Assembly: GCF_011801125.1 (NCBI RefSeq)
Contig: NZ_CP046171.1
Location: 744,001-808,000 of the forward strand
Direction of reading: 5' to 3'
Source: Nocardia brasiliensis
GTDB taxonomy: Bacteria > Actinomycetota > Actinomycetes > Mycobacteriales > Mycobacteriaceae
DNA: 64,000 bases
Shown: positions 1-64,000 of the stretch, piece by piece
Layout of the letters: every line of letters begins with the position of its first letter
Position numbering within the stretch: the stretch's first letter is position 1
Notes under the pieces: model-generated
What the model saw: the letters and a program-made list of their open reading frames with translations, nothing else
Databases searched by the model: none
Told to the model about the DNA's origin: nothing
Translations under genes and position numbers: made by a program

Positions 1-270
1 GTGATCGCGGGCTCCATGCTCGGGCTCGGCCGCGCGCTCGGCGAGACGATCGCGGTGCTGGTGGTCCTGCGCACCTCGGCGCAGGCCGGGCACTGGTCGG
101 TGTTCGACGGCGGCTACACCTTCGCGTCGAAGATCGCTTCCGCCGCTTCGGAATTCAGCTCGCCGCTGCCGACGGGCGCCTACATCGCGGCGGGCTTCGT
201 GCTGTTCGCGCTGACCTTCGTTGTCAACGCGCTCGCGCGGCTGGTCGCAGGCGGAAGGGTGAACGGATAA
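1..270 (+). CDS. pstC: Phosphate ABC transporter permease PstC, 3' end only
   Basis: This is the C-terminal 89 residues of the PstC inner-membrane permease of the high-affinity phosphate transporter; the gene begins before the window. The visible part starts in the EAA-loop region ([11 protein letters not shown]), which contacts the PstB ATPase, and continues through a final hydrophobic segment ([20 protein letters not shown]). The stop codon TAA (268-270) overlaps the pstA ATG by one base, so the two permease subunits are translationally coupled. The assignment rests on this fragment together with the pstA and pstB genes that follow. Confidence 0.93.
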
Positions 271-1169
271 TGACCGCAACGCTCGACAAGCCCATCAAAC
301 CGCCGACGTTCCGCGACATCAGCACCGGGCGCCGGATCAAGAACCACATCGCGACCGGCGTTGTCTGGTTGTGCTTCGCGCTCGCGCTCGTCCCGCTGGC
401 CTGGGTGCTCATCATGGTGGTGAGCAAGGGCTTCGAGTCGATCCTGTCGATCGACTGGTGGCAGAAGTCGCAGAAGGGCATCCTGCCGGACCAGACCGGC
501 GGCGGTGTGTACCACGCCATCTACGGCACCATCGTGCAGTCCGCGATCGCCGCGGTGATCGCGGTGCCGCTCGGCATCATGGCCGCCATCTACCTGGTCG
601 AGTACGGCCGCGGCCTGCTGGCCAAGACCACGACCTTCATGGTGGACATCCTCGCGGGCGTGCCATCGATCGTCGCGGCGCTGTTCATCTTCGCGCTCTG
701 GATCGCGACCCTCGGCGCACCGCAGAGCTCGTTCGCGGTGTCGCTGGCGCTGGTGCTGCTGATGCTGCCGGTCGTGGTGCGCAGCACCGAGGAAATGCTG
801 AAGCTGGTGCCGGACGAGCTCAGGGAGGCGTCCTACGCGCTCGGCGTGCCCAAGTGGAAGACCATCGCCAGGATCGTGGTGCCGACCGCGCTGCCCGGCA
901 TGATCAGCGGCATCCTGCTCGCCCTCGCCCGCGTGATGGGCGAGACCGCGCCGGTGCTGGTGCTGGTCGGCTACAGCAAGTCGATCAACACCAACCTCTT
1001 CGACGGCAACATGGCGTCGCTGCCGCTGCTGATCTACCAGGAGCTGGCGAACCCGGAGGCGGCGGGCCGGGCCAGGGTGTGGGGCGCGGCGCTGACGTTG
1101 ATCCTGCTCATCGCGCTGCTGTACGCGGCCGCTGCGGTCGCCAACAAGTTGCTCACGCGGAACCGATAG
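270..1169 (+). CDS. pstA: Phosphate ABC transporter permease PstA
   Basis: PstA is the second membrane subunit of the PstSCAB phosphate importer and pairs with PstC to form the channel. The 299-residue protein has about six hydrophobic segments (first around residues 28-52). Its permease EAA loop lies at about 172-225 ([16 protein letters not shown], then [10 protein letters not shown]), the coupling helix region that docks on PstB. Length is normal for the family. The start overlaps the pstC stop, and pstB follows after 19 bases, so pstC-pstA-pstB form one operon. Expression under phosphate limitation is expected from the family; no regulator site was identified. Confidence 0.95.
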
Positions 1170-1188
1170 AAGCGAACGGATAACTGAG

Positions 1189-1965
1189 ATGGCCAAGCGG
1201 ATCGACGTCAAAGACCTGAACATCTTCTACGGCAAGTTCCACGCGGTCGCCGACGTGGACCTGACCGTGCTGCCGCGCAGTGTCACCGCCTTCATCGGCC
1301 CGTCGGGTTGCGGCAAGTCCACCGTGCTGCGCTCGCTCAACCGCATGCACGAGGTGACGCCCAACGCGCGCGTCGAGGGCGCGGTGCTGCTCGACGGCGA
1401 GGACATCTACGGCTCGCAGGTCGACCCGGTCGGTGTGCGGCGCACCATCGGCATGGTGTTCCAGCGCCCGAATCCGTTCCCCACCATGTCGATTCGTGAC
1501 AACGTGGTGGCCGGGCTGAAGCTGCAGGGCGTGCGCAACAAGAACGAACTGGACGAGGTCGCCGAGCGCTCCCTGCGCGGCGCGAACCTCTGGAACGAGG
1601 TCAAGGACCGGCTCGACAAGCCGGGCGGCGGCCTGTCCGGTGGTCAGCAGCAGCGCCTCTGCATCGCGCGCGCGATCGCGGTCTCGCCCGACGTGCTGCT
1701 GATGGACGAGCCCTGTTCGGCCCTCGATCCGATCTCCACGCTCGCGATCGAGGACCTGATCACCGAGCTGAAAAAAGAGTTCACCATCGTCATCGTCACG
1801 CACAACATGCAGCAGGCCGCCCGCGTGAGCGACCAAACCGGCTTCTTCAACCTCGAAGCCCAAGGCAAGCCCGGCCGCCTGATCGAAATCGACGACACCG
1901 AGAAGATCTTCTCCAACCCCGGCCAAAAAGCCACCGAAGACTACATCTCCGGCCGCTTCGGCTGA
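1189..1965 (+). CDS. pstB: Phosphate ABC transporter ATP-binding protein PstB
   Basis: PstB is the ATPase that powers phosphate import through PstC/PstA. The 258-residue protein has the full ABC set: Walker [10 protein letters not shown] (37-45), Q-loop FQRPNPFP (91-98), signature LSGGQ (149-153), Walker B VLLMDEP (169-175) and the switch histidine in VTHNM (H205). FQRPNPFP is typical of PstB. It is the last gene of the pst operon. It converges on phoU, with a strong hairpin between them. The gene is full length. Confidence 0.97.
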
Positions 1966-1971
1966 CCAACC

Positions 1972-2023
1972 CCACAACCGATTACGGCCCGCACCTCTCG
2001 GTGTGGGCCGTAATTAGTTGTGG
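1972..2023. terminator. Bidirectional terminator between pstB and phoU
   Basis: An inverted repeat pairs 1981-1994 with 2001-2014 (14 bp, one G-T wobble, 6-nt loop). It is extended by CCACAAC (1972-1978) pairing with GTTGTGG (2017-2023). It lies 6 bases after the pstB stop and 10 bases before the phoU stop, so it can end transcription from both sides. There is no clear T-run. Confidence 0.8.
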
Positions 2024-2033
2024 CGCAAGGGGG

Positions 2034-2708
2034 TCAGGATTCTGCGTCGGGGTCAGGGGGGAGGACGCCGGTGACCAGGAAGATGACGCGGCGGCCGATT
2101 TCGACGGCGTGGTCGGCGAAGCGCTCGTAGTAGCGGCCGAGCAGGGTCACGTCGACCGCGGCGGCGACACCGTATTTCCAGTCGCGGTCCATCAGCAGCG
2201 TGAACAGGTGACGGTGCAGGTCGTCCATCGCCTCGTCGTCCTCGTTGAGCTGCGCGGCGCGCTCCGGGTCGCGGGTCTCGAGCACCTCTTTGGCGCCTGC
2301 GCCCATGTTGACCGCGATGCGGCCCATCTCGGCGAAGTATCCGTTGACCGCCTCGGGCAGCGCGTGATTGGGGTGGCGGCGCCTGGCCACCTTCGCCACG
2401 TGCAGTGCCAGCGCGCCCATTCGGTTGACATCGGCCACGATCTGGATCGCGCTCACCACTTGGCGCAGGTCGCCCGCGACGGGCGCCTGCAGGGCCAGCA
2501 GCGCGAACGCGCGCTCCTCGGCGTCCTGGATCAGCTCGGCGATCCGGTCGGACTCGGTGATCACCTGCTCTGCCAGAGCGAGGTCGGCCTGGAGCAGTGA
2601 CTGGGTGGCCCGGTCCATGGCCGAGCCGGCCAGACCGGCCATCTCGCCCAGCAGCTGGGCGAGATCGGCCATTTGCTCGTTGTAGATGACACGCATGAAA
2701 TCTGACAT
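2034..2708 (-). CDS. phoU: Phosphate signalling protein PhoU
   Basis: PhoU is the cytoplasmic negative modulator linking Pst transporter activity to the PhoR/SenX3-type sensor kinase. The 224-residue protein is almost entirely helical and shows the two-fold PhoU repeat, each repeat holding an acidic metal-binding motif. It begins [20 protein letters not shown] and is of normal family length. It is convergent with the pst operon. In mycobacteria the equivalent gene, phoY2, has the same position beside pst genes and a LytR-type gene. Confidence 0.95.
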
Positions 2709-2798
2709 TAGTTCCCGGCGCTGTCCAAGTCACGAACGGTGGGTGAATGCCCGGTGCCGATGCCCGGCGTCGGTGTTACCGCAGGTAGCGCCCGACCG

Positions 2799-5105
2799 CT
2801 ACTTACAGGTCTCGTCCGCGGCGTTCACGTGTTCCAGGTCGGCGGGCAACGTGACCGGCGTCGCAGGGGCGACGCTGACCGTCACGTCCGGGATGGGGTC
2901 GCCGACCGGTGTCGGCGCCTTGATCGTCCCGGTGAAATCGCCGCCGAGCACCACCTCGATGATGCCGCCGAGATCGGTCGCCGGCTCGAGCAGCGCACCG
3001 GGGATGGTGCTGGCCACCGTCGCGGCCGCGGCCTCCTGCCCGGCGCCGAAGCGGATCTTGGAGGTGAGCTCGTTGCCGCCGGAGTAGTTGCCGGTGTTGT
3101 AGATCTGGAAGCCCTGGTTGCCGAGTTTGGTGGCGGCCCGCTGTGCGGCGCCGGAGACCCCGGAGCCATTGGATACCAGCAGCGAGGCGGTGCTCGGATC
3201 GACCGCGGTGAGCTTCGGCGGCGACGGCGGCGGGGTCGGGATCGACCCGGGGGCGGGGGTCACCTTCTTCTCACCGGGCAGCGGCTGGTCGTCGCGGATC
3301 GCCTTGAAGATCGCCTTGATGTCCTGCTCGCGCGGAATCTCGTTGCCGTAGGAGGTGGTGCCCGCGGTGGGGATGGTCAGGAAGGTGACCGTGCCCGCGT
3401 CCAGCTTCTGCAGCGAGCGGCCGAGGGTGAGCAGATCCGACGGCTGCACCTTGTCGACCCAGGTGTGCTTGGTGAACGCCTGGATGAAGCTGTTCAGCTT
3501 GCCCGGATCGAAAAGCACCTTGCTCGACAGCGCGCCGCGCAGCAGCGACGCCATGAAGCGCTGCTGCCGATTGATCCGGTCGTAGTCGCTGCGTTCTTCG
3601 CCGTAGACGTGCCTGGCGCGCACGTAGTTGAGCGCCGTCTGCCCGGTGACCACCTGCTTACCGGGATTTTCCAGCACCGTGCCGAGCACCTCGTCCTTGA
3701 TCGGCTTCGGCGCGCACACCTCGACGCCGCCGATGGTGTCGACCATGGCCTCGAAGCCGGCGAAGTCGATCGCGATGAAGTGATTGATCGCGCTGCCCGT
3801 CATGCGCTGGATCGTGGTGAACAGGCACTTGGGCCCGCCGAGCGCGTAGACCGCGTTGAGCTTGTCACCGATCACCGAGGGATAGACCTCGCTGGTGTAC
3901 TGGACCTTGTCGTTGTCCCAGCCGTTGCACTGCGGCCGGGTGACGTCCAGGTCACGGGGGAACGAGACCACCACGACGCGCGAGCGATTCTTGGGGATGT
4001 TCACCAGCATGACGGTGTCGGCGCGCGAGCCCTCGGCGTCGTCGAGCGTGCCCGCGCCGACCTGACCGTTCACCCCCGCCCTGGTATCGGTGCCGACGAG
4101 CAGGTAGTTCTCGTCGCCGAGCTGGGCGTTGGAGTCGACGACGTCCTCGGTGTTGTCGTCGATCGCCGAGATCTGGGTGAAGCTGTTGCCGGTGGAGCGC
4201 AGGTAGCTCCAGCCGCCGCCGGTGGTGAGCAGGCACAGCACCGCCGACACCACCAGGGTGCTGCGCCCGACGGCGCGCAGCCGCTTGTTGCGGCGCTGCT
4301 TGCTGGCCGCGAGCCGCGACAGCGGTGCGGCGCCGACCGATTTGGGTGGTGCGGCACCGTCCTCGTCGGTCTTCTTGCGCTTGGCCTTCGCGGGCTCGTC
4401 GAGCGGCGGCAGGATGTCGGTGACCTCTTCGGCGGTCTCCGGCTTCGGCCGCGCCTTGGGCACGACGCGGGTCTCCTCGGCTGGGCCGCGCCGGTTCGGG
4501 GTACGCGCCGGGGGCACGCCCGCGATGTCCTGGGCGACCGGGGTGCCGCCGGTGCGCGGCGGTACCGGATCGGCGCTGCGGCGGGCCGGTGGCTCGGCCG
4601 GGCGACGGGGCGGCTCGCCCGGTCTGCGGGTCGGGGCGGAGGGTGGCGGCACGACCTGTCTGCGGCCGGTGGTGTCCGGCGAGCGCGGCGGCTCCGGCCG
4701 ACGCTGTGGTTCGGCGGGCCGGTGTGGTGGCTCGGCCTGGCGGTGCAGCGTCGGGTCCGCGGGCGGCGTGCGCCGGGTGTCCTGGCTCGGCGCGACGGGG
4801 GCCTGCGCGCGCCTGCGTCCGGTGCGCTCGTTGTCGACCTTCTCGACAAGATCCTGCACGGTGAGCGGGGCCGCACCGGGGTCGGCGGCGGCTTCGGTAT
4901 GACGCGATCGCCGCGCCGTCCGTGCCCCATCGCGCTCGGTGTTCTCCGCCGTGGGATAGCGCTCCCACGGGGCGCGATCTCCGGGCCGTGGCGAACGCCC
5001 GTGCCGATCGTCACCCACCAACGAACCTCGCTTTTCGTCTACGTCGCCGCCTCGGGCCGTACTCGACCGGCTTGACCGATTCCGCAATGATAACGATTCC
5101 GCCAC
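2799..5105 (-). CDS. LytR-CpsA-Psr family cell-wall polymer ligase with LytR_C domain
   Basis: LCP enzymes attach glycopolymers to peptidoglycan outside the membrane; in mycolata this is the arabinogalactan ligase. The protein has a long Pro/Arg-rich cytoplasmic N-terminus of about 270 residues. One transmembrane helix follows (TLVVSAVLCLLTTGGGWSYL). The LCP domain contains NYLLVGTDTR, RADTVMLVNI, SFPRDLDV and the RARHVYGEERSDYDRINRQQ motif with the phosphate-binding Arg/Asp residues. A Pro-rich linker leads to a C-terminal LytR_C domain (SLLVSNGSGVSGAAQRAATKL). The start is uncertain: an in-frame GTG about 27 codons downstream (GDDRHGR) is an alternative. The basic proline-rich tail is unusually long. 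Confidence 0.9.
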   Translation of the reverse strand: MAESLSLRNRSSRSSTARGGDVDEKRGSLVGDDRHGRSPRPGDRAPWERYPTAENTERDGARTARRSRHTEAAADPGAAPLTVQDLVEKVDNERTGRRRAQAPVAPSQDTRRTPPADPTLHRQAEPPHRPAEPQRRPEPPRSPDTTGRRQVVPPPSAPTRRPGEPPRRPAEPPARRSADPVPPRTGGTPVAQDIAGVPPARTPNRRGPAEETRVVPKARPKPETAEEVTDILPPLDEPAKAKRKKTDEDGAAPPKSVGAAPLSRLAASKQRRNKRLRAVGRSTLVVSAVLCLLTTGGGWSYLRSTGNSFTQISAIDDNTEDVVDSNAQLGDENYLLVGTDTRAGVNGQVGAGTLDDAEGSRADTVMLVNIPKNRSRVVVVSFPRDLDVTRPQCNGWDNDKVQYTSEVYPSVIGDKLNAVYALGGPKCLFTTIQRMTGSAINHFIAIDFAGFEAMVDTIGGVEVCAPKPIKDEVLGTVLENPGKQVVTGQTALNYVRARHVYGEERSDYDRINRQQRFMASLLRGALSSKVLFDPGKLNSFIQAFTKHTWVDKVQPSDLLTLGRSLQKLDAGTVTFLTIPTAGTTSYGNEIPREQDIKAIFKAIRDDQPLPGEKKVTPAPGSIPTPPPSPPKLTAVDPSTASLLVSNGSGVSGAAQRAATKLGNQGFQIYNTGNYSGGNELTSKIRFGAGQEAAAATVASTIPGALLEPATDLGGIIEVVLGGDFTGTIKAPTPVGDPIPDVTVSVAPATPVTLPADLEHVNAADETCK

Positions 5106-5249
5106 GGCCGGCCACCCGAGTGTGGAACAGGTTCCGCGTCGGAGGTCTCACGATATAGCCCGACCGGCCGGTCTTCGTCTACTTCCGTTGTGTCTCTTCG
5201 TTTGTCCGCCGCGGGACACACGTGGCCTGTCGTCCCTGTTCAGCCGGAG

Positions 5250-6398
5250 TCAGCCACCGCTGTGCATCAGGTCGGCGCCGTGCGGTACCGCGGGATCCTC
5301 CGGGTCGTCCAACCAGCCATGGGGCAGCGCGACTTTGCCGGGGGAACCCTGTCTGCCGCGCGGGCCCTCGGCGTCCTTCGGGAACGGGGCCGTCGGATCG
5401 AGCTGGCCCACAAGGTCTTCCAGCTCGGTGAGCCGCGACACCGTGGCGAACGCGCGGCGCAGCTCGGCGCCGACCGGGAAGCCCATCAGATACCAGGCCA
5501 TGTGCTTGCGCAGGTCGCGCATCGCCTTGTCCTCGCCGAGATGCTCGGAGAGCAGCGCACCGTGCCGGTACAGCACCTCGCCGACCCGGCCCAGGTTCGG
5601 CGGCTCGGGCAGCGCCTCGCCGCGCAGGGCGGCCTGCAACTCGGCGAACAACCACGGGCGGCCGAGGCAGCCGCGCCCGACTACCACGCCGTCGCAGCCG
5701 GTTTCGTCCATCATGCGCATGGCGTCGGCGGCGGAGAAGATATCGCCGTTGCCGAGCACCGGAATGCTGGTGACCGCTTCCTTCAGCCGGGCGATCGCCG
5801 TCCAGTCCGCCTGGCCGGAATAGCGCTGCGCGGCGGTTCTGGCGTGCAGCGCAACCGCTTTCGCGCCCTCGGCCTCGGCGATGCGCCCGGCGTCGAGGTA
5901 GGTCTTGTGCTCGTCGTCGATGCCGACGCGGAACTTCACCGTCACCGGCACGCCCGCCGGTTCGGCGGCGCGCACCATGGCCCGCACGATCTGGCTGAAC
6001 AGGGCGCGCTTGTACGGCAGTGCCGCGCCGCCGCCGAGCCGGGTGACCTTGGGCACCGGGCAACCGAAATTCATGTCGATGTGATCGGCCCAGCCCTCGC
6101 CGACGATGATCCGCACGGCCTCGCTGAGCGTGGCCGGGTCGACGCCGTAGAGCTGCATCGAGCGCGGTGACTCGTCCGCGTCGAACGACATCATCTCCAG
6201 CGTCTTCTCGTTGCGCTCGACCACCGCCCGCGCGGTGATCATCTCGCAGACATAGATCGAGGTCGGGCTACCGAATTCGCGGCACAGCTTGCGGAACGCC
6301 AGATTCGTGATGCCCGCCATCGGCGCGAGCACCACCGCCGGATCGACCGGATACGGCCCGATCCGCAGTGCGCCCGTCGCTGCGGTAGTCATCGTCAC
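5250..6398 (-). CDS. dusB: tRNA-dihydrouridine synthase (DusB-type)
   Basis: This FMN-dependent enzyme reduces specific uridines in the tRNA D-loop to dihydrouridine. The 382-residue protein has the FMN-barrel start APMAGITNLAFR (25-36), the catalytic motif MNFGCPVPKVTR with the proton-donor Cys at 113, the tRNA/FMN motif LHARTAAQRYSG (184-195), GNGDI (216-220) and GRGCLGRPW (241-249). Length and motif order match the bacterial DusB/NifR3 family. The gene follows the LCP gene on the same strand with a 144-bp gap, an order also seen in mycobacteria. Confidence 0.95.
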   Translation of the reverse strand: MTMTTAATGALRIGPYPVDPAVVLAPMAGITNLAFRKLCREFGSPTSIYVCEMITARAVVERNEKTLEMMSFDADESPRSMQLYGVDPATLSEAVRIIVGEGWADHIDMNFGCPVPKVTRLGGGAALPYKRALFSQIVRAMVRAAEPAGVPVTVKFRVGIDDEHKTYLDAGRIAEAEGAKAVALHARTAAQRYSGQADWTAIARLKEAVTSIPVLGNGDIFSAADAMRMMDETGCDGVVVGRGCLGRPWLFAELQAALRGEALPEPPNLGRVGEVLYRHGALLSEHLGEDKAMRDLRKHMAWYLMGFPVGAELRRAFATVSRLTELEDLVGQLDPTAPFPKDAEGPRGRQGSPGKVALPHGWLDDPEDPAVPHGADLMHSGG

Positions 6399-6858
6399 GC
6401 CGTCCAGTGTCTCATTTCCGCACGTGAGCGGCCTGGTCGGGTCGTTTCCGCTGCTCGGGTCGGGTGCATGGGGTCGGCGCCGACACCGGGCGCGATGCCG
6501 CGGCGGTCGGCAGCAGCACCTGCGCGCCCCGCGCGGGTGCGGCTCGCGACGCGTCCGTTCAGTGGACCCACGTCTTTCCTTGCAGCGGTCGAGTGCCGCC
6601 GCCGGGCCGATGTTGTTGGTGTGCGCGAGAATTCGGCGGCCCCGTCCTGGATGGCGAACTCGCCGCTGGCGGAGCGGGTTTCGCGGGCGCGGCGATCCCG
6701 GCCCATGTCCGGCCTACCCGGTCGATGTCGTTGCTCCTCACCACGCTCGGGACCGGTGGAGACGGCTGGAATGACCATGCGGTGCTTGTTCCGTGACCGC
6801 CCCGCTTACCGCATCCGTCCTGGTAGGTTCGCCTCGACCGGTAACGGAGGAGGTGTGG
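6399..6858. other. Intergenic region between dusB and the AraC gene
   Basis: The reading frames here are compositional shadows with no recognisable domain or convincing ribosome site. The stretch separates two divergent genes and should hold both promoters. The only clear element is GGAGG at 6846-6850, which serves the AraC start at 6859. Confidence 0.4.
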
Positions 6859-7890
6859 GTGACCGCAAGGACGGTGCCGATCGACTTCGTGCGCGCCGCC
6901 GTCGCCACCGCGGCCCGGCAAGGGGTGGATATCGAGCAACTGCTGGCCGGCGTCGGGGTGGCACCGGAGTTGCTCGGGCAGGACCGCGCCAGGGTGACGG
7001 TCGATCAGATGGCTGCGACGGTGCGCGCGCTCTGGCGGATCAGCGACGACGAATTGTTCGGCCTCGGCCCGGCGCCGCTGCCGCGCGGGGCCATCCGGCT
7101 GGTCGGCTTCGGGCTGATCGGCTGCGCCGACCTCGGTGCGGCGATCGAGCGGTTCTTCGAGTACCGGCGCCTGCTGCCGGGGCTGCCGCCGATGGCGGTG
7201 CACACCACCGGCACGAGCACCCGCTTCACCCTCGACACCCGAGACCTGGTCGAGGGCAACGAGTTACTGACCGTATTCCTGCTCGCCGGGGTGCACCGGA
7301 TGATCGCCTGGGGCATCGATCGTCGAGTTCCGTTGCGGCAGGTCGAGTTTCCCTATCCACGCCCGCGCAACCTCGACGACTACGCGCTGGTCTTCGACGC
7401 GCCACTGGTTTTCGACGCCCCGACCGCGGCCATCACCTTCGCCAGTGACCTGCTCGCCGCGCCGATCACCCGCACCGAGGCCGAGCTGATCGCCTGGACC
7501 CGCAACGCGCCGACCGATGTGCTTTCGCGCCGTGAGTACGGCAGTTCGCCTGCCGAGCAGGTGCGCAAGATCCTCGCCCGCGGCCTGCGCGGCCACCCCG
7601 GCTCGGGTGAGCGCTGGCCGAGCGCGGACGAGGTGGCCAAGCGCCTGGCCATGAGCCCGCAGACGGTGCGCCGCAAGCTCGCCGAGGAGGGCACCTCGAT
7701 CACCCAGATCCGCGAGGACATCCTGCGCGACGCCGCGGTCGCCGGCCTGGTGCGCGGCGAGGAGACGGTGGAGGCACTCTCGGCCCGGCTCGGCTTCTCC
7801 GAACCCAGCGCGTTCCGGCGCGCGTTCCGCCGCTGGACCGGGAGTCCGCCGGGTTCCTATCGCGGTGCGCCGCCGGATACCGACCACTGA
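6859..7890 (+). CDS. AraC family transcriptional regulator
   Basis: The 343-residue protein has an N-terminal ligand-binding region of the arabinose-binding type (FVRAAVATAARQGVD to about residue 180) and a C-terminal AraC double helix-turn-helix. The HTH region includes VAKRLAMSPQTVRRKLAEEG and the signature LGFSEPSAFRRAFRRWTG near the end. This layout is common in regulators of lipid or steroid metabolism. I chose GTG 6859 because GGAGG at 6846-6850 is 8 bases upstream; GTG 6853 and an upstream ATG in the same frame are less likely. A convergent SDR gene follows 27 bases downstream. The target is unknown. Confidence 0.9.
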   Translation: MTARTVPIDFVRAAVATAARQGVDIEQLLAGVGVAPELLGQDRARVTVDQMAATVRALWRISDDELFGLGPAPLPRGAIRLVGFGLIGCADLGAAIERFFEYRRLLPGLPPMAVHTTGTSTRFTLDTRDLVEGNELLTVFLLAGVHRMIAWGIDRRVPLRQVEFPYPRPRNLDDYALVFDAPLVFDAPTAAITFASDLLAAPITRTEAELIAWTRNAPTDVLSRREYGSSPAEQVRKILARGLRGHPGSGERWPSADEVAKRLAMSPQTVRRKLAEEGTSITQIREDILRDAAVAGLVRGEETVEALSARLGFSEPSAFRRAFRRWTGSPPGSYRGAPPDTDH

Positions 7891-7916
7891 GCGGCGGTTG
7901 CTGCGCGCGACCGACG

Positions 7917-8783
7917 CTACTGTTCGCGCAGGCGACGGTGGTAGCGCTCGCGGACCTCCGGGTCGGGCTGCGCGTAAGCCGTTGTCGCCCCGGTGATCCG
8001 CGCGACGAACAGTTGCGCACGATAGGGCAGCAACTGCGCGGTCTTGATGATCGCGGCCAGCCTGCGCGGCACGGTGACCAACGGCTTCCGCTTCGTCACG
8101 GTGCGCACGATCGCCTGCGCGACGTCGGCGGGATCCACCGTGGTCATCGGCTCGATCCAAGTCGGCATGTTCGCCCCGGCGGACAGTTCGGTGCGCACGA
8201 TGCCGGGCAGCACCGCCGAGACGTGCACGCCGTGCTCCTTCATCTCCAAGTGCAGCGCCGAGGTGAATCCGACCACGGCGTGCTTGGTCGCGCAGTAGGT
8301 GGCCAGGCCGGGAAAGCCCTGGGTGCCCGCCAGCGAGGCGATGTTGATGAGATGGCCGCTGCCGCGTGCCAGGAACCGCTGGGTGGCCAGCCGGGAGCCG
8401 TGGATCACCCCGCGCAGGTTGATGTCGACGATCCGGTCCGTCATCGCCTCGTCCTCGTCGGCGAACAGCCCGGTCGGCATGATGCCCGCGTTGTTGACGA
8501 GCACGTCGAGCGGGCCGAGCTCCTGCTCGAGCGCGTCGAGGAACGCGGCGAACGACGCGCGGTCGGTGACGTTCAACGGCAGGCCGACGATGGTGGCGCC
8601 CGGATCGGCGCCGAGTTCGGCGGCGGTCTTGGCGACCAGTTCCACGTCGATATCGCCGATCGCCACCGCGGCGCCCGCGTCGAGAAACGCCGCCGCGGTG
8701 GCCCGGCCGATACCGCGCGCCCCGCCGGTGATCGCGACAACCGTTCCGGCTAGCGAAACCTCGCTCTTCGGTGCACTGGTCAT
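7917..8783 (-). CDS. Short-chain dehydrogenase/reductase
   Basis: This 288-residue classical SDR oxidises or reduces an unknown alcohol/ketone with NAD(P). It shows the nucleotide motif TGGARGIG (19-26), NNAG (97-100), catalytic Ser150 and the YxxxK pair Y163/K167 (YCATK). The acidic residue after beta-2 (GDID) suggests NAD preference. ATG 8783 is chosen because a GAGGAAG ribosome site lies about 8 bases upstream; a longer frame reaching 8939 has no support. It converges on the AraC-type regulator, so no common control is implied. Confidence 0.92.
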   Translation of the reverse strand: MTSAPKSEVSLAGTVVAITGGARGIGRATAAAFLDAGAAVAIGDIDVELVAKTAAELGADPGATIVGLPLNVTDRASFAAFLDALEQELGPLDVLVNNAGIMPTGLFADEDEAMTDRIVDINLRGVIHGSRLATQRFLARGSGHLINIASLAGTQGFPGLATYCATKHAVVGFTSALHLEMKEHGVHVSAVLPGIVRTELSAGANMPTWIEPMTTVDPADVAQAIVRTVTKRKPLVTVPRRLAAIIKTAQLLPYRAQLFVARITGATTAYAQPDPEVRERYHRRLREQ

Positions 8784-9247
8784 GTTCTCGGCCTTCCTCT
8801 TTCGTGATCGTCGAGCACGCACCGGCCTGCGCACACACGGTCGACGGTGCGGCGCGCTGTTCTCAGTGTCGGCCTTCGCGGGCGAGCCGTCGGCGGATTC
8901 GGCCGATCGCGGTGCGCGGTGCCCGCCGGAGCACGGCATGCGGTGCCGATGGCCGCCGGGCGAAAACAGCGCGGGCCGACGGGGATATCACCGGTCGGAA
9001 ATGCGGCGGCCGATGCCCTTTTCCCGAATTGGCCGCCGGTGCGGTACCGCGAATACCACCGGTACTAACACGTGGGATTCGGATGCGGGCATTGCGACAA
9101 CGCGAATGGGTGCGGGTGTCGGGCGGGCCGCGGAAACCGCGAGGTATGTGCGCCGCCGGGAGTATTTCCCGCATCGGCGCGGGGAATGTTCGACGCAATA
9201 AACCTTCGAAACTCGATAATGCGGTGCGCGAAGTTAGCCGGATATAA
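8784..9247. other. Intergenic region upstream of the SDR gene
   Basis: About 460 bases without a convincing gene. The short Arg/Pro-rich frames on both strands have no domain or ribosome site. It should hold the SDR promoter (minus strand); I see no other clear element in it. Confidence 0.4.
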
Positions 9248-9282
9248 GCACGCCGCCGCCCGGAATCCGGGCGGCGGCGTGC
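9248..9282 (-). terminator. Terminator of the acyl-ACP desaturase gene
   Basis: A perfect 16-bp GC-rich inverted repeat (9248-9263 with 9267-9282) with a 3-nt loop begins 13 bases past the desaturase stop codon. There is no T-run. Confidence 0.75.
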
Positions 9283-9295
9283 GGTCGTGCTGGGA

Positions 9296-10264
9296 TCAGC
9301 TTGCGGTGCTTGCCATCTGGCGTTCGGCCTTCGCGGCCTCGCGGGCCAGCATGCGGTCGCGCTGTTCCTCGAACTTCAGCACGTCCTTGCCGAGCTTGTC
9401 CAAGAACAGGGCGAGGCGATCGCGGACCGCCTCGCCACGCGCGGTGAAGTCGGTGCGGTCGAAGATGTTCCACTTCTTCAGCACCGGCTGCACCACCTCT
9501 TCGAGGTGCTGGCGCAGGTCGTAGATGCCGTGCTTGGCCATCAGGACGCCGTTGCGGCGGAAGTTCGGCATGCCGGCGCCGGGCATCTGGAAGTTCTCCA
9601 GGATCAACGTGATTGCCTCGATCGCCTGATCCGGCGTCAGGTCAAGGGCGGCGCCGCACATGTTGCGGTAGAAGATCATGTGCAGGTTCTCGTCGGCCGC
9701 GACGCGCTGCAGCATGCGGTCGGCGATCGGGTCGTCACACACCTTGCCGGTGTTGCGGTGGCTCACCCGGGTGGCCAGCTCCTGGAAGGTCACGTACGCG
9801 ACCGAGTGCAGGAAGCCCGCGTCGGCATCGGCGGGGGAGGCGAAGCCGTTGGTCATGTGGATCATGCGCGCCTCTTCGAGCGCGACCGGGTCGACACCGC
9901 GGGTGACCACCAGGTAGTCCCGCATCACGATGCCGTGCCGGTTCTCCTCGGCGGTCCACCGACCGACCCAGGTGCCCCACGCGCCGTCCTGTGAAAAGTT
10001 CTCCGCGATCTCGCGGTGGTACGATGGAAGGTTGTCTTCGGTCAGCAGATTGGTGATCATGGCCGCCTTCGCGACCTCGCTCAGCCGGGACTGTTCCGGA
10101 TCCCAGTCGATGCCCCCGAGTGCGGCGAAATTGCGGCCTTCATCCCACGGGACGTAGTCGTGCGGATGCCATTCCTTTGCCAGGGAGAGGTGCCGGTTGA
10201 CGTTCTCTTCGGCAACCGGCTCCAACTCCGTCAGAAGCTCGAGTTGAGTCAGATCCCTTGCCAT
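9296..10264 (-). CDS. Acyl-[acyl-carrier-protein] desaturase (DesA family)
   Basis: This soluble di-iron desaturase introduces a double bond into an ACP-bound acyl chain, in mycolata for membrane or mycolic acid precursors. The 322-residue protein carries ferritin-like iron ligands: E76 and H83 region (TEDNLPSYH), the EENRH motif (106-110), QELATRVSH (161-169) and DENLH (191-195). It begins MARDLTQLELLTEL at ATG 10264, with a GAAGGG ribosome site upstream; the longer frame to 10414 is not supported. It closely matches the mycobacterial DesA1/DesA2 pattern, and the gene order (phoU, LCP, dus, desA) supports this. Confidence 0.94.
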   Translation of the reverse strand: MARDLTQLELLTELEPVAEENVNRHLSLAKEWHPHDYVPWDEGRNFAALGGIDWDPEQSRLSEVAKAAMITNLLTEDNLPSYHREIAENFSQDGAWGTWVGRWTAEENRHGIVMRDYLVVTRGVDPVALEEARMIHMTNGFASPADADAGFLHSVAYVTFQELATRVSHRNTGKVCDDPIADRMLQRVAADENLHMIFYRNMCGAALDLTPDQAIEAITLILENFQMPGAGMPNFRRNGVLMAKHGIYDLRQHLEEVVQPVLKKWNIFDRTDFTARGEAVRDRLALFLDKLGKDVLKFEEQRDRMLAREAAKAERQMASTAS

Positions 10265-10546
10265 GTATGAACCCTTCAGTCTGTGCGTCCGGTCGTGCAG
10301 GTCATCCCCCCAAGGTAGACCGATGCCGTGCGGCCATACCTTACGGCACCGTAGGTGTGATGCGAAACGCATCCGAATGCCTGTCGATGCCCCGTGATGC
10401 ACGCCATACGCCATCGTCGGCGTCCCGTGTCCACCTTCGAGTGTATGGCGTCGGCCCGCAGCGAGGGGATTATCGCCGCGGGCCGACCGGTGTTAGCGCG
10501 GCGTGCTGCATCGCACACGCCGCCGTGTCGTCGATGATCCGGGTGA

Positions 10547-11131
10547 TCAGCGCTTTCCGCCGAACAGGCCGCCGAGCACGTTGCCGAGCGCCCCGCCCGC
10601 GTTCTTCGCCAGTGCTTCGCCGATAGCGCCGCCGATGCCACCGCTCTTGCCGCTGCCGCCGAGCAGGCCGCCGAGAATGTCGCCGATGCCGCCGCCCGCC
10701 TGGGTCTGCTGCGGCGCCGCCGCGCCACCGCCGGACATCTGCTTGGCCAGATAGGCGAGCACGATCGGGGCCAGGATCGGCATCAGCTTCGCGATCAGGT
10801 CGTTGCCGCCGGTGCCCTCGGTCGCGCCGAGCGCGCTGATCACCGTGTTCTTCTCGGTGCCGAAGACGTTCTCGACGATCTTCGAGCCGTCGTTCACATC
10901 GACCTTGTCGATGTCGACCGCGCCCTCGCCCTCGACGAGTCCGCCGTGGTTGTCCAGCGCGTCCACCAGTGAGGCGGCGCCTTCGGGTTTGGTCGCGTTC
11001 GCCTGCAATCCGCCGAGCAGCGTCGGCAGTGCCGCGGCGACCGCCGCGGTCGCGGTGCTCTGATCGACGCCGAGCTTCTCGGCGATCTGGGCGATAGGTA
11101 CCTGGGAGAGCAAATCATCGAAGGAAGTCAT
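10547..11131 (-). CDS. DUF937 domain protein
   Basis: The 194-residue protein has an N-terminal DUF937 region (FDDLLSQVPIAQIAEKLGVD, then AAVAAALPTLLGGLQANA). A glycine-rich C-terminus follows, with repeated GGLLGG/GALGNVLGGLFGG motifs and a short hydrophobic helix (LIAKLMPILAPIVLAYLAKQ). Family members are small, often envelope-associated proteins of unknown function. It precedes the desaturase gene on the same strand with a 282-bp gap, so a shared transcript is possible but not evident. Confidence 0.85.
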   Translation of the reverse strand: MTSFDDLLSQVPIAQIAEKLGVDQSTATAAVAAALPTLLGGLQANATKPEGAASLVDALDNHGGLVEGEGAVDIDKVDVNDGSKIVENVFGTEKNTVISALGATEGTGGNDLIAKLMPILAPIVLAYLAKQMSGGGAAAPQQTQAGGGIGDILGGLLGGSGKSGGIGGAIGEALAKNAGGALGNVLGGLFGGKR

Positions 11132-11270
11132 CGGCTCCGCCTTGTCGAGGGATGACCCGGGATTGTCCGGGACGCGCTCACAGTAAGGGAATGCTTCGAT
11201 CGAGTGTGCGGTATCCGGCTCCGCGCGCGTTGCCCGGGGGCCGTGCCCGTGCCGGCCCTTGGAACGAGAA

Positions 11271-11298
11271 CGGGCGCCCGGTAGAGACCGGGCGCCCG
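11271..11298 (-). terminator. Terminator after tRNA-Lys
   Basis: CGGGCGCCCGG (11271-11281) pairs perfectly with 11288-11298 across a 6-nt loop. It lies 6 bases beyond the 3' end of the minus-strand tRNA-Lys gene. Confidence 0.65.
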
Positions 11299-11303
11299 GG
11301 GTG

Positions 11304-11376
11304 TGCCCCCAGTAGGGCTCGAACCTACGACCTGCGGATTAAAAGTCCGTAGCTCTACCAACTGAGCTATAGGGGC
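11304..11376 (-). tRNA. tRNA-Lys (anticodon TTT)
   Basis: Read on the minus strand, the 73-base sequence folds as a cloverleaf: acceptor GCCCCTA pairing with TGGGGGC, D-arm AGCTCAGTTGGTAGAGC, anticodon loop CTTTTAA (TTT, lysine) and T-arm GGTTCGAGCCC. The CCA end is not encoded. Confidence 0.95.
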
Positions 11377-11568
11377 GCGGTGGGCAGTGTAGTAGGCGCG
11401 GCGCGGATGGCCCAAATGGGGGAGCGAGGGGTGCGTCGCGGGTGTGCGAGGCTGTGCGATCGCGGGTGCGGGGTGGGGTAGGCGACCGGAAAGCGAGAGC
11501 CGTTGTGGCGCCGAGTAACGCGCGGAGCCCGGCGCGCGATCTCGCCGGTAAACATTTGACACCCAACT

Positions 11569-11598
11569 TTGTTCATTGCGCCACCGATTGGCTACCAT
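11569..11598 (+). promoter_or_regulatory. Putative promoter for a leaderless micro-ORF
   Basis: TTGTTC (11569-11574) and TACCAT (11593-11598) are separated by 18 bases, a plausible sigma-70-type pair. The -10 element lies inside a small inverted repeat, GATTGG-7-CCAATC (11586-11604). An ATG follows 6 bases after the -10 element, the geometry of leaderless transcripts common in actinobacteria. Confidence 0.35.
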
Positions 11599-11604
11599 CC
11601 AATC

Positions 11605-11733
11605 ATGTTGGCTGGCAAGGTCTTTGGATTTGTAGGGGGTGCGTACCCCGAGCCCGTAGGGGTCCGCCCGGCGGGTGAGCGGGTGGGATGCGGGTGTCGG
11701 CCCGGGTGTGGGCCTGCCGGTCGACTCGGGTGA
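11605..11733 (+). CDS. Possible 42-residue Gly/Cys-rich peptide
   Basis: A short frame starts MLAGKVFGFVGGAYPEPVG and continues into a glycine-rich end with two cysteine clusters (CGCRPGCG). I do not recognise it. In its favour is the promoter-like element placed exactly as for a leaderless mRNA. Against it are its short length, the surrounding composition and the lack of any partner gene. It lies 230 bases past tRNA-Lys in a stretch that otherwise looks non-coding. Confidence 0.25.
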   Translation: MLAGKVFGFVGGAYPEPVGVRPAGERVGCGCRPGCGPAGRLG

Positions 11734-12030
11734 ACATCGCTGCGACGCTGGCGAATTGGGCGCCCGTGCGACGCCCCGCACTTGGTTGCGCAATGTTTGC
11801 TGTAACAGTAAACCTGGGTAGTCGGTTACCTGACTCGTCGGTTTGCCGCGTGTCGGATGGGGTTTCCGGGTACGGTGACAACTTGATGAATTCCGGAAGA
11901 ATCACCGGCCTGTTCGGGGATTCGGAATTCGACTTATCGCTGATGTGCCCGAACGTGTCGCGACCGGTCCGGCCGATCGTGGCTTCCCTGGAGACGACGC
12001 CGCAGGAGGCAGATCCGAGACATAGAAATG

Positions 12031-12062
12031 CCCGGGTGCGCACCCCCTGCAGCGCACCCGGG
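12031..12062. terminator. Hairpin terminator
   Basis: CCCGGGTGCGC (12031-12041) pairs perfectly with 12052-12062 over a 10-nt loop. No T-run follows. It could end any transcript entering from the 11.6 kb promoter and insulate the TetR gene. Confidence 0.55.
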
Positions 12063-12092
12063 CAGGAAAACTATACCAGCTGGTGTGTTTCA

Positions 12093-12141
12093 GGTTTTTC
12101 GCAAGTTTTCGTACCGAAAGTTTGAAACTGGGCGAAAACCC
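12093..12141. promoter_or_regulatory. Candidate TetR operator region
   Basis: TTTCG-TAC-CGAAA (12107-12119) is a perfect palindrome. It is flanked by GTTTTTCGC (12094-12102) and its near-inverse GCGAAAAC (12132-12139). The cluster lies about 100-150 bases upstream of the TetR start and is a candidate autoregulatory operator. It was not matched to a known consensus. Confidence 0.35.
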
Positions 12142-12239
12142 GGTTTGAAGTATTGATAAAACTCATAACTTCGCGCCAAGGGCCCGTTCCTTTGGGGGTG
12201 GCTGTTTGGCGGCGAGTAGGCTTCGGAGGCGTTTCGAGC

Positions 12240-12905
12240 ATGGCACGGCAGCAAGAGCGGGCCCGCCGGACACGTGCGGCGATTATCAGGTCCGCCGCCG
12301 TTGAGTTCGGGAAGAGCGGCTATGCCGCTGCATCGCTCAACCGCATATTGGAAGGGTCGCGTGCCACCAAGGGCGCCATGTACTTCCATTTCGATTCCAA
12401 GGAAGATCTCGCGCGTGCCGTCCTGGAGACGGCGGTCGAGCGCTACCGCGCCTCGGCCGAGCGTTGGCTCGCGCGAACGGATCTCGGACCCCTCGACATC
12501 CTGCACGGCATGATCGACGAGATGGCATTGCGGCTCGAGCACGACATCATCGTGCAGGCCGAATACCGATTGATCATCGAACCCGACTTCTATCGGGACG
12601 TGCAGACCGGTGGCGGGCGCATCCTCGGACGCGCCACCCGCGCGCTCGCCGTGCGCGCCATCGACCAAGGGCAACTGCGCGCGGGCGCGGACGCCGACCG
12701 CTTCACCCGCACCCTCGTCGCCGCACTGGCAGGCCAGCGCTACCTGGTCGACGCCCACGGCACGGGGATCGACCTGCGGACCCGATTCGAGGAAGCGCTC
12801 GAGGTCGTCATCGAGTCCATGGCCACCCCCGAATGGGCTGAGAAGTTCCGCAGCGACGGCTGGCGCACCCAAGCCCGCCTCGAAGAGCTCAGTTTGGGGC
12901 TTTGA
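12240..12905 (+). CDS. TetR family regulator, gamma-butyrolactone-receptor-like
   Basis: The 221-residue protein has an N-terminal TetR helix-turn-helix (RTRAAIIRSAAVEFGKSGYA, then RATKGAMYFHFDSKEDLA) and an all-helical ligand domain. The opening ARQQERARRTRAAII, the KGAMYFHF motif and the phrase ATPEWAEKF-like C-terminus resemble ScbR/ArpA butyrolactone receptors, and this is inference from pattern. No AfsA-type butyrolactone synthase gene lies nearby. ATG 12240 was chosen because GGAGG is at 12225-12229; the frame extends upstream without support. Repeated CGAAA elements upstream may be its own operator. The tRNA cluster follows. Confidence 0.88.
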   Translation: MARQQERARRTRAAIIRSAAVEFGKSGYAAASLNRILEGSRATKGAMYFHFDSKEDLARAVLETAVERYRASAERWLARTDLGPLDILHGMIDEMALRLEHDIIVQAEYRLIIEPDFYRDVQTGGGRILGRATRALAVRAIDQGQLRAGADADRFTRTLVAALAGQRYLVDAHGTGIDLRTRFEEALEVVIESMATPEWAEKFRSDGWRTQARLEELSLGL

Positions 12906-13000
12906 CCAGCCGGTTTGGTTAACGAGTCCGGTCTGTCATAAGCTAACCGGGCTCCCAACGGACAGCCGTTGAAGCCGGTTCCGGAGAAATCCGGAGGCGA

Positions 13001-13073
13001 GCCCCCTTCGTCTAGCGGCCTAGGACGCCGCCCTTTCAAGGCGGTAGCGCGGGTTCGAATCCCGTAGGGGGTA
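13001..13073 (+). tRNA. tRNA-Glu (anticodon TTC)
   Basis: A cloverleaf with acceptor GCCCCCT/AGGGGGT, anticodon stem CCGCC/GGCGG around loop CTTTCAA (TTC, glutamate) and T-arm GGTTCGAATCCC. First of a Glu-Asp-Phe tRNA cluster. Confidence 0.96.
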
Positions 13074-13102
13074 CGGTCTTCGGATCGTTGGAAGCACAGC
13101 AA

Positions 13103-13176
13103 GGCCCTGTGGCGCAGTTGGTTAGCGCGCCGCCCTGTCACGGCGGAGGTCGCGGGTTCGAGTCCCGTCAGGGTCG
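13103..13176 (+). tRNA. tRNA-Asp (anticodon GTC)
   Basis: A cloverleaf with acceptor GGCCCTG/CAGGGTC (one G-T pair), anticodon stem CCGCC/GGCGG around loop CTGTCAC (GTC, aspartate) and T-arm GGTTCGAGTCCC. It is 29 bases after tRNA-Glu. Confidence 0.96.
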
Positions 13177-13234
13177 CAAGTGAGCGCCGGAGCAATCCGG
13201 CGTTTCGCGTATGGCATTCAACTCGGGTGCCTGC

Positions 13235-13311
13235 GGCCAGGTAGCTCAGTTGGTACGAGCGTCCGCCTGAAAAGCGGAAGGTCGCCGGTTCGATCCCGGC
13301 CCTGGCCACCA
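13235..13311 (+). tRNA. tRNA-Phe (anticodon GAA), integration site of the element
   Basis: A cloverleaf with acceptor GGCCAGG/CCTGGCC, anticodon stem TCCGC/GCGGA around loop CTGAAAA (GAA, phenylalanine) and T-arm GGTTCGATCCC. The discriminator A is at 13308 and an encoded CCA at 13309-13311. Its 3' part (13267-13309) is repeated perfectly at 23904-23946, so the 3' half of this functional gene is probably element-derived. Confidence 0.96.
13267..13309 (+). repeat. attL, 43-bp direct repeat
   Basis: The segment from the anticodon loop to the CCA end of tRNA-Phe is identical over 43 bases to 23904-23946. Identity ends on both sides: C versus A before it, C versus T after it. This defines the recombination core. 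Confidence 0.92.
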
Positions 13312-13349
13312 AATCCCCTCACCAGAACCCCTGGTAGAGGGGATTTTTG
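13311..13349 (+). terminator. tRNA-Phe terminator carried by the element
   Basis: AATCCCCTC (13312-13320) pairs with GAGGGGATT (13337-13345), with an inner ACCAG/CTGGT stem, followed by a TTTT run. It lies just inside attL, so the element resupplies a terminator to the tRNA gene it disrupts. Confidence 0.85.
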
Positions 13350-13497
13350 CGTTCGTACCCGGGCCGGGCATCGTCCACTCGTTGACCTTGGTTGACCGCC
13401 GAGAACCGGGGCTTGGTGCACGCGGGGGGCACGGAGCTTGACGGCCGAATGTCGTGAGATGCGACACGGTTGTCGTAGGCGGTGAAAGACTGGGCGG

Positions 13498-13773
13498 ATG
13501 GAGACAGAGGCGGTTGGTGTAACCGACGTTGTCGAGGGAGACATCATTCGGGATCCTCTGGGCGCGGATGTCTGGCGGCAGGTCGTGCGCATCGGTGAAC
13601 CCGTTTCGGAGGTCAAACCAGACGGGTCGGGTGAGTACTGGACGGCGTACTACTTCGAGGGACCGATCGTGAAACCGATCCTCGACTACGACCCTGTGGG
13701 AAACGTCGTCGCGGGGTGGGATCGTTTCACCTTTCGCGACGATCAGCGGGTAGTTCGCCTCCGGAAGACGTAG
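13498..13773 (+). CDS. Hypothetical protein at the left end of the element
   Basis: A 91-residue frame (METEAVGVTDVVEGDIIRD, ending VVRLRKT). It is acidic, soluble and without recognised domains. The codon pattern looks coding (balanced residues, aromatic-rich centre WTAYYFEG), unlike neighbouring shadow frames. There is no strong ribosome site upstream. It is cargo of the integrated element, alone on the plus strand left of the HAD gene. Function unknown. Confidence 0.5.
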   Translation: METEAVGVTDVVEGDIIRDPLGADVWRQVVRIGEPVSEVKPDGSGEYWTAYYFEGPIVKPILDYDPVGNVVAGWDRFTFRDDQRVVRLRKT

Positions 13774-14354
13774 TGACGCACGAGGTTGCCGACTGGTCTT
13801 CCCCTGCTTCCTCATACTGGCCATCCCTGAGCGGAGGGAGGTCGTGTCAAGGGCGCTCTTTCCCTTGACTCGGCCGAGCGAGGTCAGACAATTGGGCCAT
13901 GAGGAGGCAGGGACTGCGCGACCGGTGGAGCCACCATCTCACCGCGGCTTCCCGGCATTCTCGTCATCCTCGGGGCGGGACCACAGCCAGTCACCCCGTC
14001 CGATGCCGGCCGATTCGCTTCGGAGTGCGGAGGTAGGTCGGGTACGGCTCCCGGCGTGCTCAGCACTATCCGGTTATTGCCTAAAGCGACCAGGAGTGTC
14101 CTGGAGTGACGTTGTGGGCGCATGCAGGCCCGCCGACGCGGTCGACGCGCCCAGGCGGCGCCTTTTCAGCCTGGCTGCGCGTCGTAGCGCGGCGGCGGGC
14201 GCGCATGCGCCCGCCGCAGGCGCTCTTGACTCTCAATGGCGGAATTCGGCAGCAACCGTTGTTCGTACGGTGCGTGCTGTTGTGACCGGAACGGGCTACC
14301 CGATCGGTTCCGGAGCAGACATCGTCGGGGCCGCTAGCGGGGCTCGGCTGCAGG
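13774..14354. other. Element left-arm non-coding region
   Basis: About 580 bases without a convincing gene. It contains a perfect 11-bp hairpin (14192-14202 with 14207-14217, loop GCAT) 138 bases beyond the HAD stop, which may terminate the minus-strand GntR-HAD operon. In elements of this type such gaps can also hold transfer loci; no such motif was recognised. Confidence 0.4.
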
Positions 14355-15017
14355 TCACACGAGAGCGTTGCGGACTTCAGCCATGTTGGCGATCAGCGCA
14401 TCTGGGCTGTACGGGCGGAAGCGATCAGCTTTCCCCGGCTTGTTCGCGAGTGCGATGACAGGGATTCGAGCCGCTCTTCCAGCTTCGATGTCGGAGAGCG
14501 AATCACCAACGAACACGCAGTTGTCGGAGATTGCGTGCAGTTCGCGTGTTGCGACGTTGAGCAGGTGAGGACTCGGTTTCAGCTGCGTGTAGTTGTTGGG
14601 CGTGCGACCGTAGACTCCCGCGATCGAGCTTCGAAGGCCATGCGCGGAGAGGTACGCATTGATCGCAACGACAGAGTTGTTGCTCACGACGGCGATCGTC
14701 CATCCATTGGCGTGGAGGTCGTGAATGAGGGCGGGGGTGTGCTCGGTGGGCTTGGCCGACGTGACAGCATCCAGCTCGAGTTCGGTGAACCTACGCTCAA
14801 TGCTGCTGGCCTGCGCAAGATTCCGGGACGCCGCATAGCGGAGGACCTCAAAGGGGTCGTGAGCGGCTGCGATGTCGGCACGAGCCGACGAATCTATGAG
14901 GGTTGCAAGTTCCTGCGCTACGGCGCGATCCGTGACGCCAGCGAAGACGGCACAGATCGGTCCGTCGAAGTCCAGCAGGAGGCACGAACGATCACGTAGG
15001 AGTTCGGTCAAGCTCAT
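14355..15017 (-). CDS. HAD family hydrolase (element cargo)
   Basis: The 220-residue haloacid dehalogenase-type phosphatase has motif I LLLDFDGPI with both catalytic aspartates, motif II VVSNNS, the motif III lysine in QLKPSPHLL and motif IV VFVGDSLSDIEAG. The cap region is helical, as in phosphoglycolate-type phosphatases. The start overlaps the GntR stop by four bases (ATGA), so the two form an operon. HAD hydrolases next to GntR repressors recur in actinomycete integrative elements; the substrate is unknown. A decayed homologue lies at 24300-24655, just outside the element. Confidence 0.9.
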   Translation of the reverse strand: MSLTELLRDRSCLLLDFDGPICAVFAGVTDRAVAQELATLIDSSARADIAAAHDPFEVLRYAASRNLAQASSIERRFTELELDAVTSAKPTEHTPALIHDLHANGWTIAVVSNNSVVAINAYLSAHGLRSSIAGVYGRTPNNYTQLKPSPHLLNVATRELHAISDNCVFVGDSLSDIEAGRAARIPVIALANKPGKADRFRPYSPDALIANMAEVRNALV

Positions 15018-15862
15018 GACGGTCGGTAGTCCCGTGCGACGGAAGTCCAGATGCTGTCGAACCAGATCTGGGACTGCTCGACGAACTGGCTGTCATTCGA
15101 GTCGGGGTCGGCGTCCTGGCCGTGCTCGAACAGGGTCGCGTCTTTGCCCATGAGATCCCAGACGGCGACCGATTCTCCGTCAAGTTCCAGTCGGTGTTCG
15201 CGGACTGGGTAGTAGCCGAAGAAGGCTTGCTCGCCGTTGAGGATGTAGAGCTTGAACAGGGGCACCGCAGGATACGAGCGGACCTGCGCGGTGGCGCTGG
15301 TAACGAGTCCAAGTGAGGCAAGTTCGTGGACGGAGTCCACGATTGCGGTGGTATGACGCTCCATGATGCGCGTTGCACGGCGGCGGAACGCCGGGCTATC
15401 GGTGAGGTCATCGGTCCGTGCTGGCAATGACCAAGGCATCGACGCGTCCGGCACCAACAGCCGCACTGTAAGCGACTCAGGCCGGAGCCGACCCTCCCGG
15501 ATACGGTCGAGCGGCTCCGCAATGGCACCGTGCAGTGTCTCCCCCGAGAACCCCGCGAAGTCGATAGTGACGGTGGTTGCTTCGAATGCGCGCTCAATGT
15601 GTCGTCGGAGCCCTACCGGGCGTTCTGTGCGCTCGCGAACGTAGACGCCACTCCCCTTCCTGGACACCACGAGCGACTCTTCGCGAAGTATCCGAATCGC
15701 CTGCTCAACAGTCGCTTTCGCGACGCCGTAGCGCTCAACAAGCTGCGGTCCAGATGGGAGCTTCTCGCCGGGCGCGAGTTTCCTGGTGAGGATGGCCGCA
15801 CGCAGCACGTTCGCGATTTGCTGCGAAGCGGGCCGAGGGTCGTCGGGATCGATGGCGTCCAT
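15014..15862 (-). CDS. GntR family repressor with UTRA domain, KorSA-like
   Basis: The 282-residue protein has an N-terminal GntR winged helix (QIANVLRAAILTRKLAPGEK, LVERYGVAKATVEQAIRILR) and a C-terminal UTRA ligand domain. In pSAM2 the GntR protein KorSA represses pra and so keeps the element quiescent; the divergent Pra-like gene here supports the same role. ATG 15862 is preferred over the TTG at 15892: a TATCCT box lies six bases upstream of it, suggesting a leaderless mRNA. A CCTAGG palindrome (15884-15889) lies over this promoter, consistent with self-repression. Confidence 0.9.
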   Translation of the reverse strand: MDAIDPDDPRPASQQIANVLRAAILTRKLAPGEKLPSGPQLVERYGVAKATVEQAIRILREESLVVSRKGSGVYVRERTERPVGLRRHIERAFEATTVTIDFAGFSGETLHGAIAEPLDRIREGRLRPESLTVRLLVPDASMPWSLPARTDDLTDSPAFRRRATRIMERHTTAIVDSVHELASLGLVTSATAQVRSYPAVPLFKLYILNGEQAFFGYYPVREHRLELDGESVAVWDLMGKDATLFEHGQDADPDSNDSQFVEQSQIWFDSIWTSVARDYRPS

Positions 15863-15883
15863 GCGCTCAGGATAGTCGATCTG

Positions 15884-15946
15884 CCTAGGCAACCCAGGAA
15901 CCTCTTGACCTACCTAGGGAGCATGCGTAGATTGAAGATACCTAGG
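15884..15946. promoter_or_regulatory. Three CCTAGG operators over divergent promoters
   Basis: CCTAGG occurs at 15884-15889, 15913-15918 and 15941-15946, spaced 29 and 28 bases. The first lies over the GntR promoter; the second and third surround the -10 element of the plus-strand promoter. The second and third share TACCTAGGGAG-type flanks. They are probable binding sites for the GntR repressor. Confidence 0.65.
15905..15933 (+). promoter_or_regulatory. Promoter of the Pra-like gene and transfer operon
   Basis: TTGACC (15905-15910) and TAGATT (15928-15933) are separated by exactly 17 bases, 48 bases before the start at 15982. A CCTAGG operator sits in the spacer. Confidence 0.75.
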
Positions 15947-15981
15947 GAGGCTGGGTAGCTTTCAATCGACAAGGAGCAGCA

Positions 15982-16455
15982 ATGGCGATCAAGAGGGGTC
16001 ACAAGTTCGAGATTCCGTTCCGGACGGCGTTTCCGCAGGGTCTGGTGTTGCTGGGCGAGATCTCGCAGGTGACGAAGTACAACCCGAATCCGAACGCGAC
16101 ACCGGAGCCGATGTTCGATTACGACCCGAAGACGGGGGAGGGTTCGGGGTTGCCGTTGTGGAAGGCGACGGTCACTGACCCGCACGAGGACAAGGCGAAG
16201 CGGGCGTCGTTCGAGGTCATCTTCGTGGCACAGGTGCAGCCAGTTCCGGCTACCGAGGAGATCGTTCCTGGTACCGGGATGCGGATGATCGAGCTGGAGG
16301 GCGTCAGCGCTGAGCCGAAGGTGATGGGTCAGGGCGAGTTCAAGTATCAGGGCTACACCTTCCGTGCGACCGGCATCAAGGGCGATACCTCCGGCGCCAA
16401 GCAGGCCCCGAACGATCCGGGTGCTTCCCGGCCCGCCGGTTCTAAGGCGGCGTGA
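15982..16455 (+). CDS. Pra-like activator of replication, integration and excision
   Basis: The 157-residue protein resembles, in pattern and position, the AICE proteins annotated as plasmid replication, integration and excision activators: AFPQGLVLLGEI near the start, GLPLWKATVTDP in the middle, a beta-rich core (VIFVAQVQPVP), then YTFRATGIK and a disordered Ala/Gly tail. In pSAM2, Pra activates the repSA-xis-int operon and is repressed by KorSA. Here it is divergent from a KorSA-like gene with shared operators. The ribosome site AAGGAG lies just upstream. The family call is from memory of motif order, so moderate. Confidence 0.65.
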   Translation: MAIKRGHKFEIPFRTAFPQGLVLLGEISQVTKYNPNPNATPEPMFDYDPKTGEGSGLPLWKATVTDPHEDKAKRASFEVIFVAQVQPVPATEEIVPGTGMRMIELEGVSAEPKVMGQGEFKYQGYTFRATGIKGDTSGAKQAPNDPGASRPAGSKAA

Positions 16456-17249
16456 TGAAGACGGCGGACCAGTCGGCGGGAATGCGGTGGGCGCGCTGGT
16501 CTGCCGTGGTCATCATCACGGTCATCGGGGTAGCCGCGTTCGTGCTCAGCTTCGCTGCGTTGCGTGATCTGGCGATTCTGGCCAACACTCCGAAGCGGTG
16601 GGCGTGGCTGTTCCCGGTGATCGTGGACGGCACGATCATTCAGGCGACCGTTGGCGCGCTGGTGCTGGCGAAGTCCCCGGAACGTCGTTGGTTCCTGTGG
16701 GTGCTGGGCACCGGTGCGATGGTCTCGATCGCGGGCAACTCGCTTCATGCGGTCGCGGCCGGCCGAATTCTGCCGGGTTGGGCTGCGGCGTTGGTGGCGG
16801 CGATCGCCCCGATTTCGCTGCTGGTCGACACGCATGGGTTGGCGGTGTTGTTCCGTGCCGCCCAACAGGATTCGGCCCCTGAGCCGGTCCCGGTGCCTGA
16901 TCCCGTACCGGTGAAGCCCCCGGCTGTTGCTCTGGTTCCCGCGTCAGTTCCTGCTCGCCGTAAGAAGGCGTCCACGCGTCGTGATCCGGACAAGGTTGCC
17001 CGAGCGGTGGCGATGCACGCTGAGGGTAAGAAGTTCGCTGAAATCGGTAGGGCGCTGGGCATTTCGGCCCAGACGGCGGCCAAGTACGCCAAGTCCGCTC
17101 CGGTCCCTGCCGCACAGCCGATGGCGGCCCCGGCCCCGGTTTCGACCCCTGTTTCTGCGCCTGTGGTGGCCGGTGTGCGGCCGGTGCCGGTGCGTTCCAT
17201 TCATCCCGTGCGGCCGGTGCAGCAAGCGCTGCCGATCACGGTTTCTTAG
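16455..17249 (+). CDS. DUF2637 membrane protein with C-terminal helix-turn-helix
   Basis: The 264-residue protein has four hydrophobic segments in its first 140 residues (WSAVVIITVIGVAAFVLSFA; WAWLFPVIVDGTIIQATVGA; FLWVLGTGAMVSIAGNSLHA; WAAALVAAIAPISLLVDTHG), the DUF2637 pattern found on actinobacterial plasmids and AICEs. A Pro/Val-rich linker leads to a small DNA-binding-like region (DPDKVARAVAMHAEGKKFAE, IGRALGISAQTAAKYAKS) and a low-complexity Pro/Val tail. It probably belongs to the transfer or spread apparatus; the role is not established. Its ATG overlaps the previous stop (TGATG). Confidence 0.85.
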   Translation: MKTADQSAGMRWARWSAVVIITVIGVAAFVLSFAALRDLAILANTPKRWAWLFPVIVDGTIIQATVGALVLAKSPERRWFLWVLGTGAMVSIAGNSLHAVAAGRILPGWAAALVAAIAPISLLVDTHGLAVLFRAAQQDSAPEPVPVPDPVPVKPPAVALVPASVPARRKKASTRRDPDKVARAVAMHAEGKKFAEIGRALGISAQTAAKYAKSAPVPAAQPMAAPAPVSTPVSAPVVAGVRPVPVRSIHPVRPVQQALPITVS

Positions 17250-17266
17250 ACAAGGAGTTGGTTTCG

Positions 17267-17572
17267 ATGGCTGAGAACAACGGTGCGGTGGTGTCGCTGG
17301 CGTTGCGTCAGCGGTGGACGGCCGGGATCGTGTTGCTCGCCGGTGTGGTGGCCTTGCCCCTGGCGCTGCTGCTGACGGTGGGTCGTGAACCGGGCGGGAC
17401 GGTGGCCACGGTCGCCCCTCGCGCGGATGGGTGCGTGATGTTCTGCGAAGACGCCCCGAAAGCGTCGTTCCGGGACGGCAACTGTGCTGAAGCGCCTCCG
17501 GGTATCAACTTCACGCCCTGGACGTGCGCGCCCCTGTCCACTGCTGCGGCGGCTCCGAAGGCGGTGCGGTGA
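17267..17572 (+). CDS. Small membrane-anchored element protein
   Basis: A 101-residue protein with one N-terminal transmembrane helix (AGIVLLAGVVALPLALLLTV) and an exported C-terminal part. Four cysteines (CVMFCEDAP, DGNCAEAPPG, PWTCAPL) could form disulfides. ATG 17267 is chosen because AAGGAG (17252-17257) is 9 bases upstream. The stop overlaps the next start (TGATG). No family is recognised; position suggests a transfer accessory. Confidence 0.7.
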   Translation: MAENNGAVVSLALRQRWTAGIVLLAGVVALPLALLLTVGREPGGTVATVAPRADGCVMFCEDAPKASFRDGNCAEAPPGINFTPWTCAPLSTAAAAPKAVR

Positions 17573-17994
17573 TGTCGGGGCAGGAGATGGTCAAGGCCGA
17601 GGGCTATTGGGTGCCGCGTAATCCGGCGTGCCGTATCGGGTTCCACATCAGCGGTACCCGTATCAAGGGCTACGGCGCACCCGGAGTCCGTTTCGTCACC
17701 GACCCATACGACGAGTTCGCGGGCCTGGTGGTGTTCACCCTGGGCGGGCATCACACCAAGGGCCGGATGCCGTTTCTGGCGATGAGCACCGACACCGCCG
17801 AGGAGCTGGTGCAGCTGCTGGCCGCTGCGGTGCGTGACGGGCGGATCGCCCAGGGTGCCGGGTTGGAGCCGATCGCGTTCCGTGACATCACCTTCGACGG
17901 CTGCACCTGCGCCGAGTGTGACGATGAAGTGGCCGCGCTGCTGGAGGCCGAGTACGACCCTGATCCTGAACCGGGTCCGGGGTGGTCACGATGA
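17572..17994 (+). CDS. Hypothetical element protein
   Basis: A 140-residue soluble protein (MSGQEMVKAEGYWVPRNPAC) with an alpha/beta-like core and an acidic end containing DGCTCAECDDE, a CxCxxC cluster that could bind metal. It is coupled on both sides: its ATG overlaps the previous stop and its TGA overlaps the translocase ATG. No known domain is recognised. Likely part of the transfer operon. Confidence 0.72.
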   Translation: MSGQEMVKAEGYWVPRNPACRIGFHISGTRIKGYGAPGVRFVTDPYDEFAGLVVFTLGGHHTKGRMPFLAMSTDTAEELVQLLAAAVRDGRIAQGAGLEPIAFRDITFDGCTCAECDDEVAALLEAEYDPDPEPGPGWSR

Positions 17995-19325
17995 GCGCGG
18001 TGTTGGGGGTGCTCGCCGTGGCGGGGTCGGTAGCGGTGCCTGCGGGCTTGATCTGGCTGGCGCGCCGGGATCTGCCGAGCGTGAAGAAGCCCAAGCCCCA
18101 GACGGTGGCACAGATCGTGGACGACGCTGAGCCTGAGTTGCGTACGGCTGTTGGGATTTTGGCTGATCCGTTGCAGACGAACCTGATGCTTGCCTCGCTG
18201 AAACTCGGGTCGGCCGAGGCTGGCTTCCCTCATGTCGAACGCTACGACTACACCCGTTACGGGCTCTCGGTCGACGTGGTGATGCTCGGTGGCCAGTCAC
18301 TCACGAACTGGTCGAACGACGAGGTATTGAACCAGTTCGCCACGTATTTGGCGGTGCCGAAGGTGACCGTGATGTCTCCGGCTCCGTCGTGGGTTCGTCT
18401 CCAGGTGAGGGTGTACGACACTCTCGTCGCCCCGGCAATGACGCCGGAGGTGATCCCCAATGGTGTGGATCTGGAGGCGGTCCCGACTGGTGTCACCGAG
18501 GACGGGGATACGTGGCGGCTGCGGGTGCTCTACCGGCACATCCTCATCGCCGGTGGCACCGACTCGGGCAAGGGCAGCGTGCTGTGGTCGATCGTGGCCG
18601 GCATCGGTCCAGCCATCAAGGCGGGCCTGGTGGACGTGCTGCTCGGTGACCCGAAAGGCGGCATGGAATTCGGGCGTGGTGAGGGCCGGTTGTGGACCGA
18701 TTTCCAGTGGACCGCCGAAGGCATCCTGGCCATGCTCACCGGGGCCGAGAAGGACATGCAGGAACGAGCGGCACGCTTCCGCGAAGCCGGTATCCGCAAG
18801 TTCGTTCCCACCACCGATGAGCCGCTGAAGGTGGTGATCATCGATGAGTACGCGGCCATGTCCGCCTTCGCCACACCCGAACAGGTGCGAGAAGGATTGC
18901 GGCTGATCGGGCTGATCCTGACCCAAGGGCGTGCGGTCGGCTACAGCGTGATCGTGGCCGTGCAGGACCCGTCGAAAGAGACGATGCCCAACCGGCAATT
19001 GTTCCCCATCCGGATCGGGCTGCGCCTGGACGAGCCGACGCAGAACGAGATGATCCACGGCAAGAGCGCCCGTGACCGGGGTGCACGGTGTGACGAGATT
19101 TCCGAACACACTCCCGGTGTCGCCTACGTCGGCCTGGACGGCACCAAGAGCTTTGTGCGGGTGCGGGCGTTCTGGATTCGGGACGAAGACGCTGACGCGA
19201 TCGTGGAAGCGTTCTCCCCGGCACCGGTAATTACCGGCCCCACTGAGGATTACAGCGGCTTCGACCCTGACGACCTCGGCGACGACGAAGAGGACAACGG
19301 GGATGCTGCGGGGGTGGCGGCATGA
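17991..19325 (+). CDS. FtsK/SpoIIIE-type conjugative DNA translocase (TraB/TraSA-like)
   Basis: This ATPase is expected to pump double-stranded element DNA into the recipient, the single protein AICEs need for transfer. The 444-residue protein has an N-terminal hydrophobic segment (residues 2-24), a linker domain to about 175, and an FtsK motor with Walker A GGTDSGKGS (188-196) and Walker B VVIIDEY (281-287). As in other AICE translocases I recall, the lysine is followed by Gly-Ser rather than Ser/Thr. It lies in the middle of the gapless operon and overlaps both neighbours by ATGA. Confidence 0.9.
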   Translation: MSAVLGVLAVAGSVAVPAGLIWLARRDLPSVKKPKPQTVAQIVDDAEPELRTAVGILADPLQTNLMLASLKLGSAEAGFPHVERYDYTRYGLSVDVVMLGGQSLTNWSNDEVLNQFATYLAVPKVTVMSPAPSWVRLQVRVYDTLVAPAMTPEVIPNGVDLEAVPTGVTEDGDTWRLRVLYRHILIAGGTDSGKGSVLWSIVAGIGPAIKAGLVDVLLGDPKGGMEFGRGEGRLWTDFQWTAEGILAMLTGAEKDMQERAARFREAGIRKFVPTTDEPLKVVIIDEYAAMSAFATPEQVREGLRLIGLILTQGRAVGYSVIVAVQDPSKETMPNRQLFPIRIGLRLDEPTQNEMIHGKSARDRGARCDEISEHTPGVAYVGLDGTKSFVRVRAFWIRDEDADAIVEAFSPAPVITGPTEDYSGFDPDDLGDDEEDNGDAAGVAA

Positions 19326-19648
19326 AGCGAGGATTCGTGACCGAGACACACGTGGTCATCTACTGCGACATGTGCGGGGACGTCTACACCGAAAACACTG
19401 GTGAATCCATCTGTTTCGATTCGACCCAGCAAGCGGTGTCGTATCTGCAACACCGCTCGGCCGGTGTCGGCTGGGTCTATGACGGTGACCGGGTGTGGTG
19501 CGACGGCTGCATGGCCGCTGATCACTGCGACCGCACCGGACATCAGTACCCCGAGCACTGGCAGATGACCGCACGCCTGCTCGGTGTGTCCACCCGTTCG
19601 CGCGCCTGCATGGTGTGCGGCATACCTGAAATCGAGGCCCTGTCATGA
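19322..19648 (+). CDS. Cys-rich small element protein
   Basis: A 108-residue protein with three CxxC pairs (YCDMCGD, VWCDGCMAADHCD, RACMVCGI), likely a zinc-binding fold. It overlaps the translocase stop by ATGA and the next start by ATGA. No named family is recognised. The tight coupling suggests it is made with the transfer proteins. Confidence 0.72.
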   Translation: MKRGFVTETHVVIYCDMCGDVYTENTGESICFDSTQQAVSYLQHRSAGVGWVYDGDRVWCDGCMAADHCDRTGHQYPEHWQMTARLLGVSTRSRACMVCGIPEIEALS

Positions 19649-19785
19649 CTTTTCACGACTACGCCGACACCACCGACGAATACGACCGCGACGAATTCGA
19701 CTCCGTCGTGCGCTTGCGTTCGGCCCGCCAACTCATCGATGACCGTTCCGTCCCGGCCTGGGACACCGAGGAGTGGGCGGCATGA
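19645..19785 (+). CDS. 46-residue acidic element protein
   Basis: A very short gene (MTFHDYADTTDEYDRDEFD, ending TEEWAA), strongly acidic in its first half. The case for it is positional: it begins in an ATGA overlap with the previous gene and ends in an ATGA overlap with the next. Function unknown. Confidence 0.6.
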   Translation: MTFHDYADTTDEYDRDEFDSVVRLRSARQLIDDRSVPAWDTEEWAA

Positions 19786-19922
19786 GCACCGAAGAAGCCC
19801 TGGAGTGCTGCGGGATGCCGATGTCGGTGGAGGCGGCCCCGTGGGACTGGCAAACGTTTACGTCGCTGGTGTTGCGCTGCTACGGGTGCGGGCACTGCGA
19901 ACCCTTCGATGAGGAGCTGTGA
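19782..19922 (+). CDS. 46-residue Cys-rich element protein
   Basis: A short gene (MSTEEALECCGMPMSVEAAP) with two cysteine pairs, ECCG and RCYGCGHC, likely one zinc knuckle. Both ends overlap neighbouring genes (ATGA and TGATG). Function unknown; probably a small nucleic-acid- or protein-binding accessory. Confidence 0.6.
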   Translation: MSTEEALECCGMPMSVEAAPWDWQTFTSLVLRCYGCGHCEPFDEEL

Positions 19923-20164
19923 TGAGCCCCAGGACTCGTCGTGAGTGGGCGTTGCTGGTCGGTCGGGAAGTACGGCCGTTGCTCAAGGCCCGCAACATCA
20001 CCGACGCCACCATGTACGCCTGCAACCTGAGCGCCCGCAACCGCGCCAAAGCCGTTGTCGTCTACCGCGATTCAGACACCCAAGCCTGGCGGCGCTGGAT
20101 CGATGACAAGCTCGTCCCCGTCCAGCTCGCGTTCGATCTACCCGGCAGAAAGACCCGATCATGA
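19922..20164 (+). CDS. 80-residue basic element protein
   Basis: A small basic protein (MSPRTRREWALLVGREVRPL, ending FDLPGRKTRS) without membrane segments. It is helix-rich and Arg-rich, so nucleic acid binding is possible. A GTG at 19919 in the same frame is an alternative start. The stop overlaps the next gene by ATGA. Confidence 0.65.
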   Translation: MSPRTRREWALLVGREVRPLLKARNITDATMYACNLSARNRAKAVVVYRDSDTQAWRRWIDDKLVPVQLAFDLPGRKTRS

Positions 20165-20790
20165 CCACGAAAACCACCGCTACGCATACCGATGCGCGCG
20201 AACAACTCTTCGAGGCCCTGTGCCTGCTGGTCTGGCAGCTGCTCAAAGCCGTGGCCGTGATCGTGTGGTGGGCGCTGCTGTTCCCGATGGTCTCGCTCCC
20301 GATCGGTGCTGCGGTCGCCGCCGGCCTTTTCCTCGGCTGGGTCGTCGGGGGTCTGGTCGCGGTGGGGTGGTTCGCGGGGATGGTGGCGTGGCGACTGTGG
20401 AGTCCACGAACCTTCGAGCGGGCCATCACTGCCCGGGCACGGACCCGGTTCCTGTCCTGGTGGCGTTACCGGTCCCGCTGGACCCGGCTTCTGGCCGCGT
20501 GCAAGCTCACCACCCCCAGCGACGGGTCGACGTTCGTTCCCCGGCTTCTCTCGGTCCAGATCGGCGCGTCCACTGATCGGGTGCGGGTGCGGATGCTGCA
20601 CGGGCACTGCCCCGCCGATTGGGAATCCCGCGCCGACAACCTGGCCCATGCCTTTAGTGCCTTGGACTGCCAAGTCCGCATCGCCGGTCCCGGCCTGGTG
20701 GAACTGCGGTTCCGCCGTGCCGATTCCCTCGCTGACCCGTTCGCGCTGCCCCCGGTCGACGGCGGTCGCTGGAGCAAGGAGACCATCTGA
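20161..20790 (+). CDS. Membrane protein resembling the N-terminal part of AICE translocases
   Basis: A 209-residue protein with two transmembrane helices (VAVIVWWALLFPMVSLPIGA; LFLGWVVGGLVAVGWFAGMV) followed by a soluble domain ending ELRFRRADSLADPF. That layout (two helices, Arg/Trp-rich linker, stalk-like domain with DRVRVRMLHG) resembles the membrane and stalk part of FtsK-type TraB proteins, but no ATPase follows. It may be a spread-type (Spd) protein or partner of the 444-residue motor. Its start and stop overlap both neighbours. Confidence 0.75.
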   Translation: MTTKTTATHTDAREQLFEALCLLVWQLLKAVAVIVWWALLFPMVSLPIGAAVAAGLFLGWVVGGLVAVGWFAGMVAWRLWSPRTFERAITARARTRFLSWWRYRSRWTRLLAACKLTTPSDGSTFVPRLLSVQIGASTDRVRVRMLHGHCPADWESRADNLAHAFSALDCQVRIAGPGLVELRFRRADSLADPFALPPVDGGRWSKETI

Positions 20791-22472
20791 TGAACACCGC
20801 CGAGAGTGTGAAGACGGGAGGGACTGCGGCCCAGCGCCGTGCCCTACCCAACCTGTTCGAGGTGGCCCAGGCCGCCGCCGAACAGTACGAGGTCTGCAAA
20901 CGCCCGATCGCGATGCGCGTCGAAGACCCCAAGACGGGCACTGTCACCTACGAAGGGTCACCGTGTAAGTCCACCATCGAGTCGGTGTGCCCGGCCTGCG
21001 CGAAAGCGAATCGGCTGCTGCGGATCGCTCAGTGCCGTGAAGGGTGGCACGCGGCAACCGAACTCGTTCCGGACAAGACCGACCCGACCGCAGTTCAGGT
21101 TGAATTGCTCACCGCGCGAGCGGATCTGGTGACCCAGTACCGGGCGGCGGTCGCTGAGGCGGATGAGGAGCTGGCGGCTGGGATCGTGGAGGTGATCCGC
21201 GACCTCGACGCACAGCTGCGCGAAACCGGCCTGCGTGGGCGTCTCCCGGCCCTGGACGCCACCGGCAAGGATCGGCGTCGACGCTCCACCAGGCGGCGTC
21301 AGGACGTGCCGGACCTGCCTCGCAGGAAGGTGTCCAAGCGCACGGTCGGTGAGCCGATCGGCGGCCACCTGTCCTCGATGTTCGTCACCCTCACCATGCC
21401 CGGCTACGGCAAGATCCGCCGCGACGGCGCGACCGATGCCAACGGTCAGGTCTGCTCGGATGGTTCCCCGGTCGACTTCGACAGCTACGACTACACCCGT
21501 GGCGCGCGCGACATCGTGTTCTTCTCCAAGCTGGTCGACCGCTGGATTCAGAACTTGCGTCGCGCGGTCGGCTACGAGGTGCAGTACTTCGCGACCGTGG
21601 AACCGCAGCGCCGTGGTGCACCCCACCTGCACATCCTGATCCGGGGCGCGATCTCGCGGGAGTTGTTGAAGCTGGTCACGGCAGCCACCTATCACCAGGT
21701 GTGGTGGCCGCACTTCAACCGCGAGAACCGTGTCTACGGCGGTGCTCATCAGCCCGTGTGGGATGCCAAGCGGGCCACCTTCATCGACCCCGAAACCCAT
21801 GCGCCACTGACCTATTGGGATGACGCGTTGGACACCCTCGACCAGGTCGACGACCTCGAACCCGCGCACGTGGTGCGTTTCGGTGCCCAGATGGACCGCA
21901 AACAGATCAAGGGCGTCATCGCGGAGAAGGCCGGACGCACCATCGGCTACGTCACCAAATACCTGACCAAGTCCATCAGCGAAATCGTCGAAGCCCACAC
22001 GGACCGTGCGGCCGAGCACTACGACCGCTTGCATGCCGAGCTTCAGTCGGTGCCGTGCTCGCCTCGCTGCGCGGTGTGGCTTGAATACGGCATCGTCCCC
22101 CAGGGCGCCAGCGACAAGACCGTACCGGGCCGCTGCAAGGGCAAAGCACACCGCCGAGACACCCTCGGCCTGCCCGGTCGACGCGTCCTCGTCTCCCGGC
22201 GCTGGTCGGGCAAGACCGTCCTCGACCACAAGCAGGACCGGGTCGATTTTGTTCGGCAACTGCTCGCCGACGCCGGCATTGACAAGCCCGACACGAGCCA
22301 CTACCGGGTGACTCCCGTCGAACCTGGCGACAAGTCCCGGCCCCTGCGTGAGCACCTGATCATGGGCGCGATCGCGCGGCGAACCACCTGGCGAGCGGAA
22401 TACCTGCGCGCTCAACTCGCGGCAGGCCCACCAGAGCCCCCAGAAACTTCGGCAATTCGGCAAGCGGCGTAG
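20790..22472 (+). CDS. RepSA-type rolling-circle replication initiator
   Basis: This initiator should nick the element origin and start rolling-circle replication of the excised circle. The 560-residue protein has an N-terminal cysteine set (C36, C59, C67, C70, C82) likely binding zinc, HUH-family motif I FVTLTMPG (198-205), the metal-binding HLH in PHLHILIRG (279-281) and motif III YVTKYLTKS with the likely nicking tyrosine at 387 or 391. Length and motif order fit pSAM2-like RepSA proteins. It follows the operon by TGATG overlap and precedes xis and int, the conserved rep-xis-int order. Confidence 0.9.
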   Translation: MNTAESVKTGGTAAQRRALPNLFEVAQAAAEQYEVCKRPIAMRVEDPKTGTVTYEGSPCKSTIESVCPACAKANRLLRIAQCREGWHAATELVPDKTDPTAVQVELLTARADLVTQYRAAVAEADEELAAGIVEVIRDLDAQLRETGLRGRLPALDATGKDRRRRSTRRRQDVPDLPRRKVSKRTVGEPIGGHLSSMFVTLTMPGYGKIRRDGATDANGQVCSDGSPVDFDSYDYTRGARDIVFFSKLVDRWIQNLRRAVGYEVQYFATVEPQRRGAPHLHILIRGAISRELLKLVTAATYHQVWWPHFNRENRVYGGAHQPVWDAKRATFIDPETHAPLTYWDDALDTLDQVDDLEPAHVVRFGAQMDRKQIKGVIAEKAGRTIGYVTKYLTKSISEIVEAHTDRAAEHYDRLHAELQSVPCSPRCAVWLEYGIVPQGASDKTVPGRCKGKAHRRDTLGLPGRRVLVSRRWSGKTVLDHKQDRVDFVRQLLADAGIDKPDTSHYRVTPVEPGDKSRPLREHLIMGAIARRTTWRAEYLRAQLAAGPPEPPETSAIRQAA

Positions 22473-22485
22473 GAGGCGAGCAGCG

Positions 22486-22704
22486 ATGGATATCGGTTCG
22501 GGATACGTGGATGTGCCGGGCGCAGCTGCCTACCTGGGCACAGGTGAGAGATTCATACGTCGGTTGGTCGCGGAACGTCGGATTGTGTTCTACAAGGTGG
22601 GGACTCATGTGCGGTTCAAGATCACAGACTTGGAGGCTTACGTGCAAGCCGGTCGGGTAGAGCCGATCGCGGTGCGCTGGAGCGGCGGCAGGGTGGTGGC
22701 GTAG
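22486..22704 (+). CDS. Excisionase (helix-turn-helix, Xis-type)
   Basis: A 72-residue winged-helix protein of the MerR/excisionase type: VDVPGAAAYLGTGERFIRRL is the recognition helix region and IVFYKVGTHVRFKITDLEAY the wing and final helix. It bends attachment-site DNA and directs the integrase towards excision. GGAGG (22472-22476) lies 9 bases before the start, and the stop directly abuts the integrase ATG. Confidence 0.9.
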   Translation: MDIGSGYVDVPGAAAYLGTGERFIRRLVAERRIVFYKVGTHVRFKITDLEAYVQAGRVEPIAVRWSGGRVVA

Positions 22705-23826
22705 ATGGCTCGCAGACGTTTCGGCAAAGTTCGCAAGCTGCCCTCTGGGCGGTACCAGGCATCGTTCATCGGACCGGACGGGCAACGCCAGAACGCACCG
22801 AACACCTTCCGCACCAAGACCGACGCTGATCGCTGGCTAGTGAAGGCCGAAGCGGATATCAGTAAGGGCACCTGGCTCGACGAGCAACTCGGCTTACAGA
22901 TTTTCCACGAGTACGCCACCGCCTACTTGAAAGAGAACCCGGACGTTGGTCGGCGGTGGGAAGAAACCTGCCTTCGGAACATGCGCCTGCACATGGCGGA
23001 AATTCGCGATAAGCCGTTGATCGCGATTACTGCACCGGTGGTGCGTAGCTGGTACGCGAATGCGATGGCAGGCACCGGAGGCAAGACCTCGATCCGGCAG
23101 TCGTACCGATTCCTGCGCGCGGTAATGAACCAGGCCAAGAGGGACCGGGCGATTCTGGTGAACCCTTGCATGATCAAGGGCGCAGGCTCGGACGGTGCCA
23201 AGGAACGCGGTATCGCGACGCCAGCGGAAGTGGCGGACCTGGTCGACAACATCACACCTCGCTACCGGGCGGCAGTCTTGATCGCAGCATGGTGCGGCCT
23301 GCGTCGTGGCGAAATCATCGGGCTGGCAGTCAAAGATGTGGACCTGGAGGCGAACGTGCTCTGGGTGCGGCGGAACCGGGTCGAGATGCTGGAGTCCGAC
23401 GAAGCCTTCGACAAGGATCCGAAGACCGATGCGGGCAAGCGGCCGGTCGAGATCCCGCCACATCTCCACCCCTACCTTGTCGACCACAAGGACAAGTGGG
23501 CGGGCAAGGAGTGGATGTTCATGGGCCGCGATGGGCAGAGGATGCGCGGCAATGCGGCCTATCAGGCATTCGTCCGTGCCCGGAACAAGGTCGGCGTCGA
23601 TGTGAGCTTCCACGACCTGCGGCATACCGGCCAGACACTGGCTGCGGCGACCGGTGCGACACTGGCGGACCTCAAGAAGCGGATGGGGCACGCCTCGAAT
23701 GCCGCTGCGCTTCGGTATCTGCACGCGGTCGATGGCAGAGATAGGGAGATCGCCGACGCCCTGAGCAAGCTCGCCGCCCGGGGAAATGCGGTAGGGCTGC
23801 CTCGATCCATCGTCGTCAAGCACTGA
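22705..23826 (+). CDS. Tyrosine-family site-specific integrase
   Basis: This recombinase inserts the element into, and removes it from, tRNA-Phe. The 373-residue protein has an N-terminal arm-type DNA-binding domain (GRYQASFIGPDGQRQNAPNT), a SAM-like core-binding domain (about 65-160) and the catalytic domain with Arg200 (CGLRRGE), the HxxR motif H303/R306 (FHDLRHTG), H329 (MGHAS) and the nucleophile Tyr338 (LRYLH). All catalytic residues are present. The gene ends 77 bases before attR, the usual arrangement. Confidence 0.95.
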   Translation: MARRRFGKVRKLPSGRYQASFIGPDGQRQNAPNTFRTKTDADRWLVKAEADISKGTWLDEQLGLQIFHEYATAYLKENPDVGRRWEETCLRNMRLHMAEIRDKPLIAITAPVVRSWYANAMAGTGGKTSIRQSYRFLRAVMNQAKRDRAILVNPCMIKGAGSDGAKERGIATPAEVADLVDNITPRYRAAVLIAAWCGLRRGEIIGLAVKDVDLEANVLWVRRNRVEMLESDEAFDKDPKTDAGKRPVEIPPHLHPYLVDHKDKWAGKEWMFMGRDGQRMRGNAAYQAFVRARNKVGVDVSFHDLRHTGQTLAAATGATLADLKKRMGHASNAAALRYLHAVDGRDREIADALSKLAARGNAVGLPRSIVVKH

Positions 23827-23903
23827 AAGGGCCAGGAAATGCTAGGGCACGCTGGGGGCACGGACCGTGAAAATTGCTATCTGAGCTGCGGTTTTGTGCC
23901 TGA

Positions 23904-23946
23904 CTGAAAAGCGGAAGGTCGCCGGTTCGATCCCGGCCCTGGCCAC
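23904..23946 (+). repeat. attR, 43-bp direct repeat
   Basis: An exact copy of the 3' end of tRNA-Phe (compare 13267-13309). No 5' tRNA half precedes it, so this is a target duplication and not a tRNA gene. Confidence 0.92.
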
Positions 23947-23952
23947 TCGGAA

Positions 23953-24008
23953 ACGAGGGAACCCTGCGTGCGGAGAGCGCACGCGTTGGTTCCCTCGTCT
24001 TTTTGTTT
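23953..24008 (+). terminator. Intrinsic terminator just outside attR
   Basis: ACGAGGGAACC (23953-23963) pairs with GGTTCCCTCGT (23988-23998), with an inner GCGTGCG/CGCACGC stem, followed by TTTTTGTTT. It occupies the same place relative to the 43-bp repeat as the terminator at 13311. It is either the original tRNA-Phe terminator or one left by an older element. Confidence 0.85.
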
Positions 24009-24734
24009 GTGGGGTGCAACCCCACACCCGCCCGGAGGGCTTCGCCCCCGGACCCCCGGCTGCCGTAGTTGATGCCCGGCTGCCGTAGATGAGCTGTGGT
24101 TGGTTTCGCCTCCGTTGTTAGCGGTTCCTGGGTAGTTCGTGGTTGCGATGGTGGGTTGGTGGAGGTCAACCCTTGCGCCACCTTTCGGCTTTGCGCGGCT
24201 CTGTTGACCGTGAGCGAGCTGGTTGATGGCGGTGTCTGGTTGGCGGGCGGTGTGGCTGGTGCTTGGCGCGGCCGTAGATGAGCCGTGGTCGGTGCCGTGG
24301 GCTGGAAGTGGCTGCGTTCCATCGGATCCGGGCAGTGGGCGCGTGAGCGCGTGAGCGCGCAACTTTCTCTGGTCGGTTCGCGAAGGCGACTACAGGGATT
24401 TGGGCTGCGTGCGCCGCTTCGATGTCGGAGACGGAGTAGCCGATGAAGACGCTGATGTCACCGCGGGCGTTCAGGTCATTCATGGCGCTGCACAGAAGGT
24501 GCGGATCGGGCTTCAGCCGGGTTGGGGTCGTGGGCGTGCGACCGGGGTTCCGACCACACATCTGCGGAGCCCGTGGGCGGTGGCAGGTGTCGATGGCGGA
24601 GATGGAGCTATTGCTGACGACACCAATCGCTCGCCCCTCCGCGATGGGGGAGTATGGGGGTGCGGGTTGGGCTGCTTGGTTGTTTTCGAGGTTTTCCGGG
24701 ATCTGCTTTCCACTACTCAGGAGGAATGAGATCG
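24009..24734. other. Decayed region right of the element
   Basis: About 725 bases with no intact gene. It holds a HAD pseudogene (24300-24655, minus strand) and a short direct repeat, GCCGTAGATGAGC(T/C)GTGGT, at 24082 and 24271. The ribosome site AGGAGG for the next gene is at its end. Confidence 0.6.
24300..24655 (-). pseudogene. Remnant of a second HAD hydrolase gene
   Basis: Minus-strand translation gives AIGVVSNSSISAID, then after a frameshift AHGLRRCVVG, then back in the first frame RLKPDPHLL and FIGYSVSDIEAAHAAQIPVV, FANRPEK. Each block aligns in order with the intact element HAD protein (AVVSNNSVVAIN, AHGLRSSIAGV, QLKPSPHLL, FVGDSLSDIEAGRAARIPVI, LANKPGK). The N-terminal half with motif I is missing, the motif IV aspartate is changed (GYSVSD for GDSLSD) and the C-terminus is degenerate. 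It is therefore a dead gene fragment. Confidence 0.8.
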
Positions 24735-25127
24735 ATGGTGACTATTCGGAACTTTTTGTGGGTTGTGGGGGTTGGGGCCGGGCTGGTGGTTGGGGTGGGG
24801 CCGGCTTCGGCGGCGGCGGACAGTATCGAACTGAGGGGGGTGGGGCCGGGGAATGTGGGGGTTGATTACAGCTGTGCGGCTTCATCCAGGGTGGTGGAGA
24901 TCGGGGTGATGGTGGGGGAACCGCAGGCCGAACAGGCGGCGGCCGCGGGGTCGGAGAGGCGTGTCGTCTGTGACGGGACGCCGCAGTCGGCGGTGGTTGT
25001 GGTGGCAGGCGTGGATGGTGCGGCCGAGCCGATCAAGAGGGGCACGACGGTGCAGGTGCGGATCGCGTTGGTCGATGCCGACGGGGCGGTGGTGGTCGGG
25101 CAAGCCAAGTTGGTCGAGTTGGCGTAG
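24735..25127 (+). CDS. Small secreted protein
   Basis: A 130-residue protein with a Sec signal peptide (FLWVVGVGAGLVVGVGPASAAA) and a beta-rich mature domain of about 100 residues. Two cysteines (DYSCAA, VVCDGT) could form a disulfide. ATG 24735 gives normal spacing to AGGAGGA (24719-24725); the in-frame ATG at 24726 is too close to it. No family is recognised. A very strong hairpin ends the transcript 19 bases later. Confidence 0.75.
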   Translation: MVTIRNFLWVVGVGAGLVVGVGPASAAADSIELRGVGPGNVGVDYSCAASSRVVEIGVMVGEPQAEQAAAAGSERRVVCDGTPQSAVVVVAGVDGAAEPIKRGTTVQVRIALVDADGAVVVGQAKLVELA

Positions 25128-25145
25128 TGACGCGGCTGGTCGGTT

Positions 25146-25206
25146 GATCACCAGGTAATGGTGGCGGCATCGGTCGAGAGGCTCCCGCCACCATTACCTG
25201 GTGATC
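25146..25206 (+). terminator. Perfect 22-bp hairpin terminator
   Basis: Positions 25146-25167 pair perfectly with 25185-25206 around a 17-nt loop. It lies 19 bases after the secreted-protein stop. No T-run follows. Confidence 0.7.
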
Positions 25207-25374
25207 GGTTGTCCAGTACGTGGAATCCGGCGTCGCCGAGGGGATTACGTGCGAGGCGGGGGGTGCCGGTCGGTGGGGAGGTTCTCTGTGGAGTGAAGGG
25301 CGAGGTCATGGGGGTGTGGCCGGACGGTGTCTAGGATCGGGGGCACTGGCCGGAGGTTTCGGAGGGGCGTGACC

Positions 25375-25533
25375 ATGGTGGGCAACATCGTGATCTTCGT
25401 GGTGGTCGTCGGGGTTCTGCTGGTGGTCTGCGGGCTGATTCTGTGGTCGGTGCGGGCGGGATCGGTGCGGATCGAAGTGGTGCCGCGGAATCCGCCGGAA
25501 GAGTCTGCCGATCCGGACAACGAAAGCCGCTGA
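25375..25533 (+). CDS. Small single-span membrane protein
   Basis: A 52-residue protein: one hydrophobic helix (IVIFVVVVGVLLVVCGLILW) followed by a basic stretch and an acidic tail (PEESADPDNESR). GGAGG (25361-25365) is 9 bases upstream of the ATG. No family is recognised. Confidence 0.6.
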   Translation: MVGNIVIFVVVVGVLLVVCGLILWSVRAGSVRIEVVPRNPPEESADPDNESR

Positions 25534-25624
25534 GCGCGCGCATAGTTCGAGGCTCCCGGCGAAGTTTGGTTCGAGGCCCCTAATATTCCTTGACAGTTAT
25601 ATAACTAGTGAAGACTATGAAGGG

Positions 25625-25942
25625 GTGACCGCGGCGACTGTCTTCCAGGTGCTGGCCGAACCCAATCGGCTGGCGATTCTCGAGGTGCTGCGGACGGGGG
25701 AGTCGCCGGTGGGGGCGCTGGTCGCGGAGCTGGGGCTCAGTCAGCCCGCGGTTTCGAAGCATCTGCGGGTGCTCAAGGAGGCGGGGCTGGTGGAGGTGCG
25801 GGTGGCCGCGCAGCGTCGCCTGTACCGGATCAGGCCGGAACCGCTTGTGGAACTGGACGATTGGCTGGCCCCGTATCGCCGGATGTGGCACACCCACCTC
25901 GATCTACTCGAAGAACACCTCGACCGGAGGAGACGGACATGA
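25625..25942 (+). CDS. ArsR/SmtB family transcriptional regulator
   Basis: A 105-residue winged-helix repressor (VFQVLAEPNRLAILEVLRTG, LGLSQPAVSKHLRVLKEAGL, RRLYRIRPEPL). No metal-binding cysteines are visible, so it may not be a metal sensor. The WHTHLDLLEEHLD C-terminus is typical of ArsR proteins paired with SRPBCC/AHSA1 genes. The next gene starts inside its stop (ATGA). The GTG start follows a TATAACTAG-rich promoter region (about 25595-25615). Confidence 0.9.
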   Translation: MTAATVFQVLAEPNRLAILEVLRTGESPVGALVAELGLSQPAVSKHLRVLKEAGLVEVRVAAQRRLYRIRPEPLVELDDWLAPYRRMWHTHLDLLEEHLDRRRRT

Positions 25943-26430
25943 CCCAGGCGCGGTTGCGGACCGAGGGCGAGCGCCCCGCGGTGCGATTGGAACGGGAGTT
26001 GGTCGACCCGCCCGCGGTGGTGTGGCAGGCGCTGACCGACCGGGAACAGCTGCGCGCCTGGTTTCCGTGCGACGTGCGGGTGACCGGTGGCGTGTGGCGG
26101 GTCGGCGCGACGATCGGCTTCGATTTCGGCGACGAGAGCGGGATGACCCTCGACGGCGAGGTGCTCGCGGTCGACGAACCGAAACTCCTGGAGTTCTCCT
26201 GGGGCGAGGAACGCCTGCGGTTCGAGTTGGCGCCGCACGGGAGCGGCACGCGCCTTGTCCTCGTCAACGAACTGGCGCCGGACGCGGCGGCCCGTAACGC
26301 CGCGGGCTGGGACGCCTGCCTCGATCAGCTCGCCGGCCTGGACCCCGGCGACTGGAAGCCGCGCTTCGAGGCGTACGCCGCGGTGTTCGAGCCGCTGGTC
26401 GGCCCGCAATCCGGCCCGCTGATCGCCTGA
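25939..26430 (+). CDS. SRPBCC / AHSA1-like domain protein
   Basis: A 163-residue START-like protein: RELVDPPAVVWQALTDREQL and AWFPCDVRVTGGVWRVGATI open the helix-grip fold, and a long C-terminal helix follows (GWDACLDQLAGLD). Such proteins bind hydrophobic ligands in a cavity. The translational coupling to the ArsR regulator is a common pairing, suggesting co-regulated ligand sensing or handling. The ligand is unknown. Confidence 0.88.
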   Translation: MTQARLRTEGERPAVRLERELVDPPAVVWQALTDREQLRAWFPCDVRVTGGVWRVGATIGFDFGDESGMTLDGEVLAVDEPKLLEFSWGEERLRFELAPHGSGTRLVLVNELAPDAAARNAAGWDACLDQLAGLDPGDWKPRFEAYAAVFEPLVGPQSGPLIA

Positions 26431-26565
26431 CCGCTGCCCGGTTCGCCATGGGCCCGAGGCTCTGTGGCGGGACAACTCGGGACTGTCCGGCCCCGATGTG
26501 ATCTTCCTAACCTGGGCGCACACGGTGACGCGCGTTGCGCCGCCACTGGAGGGAAGAAGGTATCG

Positions 26566-26790
26566 GTGAAACGGATAGTGACGAATTGTGTTGCGGCGAG
26601 CGCGATCACGCTCGGCACGCTGGCCGGGGCCGGTTATGCCACTGCCGAACCGGGGCTGGCTCTGGAGCCTGCGACCGACGCGGTGCCCGAGGCACAACCC
26701 ATCGATGGCGTCAGTTCGGGCTCGGCGCGATTGCTGACCAGTCTGTCCGCACGCCTGTCCTGCGATATCGGCCCGCCGATGTGCCCCTGA
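26566..26790 (+). CDS. Small exported protein
   Basis: A 74-residue frame starting at GTG 26566 with AGAAGG 5 bases upstream. It has a signal peptide (RIVTNCVAASAITLGTLAGA GYATA, cleaved near ATA-EP) and a short mature part ending with two cysteines (LSCDIGPPMCP). Similar short exported proteins are common in Nocardia; no function is known. A 15-bp perfect hairpin follows. Confidence 0.65.
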   Translation: MKRIVTNCVAASAITLGTLAGAGYATAEPGLALEPATDAVPEAQPIDGVSSGSARLLTSLSARLSCDIGPPMCP

Positions 26791-26797
26791 CGGGCAC

Positions 26798-26841
26798 GCG
26801 CGGGACATGCGGTGGCACAACGACTCCCGCATGTCCCGCGC
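26798..26841 (+). terminator. Hairpin terminator
   Basis: A perfect 15-bp inverted repeat (26798-26812 with 26827-26841) with a 14-nt loop, 8 bases after the preceding stop codon. Confidence 0.7.
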
Positions 26842-26893
26842 GGCTTTGTCGCCCGACCGCCACTCGCCCGAGCTCCCGTAGGCTGGGTCCGTC

Positions 26894-27559
26894 ATGGTGC
26901 CCTTCTTACTCGCGCTCGCGGGCTTCGCGCTGCTGGACTCGCTGGATGTGCTGCTGGTGGGGGTGACCACGGCGGTGGTGGCCGACAGCCGGTTGGGCAG
27001 GCGGTCCCCGGTGCCGGGCGGATTGAGTTTTCTCGCGGGCGTTTTCGTGGTCACCACGGCGTTCGGCATCTGTACCGTGCTCGGTCTCACATTCTTGACG
27101 GAGCTGGTGTCGTTCGAACTCACACCGGCCCTGCGATATTGGGGCGAGCTGGCGCTGGGTGTGGCGCTCATCGCACTCAGCCGGATGCCGGTCGCGCAGC
27201 GCCGCGAGCCGCCCGCATGGGCGTCGGCACTGCGTCGAAGACCGTGGCTGTTCGGCTTCGTGGGGATGGCGATCGGCCTGGCGCAGGCGCCTACCGCGGT
27301 GCCGTATCTAGCCGGTCTGGCCATGCTTTCGGCGCGCCAACCTCCCCTGTGGCCGCTGCTGGTGCTTGCCTACTGTGCGCTCGCATTGCTGCCACCGCTG
27401 CTGGTGCTGTCGCTGTCGCTGCGTCGAACGCCCCGGGCGCGTCGGGTCTACCGCGCGATCGTGCGCGTGCTGACCCGATACGTCCCGCGCACGCTGCGGG
27501 TGCTTTTCGTGATCTTCGGCGGTGTGCTGCTGGTCGATGCCCTCGTGCATCTGTGGTGA
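26894..27559 (+). CDS. GAP/Sap family integral membrane protein
   Basis: A 221-residue protein with about six transmembrane segments. It opens with FLLALAGFALLDSLDVLLVG, where small residues and a conserved Asp lie in the first helix, as in LysE-like and GAP/Sap (sulfolipid-1-addressing) proteins. A second conserved helix (FGFVGMAIGLAQAPTAVPYL) repeats the pattern. In mycobacteria such proteins help export glycolipids; whether this one does is unknown. It stands alone between two hairpins and small genes. Confidence 0.78.
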   Translation: MVPFLLALAGFALLDSLDVLLVGVTTAVVADSRLGRRSPVPGGLSFLAGVFVVTTAFGICTVLGLTFLTELVSFELTPALRYWGELALGVALIALSRMPVAQRREPPAWASALRRRPWLFGFVGMAIGLAQAPTAVPYLAGLAMLSARQPPLWPLLVLAYCALALLPPLLVLSLSLRRTPRARRVYRAIVRVLTRYVPRTLRVLFVIFGGVLLVDALVHLW

Positions 27560-27629
27560 GGCCGCGCACACGCCGGGACCGATCTCGGAAAGCCCGTTAC
27601 CGGAGCGAAGAGAGTGACATGCTGGGGTC

Positions 27630-27797
27630 ATGGCTGAGCGCTGGTACTACTGCTTGAAGCACAAGCGGGCCGAGAAGGGCCGGCAGTGCTGGTTCCAGGA
27701 TCGGATGGGTCCGTATCCGGATCAGGCGACCGCGGAACGGGCGCTGGAGATCGTCAAGGCACGCAACGCGCAGGCGGACGCGAGCGACGGCGACTGA
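27630..27797 (+). CDS. Small conserved actinobacterial protein
   Basis: A 55-residue protein (MAERWYYCLKHKRAEKGRQC, ending ARNAQADASDGD). The motif WYYCLKH...RMGPYPDQATAERAL is like small conserved proteins found in mycolata, often near the polyprenol phosphomannose synthase and RbpA genes (as I recall). Two cysteines and a histidine could bind zinc. Function unknown. No rbpA lies next to it here. Confidence 0.7.
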   Translation: MAERWYYCLKHKRAEKGRQCWFQDRMGPYPDQATAERALEIVKARNAQADASDGD

Positions 27798-28608
27798 CCC
27801 GAGCTCCGAACCGCCGCCGGGCGCGAGCACGGCCCAGCCGGACGCGCGGTCGTCGCCGATACCGGTGTCGACTCGGCCGTGCCGGGAAGCGAGCCGAATC
27901 GCAGAGGTATCAGGTCGGCGGCGCATCAGGACCGCCGCAGCATAGGAACGGCGACGGCACCAGGACTGCGGCGGCATGGGATCGGCGGCAGCATCCGGCC
28001 TGCGGCAGCATCGGATCGGCGGCGGTACCAGGACTGCCGCGGCCTCCGAACTGCTGTGGCCTCCGGACCGCCTGTGGCCTCCGGACCGCCTGCGGCGTCC
28101 GGACTGTTGCGGGGTCCGGACTGTTGCGGGCTCCGGACTGTTGCGGGCTCCGGACTGTTGCGGGCTCCGGACTGTTGCGGGCTCCGGACTGTTGCGGGCT
28201 CCAGACTGTTGCGGGCTCCAGACTGTTGCGGGCTCCAGACTGTTGCGGCCTTCGGACCGCCCGCGGGCTCCGAACTGTTGCGGGCTCCAGACCGCTGCGG
28301 GCTCCGAACTGCTGCGGCCTCCGGACCGCTACGGCACCCGAACCACGGCGGCACCAGCTGGCTCGCTGGCACCCCTAGTCCGGTGCGCGGCAAGTGATCC
28401 CGGCCGCGCCTGCTCGCGGCGGCAGGGAGAACGCCGGGTGAATGTGATCTTGTGACCTGGCCATACGGACGCGAAGTCCTGGCGTCCAGGTATATCCACT
28501 CAGGTCCGCTTCAGCACGATCAAGTACGGTTTTCCTCGAATCAGACGAGTGCTCGGTGGTCCTGACGTGGGCTGCGAGCCGGACCAGGATCAGCAGGGAG
28601 GGCGACCC
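27798..28608. other. Non-coding region with a tandem repeat array
   Basis: About 810 bases between the small protein and ppm1. Most of it is the 17-bp repeat array (27911-28339). Long open frames run through the array in all frames because the unit contains no stop codon, but none has a start or domain that supports translation. The remainder should carry the ppm1 promoter; CAGGTATATCC near 28487 is a possible -10 region. Confidence 0.5.
27911..28339 (+). repeat. Tandem array of about 25 units of 17 bp
   Basis: The unit consensus is GGACTGTTGCGGGCTCC. Units begin at 27911, 27928, 27945, 27962, 27979, 27997, 28013 and 28030 and continue to 28339. Five copies (28118-28202) are identical; those to the left diverge progressively (for example AGGACTGCGGCGGCATG). 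Most units are 17 bp, with a few of 16 or 18. Confidence 0.92.
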
Positions 28609-29328
28609 TTGAGGGTTACCGTTGTTGTGCCGACCTACAACGAGCGGGAGAATCTGCCGGTTGCGGTGGAGCGGTTGACCGCGCTGCCGGTACCCGACCT
28701 GCACGTGCTCGTGGTCGACGACAATTCACCGGACGGCACCGGTGAGGTCGCCGACAAGCTGGCCGTCGAGCTGCCGAATGTGGTGGGCGTGCTGCACCGG
28801 ACCGAGAAGGACGGCCTCGGCCGGGCCTACATCGCGGGCATCACCCGCGCGCTCGACGAAGGCGCCGACGTGGTCATCCAGATGGACGCCGACCTCTCGC
28901 ATCCGGCCGAGGTGATTCCGGCCATGCTGGAGAAGCTGGCGAGCACCGACGCGGGCGTCGTGCTCGGTTCGCGCTATGTGCCCGGCGGTTCGACCGCCGA
29001 GGAGTGGAAGTGGTACCGCAAGGCGCTCTCGGCCTGGGCCAACTTCTACGTGAACCTGATCCTGCGCCTGCACGTGAAGGACGCCACCGCGGGCTTCAAG
29101 GCATGGAAGGCCGACACCCTGCGCGCGATCGAGGTCGGCACGATCCGCAGCAACGGGTACTCCTTCCAGGTCGAGATGAACTACCGGACGGTCAAGAAAG
29201 GCATCGCGATCGCGGAGGTGCCGATCCGTTTCGAGGAGCGCACCCTCGGCGCGTCGAAGATGAGCCTGAAGGTTCAGCTCGAATCGGCGCTGATGCCGTG
29301 GAAGCTGCTGTTCGGTCGCGCGGTCTGA
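28609..29328 (+). CDS. ppm1: Polyprenol monophosphomannose synthase
   Basis: This GT2 glycosyltransferase moves mannose from GDP-mannose to polyprenyl phosphate, giving the donor for lipomannan and lipoarabinomannan synthesis. The 239-residue protein has VVVPTYNERENLP at the start, VVDDNSPDGTG (35-45), the DAD metal motif in QMDADLSHP (91-99), GSRYVPGG and the C-terminal EVPIRFEERTLGASKM motif of the family. There is no fused acyltransferase domain. The TTG start at 28609 is chosen because GGGAGG lies 7 bases upstream; an ATG at 28549 lacks such support. Confidence 0.93.
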   Translation: MRVTVVVPTYNERENLPVAVERLTALPVPDLHVLVVDDNSPDGTGEVADKLAVELPNVVGVLHRTEKDGLGRAYIAGITRALDEGADVVIQMDADLSHPAEVIPAMLEKLASTDAGVVLGSRYVPGGSTAEEWKWYRKALSAWANFYVNLILRLHVKDATAGFKAWKADTLRAIEVGTIRSNGYSFQVEMNYRTVKKGIAIAEVPIRFEERTLGASKMSLKVQLESALMPWKLLFGRAV

Positions 29329-29339
29329 ACCGCGAATAC

Positions 29340-29378
29340 CCGCAGGGCCCCGCATCCGATGGATGTGGGGCCCTGCGG
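29340..29378. terminator. Bidirectional terminator after ppm1
   Basis: A 16-bp stem (29340-29355 with 29363-29378, one wobble) with a 7-nt loop lies between the convergent ppm1 and DUF6069-like genes. Confidence 0.8.
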
Positions 29379-29391
29379 TTATTCGGGGGAC

Positions 29392-29832
29392 TCAGCGCTG
29401 TGTCAGTCCCCGGCGCATCGCCTCCAGACCGAGCACGAGGACCGGGGCGAGCACGACGTGCATCATCGAGAGCGCGATGGTGGACACGGTGTCGAAGGTC
29501 GCTGAGACGGTGAGGCCGATGGTCGCGATGGCGAGCACGCCGCCGACCACCTGGGCCACCCGCAGCACGCCGACCCGGACGTAGGACGCAAGCGCGGCCA
29601 GCGTCATGCCGATGAGCAGTGGCACCGCGGAGGAGATGACCACCGCGCCGACGCCGACATGGTTGGTGACGCCCTGTTCGACAACGTCGAACGAGCCACC
29701 GGCGGCCAGGCCGAGCGCCCAGACGACGAGGTTGACCGCGACGGCGGTGGCGACGCTGCCCAGGATCGCGGTCGGGCGGCTGACGGCCGGGATACGCAGG
29801 GCCGCGGTGGTGGTGGTCTGCATGATGGCCAT
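29392..29832 (-). CDS. DUF6069-like four-helix membrane protein
   Basis: A 146-residue integral membrane protein with four hydrophobic helices (AILGSVATAVAVNLVVWALG; VVISSAVPLLIGMTLAALAS; VAQVVGGVLAIATIGLTVSA; MMHVVLAPVLVLGLEAM). The pattern fits the DUF6069 family of actinobacterial membrane proteins of unknown function. It converges on ppm1. The MM-rich start at 29832 (MAIMQ) is followed upstream by an AGGAG ribosome site. Confidence 0.8.
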   Translation of the reverse strand: MAIMQTTTTAALRIPAVSRPTAILGSVATAVAVNLVVWALGLAAGGSFDVVEQGVTNHVGVGAVVISSAVPLLIGMTLAALASYVRVGVLRVAQVVGGVLAIATIGLTVSATFDTVSTIALSMMHVVLAPVLVLGLEAMRRGLTQR

Positions 29833-29984
29833 GATGTTCTCCTCATCCGAAGCTGTGCTGGTGTCGAGAACAATGATTAAACCTCAACAATTGTTAAGGT
29901 CAACTCGCTCGGATGTGGGTTGCGCCATGCCGTTTCGGGGTGGATCGGCGGAATGCGGTGTGGTGCGGCGATGTTCGCGCGTGC

Positions 29985-31430
29985 TCAATCCGGCTGCGGC
30001 CAGTCCTTCAGCAGGTCGACGTAGCGTTGCCGCACCGCCGCCACCTTCGCGTCCAGGTCCTCGGGATCCCAATCGCCGACATCGATGGGTTCGAGGATCG
30101 CGACATCGACGATGCCCCGGCGCGCGACCATCGCGTTGCGCCTGCAGATCTCGCCCGCATTGCGGATGACGATCGGGATGATCGGCACGCCCGCCTGGAT
30201 CGCGATATGGAACGCGCCCTTCTTGAACGGGCCGACCTCCGGTGTGTAGGACCGGGTGCCCTCGGGTGCGATCGCGATCGACAATCCGCCGCGCAGCGTC
30301 TCGACCACCGGGGCGAGGGCGGCCTTGGCCGCGCTCGTGCTGGAGCGGTCGATGAAAGTCACACCGACGAAACGCATCAGCGGTCCGAAGATCGGGTTGC
30401 GGGTCAGCTCCTTCTTGCCGATGCCGGTGACGCCGCCGCCGAGCACCTCGGGGACGATGATGATGTCGAACTGGCTCTGATGGTTGAACAGGAACACCGC
30501 GGGCCGCGGCGCGCGGGCGTGCTCGGCGCCGAGCACCCGCAGCTGAACACCGGTGACGCTCAAGGTGTTACCGGCGGCGTGTGCCATCAGGCTGTCGGCC
30601 ATCCGCTGCCGGTCCCTGGTGCCCCACTCGGTCGCGACGCCGTAGCACGCGCCGCCGAGCAGGCCGGCGAAACCCGCCGCGGTGCGCAGGTAGTCGCCCG
30701 CCCGCGCGGCCTGTCGCGGGACGAAGTGCAGTGCGGACCAGTTCTGCTCGGTGGCCGTCGCGGTGAGTTGCGGGTCCGGGTTCACCGCCGCCGGGTGCCC
30801 GACCAGCGCCAGCAGCGGGAGGTCGGCGCCGCTGTCCGCGTAGCCGTAGCTGTGCGCCAAATCGAGGCCGTTCGCGTGGGCGAACTCGCGTACCGCCTGC
30901 GCTTTGCCGTTGCGCCACAGCGTCTTTCCATCGGCATACCCGGTGAGGACGCCGTCCTGGGTGGCCATGGGCGTGCACAGCACGTGCTCGATCCCGAGCG
31001 CCGCCGCCGCGTCCGCCACCTGGAAGCGGGTCAGCGAACTGGCGAGCACCACGGTGTGGCCCGCGTCCCGGTGGGTGCGAATCAGTTGCCACGCTTCGGG
31101 ATACAGGTACTCGTAAGTGGTCCCGTGGAACAGTTCGGTGCCGAGCTCGTCGAGTTCGGCCTCGGTGCGGCCCGCCAGCACGTCGGCGAGCTGGTGCAGC
31201 CACCGCCCGTACGCGCCGTCGGTGGTGCTGTTGCGGATGCCGCGCAGCAGCACGCCCGCGACATCGCGGCGGCGGGACAATCGCCGAAACACCCCGGGCG
31301 CCGGGAGTCCGGCGATGACGGTGCCGCCGAAATCGAAGATCGCGGCGATCCGCGCGCCCTGTGGACCGGACCGGATCGCGGCCAGCCGCGCCGCCAGGCC
31401 GGCCTCTGGACCATCGGTGCCAGCGCTCAC
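29985..31430 (-). CDS. HAD-IB hydrolase fused to 1-acylglycerol-3-phosphate acyltransferase
   Basis: A 481-residue fusion. The first half is a HAD subfamily IB (phosphoserine phosphatase-like) domain: IFDFGGTVI, VVLASSLTRF, then YADSGADLPLL. The second half is a PlsC-type acyltransferase with NHQSQFD (the HX4D catalytic pair), the substrate motif around FIDR, and PEGTRS. It should acylate lysophosphatidate to phosphatidate at the membrane. HAD motif I reads DFGGT where active enzymes have DxDGT, so the phosphatase is probably impaired. It starts at GTG 31430, overlapping the acyltransferase gene upstream. Confidence 0.9.
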   Translation of the reverse strand: MSAGTDGPEAGLAARLAAIRSGPQGARIAAIFDFGGTVIAGLPAPGVFRRLSRRRDVAGVLLRGIRNSTTDGAYGRWLHQLADVLAGRTEAELDELGTELFHGTTYEYLYPEAWQLIRTHRDAGHTVVLASSLTRFQVADAAAALGIEHVLCTPMATQDGVLTGYADGKTLWRNGKAQAVREFAHANGLDLAHSYGYADSGADLPLLALVGHPAAVNPDPQLTATATEQNWSALHFVPRQAARAGDYLRTAAGFAGLLGGACYGVATEWGTRDRQRMADSLMAHAAGNTLSVTGVQLRVLGAEHARAPRPAVFLFNHQSQFDIIIVPEVLGGGVTGIGKKELTRNPIFGPLMRFVGVTFIDRSSTSAAKAALAPVVETLRGGLSIAIAPEGTRSYTPEVGPFKKGAFHIAIQAGVPIIPIVIRNAGEICRRNAMVARRGIVDVAILEPIDVGDWDPEDLDAKVAAVRQRYVDLLKDWPQPD

Positions 31431-33889
31431 CGCAGCACCCGATTCGACGGGTCGAGGGCGGCGGCTTGGGAGATGCGGGCGCCGATGGTGCGCAGGCGTT
31501 CGGCGAATTCCACTCGGCGCTCGGTCAATTCGGCTCTGGTCTTGGCCGAGTCGTCCGACACGCGTTCGAGCAGGCCGTAGTTGTCCGCGAGTTTCAGTGC
31601 GCTGGTGAACAGTTCGGTGGACACCGATTCCGGGCTGTGCAGCCGCTGCTGCAGCATCATCTGCTTGCCGACCGCGACGCATTCGGCGATGAGCTGCTTG
31701 CGGTCGATCTCGGTCTCCGGATCCCGCGCGGCCAACCGCTCGGCTACCACCAGTTGCGCGTCGAAGAACGAACGAAGCACGCGGTGCGCCATCATGAATC
31801 CGGAGTCGGTGAGCTTGGTCATCACCTCGGAACCGAGGGTGTTCTCCCTGGTGTGACTGTGCCACTGGGGATCGAGCAGCAGCATCTCGGCGGTCATCTG
31901 CTCGGCGAACTCGGCGCGCTCGGGGAAGAAGAACTCGAATTTCAGCAGGTCGCGCAGGCGGAAGGCCTCGTCCCATCCGGTCGTCAGCTGGTCGGCGCCG
32001 TCGCTGTCGAGCGCGGCCAGGATGGACAGCTCGAGGATGGCCCGGTGGACGAACCAGTGCACCGCGCTGTTGCGGTAGAACGCGGCTTCCAGGTGCGCGC
32101 CCGCCTCGATCGAGTACACCGGCTCCAGTCCGCCGCGGTACACGGTGACCACCTTGGCCAGCGAGAGTTGTTCCAGCACAACGGCAAGGCCCTGGTCGTC
32201 GCGCAGCGCGGCGAGTTCACCGTGTGGCAGGCCGCGCTTCTCGATGTAACCGAGCACGGGCGCGAGCACCGTGCGCACCTCGCCGAGGGTGAGCGCGCGC
32301 TCGTGCACGCCGAGCAGCGCCAGGGTGACCAGCGCGTTGACCGTCACCGGGGTGACCGCGTTGATGCCGACGGCGATCTCGAACGCCAACCGCTGCACGG
32401 CTTTGCGCTCCAGTTCGGCGATCTCAGGGGTGTCCGGCACGCCCTGCCCGAGTTCGGTGTGCCCGATCGGCGCGGGCTCGGTGCGATGCAGCGGAATGGT
32501 CAGCGGCGGCGTGGTGAGCGGATCGCCGTGCGCGGCAAGCCGATCCCGGGCCGAGAGCGGTTCGCCGAAGCGCACATACACGTGCCCGGCCGAATGCTGC
32601 TGGCTGCGCACGTACCGGGCCAGCCAGGTGAGCCCCTCTGGCTTCTTCTTGCCGCCGACCTGCTCGGTGGCGATGGCGCCCAGCTCGTTGAGTCGCTCGT
32701 AGGTGATCGAGACCGGCACCAGCATGACGTCCTCGACCCGATGTGAACGCACCGCCGAGGCAAGGTAATTCAGCAGCCCGTAACGCGGTGGCCGCAGCTT
32801 GCCGGTGCGGGTGCGCCCGCCCTCGAAGTACCACTCCAGGTTGAATCGTTTGGCGAGCAGGTAGGCGAAGTACTCTTCGACCACCGCCTTGTACACCTCG
32901 TCGTCGCCGAAACTGCGGCGGATGAACACGGTTCCGGTGCGGCGGGCGATCGGGCCCATCGGCCAGAAGCTGAGGTTGGCTCCGCCGATCACATGGTTGG
33001 GCGGGAAGTCGTTGCGGGCCAGCACATCACCGAGCACGAACGCGTCGACGTAGGACCGGTGCGAGGGCAGGAACACCAGCGGGAAGCGCCGATTCAGGTC
33101 GCGCAGACCGGCCAGGCCGGAATCGTCGGAGTCGACCTTCCAGGTCGAGGCGTGGATGGGCCGCATCGCCTGGGTGAACAGGTCGGAGACCAATCTGCTT
33201 TGCGCGGCGACGAGTTCGTTCAGCGCCTTTTCCGCCCGGCGATACACCTCGTGCGGGCTCGCGCCGATCTGGTCGGCGATGAGTTCGAGCCTGCGCAGGA
33301 AGTCGGGGGAGTCGAGGATCTCCTCGGCGACCAGCCGGGGCACCTTGTAGCGGTCGCCGATGATGGTGCGTTCGGCCCGCTCCAAAGCGACCACGGCGGC
33401 GCGCACGATGGCGCGGGCGAACGGTTCCGCCGTGCCCTTCGCGAACAGGGCCGCCGCTTCGGGATTGTTCGCGCGCAACTCGCTGAGTAGCGCGGGCGCT
33501 CCGGTGAGCACCACGTGCCGGTTCGGCTGGCCGACCAGTTTGCGCTGGGCGAGCCGGTTCGGCTTGCGCGGATTGGTGAGCAATGCCATGTCGGCGAAGG
33601 TGATCCGGCGCACGCCGTCGCGTTCGGGGGGCAGCCAGAGCACGCGCACCGGAACGACGAGGGGATCGTCGTGCCTGCCGACCAGCCGGGCCGCGATCGC
33701 GCCCGCGTCCAGATCCAGCTGGGTGACCGGCGCGGTGCTGCCGAATTCGCCGGCGATGCCGCCGTTGCCGAGCCAGTTCCCGATCAGCTCGCGCTCCACC
33801 GCGGAGGCCGCGTCGACCAGGGCCACCACCGATTCCGGCGCCGATCCCGGCTGGATATCCGCGGGCGATCCGCCACGGTGCTCGATCAT
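31427..33889 (-). CDS. plsB: Glycerol-3-phosphate 1-O-acyltransferase (PlsB-type)
   Basis: This membrane-associated enzyme makes lysophosphatidate, the first step of phospholipid and triacylglycerol synthesis. The 820-residue protein is of PlsB size, with the HX4D motif PSHRSYVDAFVLGDV, the GAANLSFWPMG and FIRRSFGDDEVYK region, the FEGGRTRTGKL motif (glycerol-3-phosphate binding) and a long helical C-terminus. ATG 33889 is preferred for its CGGAGGGA ribosome site; the frame stays open to a GTG at 34042 with no ribosome site. The stop overlaps the next start (GTGA), so both acylation steps are made from one mRNA. Confidence 0.93.
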   Translation of the reverse strand: MIEHRGGSPADIQPGSAPESVVALVDAASAVERELIGNWLGNGGIAGEFGSTAPVTQLDLDAGAIAARLVGRHDDPLVVPVRVLWLPPERDGVRRITFADMALLTNPRKPNRLAQRKLVGQPNRHVVLTGAPALLSELRANNPEAAALFAKGTAEPFARAIVRAAVVALERAERTIIGDRYKVPRLVAEEILDSPDFLRRLELIADQIGASPHEVYRRAEKALNELVAAQSRLVSDLFTQAMRPIHASTWKVDSDDSGLAGLRDLNRRFPLVFLPSHRSYVDAFVLGDVLARNDFPPNHVIGGANLSFWPMGPIARRTGTVFIRRSFGDDEVYKAVVEEYFAYLLAKRFNLEWYFEGGRTRTGKLRPPRYGLLNYLASAVRSHRVEDVMLVPVSITYERLNELGAIATEQVGGKKKPEGLTWLARYVRSQQHSAGHVYVRFGEPLSARDRLAAHGDPLTTPPLTIPLHRTEPAPIGHTELGQGVPDTPEIAELERKAVQRLAFEIAVGINAVTPVTVNALVTLALLGVHERALTLGEVRTVLAPVLGYIEKRGLPHGELAALRDDQGLAVVLEQLSLAKVVTVYRGGLEPVYSIEAGAHLEAAFYRNSAVHWFVHRAILELSILAALDSDGADQLTTGWDEAFRLRDLLKFEFFFPERAEFAEQMTAEMLLLDPQWHSHTRENTLGSEVMTKLTDSGFMMAHRVLRSFFDAQLVVAERLAARDPETEIDRKQLIAECVAVGKQMMLQQRLHSPESVSTELFTSALKLADNYGLLERVSDDSAKTRAELTERRVEFAERLRTIGARISQAAALDPSNRVLR

Positions 33890-34169
33890 GACCCGGTCCC
33901 TCCGACGAAGATCCTGTTCCGTCTCCGCGCCCTCCGGTGCCATCGCGGTCGCGTCGGCGGTCAGCGCGGATTCGGCTCGGCCCGTTCCGGCGAGCTTCCC
34001 GTACTCATGCGGTGCTGACGTGTTGCGTCGGGGCAGGATCACTATGTGCGTTGGACTGGATCATAGGTCGCGGCGGGGCCGCGGGGTCGCAGGTTCGTTT
34101 CCATTGCAACTAGATCGACTTGCCGCGCCGATCCGAGGTCGGGTGCGCATGCCGAATTAGGCTGCGCGG

Positions 34170-34934
34170 ATGGACTGGGCGTTGCGCGCGTGCGGCTGGC
34201 ACGGTCACTACACCTACCAGCCGGAGGAGCCGGAGCTGGCCGCGCGGCTGCGGGTGGACACCGTGGCCGGGGTGGCGTGGCGCTGCCTGCGCTGTGGCAC
34301 GTTTGTGCCGGGTGACCCGGTGGGGTCCGGGCCCGCCGAGCACGCGCCGGAGGTGCCGCGCGGACGGCTGCTGCGCGACCGCTGGTTGATGCGCGTGCTG
34401 GCGATCGAACGGCTGCTGCGCGGGCTGGTGCTGGTGGCCGCCGCGTTCGGGGTGCTGAAGTTCCGGTCCTCGCGCGAGACGATGCGCGCGGCCTTCGATC
34501 GGGACCTGCCGCTGCTGCGCCCGCTGGCCGACCAACTCGGCTGGGATATCGACCGTTCGAAGCTGGTGCGCTTGATCGATGAGGCGTTCTCGCTGTCGAA
34601 CACGACCCTGCTGTGGGTAGCGCTCGGCGTCTTCGCCTACGCCGGGCTGCAGGTGATCGAGGCGAGCGGCCTGTGGCTGATGAAGCGCTGGGGTGAGTAT
34701 TTCGCGGTTGTCGCGACGAGTCTGTTTCTGCCGCTGGAGATCTACGAGTTGACCGAGAAGGTGACCGTGCTGCGGGTCGGCGCCCTGCTGATCAACGTTG
34801 TCGCGGTGATCTGGCTGCTCTACTCGAAGCGGCTGTTCGGGTTGCGCGGCGGTGGTGCCGCCTATCACGCCGAGCACAGTGCAGAGAGTTTGCTGAGCGT
34901 CGAGCGCTCGGCCCTGGCAGTACCGTCGAACTAG
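34170..34934 (+). CDS. DUF2127 membrane protein
   Basis: A 254-residue protein with a short cytoplasmic N-terminus containing a CxxC (WRCLRCGTFVPGD). It has about four membrane helices (IERLLRGLVLVAAAFGVLKF; TLLWVALGVFAYAGLQVIEA; YFAVVATSLFLPLEIYELTE; VGALLINVVAVIWLLYSKRL). The family is found in many bacteria and has no established function. It is divergent from plsB; the 280-bp gap holds both promoters. Confidence 0.85.
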   Translation: MDWALRACGWHGHYTYQPEEPELAARLRVDTVAGVAWRCLRCGTFVPGDPVGSGPAEHAPEVPRGRLLRDRWLMRVLAIERLLRGLVLVAAAFGVLKFRSSRETMRAAFDRDLPLLRPLADQLGWDIDRSKLVRLIDEAFSLSNTTLLWVALGVFAYAGLQVIEASGLWLMKRWGEYFAVVATSLFLPLEIYELTEKVTVLRVGALLINVVAVIWLLYSKRLFGLRGGGAAYHAEHSAESLLSVERSALAVPSN

Positions 34935-34981
34935 GCTTCCGTGGGTTTTCGGCTGTGTTCGCCAGCACAGCTCTTCTTGAA

Positions 34982-35000
34982 TCAGGTAATGCTAACCTTA
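34982..35000. promoter_or_regulatory. IdeR/DtxR-type iron box upstream of salicylate synthase
   Basis: TCAGGTAATGCTAACCTTA matches 15 of 19 positions of the IdeR consensus (TTAGGTTAGGCTAACCTAA). It lies 38 bases upstream of the salicylate synthase start, where a bound repressor would block transcription in iron-replete cells. Confidence 0.75.
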
Positions 35001-35037
35001 CCTCCAAGTCAGCCAGTTTTGAGCTTTTGGAGGATCG

Positions 35038-36351
35038 TTGTCGACCACGGACGAACGCTTGCGGGTGGAGTATGTAACCGATCCGGCGGCAGCGATGTCC
35101 CGACTGGCGGGGGCTGATCGGTTCGGTGAGTACGTCATGTACGAGAGCCCGGGCGAATGGGTCTTCGCCGCCGATCCGATCGGTGGCATCGAATTGGATG
35201 TCGAAGAGCTGCGGGTCACCTGGGACGGGAAGACGACCACCAGCAAGTGGGAGGGCAGCCCCGCCACCGTCATCGATCGGGCGCTGCGTGAGCTCCCGTT
35301 GGCCGGGCGCAACGCCTACGGCTGGATCGGATTCGAGTTCTGCGCATGGGCGTTCGCCGCGACCGAACACCTCGATCCGCGGACGACGGTGGCGCACTTG
35401 ATGGTTCCCCGGATCGAGGTCCGGGTCGGCGCCTCGGGCGTCCGGGTCTCCGGCGCCACCCCGACCGAGACCGGCGACATCCACAGCCTGATCGCCGAGT
35501 CGCAGGAATCCGAACTGCCGCAGGCGCATCCCGCCGATGTCCGGATCGACCCGACCGGGTATCGGGACCGGGTGGCCGAGGCGGTCGGCGAGATCCAGGC
35601 GGGCCGGTACCAGAAGGTGATCCTGTCCAGGAAGGTCGATCTGCCGTTCGTGGTGGACGTGCCTGCGACCTACCGGCTCGGCCGGGCGAACAACACCCCC
35701 GCGCGCTCGTTCCTGCTGCGCCTCGGCGGCCTCGAGGCGGCGGGCTTCAGCCCGGAACTGGTCGCCTCGGTCGACGAGAACCGGGTGGTGACCACGGAAC
35801 CGCTGGCGGGCACCCGCGCCTTCGGCCGCGGCGAGGCCGTCGATATGGCGGCCCGTGCCGACCTGGTCAGCGACCCGAAAGAGATCGTGGAGCACGCCAT
35901 TTCGGTGCGCACGTCGTTCGCGGAGATCGCCGAGGTGGCCGACCCGGGTACCCCGGCGGTCTCCGATTTCATGGTGGTGCGCGAGCGCGGCAGCGTGCAG
36001 CATCTCGCGTCCACGGTGCGCGGCCGCCTGGCCGCCGACCGGAGCAGCTGGGACGCACTCGAGGTGCTGTTCCCCTCGGTCACCGCCTCGGGCATTCCCA
36101 AGCGGGAGGGCATCGATTCGGTGTTCCGGCTCGATCACGACCCGCGTGGCCTGTATTCCGGTGCGGTGGTGACGGTTTCGCCCACCGGTGCGCTGGAGGC
36201 GACGCTGGTGCTGCGCGCGGTCTACCAGAACACCGAGGGCGCCTGGCTGCGCGCCGGTGCCGGCATCGTCGGGCAATCGCGCCCGGACCGGGAGTTCGAG
36301 GAGACCTGCGAAAAGCTCGGCAGCATCGCGCCCTACGTGGTGCGCGCCTGA
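35038..36351 (+). CDS. mbtI: Salicylate synthase (MbtI/Irp9 type)
   Basis: This chorismate-using enzyme makes salicylate, the cap of mycobactin/nocobactin siderophores, through isochorismate. The 437-residue protein has the single-domain fold of the anthranilate synthase component I family: KVILSRKVDLPF, PELVASVDENRVVTTEPLAG, GTRAFGRG, the FPSVTASGIPKREG motif and the C-terminal GAGIVGQSRPDREFEETCEK with metal-binding glutamates. The TTG start follows GGAGG by 4 bases. Iron control is indicated by the upstream IdeR-like box. The next step, salicylate activation, is encoded by the convergent gene. Confidence 0.93.
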   Translation: MSTTDERLRVEYVTDPAAAMSRLAGADRFGEYVMYESPGEWVFAADPIGGIELDVEELRVTWDGKTTTSKWEGSPATVIDRALRELPLAGRNAYGWIGFEFCAWAFAATEHLDPRTTVAHLMVPRIEVRVGASGVRVSGATPTETGDIHSLIAESQESELPQAHPADVRIDPTGYRDRVAEAVGEIQAGRYQKVILSRKVDLPFVVDVPATYRLGRANNTPARSFLLRLGGLEAAGFSPELVASVDENRVVTTEPLAGTRAFGRGEAVDMAARADLVSDPKEIVEHAISVRTSFAEIAEVADPGTPAVSDFMVVRERGSVQHLASTVRGRLAADRSSWDALEVLFPSVTASGIPKREGIDSVFRLDHDPRGLYSGAVVTVSPTGALEATLVLRAVYQNTEGAWLRAGAGIVGQSRPDREFEETCEKLGSIAPYVVRA

Positions 36352-36358
36352 CAGTGTG

Positions 36359-36394
36359 ACGGGCAGTACGCCGAAAGGTGCACTGCCCGTTTTC
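36359..36394. terminator. Terminator between the salicylate genes
   Basis: ACGGGCAGT (36359-36367) pairs with ACTGCCCGT (36382-36390), followed by TTTT on the plus strand. It separates two convergent genes. Confidence 0.82.
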
Positions 36395-36401
36395 TGTTCG
36401 C

Positions 36402-38015
36402 TCATCCTTCGCGGGCGCGCAGCACCTTTTTGTCGATCTTGCCGACGGCGGTGACGGGCAGGCTGTCGGCGCGACGGAGCACGTCGGGCAGTTTGTAGGT
36501 GGCCAGCCCGCGCTCGATCAGGAAGGTCTTGATCTCGACCAGCGTCGGCATGTCGCCGTCGACGACGAGGACGGCGCAGACCTTTTCGCCGAGCGTGGGA
36601 TCGGGCAGGCCGACCGCGGCGGCGTGCCGCACCGCCGGGTACGCGAGCAGGTGCTCCTCGAGTTCGTCGCAGGAGATGTTCTCGCCGCCGCGATTGATCA
36701 CGTCCTTGATCCGGCCGGACACGATCAGATGGCCGCTCGGCAGCCTGCGCACCAGATCGCCGCTGCGGTAGTAGCCGTCGGGGGTGAAGGCGCGGGCGTT
36801 GTGCTCGGGCGCACGGTAGTAGCCGCGAATCGTGTAGGGGCCCTTGGTCAACAGCTCGCCCTCCGCGCCCGGCGGCACATCGTTGCCGTCGGCGTCGACC
36901 ACCCGGATCTCGTCGTCGGGTGAGAGCGCTCGGCCCTGCGTGGTGCACAGCAGTTCGGTGTCGTCGTCGAGCCGGGTGTAGTTGAGCAGGCCCTCGGCCA
37001 TGCCGAAGACCTGTTGCAGGGTGGCGCCCAGCGCGGGGGTCACCTCGCGCGCGTTGACCTCGGCCAGCTTCGCGCCGCCGACCTGGAGCAGGCGCAGCGA
37101 ACTCAGGTCGGCCTCCTCCCATTCGGTTGCGGCACACCACAGTTGGGCCAGCGGCGGCACCACGGCGGTGACCGTCACCCGGTGCCGTTCGATCGCCGCG
37201 AATGCGCTCTCCGGGCTGGGGTCGGTGATGAAGCTCACCGCGCCGCCGACGCTCACGGTGCCGAGGATGCCGGGGCAGGCGAGTGGAAAGTTGTGTGCGG
37301 CAGGCAAGGTGGCCAGGTAGACGTCGTCCGCGGTGAGCTCGCAGATCGCGGCGCTCGCGGTGGCGTTGTAGGCGTAGTCGTCATGGGTGCGCGCGATGAG
37401 CTTCGGCAGACCCGTTGTCCCGCCGGAGACGAGCATCAGCGCGATATCGCTCGGATCGATCGGCGGCAGTGTCTCGCCCCCGCGGGGCACCGAGGCCAGG
37501 TCGGTTCCGGCGCCGGGCTCGCCGACCACGAGCACATGCCGCAGCGTCGGTACCGCGGCCCGTACCGACTCGGCCAGCTCGCGATAGTCGAAGTCGCCGA
37601 GCCGGTCGACGATGATGTAGGCGACGGCCTCGGAAAGCGCTGCCAGATGCTCGATTTCGGCCCTGCGGTGGGCGGGCAGCGTCAGCACCGGAATGATGCC
37701 AGCGCGCAGCGCGCCGAAGAGCACGGTCAGGAATTCGGGCACGTTCGGCAGTTGCACCACCACCCGGTCGCCCGGCGCGATGCCCAGTGCCAGCAGGCCG
37801 TGCGCCATCCGGTCGGCTTCGGCGTCGAGCCAGGCGTAGCTGCGCGTCTGTTCGGCGTCGAGCAGCGCGGGCCGGTGCGGATGCCGCTTCGCGGTGTCGC
37901 GCAGCAGATCGGCCAGCGGGCGCCCGGTCCAGTATCCGGCTGCTCGGTAGGCGTCGGCGGCCTCGTCGGGGAAGCCGACATAGCCATCGCGATGCGTGGT
38001 GGATGTCGAAGTCAC
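36402..38015 (-). CDS. mbtA: Salicyl-AMP ligase (MbtA/DhbE family)
   Basis: This enzyme adenylates salicylate and loads it onto the carrier domain of the siderophore synthetase. The 537-residue protein has the adenylation motifs SGGTTGLPK (197-205), HNFPLACPG (241-249, the aryl-acid pocket signature with Asn), FGMAEG (337-342), YRSGD (416-420), GRIKDVI (434-440) and the C-terminal catalytic lysine in VGKIDKK (K526). The substrate (salicylate rather than 2,3-dihydroxybenzoate) is inferred from the adjacent salicylate synthase. An IdeR-like box is upstream. Confidence 0.92.
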   Translation of the reverse strand: MTSTSTTHRDGYVGFPDEAADAYRAAGYWTGRPLADLLRDTAKRHPHRPALLDAEQTRSYAWLDAEADRMAHGLLALGIAPGDRVVVQLPNVPEFLTVLFGALRAGIIPVLTLPAHRRAEIEHLAALSEAVAYIIVDRLGDFDYRELAESVRAAVPTLRHVLVVGEPGAGTDLASVPRGGETLPPIDPSDIALMLVSGGTTGLPKLIARTHDDYAYNATASAAICELTADDVYLATLPAAHNFPLACPGILGTVSVGGAVSFITDPSPESAFAAIERHRVTVTAVVPPLAQLWCAATEWEEADLSSLRLLQVGGAKLAEVNAREVTPALGATLQQVFGMAEGLLNYTRLDDDTELLCTTQGRALSPDDEIRVVDADGNDVPPGAEGELLTKGPYTIRGYYRAPEHNARAFTPDGYYRSGDLVRRLPSGHLIVSGRIKDVINRGGENISCDELEEHLLAYPAVRHAAAVGLPDPTLGEKVCAVLVVDGDMPTLVEIKTFLIERGLATYKLPDVLRRADSLPVTAVGKIDKKVLRAREG

Positions 38016-38069
38016 GGTCTTGCCTCACAGATGATTCGAGCCGAGCGCGGTGCGCGAAGCCCGGCAGAT

Positions 38070-38088
38070 ATAGGTTAGGCAACCCTAT
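38070..38088. promoter_or_regulatory. IdeR/DtxR-type iron box upstream of the AMP ligase
   Basis: ATAGGTTAGGCAACCCTAT matches 15 of 19 positions of the IdeR consensus. It lies 55 bases upstream of the ligase start (minus strand). Confidence 0.75.
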
Positions 38089-38176
38089 CTCACTCGGTTC
38101 GGCACGGCTACGACGGCTATGACCGCTGGTCGCGCGGCCGGGAGGAAGGTCGCGTGTCCGTTTAGACTCGGTCGCT

Positions 38177-39055
38177 ATGAGCAGGTGGGACACCTCGAAC
38201 ATGCCCGACCAGACCGGACGCACCTTCATCGTGACCGGCGCGAACAGCGGGTTGGGGGCCGTCACCGCGCGTGCGCTCGCCCGGGCCGGGGCGCGGGTGG
38301 TGCTGGCCTGCCGCAACGTGGCCAAAGGGGAGCGTGTGGCCGCGGACCTGGGGGAGCGCGCGGTCGTGCGCAGGCTGGATCTCGCGGACCTGGCCTCGAT
38401 CCGCGAGTTCGCCGCGGCCAGCGAGGGGGCCGACGTGCTGATCAACAACGCCGGGGTGATGGCGCTGCCCGAGCTGCGCACCGCCGACGGCTTCGAAATG
38501 CAGGTGGGCACAAACCATCTCGGGCACTTCGCGCTGACCGGGCTGCTGCTGCCCAAGATCTCGCAGCGGGTGGTCACCGTGGCCAGCGGTGCGCACGTGA
38601 TCGGCAAGATCGACCTCGACGACCTGAACTGGGAACGCCGCAGGTACCAGCGCTGGCAGGCCTACGGCCAGGCGAAGCTGGCCAACCTGCTGTTCGCCTT
38701 CGAGTTGCAGCGCAGGCTCACCGCCGCGGGCTCCTCGACGATCTCGGTCGCCGCGCATCCCGGCTACGCCTCGACCGAATTGCAGTCGCACACCGAGTCG
38801 ATCCAGGACCGAGTGATGTGGCTGGGCAACCGGCTGCTCGCGCAAAGTGCCGAAATGGGCGCGCTGCCAACGCTGTACGTGGCGACCACGCCGGTGGCGC
38901 CGGGCAGCTACTACGGCCCGACCGGCCTCGGCGGACTGCGCGGCTACCCCGGAGTCTCTGGCTCGTCGCGGGCGGCTCGTGACGAAGCCGTCGCGCGCGG
39001 GCTGTGGGAGTTGTCGGAGAAGCTGACCGGCGTCAGCTACGACTTCGGCGGGTAG
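38177..39055 (+). CDS. SDR family oxidoreductase (retinol dehydrogenase/WW-oxidoreductase-like)
   Basis: A 292-residue short-chain dehydrogenase with TGANSGLG nucleotide motif near residue 20, an Arg after beta-2 (ACRN) favouring NADP, NNAGVM, the NHLGHF motif typical of this subgroup, and the YGQAKLAN active-site Tyr/Lys. The substrate is unknown. ATG 38177 lies 90 bases from the IdeR-like box at 38070-38088, so iron influence on this divergent gene is possible. Confidence 0.9.
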   Translation: MSRWDTSNMPDQTGRTFIVTGANSGLGAVTARALARAGARVVLACRNVAKGERVAADLGERAVVRRLDLADLASIREFAAASEGADVLINNAGVMALPELRTADGFEMQVGTNHLGHFALTGLLLPKISQRVVTVASGAHVIGKIDLDDLNWERRRYQRWQAYGQAKLANLLFAFELQRRLTAAGSSTISVAAHPGYASTELQSHTESIQDRVMWLGNRLLAQSAEMGALPTLYVATTPVAPGSYYGPTGLGGLRGYPGVSGSSRAARDEAVARGLWELSEKLTGVSYDFGG

Positions 39056-39219
39056 CGCCTTCGGTTCCCCAGTGCGCCGCGGGCTGGACGCGCCGCGAGT
39101 AGCGAGGTGGCGGTGAGTGGTCCACATCACTCACACGGCGATGTCACACCTCGCGTCGCTGCGCCGTCGTCTCTGTAGCACCGTCCCGCACGGCAGGAAC
39201 CAGAAAGAAGGCAGACATC

Positions 39220-39690
39220 ATGAGCGCTCGTTTCAACCTCTTCGGCAACCGCGTCGCGGCCAGCTTCGTCAAGCGGCTCACCACCGCGGGCCGGGTGATC
39301 AACGAATCCACGCTGCCCGCAACGACTTACGAGCTGGTCAAGATCCGGGCCAGCCAGATCAACGGTTGCGGCTACTGCACCGACATGCACACCAAGGACG
39401 CCGCGCACGCCGGGGAGACCTCGGTGCGGCTCAACCTGGTCGCCGCCTGGCCGGAGGCCACCGTCTTCACCGAGGCCGAGCGCGCCGCGCTGGCGCTCAC
39501 CGAAGAGGCCACTCGGATCGGGGACGGGCGCGGCGTCAGCGACGAGGTGTGGCAGGAGGTGGCCAAGCACTACGACGAGGACCAGATCGCCGCGCTCATC
39601 GCCGCCATCGCGATGATCAACGCCTGGAATCGGATGAACGTCATCGCCCGCACCCCCGCGGGCGACTACACCCCGGGTCAATGGGGGTGA
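39220..39690 (+). CDS. Carboxymuconolactone decarboxylase/AhpD-like protein
   Basis: A 156-residue helical protein of the AhpD/CMD family. It carries the redox motif CGYCTDMHTKDA, with the CxxC pair followed by a histidine three residues on, as in alkyl-hydroperoxidase D. Members reduce peroxides with lipoyl partners. A good ribosome site (GAAAGAAGG) precedes the ATG. It stands alone between the SDR and the DAHP synthase leader. Confidence 0.92.
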   Translation: MSARFNLFGNRVAASFVKRLTTAGRVINESTLPATTYELVKIRASQINGCGYCTDMHTKDAAHAGETSVRLNLVAAWPEATVFTEAERAALALTEEATRIGDGRGVSDEVWQEVAKHYDEDQIAALIAAIAMINAWNRMNVIARTPAGDYTPGQWG

Positions 39691-39703
39691 ACTCCCGACC
39701 TGG

Positions 39704-39709
39704 TACAGT
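39704..39709 (+). promoter_or_regulatory. Putative -10 element of the DAHP synthase operon
   Basis: TACAGT lies 7 bases before the GTG of the leader peptide. This spacing suggests transcription starts at or next to the GTG and the leader is translated from a leaderless mRNA. No good -35 element is visible. Confidence 0.45.
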
Positions 39710-39716
39710 CGCCGAC

Positions 39717-39788
39717 GTGCAGCGCGTGTATTTCTGGTTTAGCAAGCCGGCCCTGGGTGGGCTGGTCTGCGGCAACCACATGCGCTGA
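39717..39788 (+). CDS. Aromatic amino-acid leader peptide
   Basis: A 23-residue peptide, MQRVYFWFSKPALGGL then VCGNHMR, contains four consecutive aromatic codons Tyr-Phe-Trp-Phe (39729-39740). It ends 84 bases upstream of the class I DAHP synthase gene and just before a terminator-like hairpin. Such peptides let ribosome stalling on scarce charged tRNAs switch the downstream terminator off. All three aromatic amino acids, the pathway end products, are represented. Confidence 0.8.
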   Translation: MQRVYFWFSKPALGGLVCGNHMR

Positions 39789-39798
39789 CGACATTCCA

Positions 39799-39833
39799 CC
39801 CCGAGCCGGATATGGACCGGCTCGACGGGGTTT
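39799..39833 (+). terminator. Transcription attenuator before DAHP synthase
   Basis: GAGCCGG (39803-39809) pairs with CCGGCTC (39817-39823), and an outer CCCC/GGGG pair (39799-39802 with 39827-39830) leads into TTT. CCACCC (39796-39801) could instead pair with GGGTGG (39755-39760) in the leader, an antiterminator that would form when the ribosome stalls on the aromatic codons. Confidence 0.65.
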
Positions 39834-39872
39834 CACGTCCGTGGGTCGGCCTGAGAAAAGGAACCCACGACC

Positions 39873-41015
39873 ATGACCCGAGCTGCCGCCATAGATTCAC
39901 GGCACGCCCTCTCCTCGACCGAGCAGCACGCCTCGTCGAATCGCACCGCGATGCACGCGGACCTGGATGACCAGCGCACCATGAGCGTCAGCCCGCTGCG
40001 CTCGCCCGCCGAGGTCCGTCGCGTGCACCCGATCACCGACGAGCTGGCCGACACCGTCCGCAAGGGCCGTGCCGCCACCGTCGACGTGCTCAACGGCGCC
40101 GACGATCGCCTCATGGTGATCGTCGGCCCCTGCTCGGTGCACGATCCCGCCGCGGCGCTGGACTACGCGCACAGGCTGGCCGCCAAGGCCGCCGAACTCG
40201 ACGATCGGCTGCACGTGGTGATGCGGGTGTACTTCGAGAAGCCGCGCACCACGCTCGGCTGGAAGGGCCTGATCAACGATCCGCACCTGGACGGCTCCTT
40301 CGACGTCAACACCGGTCTCGGCATCGGCCGCAAACTGCTCGTCGACATCACCGCCCTCGGGCTGCCGGTGGCGTGCGAGTTCCTCGACCCGATCACCCCG
40401 CAGTACATCGCGGACCTGGTCTCCTACGGCGCCATCGGCGCGCGCACCGCGGCCAGCCAGGTGCACCGGCAGTTGAGCAGCGCGCTGTCCATGCCGGTCG
40501 GCATCAAGAACGGCACCGACGGCGACGTGCAGGTCGCGGTCGACGGCGTGCGCGCCGCGGCGGCCAGCCACGTGTTCCCCGGCACCGACCTCCACGGCCG
40601 AGCGGCGCTGATCCAGACCACTGGTAACCCGGACTGCCACGTGATTCTGCGCGGTGGCAGCAGCGGCCCGAACTACGACGCCGCCTCGGTGACCGAGGCC
40701 TGTCTGCGGTTGGAGAAGGCGGCGCTGCCGCAGCGGCTTGTCGTCGACGCCAGCCACGGCAACAGCAACAAGGACCACAACAAGCAGGTCGACGTGGTGA
40801 CCGATATCGCGCAGCGGCTGGCCGCCGGGGAACCCGGCGTGGTCGGGGTGATGCTGGAGAGCTTCCTCGTCGCGGGCAGGCAGGACCTCACCCTCGGACG
40901 CTCCGACGAGCTCACCTACGGGCAGTCCATCACCGACGCCTGCCTGGATTGGGAAACCACCGCGGGCCAGCTCGAGCGGCTCGCCGACGCGGTCGCGGAG
41001 CGCCGTAAGCGCTGA
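39873..41015 (+). CDS. Class I 3-deoxy-7-phosphoheptulonate (DAHP) synthase
   Basis: This is the first enzyme of the shikimate pathway, condensing phosphoenolpyruvate and erythrose-4-phosphate. The 380-residue protein is of the AroF/AroG/AroH type: VGPCSVHDP, VMRVYFEKPRTTLGWKG, PVACEFLDPITPQY, GIKNGTDGD, ILRGGSSGPNYD and DASHGNSNKDH, with the metal-binding residues of the family. It has an extra N-terminal 40 residues. Its expression is probably set by the leader peptide and attenuator upstream. Chorismate from this pathway also feeds the salicylate synthase nearby. Confidence 0.95.
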   Translation: MTRAAAIDSRHALSSTEQHASSNRTAMHADLDDQRTMSVSPLRSPAEVRRVHPITDELADTVRKGRAATVDVLNGADDRLMVIVGPCSVHDPAAALDYAHRLAAKAAELDDRLHVVMRVYFEKPRTTLGWKGLINDPHLDGSFDVNTGLGIGRKLLVDITALGLPVACEFLDPITPQYIADLVSYGAIGARTAASQVHRQLSSALSMPVGIKNGTDGDVQVAVDGVRAAAASHVFPGTDLHGRAALIQTTGNPDCHVILRGGSSGPNYDAASVTEACLRLEKAALPQRLVVDASHGNSNKDHNKQVDVVTDIAQRLAAGEPGVVGVMLESFLVAGRQDLTLGRSDELTYGQSITDACLDWETTAGQLERLADAVAERRKR

Positions 41016-41132
41016 CGGCCGTGCCGGATTCGGCTGCCCGTCCGCCGCGGAGGGGCAGCCGGCGGTCGGTGGGTCCAGCAACCGAAAAGTGGACCGCGAC
41101 GCGCGGTCCGCGGCTCGGCGAGAATCGGCGGT

Positions 41133-41777
41133 GTGATCGAGATGGCGGCGGTGCTCGGGGTGGCGACGGTGGCGTTGGGCATGGTGCTGACGCCGGGGCC
41201 GAACATGATGTATCTGGTGTCGCGCACGGTGGCGCAGGGCAGGCGGGCCGGGCTGGTGTCGCTCGGCGGCGTCGCCGCGGGATTCGGGGTGTATCTGATC
41301 GCGGCGGTTGCCGGGATCACCGCGGTGTTCGCGGTGGTGCCCGGCCTCTACCTGGCGGTGAAGCTGGCCGGTGCGGCCTATCTGCTCTGGCTGGCCTGGC
41401 AGGCGTTGCGGCCCGGCGGCACCTCGGTGTTCGCGCCCGCGGCGCTGCCCGCGGATCCGGCTCGGCGGCTGTTCACCATGGGCTTGGTCACCAACCTGCT
41501 GAATCCGAAGATCGCGATCATGTACATGGCGTTGATCCCGCAGTTCGTGGTGCCCGGCCACGGCCAAGTCTGGTTGCAGAGCCTGTGCCTCGGCGCGGTG
41601 CAGATCGCGGTGGCGCTGACGGTGAACGGCATGATCGTGCTCGGCGCGGGCGGCATCGCGACCTTTCTGACCGGTCGCCCGCTGTGGCTGCGGGTGCAGC
41701 GCTACCTGATGGGAACGATGCTCGGCGTCATCGCCGTCTTCGTCGCCACCGACCGCGCCCGACCCACTCCGGCCTGA
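41133..41777 (+). CDS. LysE family translocator
   Basis: A 214-residue membrane exporter of the LysE/RhtB family, about six helices. It shows VLTPGPNMMYLVSRTVAQGR near the start and GFGVYLIAAVAGI, the family's conserved first-helix proline/glycine motif. Such proteins export amino acids; the substrate is unknown. ATG 41142 is an alternative start. Neither start has a clear ribosome site. Confidence 0.88.
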   Translation: MIEMAAVLGVATVALGMVLTPGPNMMYLVSRTVAQGRRAGLVSLGGVAAGFGVYLIAAVAGITAVFAVVPGLYLAVKLAGAAYLLWLAWQALRPGGTSVFAPAALPADPARRLFTMGLVTNLLNPKIAIMYMALIPQFVVPGHGQVWLQSLCLGAVQIAVALTVNGMIVLGAGGIATFLTGRPLWLRVQRYLMGTMLGVIAVFVATDRARPTPA

Positions 41778-41831
41778 CCTGCTCATTCGGTCGCTCGTGG
41801 TGCGCGACCGAACGGGGCGGGGTGTGGCACG

Positions 41832-42533
41832 GTGAGCGGCATGGTGGAATTCGGTGCGGGGGGTGTGGCGCTGGCCGGGTATTTCGGGTCGGCGGTCGGT
41901 GCGGTGCAGCATGTCGGGGAGTTGTTCGGGGTCTTCGCGTTCGCGAGTTCGGGCGCGCTGCTCGCGGTGCGCCGGGATTTCGACATATTCGGCATCGTCG
42001 TGCTGGCCTGCAGCACGGCGCTCGGCGGCGGTGTCATCCGGGATCTGCTGATCGGGCGCACCCCGCCCGCGGCCTTCGTGGATCTGAGCTATCTGTGGAC
42101 CGCGCTGCTCGCCGCGCTGGTGATCTTCTTCTGGCATCCGTCGCGGCGGCTGACCAAGGGCCCGCTCGAGGTGGCCGACGCGTTCGGTCTCGGATTGTTC
42201 TGTGTGACAGGCACCGTCGTCGCCTACACCGCGGGCGCGGGCGCGCCATCGGCCGCACTGCTCGGCCTGGTCACCGCGATCGGCGGGGGTGTCATCCGCG
42301 ATCTGCTCGGCGGGCAGACGCCGAATGTGCTTCGGCCCGACCAGATCTACGCCGTGCCGGCGCTGCTCGGCGCGGTCTGCACCGCGGTGCTGCTGCATTT
42401 CGATCTCTACCGCGCGTGGACCGGTGCGCTGGCGGCCTTGGGCGCCATCGGGTTTCGTCTGCTCGCACTGCGTTTCCACTGGCATGCGCCGCAGGCGCGC
42501 CGGCGACCGGAACCACGCGGTCAGATCACTTGA
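41832..42533 (+). CDS. UPF0126/TRIC-type membrane protein
   Basis: A 233-residue protein with about seven helices and the internal duplication of the YicG/UPF0126 family: ALGGGVIRDLLIGRTPPAAF and its repeat AIGGGVIRDLLGGQTPNVLR. The family is related to trimeric intracellular cation channels and some members transport glycine; the role here is unknown. ATG 41841 is an alternative start. It overlaps the convergent DHFR-like gene by eight bases. Confidence 0.9.
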   Translation: MSGMVEFGAGGVALAGYFGSAVGAVQHVGELFGVFAFASSGALLAVRRDFDIFGIVVLACSTALGGGVIRDLLIGRTPPAAFVDLSYLWTALLAALVIFFWHPSRRLTKGPLEVADAFGLGLFCVTGTVVAYTAGAGAPSAALLGLVTAIGGGVIRDLLGGQTPNVLRPDQIYAVPALLGAVCTAVLLHFDLYRAWTGALAALGAIGFRLLALRFHWHAPQARRRPEPRGQIT

Positions 42534-43071
42534 GCCGGTACGTCAGCTGCGCGAACTGCCCGAACCGGGTGACATCGACCAGTTCGAGCCGATCGGAGTG
42601 GATGCGCCGGGGCAGCAGCGGCGCCCCCGCGCCGAGGGTGACCGGCGCGATGCCCGCGATGATCTCGTCGAGCAGACCCGCGTCGGCGAACTGGCCTGCC
42701 AGCTCACCGCCGCCGAGCACCCAGATGTTGCGATCGCCCGCGTCGGCGAGCATGTCCCTGTGCACCGGCTCGACCGCACCGGACACGAAACGCAGGTTCG
42801 CGCCGGGGATGACGGGCAGCTCGCGGTGAGTGAAGACCCAGCACGGCCGATCGCCGTAGGACTTGTGCCAGTTCTCGGGTTCGTCGTTGGCCAGAATCCA
42901 TTCGTACGTGGTCGCGCCCATGCACATCGCACCGATGCCGTCGATGAATTCGGCGACATTGTTTTCGGCCATCTCGTCGGCCGCCGCGACGGTGAACAGC
43001 CAGTCGAGCGAGTTGTGCTCGTCCGCGAGATAGCCGTCGAGGGTCGTTGCCGTGAAGTATTGCGTCACCAT
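42526..43071 (-). CDS. Dihydrofolate reductase-like (RibD C-terminal) family protein
   Basis: A 181-residue protein with the RibD_C/DHFR fold: YFTATTLDGYLADEHNSLDW at the start, GATTYEWIL, and the NADP motif NIWVLGGGELAGQFADAGLL. Such proteins reduce unknown substrates or act in flavin/folate-like pathways. There is no evidence that it is a true folate reductase. It ends inside the 3' end of the convergent UPF0126 gene. Confidence 0.9.
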   Translation of the reverse strand: MVTQYFTATTLDGYLADEHNSLDWLFTVAAADEMAENNVAEFIDGIGAMCMGATTYEWILANDEPENWHKSYGDRPCWVFTHRELPVIPGANLRFVSGAVEPVHRDMLADAGDRNIWVLGGGELAGQFADAGLLDEIIAGIAPVTLGAGAPLLPRRIHSDRLELVDVTRFGQFAQLTYRLK

Positions 43072-43124
43072 GCGACCTACCCTGCCAGCGAACCCTGACA
43101 GGGTATGTCAAGTTTTCCGAGTGG

Positions 43125-44297
43125 TCAGCGAATGCCGGCGCGGAGCCGGCGGACGCCCTCGTCGATCGTCTCGTCGCGCTTGCAGAAGGTGAAGCGCACC
43201 AGGTGATTCCATGCGGCGGCGGCATCGGCGAACACGCTGAGCGGCACCGCGGCGACCCCGAGACGCTTGGGCAGCTCGCGGCAGAAGGCCAGGCCGTCGG
43301 CCGAGCCGAGCGGGGTGATGTCGCCGCAGACGAAATAGCCGCCCGCGCTGTAGGTCACGGCGAACCCGGTGTCGGCGAGCGCGGCGGAGAGGCGAACCCG
43401 CTTCTCGGACAGGTCGTCTCGCAGACCTGCCACCCAGTCCAGCTCGTTGTTCAACGCGTGGGCGATCGCGGGCTGGAACGGGCCGCCGCCGACGAAGGTC
43501 AGGAACTGCTTGGCGGCCAGCACGCCGTCGATCAATTCCTTGGGGCCGCACGCCCAGCCGATCTTCCAGCCCGTGACGTTGAAGGTCTTCGCGGCACTGG
43601 ACACCACGACGGTGCGCTCGGCCATGCCGGGCAGCGTGGCCAGGCTGATGTGCTCGGCGCCGTCGAACACCAGATGCTCGTAAACCTCGTCGGTGAGCAC
43701 CAGAAGGTCGTGCTCGCAGGCGATTTCGGCGATCGCCAGCAGATCGGCCCGGCCGAGCACGGTGCCGGTCGGGTTGTGCGGTGAATTGACCACCAGCATC
43801 CTGGTCGCCGGAGTGACGGCGGCGCGCAGGCTGTCCAGGTCGAGCACAAAGCGGTCACCGTCGGCGACCAGGTGCGCGGTCCGGCGCTGGGCGCCCGCCA
43901 GCGCGACGGCCGCGGCGTAGGAGTCGTAGTACGGTTCGATCAGCACCACTTCCGCGCCCGGCTCGACCAGCCCGAGGATCGCGGCGGCGATCGCCTCGGT
44001 AGCGCCGACGGTCACCAGCACCTCGCTGTCGGGGTCGTACTCGGTGCCGTAGCGACGGGCCCGATCGGCCGCGATGGCGCGGCGCAGCTCCGGCCTGCCC
44101 CGGCCCGGCGGGTACTGGTTGAGGCCGTCGGCGATGGACTGCCTGGCCACCTCGAGCATGCCGGCGGGCCCGTCGGTGTCCGGGAAGCCCTGCCCGAGAT
44201 TGACCGCGTCGTGGCGCACCGCGAGCTCGGTCATCTCGGCGAAGATCGTGGCGGCGAACGGGCGCAGGCGGGCAACGGTGGCAGGTTGCGGAGGCAT
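43125..44297 (-). CDS. dapC: N-succinyldiaminopimelate aminotransferase DapC
   Basis: This PLP enzyme acts in lysine/diaminopimelate synthesis. The 390-residue fold-type I aminotransferase has AVNLGQGFPDTDGP, the NQYPPGRGRPELRRAI region, VTVGATEAIAAAILG, NSPHNPTGTVL, the YEHLVFDGAEHI region and the PLP lysine in SSAAKTFNVTGWKIGWACG, ending VRFTFCKRDETIDEGVRRL. It matches the M. tuberculosis DapC (Rv0858c) pattern closely from memory, and nearby genes also correspond. The longer frame to 45029 is an artefact of overlapping open sequence. Confidence 0.92.
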   Translation of the reverse strand: MPPQPATVARLRPFAATIFAEMTELAVRHDAVNLGQGFPDTDGPAGMLEVARQSIADGLNQYPPGRGRPELRRAIAADRARRYGTEYDPDSEVLVTVGATEAIAAAILGLVEPGAEVVLIEPYYDSYAAAVALAGAQRRTAHLVADGDRFVLDLDSLRAAVTPATRMLVVNSPHNPTGTVLGRADLLAIAEIACEHDLLVLTDEVYEHLVFDGAEHISLATLPGMAERTVVVSSAAKTFNVTGWKIGWACGPKELIDGVLAAKQFLTFVGGGPFQPAIAHALNNELDWVAGLRDDLSEKRVRLSAALADTGFAVTYSAGGYFVCGDITPLGSADGLAFCRELPKRLGVAAVPLSVFADAAAAWNHLVRFTFCKRDETIDEGVRRLRAGIR

Positions 44298-44365
44298 ATT
44301 CGCAGCGTAGTGAATTCGGTGCGGGCCAGGGCCGCCGGAGGACGGCCGGGCGGTAGGGGATTGCC

Positions 44366-45274
44366 TCAGCTCAGCCGCACGCCGGTGAGTTTCGCCGGAT
44401 TCGCGAGGTCGTAGGTGCCCCAGACCAGTCCGTCGCGGATAGTGAATCCGATCACGCGCGCCGGGCGGTCGGTGTCGGCCGCGGTGAACGCCACGCCGAG
44501 CTGACCGTTCACGGAAACGAGCTCGGTGGTGAACAGCGGGTCCACCGCGTCGCGCGAGACGCCGTACTTGTGCACGATGCCGAGGGCGAAGCGCGCGATC
44601 CGGTCCGCGCCCCGCAGCATGTTGATCGCGGTGGACGTGGTGCCGTTCGCGTCGCCGATCATGATCGAATCCGGGTGCAGCGCAGCGGCAACCGCGCGCA
44701 CGTCGCCCGAACCCAACGCGTCGAGGAAGCGGTGCACGGCCGCCTCGTGCTCGGCGTCGGGTACCGGCGGCGGGGTGTTCGCCACGGCCTTGCGCGCGCG
44801 GGCGGCGAGCTGGCGGGCCGCCTCCGGCGACACCTCCAGCAGCTCGGCGATCTCGCCGAACGGCACCGAAAGGCCTTCGTGCAGTACGAAAGCCACGCGT
44901 TGCGGTGGCGTCAGGTGGTCGAGCACGACCAGGGCGGCGAGGCGATAGTCCTGATTGCGGACCACGACCTCGAGCGGGTCGGGCGCGCTGGACCGGGTAC
45001 GCGCGCTCACCACGGGCTCCGGCAGCCATTGCCCCACATAGCTTTCCCGGCGCACGGCCGCGCTGCGCAGGCGGTCCAGGCAGATTCGGCTCACCACCGT
45101 GGTCAACCAGGCGCGCAGGTCGTCGATCTCGGATTGGTGCGCCCCCGCCAGACGCAGCCAGCTCTCCTGCACCGCGTCCTCGGCGTCGCCGACGCTGCCC
45201 GTCAGCCGATACGCGACCGAGAGCAGATGCGCTCGATGTGATTCGAACTGTCCGGCAAGCAGAGCGGCAACCAT
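44366..45274 (-). CDS. sigJ: ECF41-type RNA polymerase sigma factor (SigJ-like)
   Basis: The 302-residue protein has sigma-70 region 2 (SHRAHLLSVAYRLTGSVGDA, EDAVQESWLRL), region 4 (LDHLTPPQRVAFVLHEGLSV, IAELLEVSPEAARQLAARAR) and a C-terminal SnoaL-like domain of about 110 residues. This is the ECF41/SigJ architecture, in which the fused C-terminal domain replaces an anti-sigma factor. No anti-sigma gene or partner (carboxymuconolactone decarboxylase or oxidoreductase) is adjacent, although an AhpD-like gene lies 5 kb away. Confidence 0.92.
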   Translation of the reverse strand: MVAALLAGQFESHRAHLLSVAYRLTGSVGDAEDAVQESWLRLAGAHQSEIDDLRAWLTTVVSRICLDRLRSAAVRRESYVGQWLPEPVVSARTRSSAPDPLEVVVRNQDYRLAALVVLDHLTPPQRVAFVLHEGLSVPFGEIAELLEVSPEAARQLAARARKAVANTPPPVPDAEHEAAVHRFLDALGSGDVRAVAAALHPDSIMIGDANGTTSTAINMLRGADRIARFALGIVHKYGVSRDAVDPLFTTELVSVNGQLGVAFTAADTDRPARVIGFTIRDGLVWGTYDLANPAKLTGVRLS

Positions 45275-45381
45275 CGAGACGATTCTACGATCTGTCCTAG
45301 ACGGCTTTTACGTCGGTGTCGGCGAGGCGACGCGCGAGAAACCCGATGAACTGTCGGTGCTGTTCATGACAACATGACTCG

Positions 45382-45984
45382 ATGGACCCACAGGTGCTGA
45401 CGAACGGAACAGTGTGGCTGTCGACCCCAACGGGCGCGGACATCGACGCCATCACCGAGTGCTGTCAGCATCCGTCTATCGGCGAGTGGGTGACCATCCC
45501 GGTGCCCTACACCCGCGACAACGCCAAGACCTTCGTCGAGGACATCGTCGGGCCGGGTTGGGCGGGTAAAAGCCCCACCTGGGCGGTGCGCGAGCACGCG
45601 GACGGTCCCGTTGTCGGCATGATCGGCCTCGGCGAGCGCGACGAATCCAGTGCCGAGATCGGTTACTGGCTGGCGCCGCGGGTCCGTTCGCGCGGACTGA
45701 TGACCCAGTCCGTCGCCCTGGTCTGCGACTTCGGCTTCCGCCCTGACCGCCTCGGCCTGCAACGAATCAGCTGGCGCGCGTTCGTCGGCAACTACCCCTC
45801 GGCCGCCGTCGTCCGCCGCAACGGCTTCCACTACGAGGGCCTCTCGCGCCTTGGCAGCCTGCAACGCGGCCGCCGCCGCGACCACTGGCGCGCCGCCCGC
45901 CTCAACACCGACCCCACCACCCCCTCCCCCCACTGGCCCCCCGAATTCCAGCGGTCGTTCGAGCCCTCCTCCGGCCCCAACTGA
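45382..45984 (+). CDS. GNAT family N-acetyltransferase (RimJ/RimL type)
   Basis: A 200-residue GNAT enzyme of the RimL-like group: GTVWLSTPTGADIDAITECC opens, IGYWLAPRVRSRGLMTQSV is the acetyl-CoA loop and beta-4 region, and the RNGFHYEGLSRLGSLQRGRR motif ends the fold. The acceptor may be a protein N-terminus or small amine. An unusual Pro-rich C-terminal stretch (TDPTTPSPHWPPEF) follows the domain. It converges on nothing and lies upstream of the helicase gene. Confidence 0.88.
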   Translation: MDPQVLTNGTVWLSTPTGADIDAITECCQHPSIGEWVTIPVPYTRDNAKTFVEDIVGPGWAGKSPTWAVREHADGPVVGMIGLGERDESSAEIGYWLAPRVRSRGLMTQSVALVCDFGFRPDRLGLQRISWRAFVGNYPSAAVVRRNGFHYEGLSRLGSLQRGRRRDHWRAARLNTDPTTPSPHWPPEFQRSFEPSSGPN

Positions 45985-46082
45985 CCCGCTCGCGCGGGCA
46001 ATGCCCGTGGTCAGGGGTACCGGCGGTGTGGGGGTGTCGGGGGGTTCGGGGAGAATGGGGGGAATCGAGGCGAGGAGGGGCT

Positions 46083-47741
46083 GTGACGGACGGTCCGCTG
46101 ATTGTGCAGAGTGATAAGACGCTGCTGCTGGAGGTCGACCACGAGTTGGCCGATGCGGCGCGGCAGGCCATCGCGCCGTTCGCCGAGCTGGAGCGGGCGC
46201 CCGAGCACGTGCACACCTATCGGGTGACGCCATTGGCGCTGTGGAACGCGCGGGCGGCGGGGCACGACGCCGAGCAGGTGGTGGACGCGCTGGTGAGCTT
46301 CTCCCGGTACGCGGTGCCGCAACCGCTGCTGGTGGACGTGGTGGACACCATGGCCAGGTACGGGCGGCTGCAGCTGGTCAAGCATCCGGCGCACGGGTTG
46401 ACGCTGGTCAGCCTGGACCGCGCGGTGCTCGAAGAGGTGCTGCGGCACAAGAAGATCGCTCCGATGCTCGGGGCCAGGCTCGACGACGACACGGTGATCG
46501 TGCACGCCTCCGAGCGCGGCCGGATCAAGCAGATGCTGTTGAAGATCGGCTGGCCCGCCGAGGACCTGGCCGGTTACGTCGACGGCGAGGCCCACCCGAT
46601 CGAGCTGGACTACGGCGAGCACGAGTGGCAGCTGCGCGACTACCAGGAGCTGGCCGCCGACTCGTTCTGGGCGGGTGGCTCCGGCGTCGTCGTGCTGCCG
46701 TGCGGCGCGGGCAAGACCATGGTCGGCGCTGCCGCGATGGCCAAGGCGAAGGCGACCACGTTGATCCTGGTCACCAATACCGTGGCCGGTCGGCAGTGGC
46801 GGCGTGAGCTGCTGGCCCGCACCTCGCTCACCGAGGACGAGATCGGCGAGTACTCGGGTGAGCGCAAGGAGATCCGCCCCGTCACCATCGCGACCTATCA
46901 GGTGATCACCCGGCGGACCAAGGGCGAGTACAAGCACCTGGAGCTCTTCGACAGCCGCGACTGGGGCCTGGTCATCTACGACGAGGTGCATCTGCTGCCC
47001 GCCCCGGTGTTCCGGATGACCGCCGACCTGCAGTCGCGCCGGCGCCTCGGCCTCACCGCGACCCTGGTGCGCGAGGACGGCCGCGAGGGCGACGTCTTCT
47101 CGCTGATCGGCCCGAAGCGCTACGACGCGCCGTGGAAGGACATCGAGGCGCAGGGCTGGATCGCGCCCGCCGACTGCGTCGAGGTGCGGGTGACGCTCAC
47201 CGACGCCGAGCGAATGGCCTACGCCACCGCGGAGCCGGAGGAGCGCTACAAATTGTGCTCGACCGCACACACGAAAATTCCGGTGGTGCAGTCGATCCTG
47301 GCCAAGCACGTGGACGCGCCGACGCTGGTGATCGGTGCGTATCTGGACCAGCTCGACGAATTGGGCGCCGCGCTGCAGGCGCCGGTGATCCAGGGTTCGA
47401 CGAAAACCAAAGAGCGGGAAGAGCTTTTCGAGGCGTTCCGGCAGGGCGAGATCCCGGTGCTTGTGGTGAGCAAGGTGGCGAACTTCTCCATCGACCTGCC
47501 GGAAGCCTCGGTCGCGGTGCAGGTTTCGGGCACGTTCGGTTCGCGGCAGGAGGAGGCGCAGCGCCTCGGGCGTTTGCTGCGGCCGAAACACGATGGCGGC
47601 CAAGCCCATTTCTACTCGGTGGTGGCCAGGGACACCCTCGATGCCGAATACGCCGCGCATCGTCAGCGTTTTCTCGCCGAACAGGGGTATGCCTACCGCA
47701 TCACCGACGCGGATGACCTGCTCGGTCCGGCCATCGGATAA
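46083..47741 (+). CDS. DNA repair helicase, XPB/RAD25 family
   Basis: The bacterial XPB is a 3'-5' superfamily 2 DNA helicase. The 552-residue protein has an N-terminal domain (1-180), then RecA-like domain 1 with Walker A PCGAGKT (206-212), DEVH box (300-303) and LTATL (324-328), and domain 2 with SKVANFSIDLPEASVAVQVS and QEEAQRLGRLLRP. GTG 46083 has a GAGGAGGGG ribosome site. The frame extends upstream to 46026 without support. M. tuberculosis carries the same gene (Rv0861c) near dapC, and the partner protein encoded at 52310 matches Rv0862c. Confidence 0.95.
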   Translation: MTDGPLIVQSDKTLLLEVDHELADAARQAIAPFAELERAPEHVHTYRVTPLALWNARAAGHDAEQVVDALVSFSRYAVPQPLLVDVVDTMARYGRLQLVKHPAHGLTLVSLDRAVLEEVLRHKKIAPMLGARLDDDTVIVHASERGRIKQMLLKIGWPAEDLAGYVDGEAHPIELDYGEHEWQLRDYQELAADSFWAGGSGVVVLPCGAGKTMVGAAAMAKAKATTLILVTNTVAGRQWRRELLARTSLTEDEIGEYSGERKEIRPVTIATYQVITRRTKGEYKHLELFDSRDWGLVIYDEVHLLPAPVFRMTADLQSRRRLGLTATLVREDGREGDVFSLIGPKRYDAPWKDIEAQGWIAPADCVEVRVTLTDAERMAYATAEPEERYKLCSTAHTKIPVVQSILAKHVDAPTLVIGAYLDQLDELGAALQAPVIQGSTKTKEREELFEAFRQGEIPVLVVSKVANFSIDLPEASVAVQVSGTFGSRQEEAQRLGRLLRPKHDGGQAHFYSVVARDTLDAEYAAHRQRFLAEQGYAYRITDADDLLGPAIG

Positions 47742-47782
47742 GCGGAGGCAACTCCTCCGAAAACTGTGCTAGGAATAGGGAC

Positions 47783-48451
47783 GTGCGACGCTTCGAATTC
47801 CCGGTCGACCGCAAACATGCCCATGCGGTCAACGAAGTGTTCGCCGACCAGCGTCGACTGCGCGTCATGGCGATCGCGGCGGCGGTCATCGCGACCACCG
47901 GTGCGGCCTATCTGATCTGGCTCGACCACCCGTGGGCGTACCTTCTCGCGGTCGCCTTCGTGCTCGGCGCGGTGGTGTCGATCTGGGTCGCGATATGGGC
48001 ATCGCGCCACGCCAGCATGGACAAGCTGTACGCCGACGGCGAGCTGGTGGCCGCGGTGATCTCGGAGACCAACCCGTCCGGGGTGGTGTTGCTGGCGCTG
48101 GTCGATGTCGCCAAGCCCGGTGCCGCCGATTCGCACTACGCGCTGGTGACCCGGAAGGTTCGCACGTTGCCGGGGCATCCGGCGAAGGCTGGGGAGCGGG
48201 TGCCCGCGGTCGCGGTGCGCACCGATCGGGCGCCGCGTCAGGTCGGGGAGCGCTGGCAGTCGGTCAGCGCTATGCCGATCGCCTGGGGCACCACCGACGA
48301 AACCGTCATCGAGCGGGCCAGGAGCGCGATCAGTGACGTCGAATGGCGGCTGCTCACCGACAACCTGGCGCTCGCCGACAAGGTGCGCCGGGCGCCGGCC
48401 AAGCGCCTGCTGCTGGATCCGCACCAGCTGCCCGACGACCTCGGTTCCTGA
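47783..48451 (+). CDS. DUF3239 family membrane protein
   Basis: A 222-residue protein with two transmembrane helices near the N-terminus (VMAIAAAVIATTGAAYLIWL; YLLAVAFVLGAVVSIWVAIW) and a soluble C-terminal part (GELVAAVISETNPSGVVLLA, SDVEWRLLTDN). It matches the actinobacterial DUF3239 pattern. No function is known. It follows the helicase gene by 41 bases and could share its transcript. Confidence 0.82.
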   Translation: MRRFEFPVDRKHAHAVNEVFADQRRLRVMAIAAAVIATTGAAYLIWLDHPWAYLLAVAFVLGAVVSIWVAIWASRHASMDKLYADGELVAAVISETNPSGVVLLALVDVAKPGAADSHYALVTRKVRTLPGHPAKAGERVPAVAVRTDRAPRQVGERWQSVSAMPIAWGTTDETVIERARSAISDVEWRLLTDNLALADKVRRAPAKRLLLDPHQLPDDLGS

Positions 48452-48518
48452 CCGGCGGCCGCCGAGTCCGGTTGCGATCTCCCTTAATTCGGGTTGCGGC
48501 AGCGCATAGACTCCGAAG

Positions 48519-49157
48519 ATGGTTCCCCTGTCCAACCTGCTGGCGTTTCTGGCCGCGGCGGTCGTTCTCATCATCGTGCCCGGCCCCGGGGTGCTGTTCA
48601 CCATCGGTCGGGCGCTGACCCTCGGCAGGCGCGCGGCACTGCTCTCGGTGCTCGGGCACTGCCTCGGCGTGTTCTTCGTGCTGCTGCTGGTCGCGGTGGG
48701 CCTAGGCACGCTGCTCATGGCCTCGGCCTTCGCGCTCGCGGCGATCAAGTTCGCCGGTGCGCTGTATCTGATCTACATCGGTATCCAGGCGATCCGCGAG
48801 CGCAAGTCGCTGCGCGCCGCGCTGGGCGCCGAGGTTCCCGCCACGCCGACGACGAAGGTGGTGCGGCAGAGCATGCTGGTCGGGCTGACCAACCCGAAGG
48901 CCATCGTCTTCTTCGCGGCGATCCTGCCGCATTTCGCCGATCCCGCGGCAGGTTCGTTGCAGCTGCAGTTCCTGATACTGGGCTCTTTGTTCCTGGTCAT
49001 CGCGGCGATATCGGACAGCGCATGGGCGCTGCTCGCGGCCTCCGCGCGGTCGTGGTTCGCCCGCTCGCCGCGTAGGTTGGAAGCGGTCGGCGGCGCGGGC
49101 GGCGTGATGATCGTCGGCCTCGGCGCGTCGGTGGCACTGACGGGCAGCGCCGACTGA
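48519..49157 (+). CDS. LysE family translocator
   Basis: A 212-residue six-helix LysE/RhtB-type exporter, with VVLIIVPGPGVLFTIGRALT and LYLIYIGIQAIRERKSLRAA, and the GLTNPKAIVFFAAILP helix. It is the second LysE-type gene in the window (see 41133). The two are distant relatives, so they probably have different substrates. Substrate unknown. Confidence 0.9.
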   Translation: MVPLSNLLAFLAAAVVLIIVPGPGVLFTIGRALTLGRRAALLSVLGHCLGVFFVLLLVAVGLGTLLMASAFALAAIKFAGALYLIYIGIQAIRERKSLRAALGAEVPATPTTKVVRQSMLVGLTNPKAIVFFAAILPHFADPAAGSLQLQFLILGSLFLVIAAISDSAWALLAASARSWFARSPRRLEAVGGAGGVMIVGLGASVALTGSAD

Positions 49158-49234
49158 ACCGATTACCATCCACCGAGGCTCGGTACGCCCGTACCGAAAA
49201 AATGCCCGGCGGCAGAAAAAGGGGTGGTGTGCGT

Positions 49235-50638
49235 ATGAGGTTCGCCGGCTTGGTGGGTGCCGCGGTTGCCGCGGCGCTGGTCACCGTCTCGGTTCCGGCT
49301 ACGGCCGATCCGCTCGCCGATCCGACGGTCGGTGCGCCCGGCCTCGGTGATCCGTACTACCCGCTGGACGGCAACGGCGGCTACGACGTCCAGCACTACG
49401 ACGTCACCATCGACTACGACCCGCCGAGTCATCACCTCGCCGGATCCACCCGGATCGACGCCGTCGCCACCCAGGTGTTGCGCGTGTTCAACCTGGATTT
49501 CGCGGGCCCCGCGGTGCGCACGGTGTCGGTGAACAACCTGTCCGCCGCGTTCGACCGCAACGGCGAGCACGAACTCACCGTGACGCCGCCGGTGCCGTTG
49601 CTGCCCGGTGTGCCGTTCACGGTGACGGTGGACTACGCGGGCGTCGCCGAGAACACCGAGGGCAACGGCTGGACCTACGCGCCGAGCGGCGGCGCGTTCG
49701 CCGCGGGCGAGCCGCACTCCGCCGCTACCTGGTACCCGCTCAACGACACTCCGCTGGACAAGGCGACCTTCGCGGTGCGCGCGACGGTCCCGGCCGAGTG
49801 GGAGGTGATCGCCAACGGCGTGCGCACCCAGGACGAGGTGCGGGGCGACCGGCGCACCGTCGGCTGGGCGGTGAGCCAACCGGTGCTCGGTTATCTGACC
49901 ACGATCGCGATCGACAAGTTCAGCTTCCTGGAGCAGCGTCGTGCCAACGGCACCCCGTTGATCAGTGCCTTCGCCCCGAACGCCGAACGCAACCGGGAGT
50001 CCGAGCGGCGTCTGCCGGAGATCCTCGACTTCATCGAAAGCCTTTACGGCCCTTACCCGTTCGAGACGTCGGGCGGCATCTACGTGGACGCCGACATCGC
50101 GTTCTCGCTGGAGACCCAGACCAGGCCGATCTACGCGCCGTGGACCGACCTGCCGACCGTGGTGCACGAGATCGCGCACCAGTGGTGGGGCGATTCGGTG
50201 TCGGTGCGCCAGTGGTCCGACATCTGCCTCAACGAATGCTTCGCCAGCTACACCGCCGACTATCTGTGGCCGGAGCAGCAGGAGGGCAAGGACGTCGACG
50301 CGATGTATCGCCAGACCGTGCAGAACTACCTGGGCAACAACGAGTTCTGGCAGATCCCGCTGGCGAACCCCGGCGTCGGCAACGAATTCACCTCGGTCTA
50401 CTACCGCGGCCCGCTGTTCCTGCACGCGCTGCGCAGACAACTGGGGGACGCCGTATTCTTCGCCGCGATAAAGGAATTCAACGCCGCGCATGTTTACGGA
50501 AACGCGTCGATGCCGGAGTTCCGCCGGTTCGTGCAGTCCAAGTCGCCGACGGATCTGACCGGCTTCTTCGCGGCCTGGCTCGACCAGGCCGCACCGCCCG
50601 CGCAGGAGTACCTCTACCCGGGCAGCTTGCGCGGCTGA
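49235..50638 (+). CDS. M1 family metallopeptidase (exported)
   Basis: A 467-residue zinc aminopeptidase-like enzyme with a signal peptide (FAGLVGAAVAAALVTVSVPA, cleaved near TAD). It has an N-terminal beta domain and the catalytic domain: the SLETQ region (E293), the zinc motif HEIAHQWWG (H311/E312/H315) and the third ligand E334 in LNECFAS. The large C-terminal helical domain of aminopeptidase N is absent, as in short actinobacterial M1 enzymes. ATG 49235 is 7 bases after AGGGGTGG; ATG 49202 is an alternative. Confidence 0.92.
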   Translation: MRFAGLVGAAVAAALVTVSVPATADPLADPTVGAPGLGDPYYPLDGNGGYDVQHYDVTIDYDPPSHHLAGSTRIDAVATQVLRVFNLDFAGPAVRTVSVNNLSAAFDRNGEHELTVTPPVPLLPGVPFTVTVDYAGVAENTEGNGWTYAPSGGAFAAGEPHSAATWYPLNDTPLDKATFAVRATVPAEWEVIANGVRTQDEVRGDRRTVGWAVSQPVLGYLTTIAIDKFSFLEQRRANGTPLISAFAPNAERNRESERRLPEILDFIESLYGPYPFETSGGIYVDADIAFSLETQTRPIYAPWTDLPTVVHEIAHQWWGDSVSVRQWSDICLNECFASYTADYLWPEQQEGKDVDAMYRQTVQNYLGNNEFWQIPLANPGVGNEFTSVYYRGPLFLHALRRQLGDAVFFAAIKEFNAAHVYGNASMPEFRRFVQSKSPTDLTGFFAAWLDQAAPPAQEYLYPGSLRG

Positions 50639-50649
50639 GCTCCGCCGCG

Positions 50650-51468
50650 TCAGTCCTCGACGCGCTCGCCGGCCCGCGCCACCCACCGCTCGACGCGGTC
50701 GAGTTGGCGCCGGGCCGAACGCAATTCGTCCTGGGCGGTGCGTTCGGCGGTGCGGCAGAACTGCCGCTGTTGCTCGGCGTGGGCGAGCGCGTCCTTCAGC
50801 TCGCCGATCCTGGCCTCGATCTCGCCCAGTCGATCGGTCGCCTGCTCGGCCGCCTCGGTCGCGGAAGCCATTGTCGCGCGGGCGGATTCGAGTGCGGACA
50901 GTGCGTCGTCGAGCTCGTGGCGGGCGTCGTCGTCGGACGTGCTCTGCGGCTGCGGCGCGGCCGGGGGATCGTCGACCGCGACCAGCGCGGGGCCGGACGG
51001 CCCGAATCCCGAGTAGGTCGCCGCGGTGGCCAGTGTGCCGGTGCGCACCCGTTCGGCCACCTCTGGATCGGCCAGGGCCGCGGTCAGGGTCTGGCCGATC
51101 TCCCGGAGCATGTTCTCGCTCACCTTGTGGCCGTGCGCGGCGGCCAGGGCGCCCGCCTTTTTCGCCAGTGCGTTGACCGCCTGCTGGCGTTGCCCGGTGA
51201 GGGTGCGCAACTCGGCGCCGGAGAGTTGCTGCTGGGCGGTGCGCAACGCCGCACCGAGTCGCAGCAGCGCCTCGACCTCCGTCGGCGCCTCGCGGGCCAG
51301 CAGGTTCGCCGTCCACGCGGTGACCGTCGGCTTGCGTAGCTTGCCGATCGCGGCGGCGAGTTCCTTGTCACCGGCGTCCTTGGCCGCTTTGACCTGGGCG
51401 GTGCGCGCCGGCACGAACTCGGCGGGGGCGAGTCCGTACAGGTCGACGGCGATGTCGTCCAGGGTCAT
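50650..51468 (-). CDS. Coiled-coil conserved protein
   Basis: A 272-residue soluble protein. The N-terminus (TLDDIAVDLYGLAPAEFVPA, RKPTVTAWTANLLAREAPTE) forms a conserved helical domain, and the C-terminal 100 residues are heptad-rich coiled coil (LDDALSALESARATMASATE, RIGELKDALAHAEQQRQF). Ala/Gln-rich. Such proteins are common in actinobacteria with no defined role. It converges on the M1 peptidase gene 11 bases away. Confidence 0.8.
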   Translation of the reverse strand: MTLDDIAVDLYGLAPAEFVPARTAQVKAAKDAGDKELAAAIGKLRKPTVTAWTANLLAREAPTEVEALLRLGAALRTAQQQLSGAELRTLTGQRQQAVNALAKKAGALAAAHGHKVSENMLREIGQTLTAALADPEVAERVRTGTLATAATYSGFGPSGPALVAVDDPPAAPQPQSTSDDDARHELDDALSALESARATMASATEAAEQATDRLGEIEARIGELKDALAHAEQQRQFCRTAERTAQDELRSARRQLDRVERWVARAGERVED

Positions 51469-51561
51469 ACTGATCAAGCGTAACGACTTGCTCGCACGAA
51501 GCGAAAGAGACCACGTATCGGACGAGTGTCCACTTTGTGGTCAGCGCGAAAGGCATTGCTA

Positions 51562-51651
51562 GTGAATTACTTTGGACTCCAAATGCTCGGCCGTCTGCTA
51601 CCGAGCATCCTCGGCTACTCGCTGCTCGGGCTGTGGGGCGCGCACTGGTGA
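51562..51651 (+). CDS. Possible 29-residue hydrophobic peptide
   Basis: GTG 51562 opens a short frame (MNYFGLQMLGRLLPSILGYS, ending LLGLWGAHW) that is one hydrophobic helix. AAAGG lies 9 bases upstream. Its reality is uncertain; it might be a small membrane peptide or random. Confidence 0.2.
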   Translation: MNYFGLQMLGRLLPSILGYSLLGLWGAHW

Positions 51652-51769
51652 GCCGAGGCGGGTGCCGAAGGAAGATCACCCGTTGAGCTGATGCGGGCGT
51701 ACTGGGCGTCCGGGTATTCTCACCGCGTTCGCGACCGGCGTGAATGTGTTCGGTGAGAGAGGTTTTCAG

Positions 51770-52300
51770 GTGAAGTTCCCAGGATCGAGGTTGTTGGCGC
51801 GTGTGGTGCTCGCCCTCGTAGCGGTGGCCGCGGTGGTGGTCACGGTGGTCGGCTGTGCCGCGGCCAAGGAGGCGAGCAAGTCCGACACGGCCAACGCCAA
51901 GGTCGGTGACTGCATCAACGTCATCGCAGGCTCGTCCACCGATGCCAAGACCGAGCCGATCGACTGCTCGTCGGAGAAGGCCGTATACAAGGTCGCCCAG
52001 TCCACGGACAAGAAGACCGAGTGCGCGACGGACTACACCTCCTACGAGGAGACGCTGGCCGGGGGCACCACCGCGTTCCTGTGCCTGGCACCCAATTTCA
52101 AGCAGGGCGCCTGCTACAACGAGAGCGCGAGCACCGGGTACAAGCATGTGGGCTGCACGTCCAGCGAGGCGAACTTCCAGGTGGTGCAGCGGATCGACGG
52201 CGAGGCCGACGAACTGCTGTGTGGCGCGGACGCGACCAGCTTCCGGCTGATCTCCGAGGCGCCGAAGATCACCTTCTGCCTGGCGAAGCCGAAGGTCTGA
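51770..52300 (+). CDS. LppU/SCO3897-like lipoprotein
   Basis: A 176-residue lipoprotein: signal helix ARVVLALVAVAAVVVTVVGC with the lipobox VVGC, so it is anchored by the cysteine. The exported domain has paired cysteines (GDCINV, PIDCSS, TECATD, FLCLAP, GACYNE, VGCTSS, LLCGAD, TFCLAKP) forming several likely disulfides. The pattern resembles the actinobacterial LppU family. GTG 51770 follows GAGAGAGG; the frame reaches back to 51740 without it. Function unknown. Confidence 0.82.
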   Translation: MKFPGSRLLARVVLALVAVAAVVVTVVGCAAAKEASKSDTANAKVGDCINVIAGSSTDAKTEPIDCSSEKAVYKVAQSTDKKTECATDYTSYEETLAGGTTAFLCLAPNFKQGACYNESASTGYKHVGCTSSEANFQVVQRIDGEADELLCGADATSFRLISEAPKITFCLAKPKV

Positions 52301-52309
52301 GCACTTCGC

Positions 52310-54604
52310 TCATTCGATGAGGGCGACGGATGCGATCCGGTGCAGCGTGAAGTGCCGGATCGCCCCCGTCACCGGGTCCACCGCGTCCAACTGACCGTTG
52401 CCGACCTTCACCGGCTCGACCACCCGCTGCGTCGCGACGCCCTGCGCGTCCACGTAGCCGATATTGACCGGCCGCCGCACCCGCGCCGCAAGTTGCAGCA
52501 GCGCGAGCGTCGCGGCCGTATTGGTCCTGGTGCCGTCGGTGCGCACCGCCTGCGCCGATCGGGCGCTGGTGGCCCGCTCGGCCGCCCGCAGTTCCGTGAC
52601 GAGCAACTCCAGCTGTTCGGTGCTCGGCGGCGTAGGCCGCCACGGCTGCCTGGCATTGGGCCGGATGGAGATCCGGGCGCCCCGCTGGCGCAGATCCACG
52701 ATGACGCCCGCGGAATCCTCGCCCGCAGGCGCGAAACCGGCCGCGCGCAACTGTTCCAGCACCTCGCCCAGCGGTGCCTGCGCGATGGCGACCGTCGGCG
52801 CGATCGCGCGCAGCACCAGCGTGTCCGCCACCGGTGCGGCCAGTACCTGGGCGAGCAGGGCCGGGTCGTCGCTGCGCACGAACGACTGCGCCATGCCGGC
52901 CCTGAGCTGGCCGTGCCTGCGCGCCACATCATCGATCAGGTAGGTCAGTGCCTGCGGGACCGGCGTGCGTGAGTGCTTGGTGAACAGCGCGTGCAGCTCC
53001 GCCGCGGTCAACCCGGCGTCGAGCGCCCGCCGCACCGACGTCTCACTGATCCGGTAAACCGTTGCCGCGCCCGCGGATTCGACGTCGGCGACCAACGCGA
53101 CCCGATGCTGCAACTCGGCGATCAGCGGGCCGGGCGCGATCACCGTGAGATCTGCCTGGACCAGCACGTGGTCGACCGGGGCGGGCAGTGCCGCCTCCAT
53201 CTCCGCCTCGGCGTCGGCCGCGCTGCTCGGTTCACCGTGCAGCAGCGCCCGCGCCGCGGAACCGAGCGCGTCGCGGCCGACGAAGCCCAGCGCGGCCGCC
53301 TCCGCGAGCGTGTGCTCCACCGCCTCGACGCGGAAGTGCCTGCGCCAGCGCGGTTGCCGCCACGCGAGCACCCGGCCGATATCGGCGGGTGTCAGCGCAC
53401 TGCCGGACGGATACTCGGCGAGTAGGCCGAGGATGGCATGCCGGTCACGCGGCGCGTGCGGGTTGCGCAGCTCCAGCGCGAGCGCCGCGAGCGGCTTGTC
53501 GTTGGCGTCGCGCATGCCGATCATCCATGGCATCCGGTCCAATTCGAGCCACGCGATGGCCAGGGCCGCCCAGCGCCGGGCGAGCGGGGCCTCCAGCCAC
53601 GCCTCGACGGCGGGGGTCGGCGCCCAGAAATCGTCGGTCGAATCGAGCTCGGGAGGCGGGTCCGGCAAACCCTTTTCGATCAGTTTCGCCGCGGCCAGCA
53701 GTTCGACCAGCAAACCGGCGCGCGGCTCGTCGATACCGGTCTGCTTGGCGATGCGGCGCAATTCGCGCACCCCGAGCCCGCCCGCGCGCAAGGCGGGTGC
53801 GGGCGCCTGCCCGAGCGCGTCGATGATCGCGGCGCAGTGCCGCAGCAACTCGCCCACCTCGCCCGCGGCCACCGCGTTCACCTCGGCGGGTGTGTGTTTC
53901 TTCGTCTTCGGCTTGGGCGGGGTCAACGCGTGCGGGTGCGTCACCGGCTCGTTGCGCAGCACCTGGCCGACCGTGACCGGCAATTCCACTGTCTCGTCGT
54001 CGATCCGGTGCACCAGTCTGCGGGCGAGTAGCTGCTGGATCGGCCGATCCGCCGGGGTGCCCGGCGCGGCGTCCTTCGTGCGGCCCCGCGGGCCGGTGGT
54101 GGCCAGCTTGTCCAGCAGGGCCCGTGCGGGGGCGGTGAGCTCGGGCAACGCCGCGCGCACCTCGGGTTCGGTGAGCGCGTCGGGGATCTCGGTGGTGCTC
54201 CCGATCGGCCAGGGCAGCGCCTCGACCGCCGCCGTGACCAGATGCAACTCGTCGCCGGCGAGCCAGACCAGCGCGCGATCGGTCAATCTGGCCAGCGACG
54301 CGTCGATCGCCGCGGCGCTCACGCGTTCGTTCAGCTGCACGTGCAACTCGGCGCGCCGCAGCGGCGCGCCGTTGCTCTCGGTGCGCGTCACCCCGTGCAC
54401 GGCAAGGGTTTCCAGCATCGCGAAGTCGAGGGTGTCCAGGTCATCGGTGGCGCGCAGCACCGAGGCGCGCTGCTCGGCGCGCGCCGCGAGCACCGCCATC
54501 GAGGACGGCAGCGGCACGGCCAGGTCCGGCCGGAGTTCGAGCAGCGTCACCAGCTGGGCGTCACTGCGTGCACCGAGCCACCCGGCAAGGGAGGTCGAGG
54601 TCAT
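52310..54604 (-). CDS. Helicase-associated domain protein (XPB partner, Rv0862c-like)
   Basis: A 764-residue protein with a winged-helix-rich N-terminal half (SLAGWLGARSDAQLVTLLEL) and a C-terminal helicase XPB/Ssl2 N-terminal-like domain (LADLTVIAPGPLIAEL-type region, then LLAQVLAAPVADTLVLRAIA). It lacks Walker motifs. In mycobacteria the homologue adjoins the XPB helicase gene, so it probably modulates that helicase; here seven genes separate them. ATG 54604 is chosen over the ATG at 54652 because it gives the conserved MTSTSLAGWL start. Confidence 0.8.
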   Translation of the reverse strand: MTSTSLAGWLGARSDAQLVTLLELRPDLAVPLPSSMAVLAARAEQRASVLRATDDLDTLDFAMLETLAVHGVTRTESNGAPLRRAELHVQLNERVSAAAIDASLARLTDRALVWLAGDELHLVTAAVEALPWPIGSTTEIPDALTEPEVRAALPELTAPARALLDKLATTGPRGRTKDAAPGTPADRPIQQLLARRLVHRIDDETVELPVTVGQVLRNEPVTHPHALTPPKPKTKKHTPAEVNAVAAGEVGELLRHCAAIIDALGQAPAPALRAGGLGVRELRRIAKQTGIDEPRAGLLVELLAAAKLIEKGLPDPPPELDSTDDFWAPTPAVEAWLEAPLARRWAALAIAWLELDRMPWMIGMRDANDKPLAALALELRNPHAPRDRHAILGLLAEYPSGSALTPADIGRVLAWRQPRWRRHFRVEAVEHTLAEAAALGFVGRDALGSAARALLHGEPSSAADAEAEMEAALPAPVDHVLVQADLTVIAPGPLIAELQHRVALVADVESAGAATVYRISETSVRRALDAGLTAAELHALFTKHSRTPVPQALTYLIDDVARRHGQLRAGMAQSFVRSDDPALLAQVLAAPVADTLVLRAIAPTVAIAQAPLGEVLEQLRAAGFAPAGEDSAGVIVDLRQRGARISIRPNARQPWRPTPPSTEQLELLVTELRAAERATSARSAQAVRTDGTRTNTAATLALLQLAARVRRPVNIGYVDAQGVATQRVVEPVKVGNGQLDAVDPVTGAIRHFTLHRIASVALIE

Positions 54605-54824
54605 CCGATCCAGCGTACGGCTTAGGCGAATCGTGCGCCGGTGCGGAGTCACTAGTGCCGCACTAGCGCATCGGGTCGAAAACGAATAAGTGGTTTCGGG
54701 GGTACATCGGTAACTCGTCGGGTACCGGCTGACTTTCGCCTCGCACGCCCGCCGGTCGCCAGTGTGGCAGATGTAGCACCTAGGCCAGGCCTGAAGTCGC
54801 GGAGAGGCGGGCTAGCATAGGTCC
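54605..54824. promoter_or_regulatory. Divergent promoter region
   Basis: About 220 bases between the minus-strand helicase-associated gene and the plus-strand small protein. GCTAGCATAGG (54810-54820), with TAGCAT as a possible -10, lies just before the small gene. No other element is recognised. Confidence 0.35.
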
Positions 54825-55013
54825 GTGGTGAACAAATCGAAGAAACCGTATGTCGACAACGGTTGGCCCAAGGTCGCCGAGGGTGACCATGCGGTCACCG
54901 AACTTTCGTCGACCCGTTCCGGTGGGCTCTCGCCGTACGGTGAGGACACCGAGTTCCCGGTTCCGGCGGATCAGCTGCCCTACATGCACCCGAACACGGT
55001 GATCAACCGCTGA
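54825..55013 (+). CDS. Small conserved protein (Rv0863-like)
   Basis: A 62-residue protein ([20 protein letters not shown], then [12 protein letters not shown]). It is small, soluble and highly conserved in mycolata in this position beside the helicase-associated gene, corresponding to Rv0863 as I recall. It has a probable -10 just upstream and a 14-bp hairpin just after. Function unknown. Confidence 0.75.
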
Positions 55014-55040
55014 TCTCCGGACGGGAAAGTCCGCAGATAC

Positions 55041-55078
55041 GAAGAAGGGCCCCACATCCGAGGATGGGGCCCTTCTTC
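55041..55078. terminator. Bidirectional terminator
   Basis: GAAGAAGGGCCCCA (55041-55054) pairs perfectly with 55065-55078. It lies between the small conserved gene and the convergent rpf gene, and serves both directions with A/T-rich outer ends. Confidence 0.85.
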
Positions 55079-55087
55079 ATGCGTAGG

Positions 55088-56044
<957 letters not shown>

Positions 56045-56060
56045 TGTGACGAGGATCACA
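56045..56060. promoter_or_regulatory. Perfect CRP-type site
   Basis: TGTGA-CGAGGA-TCACA is a perfect match to the CRP/Rv3676 consensus TGTGA-N6-TCACA. It lies 325 bases upstream of rpf. M. tuberculosis rpfA is known to be regulated by its CRP. Confidence 0.75.
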
Positions 56061-56125
56061 TCTGAGATTCGGTAACGAAAGGCTCGGGTAACCGGTTCGT
56101 ACCTCGGCGGCCGGATGCGGTCGGG

Positions 56126-56356
56126 TCAGCGCGCCCGGCGCCCGGCACGCAGCGCGTACACCACCGCGAGCAGCAATCCGAGCGGCAAGAGCATCGCGCT
56201 GAAGTAGAGCCACAGCCCCGGCTTCGAGTCCGACAGCACCGGGATGAGGAAGATCGCGAAGATCGCCAGCAATCCCAGCGCGAACAGGCTCAGCGCGACC
56301 TGTAGCAACCAGTCACCCGGCTTGCGCGACGGGGGCGGAACGGAAGGGTTCGTCAC
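56126..56356 (-). CDS. Two-helix membrane protein
   Basis: A 76-residue protein starting at GTG 56356 (MTNPSVPPPSRKPGDWLLQV) with two hydrophobic helices (ALSLFALGLLAIFAIFLIPV; GLWLYFSAMLLPLGLLLAVVY) and a basic end. It is conserved in style with mycobacterial small membrane proteins next to cspB. The frame reaches back to 56512 but that part overlaps the cold-shock promoter region and is not supported. Confidence 0.7.
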   Translation of the reverse strand: MTNPSVPPPSRKPGDWLLQVALSLFALGLLAIFAIFLIPVLSDSKPGLWLYFSAMLLPLGLLLAVVYALRAGRRAR

Positions 56357-56400
56357 CGCACGACCGTAAAACTGATGTGCTTGCGTTATTCGCACCGGGG

Positions 56401-56559
56401 TAGACTCGTAGGCACTCGCGTCCCGCATCCCTGCAGGGCGCGTTCTTTTCGCAAAGAGAAAAGAACCTGCTCGTGGCGCTGTGCCACAGCGGGTTCCATA
56501 GACCAAAAGCACTCGGGCCGTCGGGGTCCGAGTTTTCGATCGATGAACGGGTGAGCGCA
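56401..56559 (+). promoter_or_regulatory. Promoter and structured leader of the cold-shock gene
   Basis: A TAGACT -10-like element (56401-56406) is followed by a perfect 9-bp hairpin, GTTCTTTTC/GAAAAGAAC (56442-56466, 7-nt loop), and an overlapping CGCTGTG/CACAGCG palindrome (56477-56491). The leader of about 150 bases is long for this gene. Confidence 0.5.
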
Positions 56560-56982
56560 GTGCCGACCGGCAGGGTGAAGTGGTACGACGTCGAAAAGGG
56601 CTTCGGCTTCCTTTCCCAAGACGAGGGGGAGGACGTCTACGTCCGCTCCTCCGCGCTGCCCGACGGTGTCGAAGGACTCAAGCCCGGACAGCGCGTCGAA
56701 TTCGGCATGGCCGCGGGACGTCGCGGCCCGCAAGCCCTCAGCCTGAAGCTGCTCGAGGCACCGCCCTCGGTCCGGCAGGGCCAAGAACGCGAACGCGCGC
56801 GCAAAGAACCCGCCGCGCGCCGGCACACCCCCGACGAGCTGCACGGCATGGTTGAAGACATGATCACCCTGCTCGAGGCGACGGTGCAGCCGGACCTGCG
56901 TAAAGGCAAGTACCCGGATCGCAAGACGGCACAACGGATCTCCGAAGTCGTCCGCGCCGTTGCCCGCGAGCTCGACAGCTAG
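56560..56982 (+). CDS. cspB: Cold-shock protein with extended C-terminus (CspB-like)
   Basis: A 140-residue protein. The first 68 residues are the cold-shock domain, [20 protein letters not shown] with the RNP1 (KGFGFL) and RNP2-type (DVYVRSSAL) motifs, which binds single-stranded RNA/DNA as an RNA chaperone. The remaining 70 residues are charged and helical. This long form occurs in mycobacteria beside the same genes (cspB, Rv0871, as I recall). GTG 56560 gives the conserved start; GTG 56551 is an alternative. Confidence 0.93.
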
Positions 56983-57012
56983 CGTTGTTGGCCGCGCGGG
57001 CGCGGCGTGGTT

Positions 57013-57099
57013 CGCGGCCCCTTCAGTCTCGTGGCTCAGCTGTCGAGACTCGCGCCTTCGGCGCATGCGCTTCGACAGCTGAGCCACGAGACGGCCGCG
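57013..57099. terminator. Large perfect hairpin between convergent genes
   Basis: A perfect 21-bp inverted repeat (57026-57046 with 57072-57092) with an outer CGCGGCC/GGCCGCG pair (57013-57019 with 57093-57099) and a smaller GCGCC-TTC-GGCGC hairpin within the loop. It lies between the cold-shock gene and the convergent DUF2771 gene. Confidence 0.75.
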
Positions 57100-57207
57100 A
57101 ACCGGGTCGCTCGTAAGACTCGCTCCGTTGTGGGGGCGTCTTGCGGGGAGGGGGCGCTTTAGCGGGCGCTCGTAAACCCGTCCCGCGCTGGGGTATTGCG
57201 TGCGCGG

Positions 57208-57720
57208 TTAGGGGGCGGTGCTGATGGACCAGGCGGCGTGGGGGAGGTAGAACTCTTTGCCGGTGTCCTTGTCCCTGGCGAGGATGGGGAGTTGGAGTTC
57301 CAGGCCGACGAGGGTGAGGTCGGGTTCGGGGCGGGACTCGATGGTGACGGCCATGGCGCCGCGGGGGTAGTTGGTGTGGCTGATGACGCGGTCGACTCGT
57401 TCGCCGTTGGGTAAGGCGTAGACGACCTGAGCCAGCCAGGGGGCGTCGGCGATCTGCTTCGGCAGCGACAACTGCAGCGGGTAGTTCGGCGGCACGAGCA
57501 GTTGCACGGTCTCGCCGTAGCGGCAATCTTCCATCTGCACCGAGCAATACACGTACGGCTCGACGGTGACCGTCTTGCCGTGCGCGTACGCGGTGATCAC
57601 CGGATCCTTCTCCGCCGCGTTGCGCACCAGCACGACGAGCGCGCCGACGAAGGCGACGGTGACGACGAGCAAGCCCGCGGCGAGCAGGGCCAGGACGGTG
57701 CGGGTGCTCGGCCGCTTCAC
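57208..57720 (-). CDS. DUF2771 exported protein
   Basis: A 170-residue protein with an N-terminal membrane/signal helix (VLALLAAGLLVVTVAFVGAL) and an exported beta-rich domain. A conserved cysteine pair is in YVYCSVQMEDCRYGE, and the C-terminus is YLPHAAWSISTAP. This is the DUF2771 family of mycolata. It follows the MFS gene on the same strand by 64 bases, probably one operon. Function unknown. Confidence 0.85.
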   Translation of the reverse strand: MKRPSTRTVLALLAAGLLVVTVAFVGALVVLVRNAAEKDPVITAYAHGKTVTVEPYVYCSVQMEDCRYGETVQLLVPPNYPLQLSLPKQIADAPWLAQVVYALPNGERVDRVISHTNYPRGAMAVTIESRPEPDLTLVGLELQLPILARDKDTGKEFYLPHAAWSISTAP

Positions 57721-57784
57721 GCCGCCGCCTCGCCGCCGCGCCTACCGGCCGTCGGCACCGCCGCTTGGTCGAAGGTTCGCTCGC

Positions 57785-59656
57785 TCACTGGCTGGGATCT
57801 CCTATCCCTCGTTGGAACTGTGTCGTCTCGCCCCCGGCGGTTCCCGGCTTGCGGTACGGGTTCGAAGTCTGTGGCATCGGCCGGGTCGCGGGAACTTCCT
57901 GCTCCGCGTGTTGCGGACGATTTCCGCCGAGGCCGGGCAGCAGCGAATGGCCACGGTAGCTGACAAAGGTCTGCACCAGACCGACCACGAGCACCGCGGT
58001 GATCACCGCGAAGCCCTTCCAGTAGTCGGTCGGCAGCAGCACGCCCGCCGCACCGCCGACCACCCAGCTGAGCTGCAACACGGTCTCCGAGCGGCCGAAA
58101 CCGGACGCGATCGACTCCGGCGGCAGATCGTCCTGGATCAGCGCGTCCAGCGAGACCTTCGCCAGCGCGCTCGTGCCCGCCGCGACCAGGGTGGCCAGCG
58201 CCGCGCCGAGCAGGTTGTCGGTGAACGTCGCGAACAGCGCGACCAGCGCGCAGGCCGCGGTGCAGCCGAGCACGATCAGCGACGGCCTGCCCAGTTTGAT
58301 CCTGGCGCCGGTCGCGTTGCCCGCGAAGTTGCCGATCGCGGCGGCGGCGCCGACCACGCCGAGCATCGCGGCCTGCTGCACCGGCCGGTGCTCGGTGGCC
58401 TTGGCGACGAAGGCGATATAGAAGGTGAGGAACCCGGTCAGCACGCGGATCGCGCTGTTGCCCCACAGGCCGGTCACCACCGAACGACCCAGTGGCTGCC
58501 TGCGTTTGCGCGGCGGCACCGCCGATTCCTTGTCCGGCGAGAGCACCTCGGTGTGCTCGTCGGAGCCGTGATAGCTCAGCGTCGCTGGCACCTCGCCCTC
58601 GGTGACCTCCACCCAGGACGGGATGCGCAGGCTCAGATAGGTTCCGGCGCAGGCGATCAACGTGGCGAAGATCAGCGCGCCGTTGGAACCGGCGGCCATG
58701 GCGGCGATGCCCGCGATCGCGCCCGCGCCGATGGTGCCACCGACCAGGCCGAACACGGTGAGCCGAGAGTTGGTGCGCACCAGGTCGATCTCGGGCGGTA
58801 GCACGCGTGGCGTCACCGCGCTCTTGAGCACCGAGAACGATTTACTGCCGACCATCATGCACAGGGCGAGCGGATACAGTGCCCAGCTGTCGAATTCGAG
58901 CACCAGCACCACCGCGACGACGGCGCGCAAGGCGAACGAGGTGGCCAGCGCCAGCCTGCGACCGTGCTGCAGCCGGTCGAGCATCGGTCCGATCAGCGGC
59001 GCGATCACCGCGAACGGCGCGATCGTGATCAATAGGTACAGCGCGACTTTCGTCTTGCTCTCGGCGGTGGCGCTGGCGAAGAACAGCGTGTTGGCGAGCG
59101 CGACCGCGACCGCCGCGTCGAGCGCGAAGTTCGCCATGGTCGCGTAGGTCAGCGCGGTCAGGCCGGACTTGTCGGCGCCGTCGGCCTTGGCCGCGCGCTG
59201 GAAGGTGGCGATGCCCTTCTCGGTGAGTTCGCGCCCGCGCATCGCGGCGACCCTGGTGACCGTCAGCTTGCGCGGCACCCGCTGGGGGCCGGGTGCGGTG
59301 GGCGCGTCGGCGGCGTCCGGCTGTTCCGGGATGGGCTTGGTCGGCGGCGGTGCCGCGGGGAGTTCCGGCTCGGGCCCGTGCGGAGGTTGCGGGCGATTCG
59401 GGAAGACGCGGCGGGGCGCGCGGCCGTGCGGGTCCTGGGGGTCGGACAGCTCTCGCGGCGGCGTGGCCGGATGCCGCCGCGTCTCGGCCTGCGATCCGCC
59501 GAACCGGTCCGGGTCCAACGGCGGTAACGGGCCGCGCCGCGACGGTGCGTTCGGCGGGGGATACCGGTCGAACCCGGGATGCCGCTCGATCGGCGGATAC
59601 TCCCCACCGTCCCACCGATCACGGTCGGGACCGGAAGGTTCGCGGGGAGTAGTCAC
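57785..59656 (-). CDS. MFS transporter with long Pro-rich N-terminus
   Basis: A 623-residue protein. The first 140 residues are Pro/Arg-rich and hydrophilic (PPIERHPGFDRYPPPNAPSR). Then come about 12 transmembrane helices of a major facilitator permease (LDAAVAVALANTLFFASATA; LYLLITIAPFAVIAPLIGPM). The last helices are followed by a charged tail. Substrate unknown. It resembles mycobacterial Rv0876c as I recall. The GTG start at 59656 has only a close GAGG; no better start exists nearby. Confidence 0.87.
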   Translation of the reverse strand: MTTPREPSGPDRDRWDGGEYPPIERHPGFDRYPPPNAPSRRGPLPPLDPDRFGGSQAETRRHPATPPRELSDPQDPHGRAPRRVFPNRPQPPHGPEPELPAAPPPTKPIPEQPDAADAPTAPGPQRVPRKLTVTRVAAMRGRELTEKGIATFQRAAKADGADKSGLTALTYATMANFALDAAVAVALANTLFFASATAESKTKVALYLLITIAPFAVIAPLIGPMLDRLQHGRRLALATSFALRAVVAVVLVLEFDSWALYPLALCMMVGSKSFSVLKSAVTPRVLPPEIDLVRTNSRLTVFGLVGGTIGAGAIAGIAAMAAGSNGALIFATLIACAGTYLSLRIPSWVEVTEGEVPATLSYHGSDEHTEVLSPDKESAVPPRKRRQPLGRSVVTGLWGNSAIRVLTGFLTFYIAFVAKATEHRPVQQAAMLGVVGAAAAIGNFAGNATGARIKLGRPSLIVLGCTAACALVALFATFTDNLLGAALATLVAAGTSALAKVSLDALIQDDLPPESIASGFGRSETVLQLSWVVGGAAGVLLPTDYWKGFAVITAVLVVGLVQTFVSYRGHSLLPGLGGNRPQHAEQEVPATRPMPQTSNPYRKPGTAGGETTQFQRGIGDPSQ

Positions 59657-59813
59657 GTCCTCAATTCTGTCGTACTTCGCTGCTGGGCGTTCACCCGCGC
59701 TCGAAGGCGTCGGCCGAAGGTGACCTTTGTCGCGTCGCAGACGACGATGCATACCCACGGGCTGCCCGATCCGGCGCAGCACATGCGAAGTCCTGGTGAA
59801 GTCGTCGCCGATC

Positions 59814-60593
59814 TCACGCGGGCACGAAACGGACCTCGAACGTCGACGGCCACTTCTTGCCCGCGAGCAGGAACCGGTCGGTGCCGGGAATCTGGGCGAT
59901 CCCGTTCAGCGCGTCGCTGCCGGTGAGTACCCGGGCCGCGGCCGGGTACAGACCGCTCGCGTCGATGCGCGCGAGCACCTGTCCGGAGTCGGGGTCGATG
60001 CGCAGGATGGTGTCGGTCGGCCAGTCGTTGGCGTAGACCGAACCGTCCTCGGCGCACTCGAGTTCGTTGAGCCGTGCGTTCTGCCTGCTGGTCAGCCGGA
60101 CCGAGCCGGTCGGCGCGAAGGTGACCGGATCGCGGAAGGTCAGCGTGTCGGTGCCGTCGCTCATCACCAGCCTGCCGTTTCCGGCACACAGACCCCAGCC
60201 CTCGCCCTCGTAGGGCACGCGGGTACGTTCGACCAGCGTGCGCGGATCCCTGGCGAAGGCGGTGTGCTGCTGCCAGGTCAGCTGCCAGAGGGTGTCCGCG
60301 GCGACGGTGAGGCCCTCGCCGAAGAACGGCGCGGGCAGGTCGGCTCTGGCCAGCTGCTCGCCGGTGCGCAGGTCCGTCGCGCGCACAGTCGACTCGCCCG
60401 AGAGTCCGGTGCCTTCGTAGAGCACGTTGCCGTCGATCTCGAGGCCCTGGGTGAAAGCGGTCCGGTCATGCGGTCGGACGGCCACGACCTCGATCTTCAG
60501 CTCGGGCGCGGCGTCCTGCGCGGCGCCACAGCCACTGAAGATGACCAGACCGACCAGCAGAGCGACAGCCAACGAACGCCGATTGCGTTTCAT
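59814..60593 (-). CDS. Glutaminyl-peptide cyclotransferase-like lipoprotein
   Basis: A 259-residue protein of the bacterial (beta-propeller) glutaminyl cyclase family, which forms N-terminal pyroglutamate. It has a signal helix and lipobox (LAVALLVGLVIFSGCGAAQD), so it is probably lipid-anchored. The family motif FTQGLEIDGNVLYEGTGLSG is followed by propeller strands (LNELECAEDGSVYANDWPTD, LNGIAQIPGTDRFLLAGKKW). ATG 60593 is preceded by TACATT 7 bases upstream, as in leaderless mRNAs. Confidence 0.9.
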   Translation of the reverse strand: MKRNRRSLAVALLVGLVIFSGCGAAQDAAPELKIEVVAVRPHDRTAFTQGLEIDGNVLYEGTGLSGESTVRATDLRTGEQLARADLPAPFFGEGLTVAADTLWQLTWQQHTAFARDPRTLVERTRVPYEGEGWGLCAGNGRLVMSDGTDTLTFRDPVTFAPTGSVRLTSRQNARLNELECAEDGSVYANDWPTDTILRIDPDSGQVLARIDASGLYPAAARVLTGSDALNGIAQIPGTDRFLLAGKKWPSTFEVRFVPA

Positions 60594-60610
60594 ACGGCAA
60601 AATGTAGGCG
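60594..60610. promoter_or_regulatory. 17-base divergent start region
   Basis: Only 17 bases separate the starts of the cyclase (minus) and DUF3027 (plus) genes. A TACATT element for the minus strand lies in it. Promoters must overlap each other's coding region or be leaderless. Confidence 0.55.
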
Positions 60611-62173
60611 GTGAGCGCAGTTTCTGTTTCTGAGTCCGGTGTCCGGCCGATTCTGGCCGACGCTGTCGATCTGGCCCGCCGTGCGCTCCTGGAGTTGGAA
60701 CCAGCGGGCGTCGGGGCGCACCTCGGCGTCGCTGCCGAGGACGAGAGCGCGGCGACCCACCGCTTCGAAGCCACCCTGCCCGGCTATCGCGGCTGGCAGT
60801 GGGCGGTCGTGGTGGCGGCCCCGCCGCAGGCCGAGTACGCGACGGTGAGCGAGTCGGCGCTGCTGCCCGGCCCCGACGCGTTGGTCGCCCCCGACTTCGT
60901 GCCGTGGGATCAGCGCATCCGCCCCGGCGACCTCGCCCCCGGCGATCTGCTGGCCCCGCAGCCGAACGATCCGCGCCTGGTGCCCGGCTACGTCGCCAAC
61001 GGTGACCCGGTGGTCGACGAGGTCGCGCTCGAGATCGGCCTCGGCCGCACCCAGGTGATGAGTCTCGAAGGGCGCGCCGACGCGGCCGAGCGCTGGCACG
61101 CCGAGTACGGCCCCGATACCGAGATGGCCAAGGCCGCACCCTCCACCTGTGGGCTGTGCGGCTTCTACCTCCCGCTCGCCGGTTCCCTGCGTGCCGCCTT
61201 CGGCGTCTGCGGCAACGCGATGGGCGCCGACGGCCGGGTCGTGCACGCCGCCTACGGCTGCGGCGCGCACTCCGACACCGTCGCCCCCACCGGCGGCGGA
61301 TCGCCGCTCTACGAGGCCTACGACGACGCCGCCGTCGAGTTGATCCCGAACGATTCACTCAGGGGCGCCGAGGCCGGGACCGAACCGGCCGACGCCGGTG
61401 CAGGGGCGGCGGCTGATGATGCGTCCGCCATCACGGCGACCGCGCAAGCCGGTGCGGTGGCTGCCGAATCCGCTGACGCGACGACCGCCGCTACCGGGGT
61501 TACCGAATCGGCGAAGTCCGGTGTCGCGGCCGCGGAATCGGGCGATTCGACGACCGCTGACGGTACCGCCGCGGGCGCACCGACCGACGCGACCGCTGCC
61601 GTGACCGTCGAGGTCGCCACGGTCCCACCGGTCGCGGACGCCGAACCCGCTGATCGGTCCGCCATTTCAGCCGAGGGCGAAGCCGCCGCCGCGGAGTCGG
61701 CCGGTGCCTACGCCGAATCCGCCGGTGCGGAGACCGGTTCGGCCGGCGTAGCGGAATCCGTTCCCGCCACGCGGGACGCCGCCGAGACGCCGGTCGCCGA
61801 CGGACACGCCACGCCCACTGCGGCACCCGCCGCGGAGGCTGACGAGGCACCGTCCCCGGCCGCCGAGGCTGCGCCCGGGACGGCGGGTGCCGAATCCGCT
61901 GCGGCGAGTGCCGGATCGGATGCCTCCGGTGCAGAGTCGGTTGCTGCGGCTGCGGAGCGCGGCGTGGCCGATGACGCTTCCGAGGCGGTCGACAGTACAG
62001 CTGCGGGTCCTGAGCCGGATGTGGCCGGCGTCGAATCTGCCGCCGCTGACGCGGGTGCTGATCGGGCTGTCGGGCCGGAGGGCGAGAGTCATTCTGCCGA
62101 GGGCGGTTTCGACGCGCCGGGTGCGGACGCGGCGGCCGCGGGTGGGGCGGACGAGTCATCGCGACAGGGCTGA
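60611..62173 (+). CDS. DUF3027 protein with long low-complexity tail
   Basis: A 520-residue protein. The N-terminal 250 residues hold the DUF3027 domain: AVDLARRALLELEPAGVGAH, then WAVVVAAPPQ, VPWDQRIRPGDLAPGDLL and a cysteine cluster (STCGLCGF, VCGNAMGADG, YGCGAHS) suggesting zinc binding. The last 260 residues are almost only Ala, Glu, Asp, Ser, Gly, Thr, Pro and Val, without structure. DUF3027 proteins of mycobacteria (Rv0883c) are shorter, around 250 residues. Function unknown. Confidence 0.88.
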   Translation: MSAVSVSESGVRPILADAVDLARRALLELEPAGVGAHLGVAAEDESAATHRFEATLPGYRGWQWAVVVAAPPQAEYATVSESALLPGPDALVAPDFVPWDQRIRPGDLAPGDLLAPQPNDPRLVPGYVANGDPVVDEVALEIGLGRTQVMSLEGRADAAERWHAEYGPDTEMAKAAPSTCGLCGFYLPLAGSLRAAFGVCGNAMGADGRVVHAAYGCGAHSDTVAPTGGGSPLYEAYDDAAVELIPNDSLRGAEAGTEPADAGAGAAADDASAITATAQAGAVAAESADATTAATGVTESAKSGVAAAESGDSTTADGTAAGAPTDATAAVTVEVATVPPVADAEPADRSAISAEGEAAAAESAGAYAESAGAETGSAGVAESVPATRDAAETPVADGHATPTAAPAAEADEAPSPAAEAAPGTAGAESAAASAGSDASGAESVAAAAERGVADDASEAVDSTAAGPEPDVAGVESAAADAGADRAVGPEGESHSAEGGFDAPGADAAAAGGADESSRQG

Positions 62174-62205
62174 GCGGGGCGGCCGACCCGTTCGGCACTG
62201 CCGCG

Positions 62206-64000
62206 TTGCGGGCGGGTGTGCTTGCCGCATGGCGTGATTCGCCGACCCGGTTGCGTGAAGACGCGTCGAGCGAGGCGGATCTGGTCCGTGCCGGGTATCG
62301 CGACCGGCTGCTGACCGAGCTGGCGCAGAACGCCGCGGACGCCGCAGCCAAGGCCGGTGTGCCGGGACGGCTACGCGTTCGGCTGCTCGGGTCGGCCCTG
62401 CATATTGCCAATACCGGTGCGCCGCTGGATATCTCGGGCGTGCACGCGCTCACCGCGCTGCGCGCGTCGGGGAAGTCCGGCGCGGCCGATGTCGGCCGGT
62501 TCGGTGTCGGCTTCACGGCGGTGCTCGCGGTGAGCGACGAGATCGAGCTGCGCTCCACCACCGGCTCGCTCGTCTTCTCCCGCGAACGAACCCGGACCGC
62601 GTTGCGCTCGGACGAGCTAGCCGGTACCGCGGATCAATTGTCCAGGGCCGCAGGCGAATCCGATGCAGACGGCCTGGCGCCGCCGGTGCTGCGGCTCGCC
62701 TGGCCGGGCGCGGCGCAGCCCGCGGACGGCTTCGATACCGAGGTGGTGCTCGCACTGCGCCCCGAGGTGGACGCCGCCGCCTTGCTCGCGGCGATGCACG
62801 CGGAAGCCGTCGATCTGCTGCTGGAACTCCCCGCGCTGCACAGCATCACCGTCGCTGACGCGGAGTTCACCAGCCGCACGACCGATCTCGGCGATGGTCG
62901 GCACGAGGTGCGGGTAACCGGTCCGGGCGACGAGCACCGGGTCTGGTGGTCTTACCGCACCGCCCGCGCCCGCTGGCTGCTGCCGATCCGCAACGGCAGG
63001 CCCGTCCCCGCAGCCCCCGATGTGCTGCGCGCACCGACCCGCTCCGATGAGGAACTGTCGTTGCCCGCGCTGCTGATCGCGGATATCGCCATGCAACCGG
63101 ATCGCCGCAGGCTGCTGCCCGGTGCCCGGCTCGCGGAATTGGCCACCGGTTATGCCGATTTCGCCCGCGCCCTGCCGCCGCGCGACCGACTGGTGCTCGT
63201 CCCCAGTCCCGCGTTCGCCCGCAGCGAGGCCGACGGACTGCTCCGCGAGGCGGTTGTCCGTGAACTCCAGACCACCGCCTGGCTTCCGGTTGTCCCCACG
63301 CGCGCGGACACCGCGGATCCCGGGGAATTCGGCCCGCTGGGCGCACAACCTCCGAGTCCCACAACGACTCTCGACGCGGCGGAGACCGAGCCGACGGCGA
63401 ACACGGACCTGCTCGAGCTACTCGCGCGAGATGGCCTCGCCGGAGATGACGGAACCACGTCGCGCCCGGCAGTGCCGAGCGCCACCGCCGCTGTCGCGGT
63501 GCCGACGCGGGCGAGCGTGTTCACCGGGCTCACGGCGGAATTGGCGGACCTGCTCGATGATGTGGTCGGGCCCTTGGTGATTCCCGAGTTGTCGGGACGC
63601 GCGCATTCCGAGGCGTTGGGTGTGCTCGATGTGCATCGGCTCGGCCTGGCCCGCCTCGCGGAGTTGTCCGGCGGGCTGCAGCGGGCACCTCGGTGGTGGT
63701 ACTCGCTGTACGACGCGCTCGAGCCGTTCGTGGCCGATCCGCTCGCCGCCGAGGAGCTCGGGGCGCTCGCGGTGCCCCTTGCCGACGGTCGCCTGGTCAC
63801 CGGGCCGCGCACGACGGTGCTCGACGACCAGCTCGAGGCGGCGATCCCGGTGCACTGGGCCAGGCTGGTGCATCCGGCGGCCACCCATCCGCTGCTGTCG
63901 CGGCTCGGCGCGCGCTCGGCCACCGTCGAGGATCTGTTGCGTGAGCCGGATCTGCGTGCCGAGCTGGAAGATCATCCCGACGACCCGGACACCGTCGACG
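62206..64000 (+). CDS. Sacsin/HSP90-like ATP-binding protein, 5' part
   Basis: An open frame runs to the window end (about 598 codons visible). It begins with a GHKL-type ATP-binding domain: LLTELAQNAADAA (N-box), HIANTGAPLDI, and GRFGVGFTAVLAVSDEIELR, as in sacsin N-terminal-like proteins. The rest is a conserved actinobacterial extension with WWSYRTARARWLLP and RRLLPGARLAELA. In-frame TTG 62206 and GTG 62218 are the only ordinary starts. A CTG at 62170 overlapping the DUF3027 stop may be the true start. Confidence 0.85.
   Translation, partial: MRAGVLAAWRDSPTRLREDASSEADLVRAGYRDRLLTELAQNAADAAAKAGVPGRLRVRLLGSALHIANTGAPLDISGVHALTALRASGKSGAADVGRFGVGFTAVLAVSDEIELRSTTGSLVFSRERTRTALRSDELAGTADQLSRAAGESDADGLAPPVLRLAWPGAAQPADGFDTEVVLALRPEVDAAALLAAMHAEAVDLLLELPALHSITVADAEFTSRTTDLGDGRHEVRVTGPGDEHRVWWSYRTARARWLLPIRNGRPVPAAPDVLRAPTRSDEELSLPALLIADIAMQPDRRRLLPGARLAELATGYADFARALPPRDRLVLVPSPAFARSEADGLLREAVVRELQTTAWLPVVPTRADTADPGEFGPLGAQPPSPTTTLDAAETEPTANTDLLELLARDGLAGDDGTTSRPAVPSATAAVAVPTRASVFTGLTAELADLLDDVVGPLVIPELSGRAHSEALGVLDVHRLGLARLAELSGGLQRAPRWWYSLYDALEPFVADPLAAEELGALAVPLADGRLVTGPRTTVLDDQLEAAIPVHWARLVHPAATHPLLSRLGARSATVEDLLREPDLRAELEDHPDDPDTVD

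Follow-up and report, generated by a model that had tools for sequence, protein, structure and literature searches.

As described in passages of PMC3218068 and PMC8584621, pSAM2 of Streptomyces ambofaciens carries RepSA-Xis-Int, a KorSA-type GntR regulator, Pra, and an FtsK-type transfer protein; its repSA-xis-int genes form an operon of their own that is activated by Pra, as the initial annotation of our locus had also stated, pra is located downstream of korSA, and the Pif protein is of the Nudix type. A passage of PMC3218068 also names the pC194-type replication family. In pMR2 of Micromonospora rosaria (NC_006910.1), a regulator gene faces pra and is overlapped from behind by a second gene; pra, an FtsK-type gene, a DUF2637 gene, rep, xis, and int are co-directional with short gaps. 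A literature search of titles and abstract openings returned no description of a Nocardia AICE, which does not prove that there is none. The 64,000-nucleotide stretch of Nocardia brasiliensis DNA analysed here (the window) contains an element with the same components. Compared by description, it shares the gene set of pSAM2 but may lack the separate repSA-xis-int operon and differs in the position of pra downstream of korSA and in the Nudix Pif. It shares the arrangement of pMR2 (RepSA 44% and Pra 30% identical), except that the gene behind the regulator encodes a HAD protein rather than an annotated glycosyltransferase, the DUF2637 gene precedes the motor gene rather than following it, and the gaps in the pMR2 run reach about 250 bases.

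The element is inserted in a tRNA-Phe(GAA) gene (13235–13311, plus strand; ARAGORN and Rfam). Repeat comparison identified two identical 43-bp cores on the plus strand, attL at 13267–13309 and attR at 23904–23946, which correspond to the 3' part of the tRNA gene and lie 10,637 bp apart, so that the element spans 13267–23946 of the window (~10.6 kb). The encoded CCA of the tRNA lies on the element side of the insertion, and in four relatives with an empty site (L132–L135) the tRNA-Phe gene is 75 nt long without CCA. Because both flanks of the element, when joined, form one 331-base match in L134 with 96.1% identity, the insertion is precise: 10,637 bp were inserted in tRNA-Phe, with the left end restoring the 3' end of the tRNA. 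Fixation in all relatives, which the initial annotation had named as an argument against its reading, was not seen: among 53 other distinct Nocardia tRNA-Phe loci (54 rows, L168 repeating L124; a chosen, non-random set from 150 genomes), 48 had no gene of this integrase family within the stretch examined and five had one. The elements at these five loci differ in length, and both repeat copies are present in four. An 18-bp sequence at 13418–13435 (plus strand) pairs with 23847–23864 at 17 of 18 positions; since the same search found a similar pair in only one of the five same-site relatives (L123, not L122, L124, L125, or L126), we regard it as a possible integrase arm site. The AATCCCC..GGGGATT terminator after tRNA-Phe was dropped as a mark of the element, as it also occurs at loci that yielded no element gene.

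Next to attR lie the replication and integration genes, all on the plus strand: the RepSA rolling-circle initiator (20790–22472; PF20199, E=1.7e-98), the excisionase Xis (22486–22704; HTH_17, 3.6e-10; TIGR01764, 3.3e-13), and a tyrosine integrase (22705–23826; Phage_integrase PF00589, 1.3e-19). The initial annotation had regarded all catalytic residues of the initiator and the integrase as intact; a script search recovered HLH and YVTKY in Rep and RRGEI and HDLRH in Int, whereas the GH..Y tyrosine of Int was missed by the script pattern and was read by eye in the translation as GHASNAAALRY; taken together, these motifs are consistent with that statement. The transfer protein, a TraB-like FtsK/SpoIIIE motor (17982–19325, plus strand), matches FtsK_SpoIIIE (PF01580, 4.8e-9) and PHROG 1358 (1e-27), scores below the cut-off against NCBIfam plasmid_TraB (3.2e-8), and contains Walker A (GGTDSGKG) and Walker B (VVIIDE) motifs by script search. 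The element thus combines an integrase and direct repeats at a tRNA 3' end, a replication protein of the RepSA/RepAM/Prim-Pol group, a single FtsK/SpoIIIE transfer protein, and an integrase gene that lies beside the att site, outside the rep-tra interval (TraB-RepSA-Xis-Int-attR). No relaxase, VirB4, or coupling protein of a T4SS appeared among the Pfam matches of the scanned element proteins. Judged from these sequence features, the element is a real AICE of a known kind, and repeats, tRNA, and gene families bear out what had been proposed initially, namely an AICE in tRNA-Phe bounded by 43-bp repeats, with a rep-xis-int block adjoining attR and a single FtsK-type motor. The integrase is about 33–34% like mycobacteriophage integrases, as might be expected if the element were a prophage, or some other genomic island that carries a RepSA-like gene; we rejected this extremely improbable reading because motor, Pra, RepSA, Xis, and Int stand in AICE order and no structural phage gene was found by description among the PHROG matches of 10 element proteins.

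From Pra through Int, 13 ORFs with 12 spacings leave no gap above 13 bases, the largest being 13 (RepSA-Xis) and 8 (between DUF2637 and the small membrane ORF), in line with the earlier statement that nearly every pair overlaps or abuts. All are on the plus strand. A DUF2637 membrane protein (16452–17249; 1.8e-13) with a weak C-terminal HTH (HTH_23, 8.5e-4, below cut-off) is followed by a small membrane protein with one hydrophobic stretch (17258–17572; homologues in L095 and L151, described below) and by a protein of unknown family without a Pfam match (17560–17994; homologues in L095 and L129). After the motor gene come five small ORFs with end-to-end overlaps (19322–19648, 19645–19785, 19782–19922, 19919–20164, and 20161–20790); the seemingly empty interval 19649–19918 is filled by two 46-aa ORFs, each overlapping its neighbors by 4 bases. 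A single long pra-to-int transcript is therefore plausible from the layout, which is not unique and was already known, since pMR2 has a similar run.

Upstream of this run and on the opposite strand lies a GntR regulator gene (15014–15892; Pfam GntR, 2.2e-15), which fits the KorSA-like repressor proposed initially, both in its family and in facing pra. Its end is overlapped by a gene for a 220-aa HAD-type phosphatase (14355–15017, minus strand; HAD_2, 4.8e-17), for which the script pattern missed motifs III–IV while GDSLSD is readable in the translation. The gap between the GntR gene and pra harbors three CCTAGG sites at 15884, 15913, and 15941 (15884–15946), spaced 28–29 bases apart and the only copies in the element. 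A promoter-like pair, TTGACC-17-TAGATT (15905–15933), spans the middle site; the promoter scan, used together with the terminator scan solely for noting this pair, was at chance level (2 found vs 1.8 expected), as was the terminator scan. Pairs of CCTAGG close to the GntR start occur in 7 of 17 rows, window included; some relatives whose GntR is similar repeat the sites, and beside a different GntR they are absent. The three sites are probably operators of the GntR regulator. The gene across the gap (15982–16455, plus strand) encodes a putative Pra, an assignment made from its position and 30% identity: the protein has no Pfam, NCBIfam, or PHROG match, but tblastn aligned it at 29.9% in pMR2 under a gene annotated as "transcriptional regulator" in the pra position there, and homologues occur in many RepSA elements.

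Near attL, a conserved noncoding block (13978–14256, plus strand) was delineated with an nhmmer profile. It contains a predicted hairpin (14186–14224) directly before a nick-site-like motif, CTTGACTCTCAATGGCGGAATTCGGCA (14225–14251), both on the plus strand. Among 69 other RepSA loci the profile matched 49, namely 47 of the 53 from Nocardia and, weakly, 2 of the 16 from elsewhere; of 49 loci that lack RepSA it matched one. The set includes the same places twice as L088/L127 and L087/L136. Coverage, strand, and length filters left 37 distinct sequences for the origin alignment; excluding L075, which has no CTTGA, the stem ends at most 8 nt from CTTGA in 36 of 36 folded homologues. RNAalifold gave a weak consensus because stems of differing sequence and length are hard to align; the hairpin is therefore based on folds of individual sequences, for which DNA energy parameters were used if the folding module offered them. 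The motif is present in 66 of 150 Nocardia genomes; among the RepSA matches listed, 59 of these have RepSA and 7 do not, and it is absent from 21 of at least 80 RepSA genomes. For 29 of the 114 motif sites, the same matches place no RepSA on the contig within 20 kb, and 5 sites are differently arranged; where RepSA genes are split, as four are, the second fragment was not counted. The hairpin-CTTGA form fits a pC194-type nick site. From these patterns, the hairpin and CTTGA near attL are probably the double-strand replication origin (dso). A structured, conserved block could instead serve in transfer, as a clt locus, or be an RNA, given that the origin role is read from sequence and that TraB-bearing elements carry the block too. 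We consider this unlikely, as the block is kept with RepSA where there is no TraB-like gene (e.g., L082, L086–L088, L093, L109, L124, L128, and L152), Rfam at the gathering threshold returned tRNAs only in 11000–25500 and no family in the block, and the hairpin-CTTGA form resembles a nick site. Of the 23 loci that lack a TraB-like gene, at least six end about 4.2 kb or less upstream of RepSA (L092, L096, L107, L115, L120, and L121), and L125 has no RepSA.

The locus is very probably an intact RepSA-type AICE with the following putative switch and transfer scheme. At rest, the GntR protein would bind the three CCTAGG sites, silencing its own gene as well as the pra promoter. Relief of repression would yield one pra-to-int transcript encoding Pra, RepSA, Xis, Int, and the proteins for transfer. 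Int and Xis would excise the circle, RepSA would nick it at the hairpin-CTTGA origin, close to what had been the left end, and generate rolling-circle copies, and the FtsK-type motor would carry double-stranded DNA into a neighboring cell. In the weakest step, the HAD phosphatase, which would be co-produced with the repressor, may act in conjugal immunity as Pif does in pSAM2. In this clean Nocardia AICE the ends and the empty site are mapped, as are the probable origin and operators, which makes excision, nicking, and repressor binding directly testable. Absent from the initial annotation are the HAD gene, the probable origin, the operator-like sites, the two 46-aa ORFs, and a relic past attR.

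Related elements share some of these parts and differ in others. The element of N. brasiliensis IFM 10847 (L095) has a similar GntR (99%), HAD (93%), and RepSA (95%) and the same three CCTAGG sites, but its integration module is different, as its integrase is only 27% and its Pra 55% identical. The genome from which the window comes holds two more RepSA elements, one without a motor gene. The second AICE, in tRNA-Ile (L151), is alike in Pra (97%), RepSA (87%), DUF2637 (83%), TraB (77%), and the origin block, but has another GntR (similar over 63 residues only), another integrase and site, and no CCTAGG at its GntR-pra gap. Three RepSA elements in one genome, two with near-identical Pra and different repressors, raise the question of how they coexist and whether they wake or carry one another; a passage of PMC3218068 raises such cross-talk for Frankia. 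One could speculate that the GntR-HAD pair and the CCTAGG sites form a portable immunity cassette that sets compatibility groups in Nocardia, with HAD acting like Pif in the recipient, and that motor-less tRNA-Phe elements with the same cassette are satellites woken and carried by a full AICE. The 6.0-kb element L124 would suit this idea, having GntR (78%), HAD (49%), Int (79%), four CCTAGG sites, the origin block, RepSA, and Xis but no TraB-like gene, as would the adjoining of HAD and GntR homologues in 12 of 16 genomes with that GntR. It is nevertheless doubtful: only 5 of the 12 pairs have RepSA within 20 kb among the matches listed, 9 of 21 HAD genomes lack this GntR, and motor-less elements may be merely decayed.

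Outside attR, a relic at 24288–24666 (minus strand) is the decayed remainder of some similar element. Such a remnant alongside, and the fact that mobility is deduced from sequence, would suit a gene-complete AICE that no longer moves, a silent resident; this is quite unlikely given the identical repeats, the open main ORFs, and the related integrases in elements of different lengths at five other tRNA-Phe loci. The favored reading remains an intact AICE. The sequence next to attR, 23947–24068, is ordinary flank, and for this reason simple tandem accretion is no more than a possible origin of the HAD relic. Within the relic, 24325–24666 corresponds to the second half of another HAD gene, and 24288–24340 resembles the sequence just after the origin of the second AICE.

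The window occupies C1:744001-808000 of a one-contig Nocardia genome of 7.95 Mb. As the initial annotation had described, the element in tRNA-Phe(GAA) is bounded by identical 43-bp repeats (13267-13309 and 23904-23946), which correspond to the part of the tRNA-Phe gene that begins in the anticodon loop and ends immediately before CCA. In a sequence comparison, four relatives (L132-L135) match 13001-13309 with 100% identity, and directly after the 13309 match their sequence resembles the window right flank from 23904 (78.5-92.2%). Joining the window flanks by script gave a single 331-base match to L134 (96.1%). Because the flanks are contiguous in the relatives and the joined flanks match L134, the insertion added 10,637 bp. 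The tRNA gene at the empty sites is 75 nt long without an encoded CCA, and that in the window is 77 nt long with CCA, which comes from the left end of the element along with a hairpin and then T residues. This left end matches the region downstream of tRNA-Phe at three other Nocardia loci (72-76% over about 105-124 bases), where a search for element genes found none.

From pra to int the genes overlap or abut almost continuously, as had been noted, with 13 ORFs spaced by -13 to +13 bases. The Micromonospora rosaria element pMR2 has a comparable pra-to-int run with larger gaps, so the layout is already known. Among ten element proteins searched against NCBIfam, only Xis passed a family cut-off, and the HAD protein marginally exceeded one subfamily cut-off (TIGR01549, 24 versus 23.3). 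The earlier view of a complete-looking AICE holds: the element is complete-looking and ordinary, with useful new annotation.

The noncoding block between orf91 and the HAD gene (13978-14256) terminates in CTTGAYYYYNWATRGCNNANTTCRGCA. An nhmmer profile of this block matched 49 of 69 other RepSA loci, comprising 47 of 53 from Nocardia and, weakly, 2 of the 16 assigned to another genus or to none. Of 49 loci that lack RepSA, it matched one, L177 (E=5.5e-5). RepSA is on the same strand as the block in the loci checked. The Nocardia RepSA loci without a profile match are L071, L100, L107, L119, L120, and L129, and in L129 the motif is located just beyond the extracted stretch. The CTTGAYYYYNWATRGCNNANTTCRGCA pattern was found in 66 of 150 genomes and the reversed pattern in none of them. 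Counting RepSA among the matches listed, 59 of the 66 motif genomes are among the 80 with RepSA (Fisher p=6e-16, kinship uncorrected), 7 are without RepSA, and 21 of the 80 RepSA genomes are without the motif. Likewise among the matches listed, 80 of 114 motif sites lie upstream of a same-strand RepSA (median 7.0 kb), 5 show another arrangement, and 29 have no RepSA within 20 kb. The predicted stem ends at most 8 nt from CTTGA in all 36 homologues, and 31 of them fold over one standard deviation better than shuffles; the median z is -2.3. PMC3218068 describes a double-strand origin nicked by RepSA of pSAM2 and assigns that replicon to the pC194 family from its nick site. Block conservation, motif-RepSA co-occurrence, the stems, and the pSAM2 parallel together argue that the block with its hairpin-CTTGA motif is very probably the replication origin. 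The predicted origin would lie at the opposite end from repSA when integrated and near int in the circle.

The tRNA array is present in all 150 genomes, with a poor match in G109. Besides the window, an integrase at least 65% identical is encoded at eleven places in these genomes: five at tRNA-Phe (L122-L126), three at tRNA-Val(CAC) (L127, L128, L130), one at tRNA-Pro (L136), and two with no tRNA within the extracted stretch (L129, L131). The integrases of the tRNA-Val(CAC) and tRNA-Pro users are 67-80% identical to the window Int. By repeat spacing, the tRNA-Phe elements measure 9,293, 14,587, 6,028, and 6,041 bp; no second repeat copy was found for L126. No gene of this integrase family was found within the extracted stretch in 48 of 53 other distinct tRNA-Phe loci, which were chosen from the 150 genomes and not randomly. 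The 6-kb tRNA-Phe element of L125 (1162-7203 as oriented) carries an integrase of the same family and two HTH-bearing proteins of unknown kind, and a RepSA search gave no match in it.

A second AICE of the same genome, L151 (5014-15863; G000:C1 about 13013-23862), lies at tRNA-Ile, and the 5' portion of this tRNA gene forms its 43-bp repeat. It resembles the window element in Pra (97%), RepSA (87%), and TraB (77%) but differs in repressor and integrase. The element of N. brasiliensis IFM 10847 (L095) is 93-99% alike in repressor, HAD, and RepSA but differs in integrase and Pra, and L124, a tRNA-Phe element without a motor gene, is alike in integrase (79%) and repressor (78%). A third RepSA element of about 6 kb, with repeats 5,969 bp apart, lies at a tRNA-Cys (L152 3805-9815; G000:C1 about 1349804-1355814), and no TraB-like gene was found in it. 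Such a gene is absent from the extracted stretch in 23 of 70 loci, in some because of contig ends; motor-less Frankia elements have already been termed remnants or mobilizable elements (PMC3218068).

CCTAGG occurs six times in the 64-kb window, against 5.4 by chance; a 63-base stretch at the GntR-pra gap contains three of these sites, and the element has no others. The first falls inside the GntR ORF when this is taken to begin at a TTG codon, and a later ATG start, as in L124, would place it upstream. L095 (GntR 99%) has the same three sites and no more in 18.8 kb, and four are present at this position in L124 (GntR 78%); none was found in the GntR-pra gap of L151, which has another GntR, or beside pra in L129. 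Among 17 GntR entries, CCTAGG is present within 75 bases of the GntR start at least twice in seven (window counted), once in three, and not at all in five; two are fragments of one gene and cannot be judged. By eye, CTAG- or ATATGC-type repeats were seen in several entries without CCTAGG. A promoter-like pair spans the middle CCTAGG in a promoter scan that was at chance level overall. The GntR gene overlaps the HAD gene, and a HAD homologue directly adjoins a close GntR homologue (E<=1e-30) in 12 of the 16 genomes that have one; HAD (E<=1e-20) is located elsewhere in 9 of the 21 genomes having it. Conjugal immunity in pSAM2 involves the Nudix protein Pif (PMC3218068), and from its gene position we would guess at a Pif-like part in immunity for HAD.

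Beyond attR, 23947-24068 is ordinary flank, which resumes from about 24645. The stretch 24288-24340 is similar to the sequence directly after the L151 origin, and 24325-24666 holds the latter half of a further HAD gene (residues 95-209; 47%, E=5e-24). To judge from these similarities, 24288-24666 is debris of the left end of an earlier element, 0.3 kb inside the flank. This segment is not present at the empty sites compared. A short GC-rich sequence at 24006-24059 recurs at further places in the genome and close to other tRNA-Phe genes of Nocardia.
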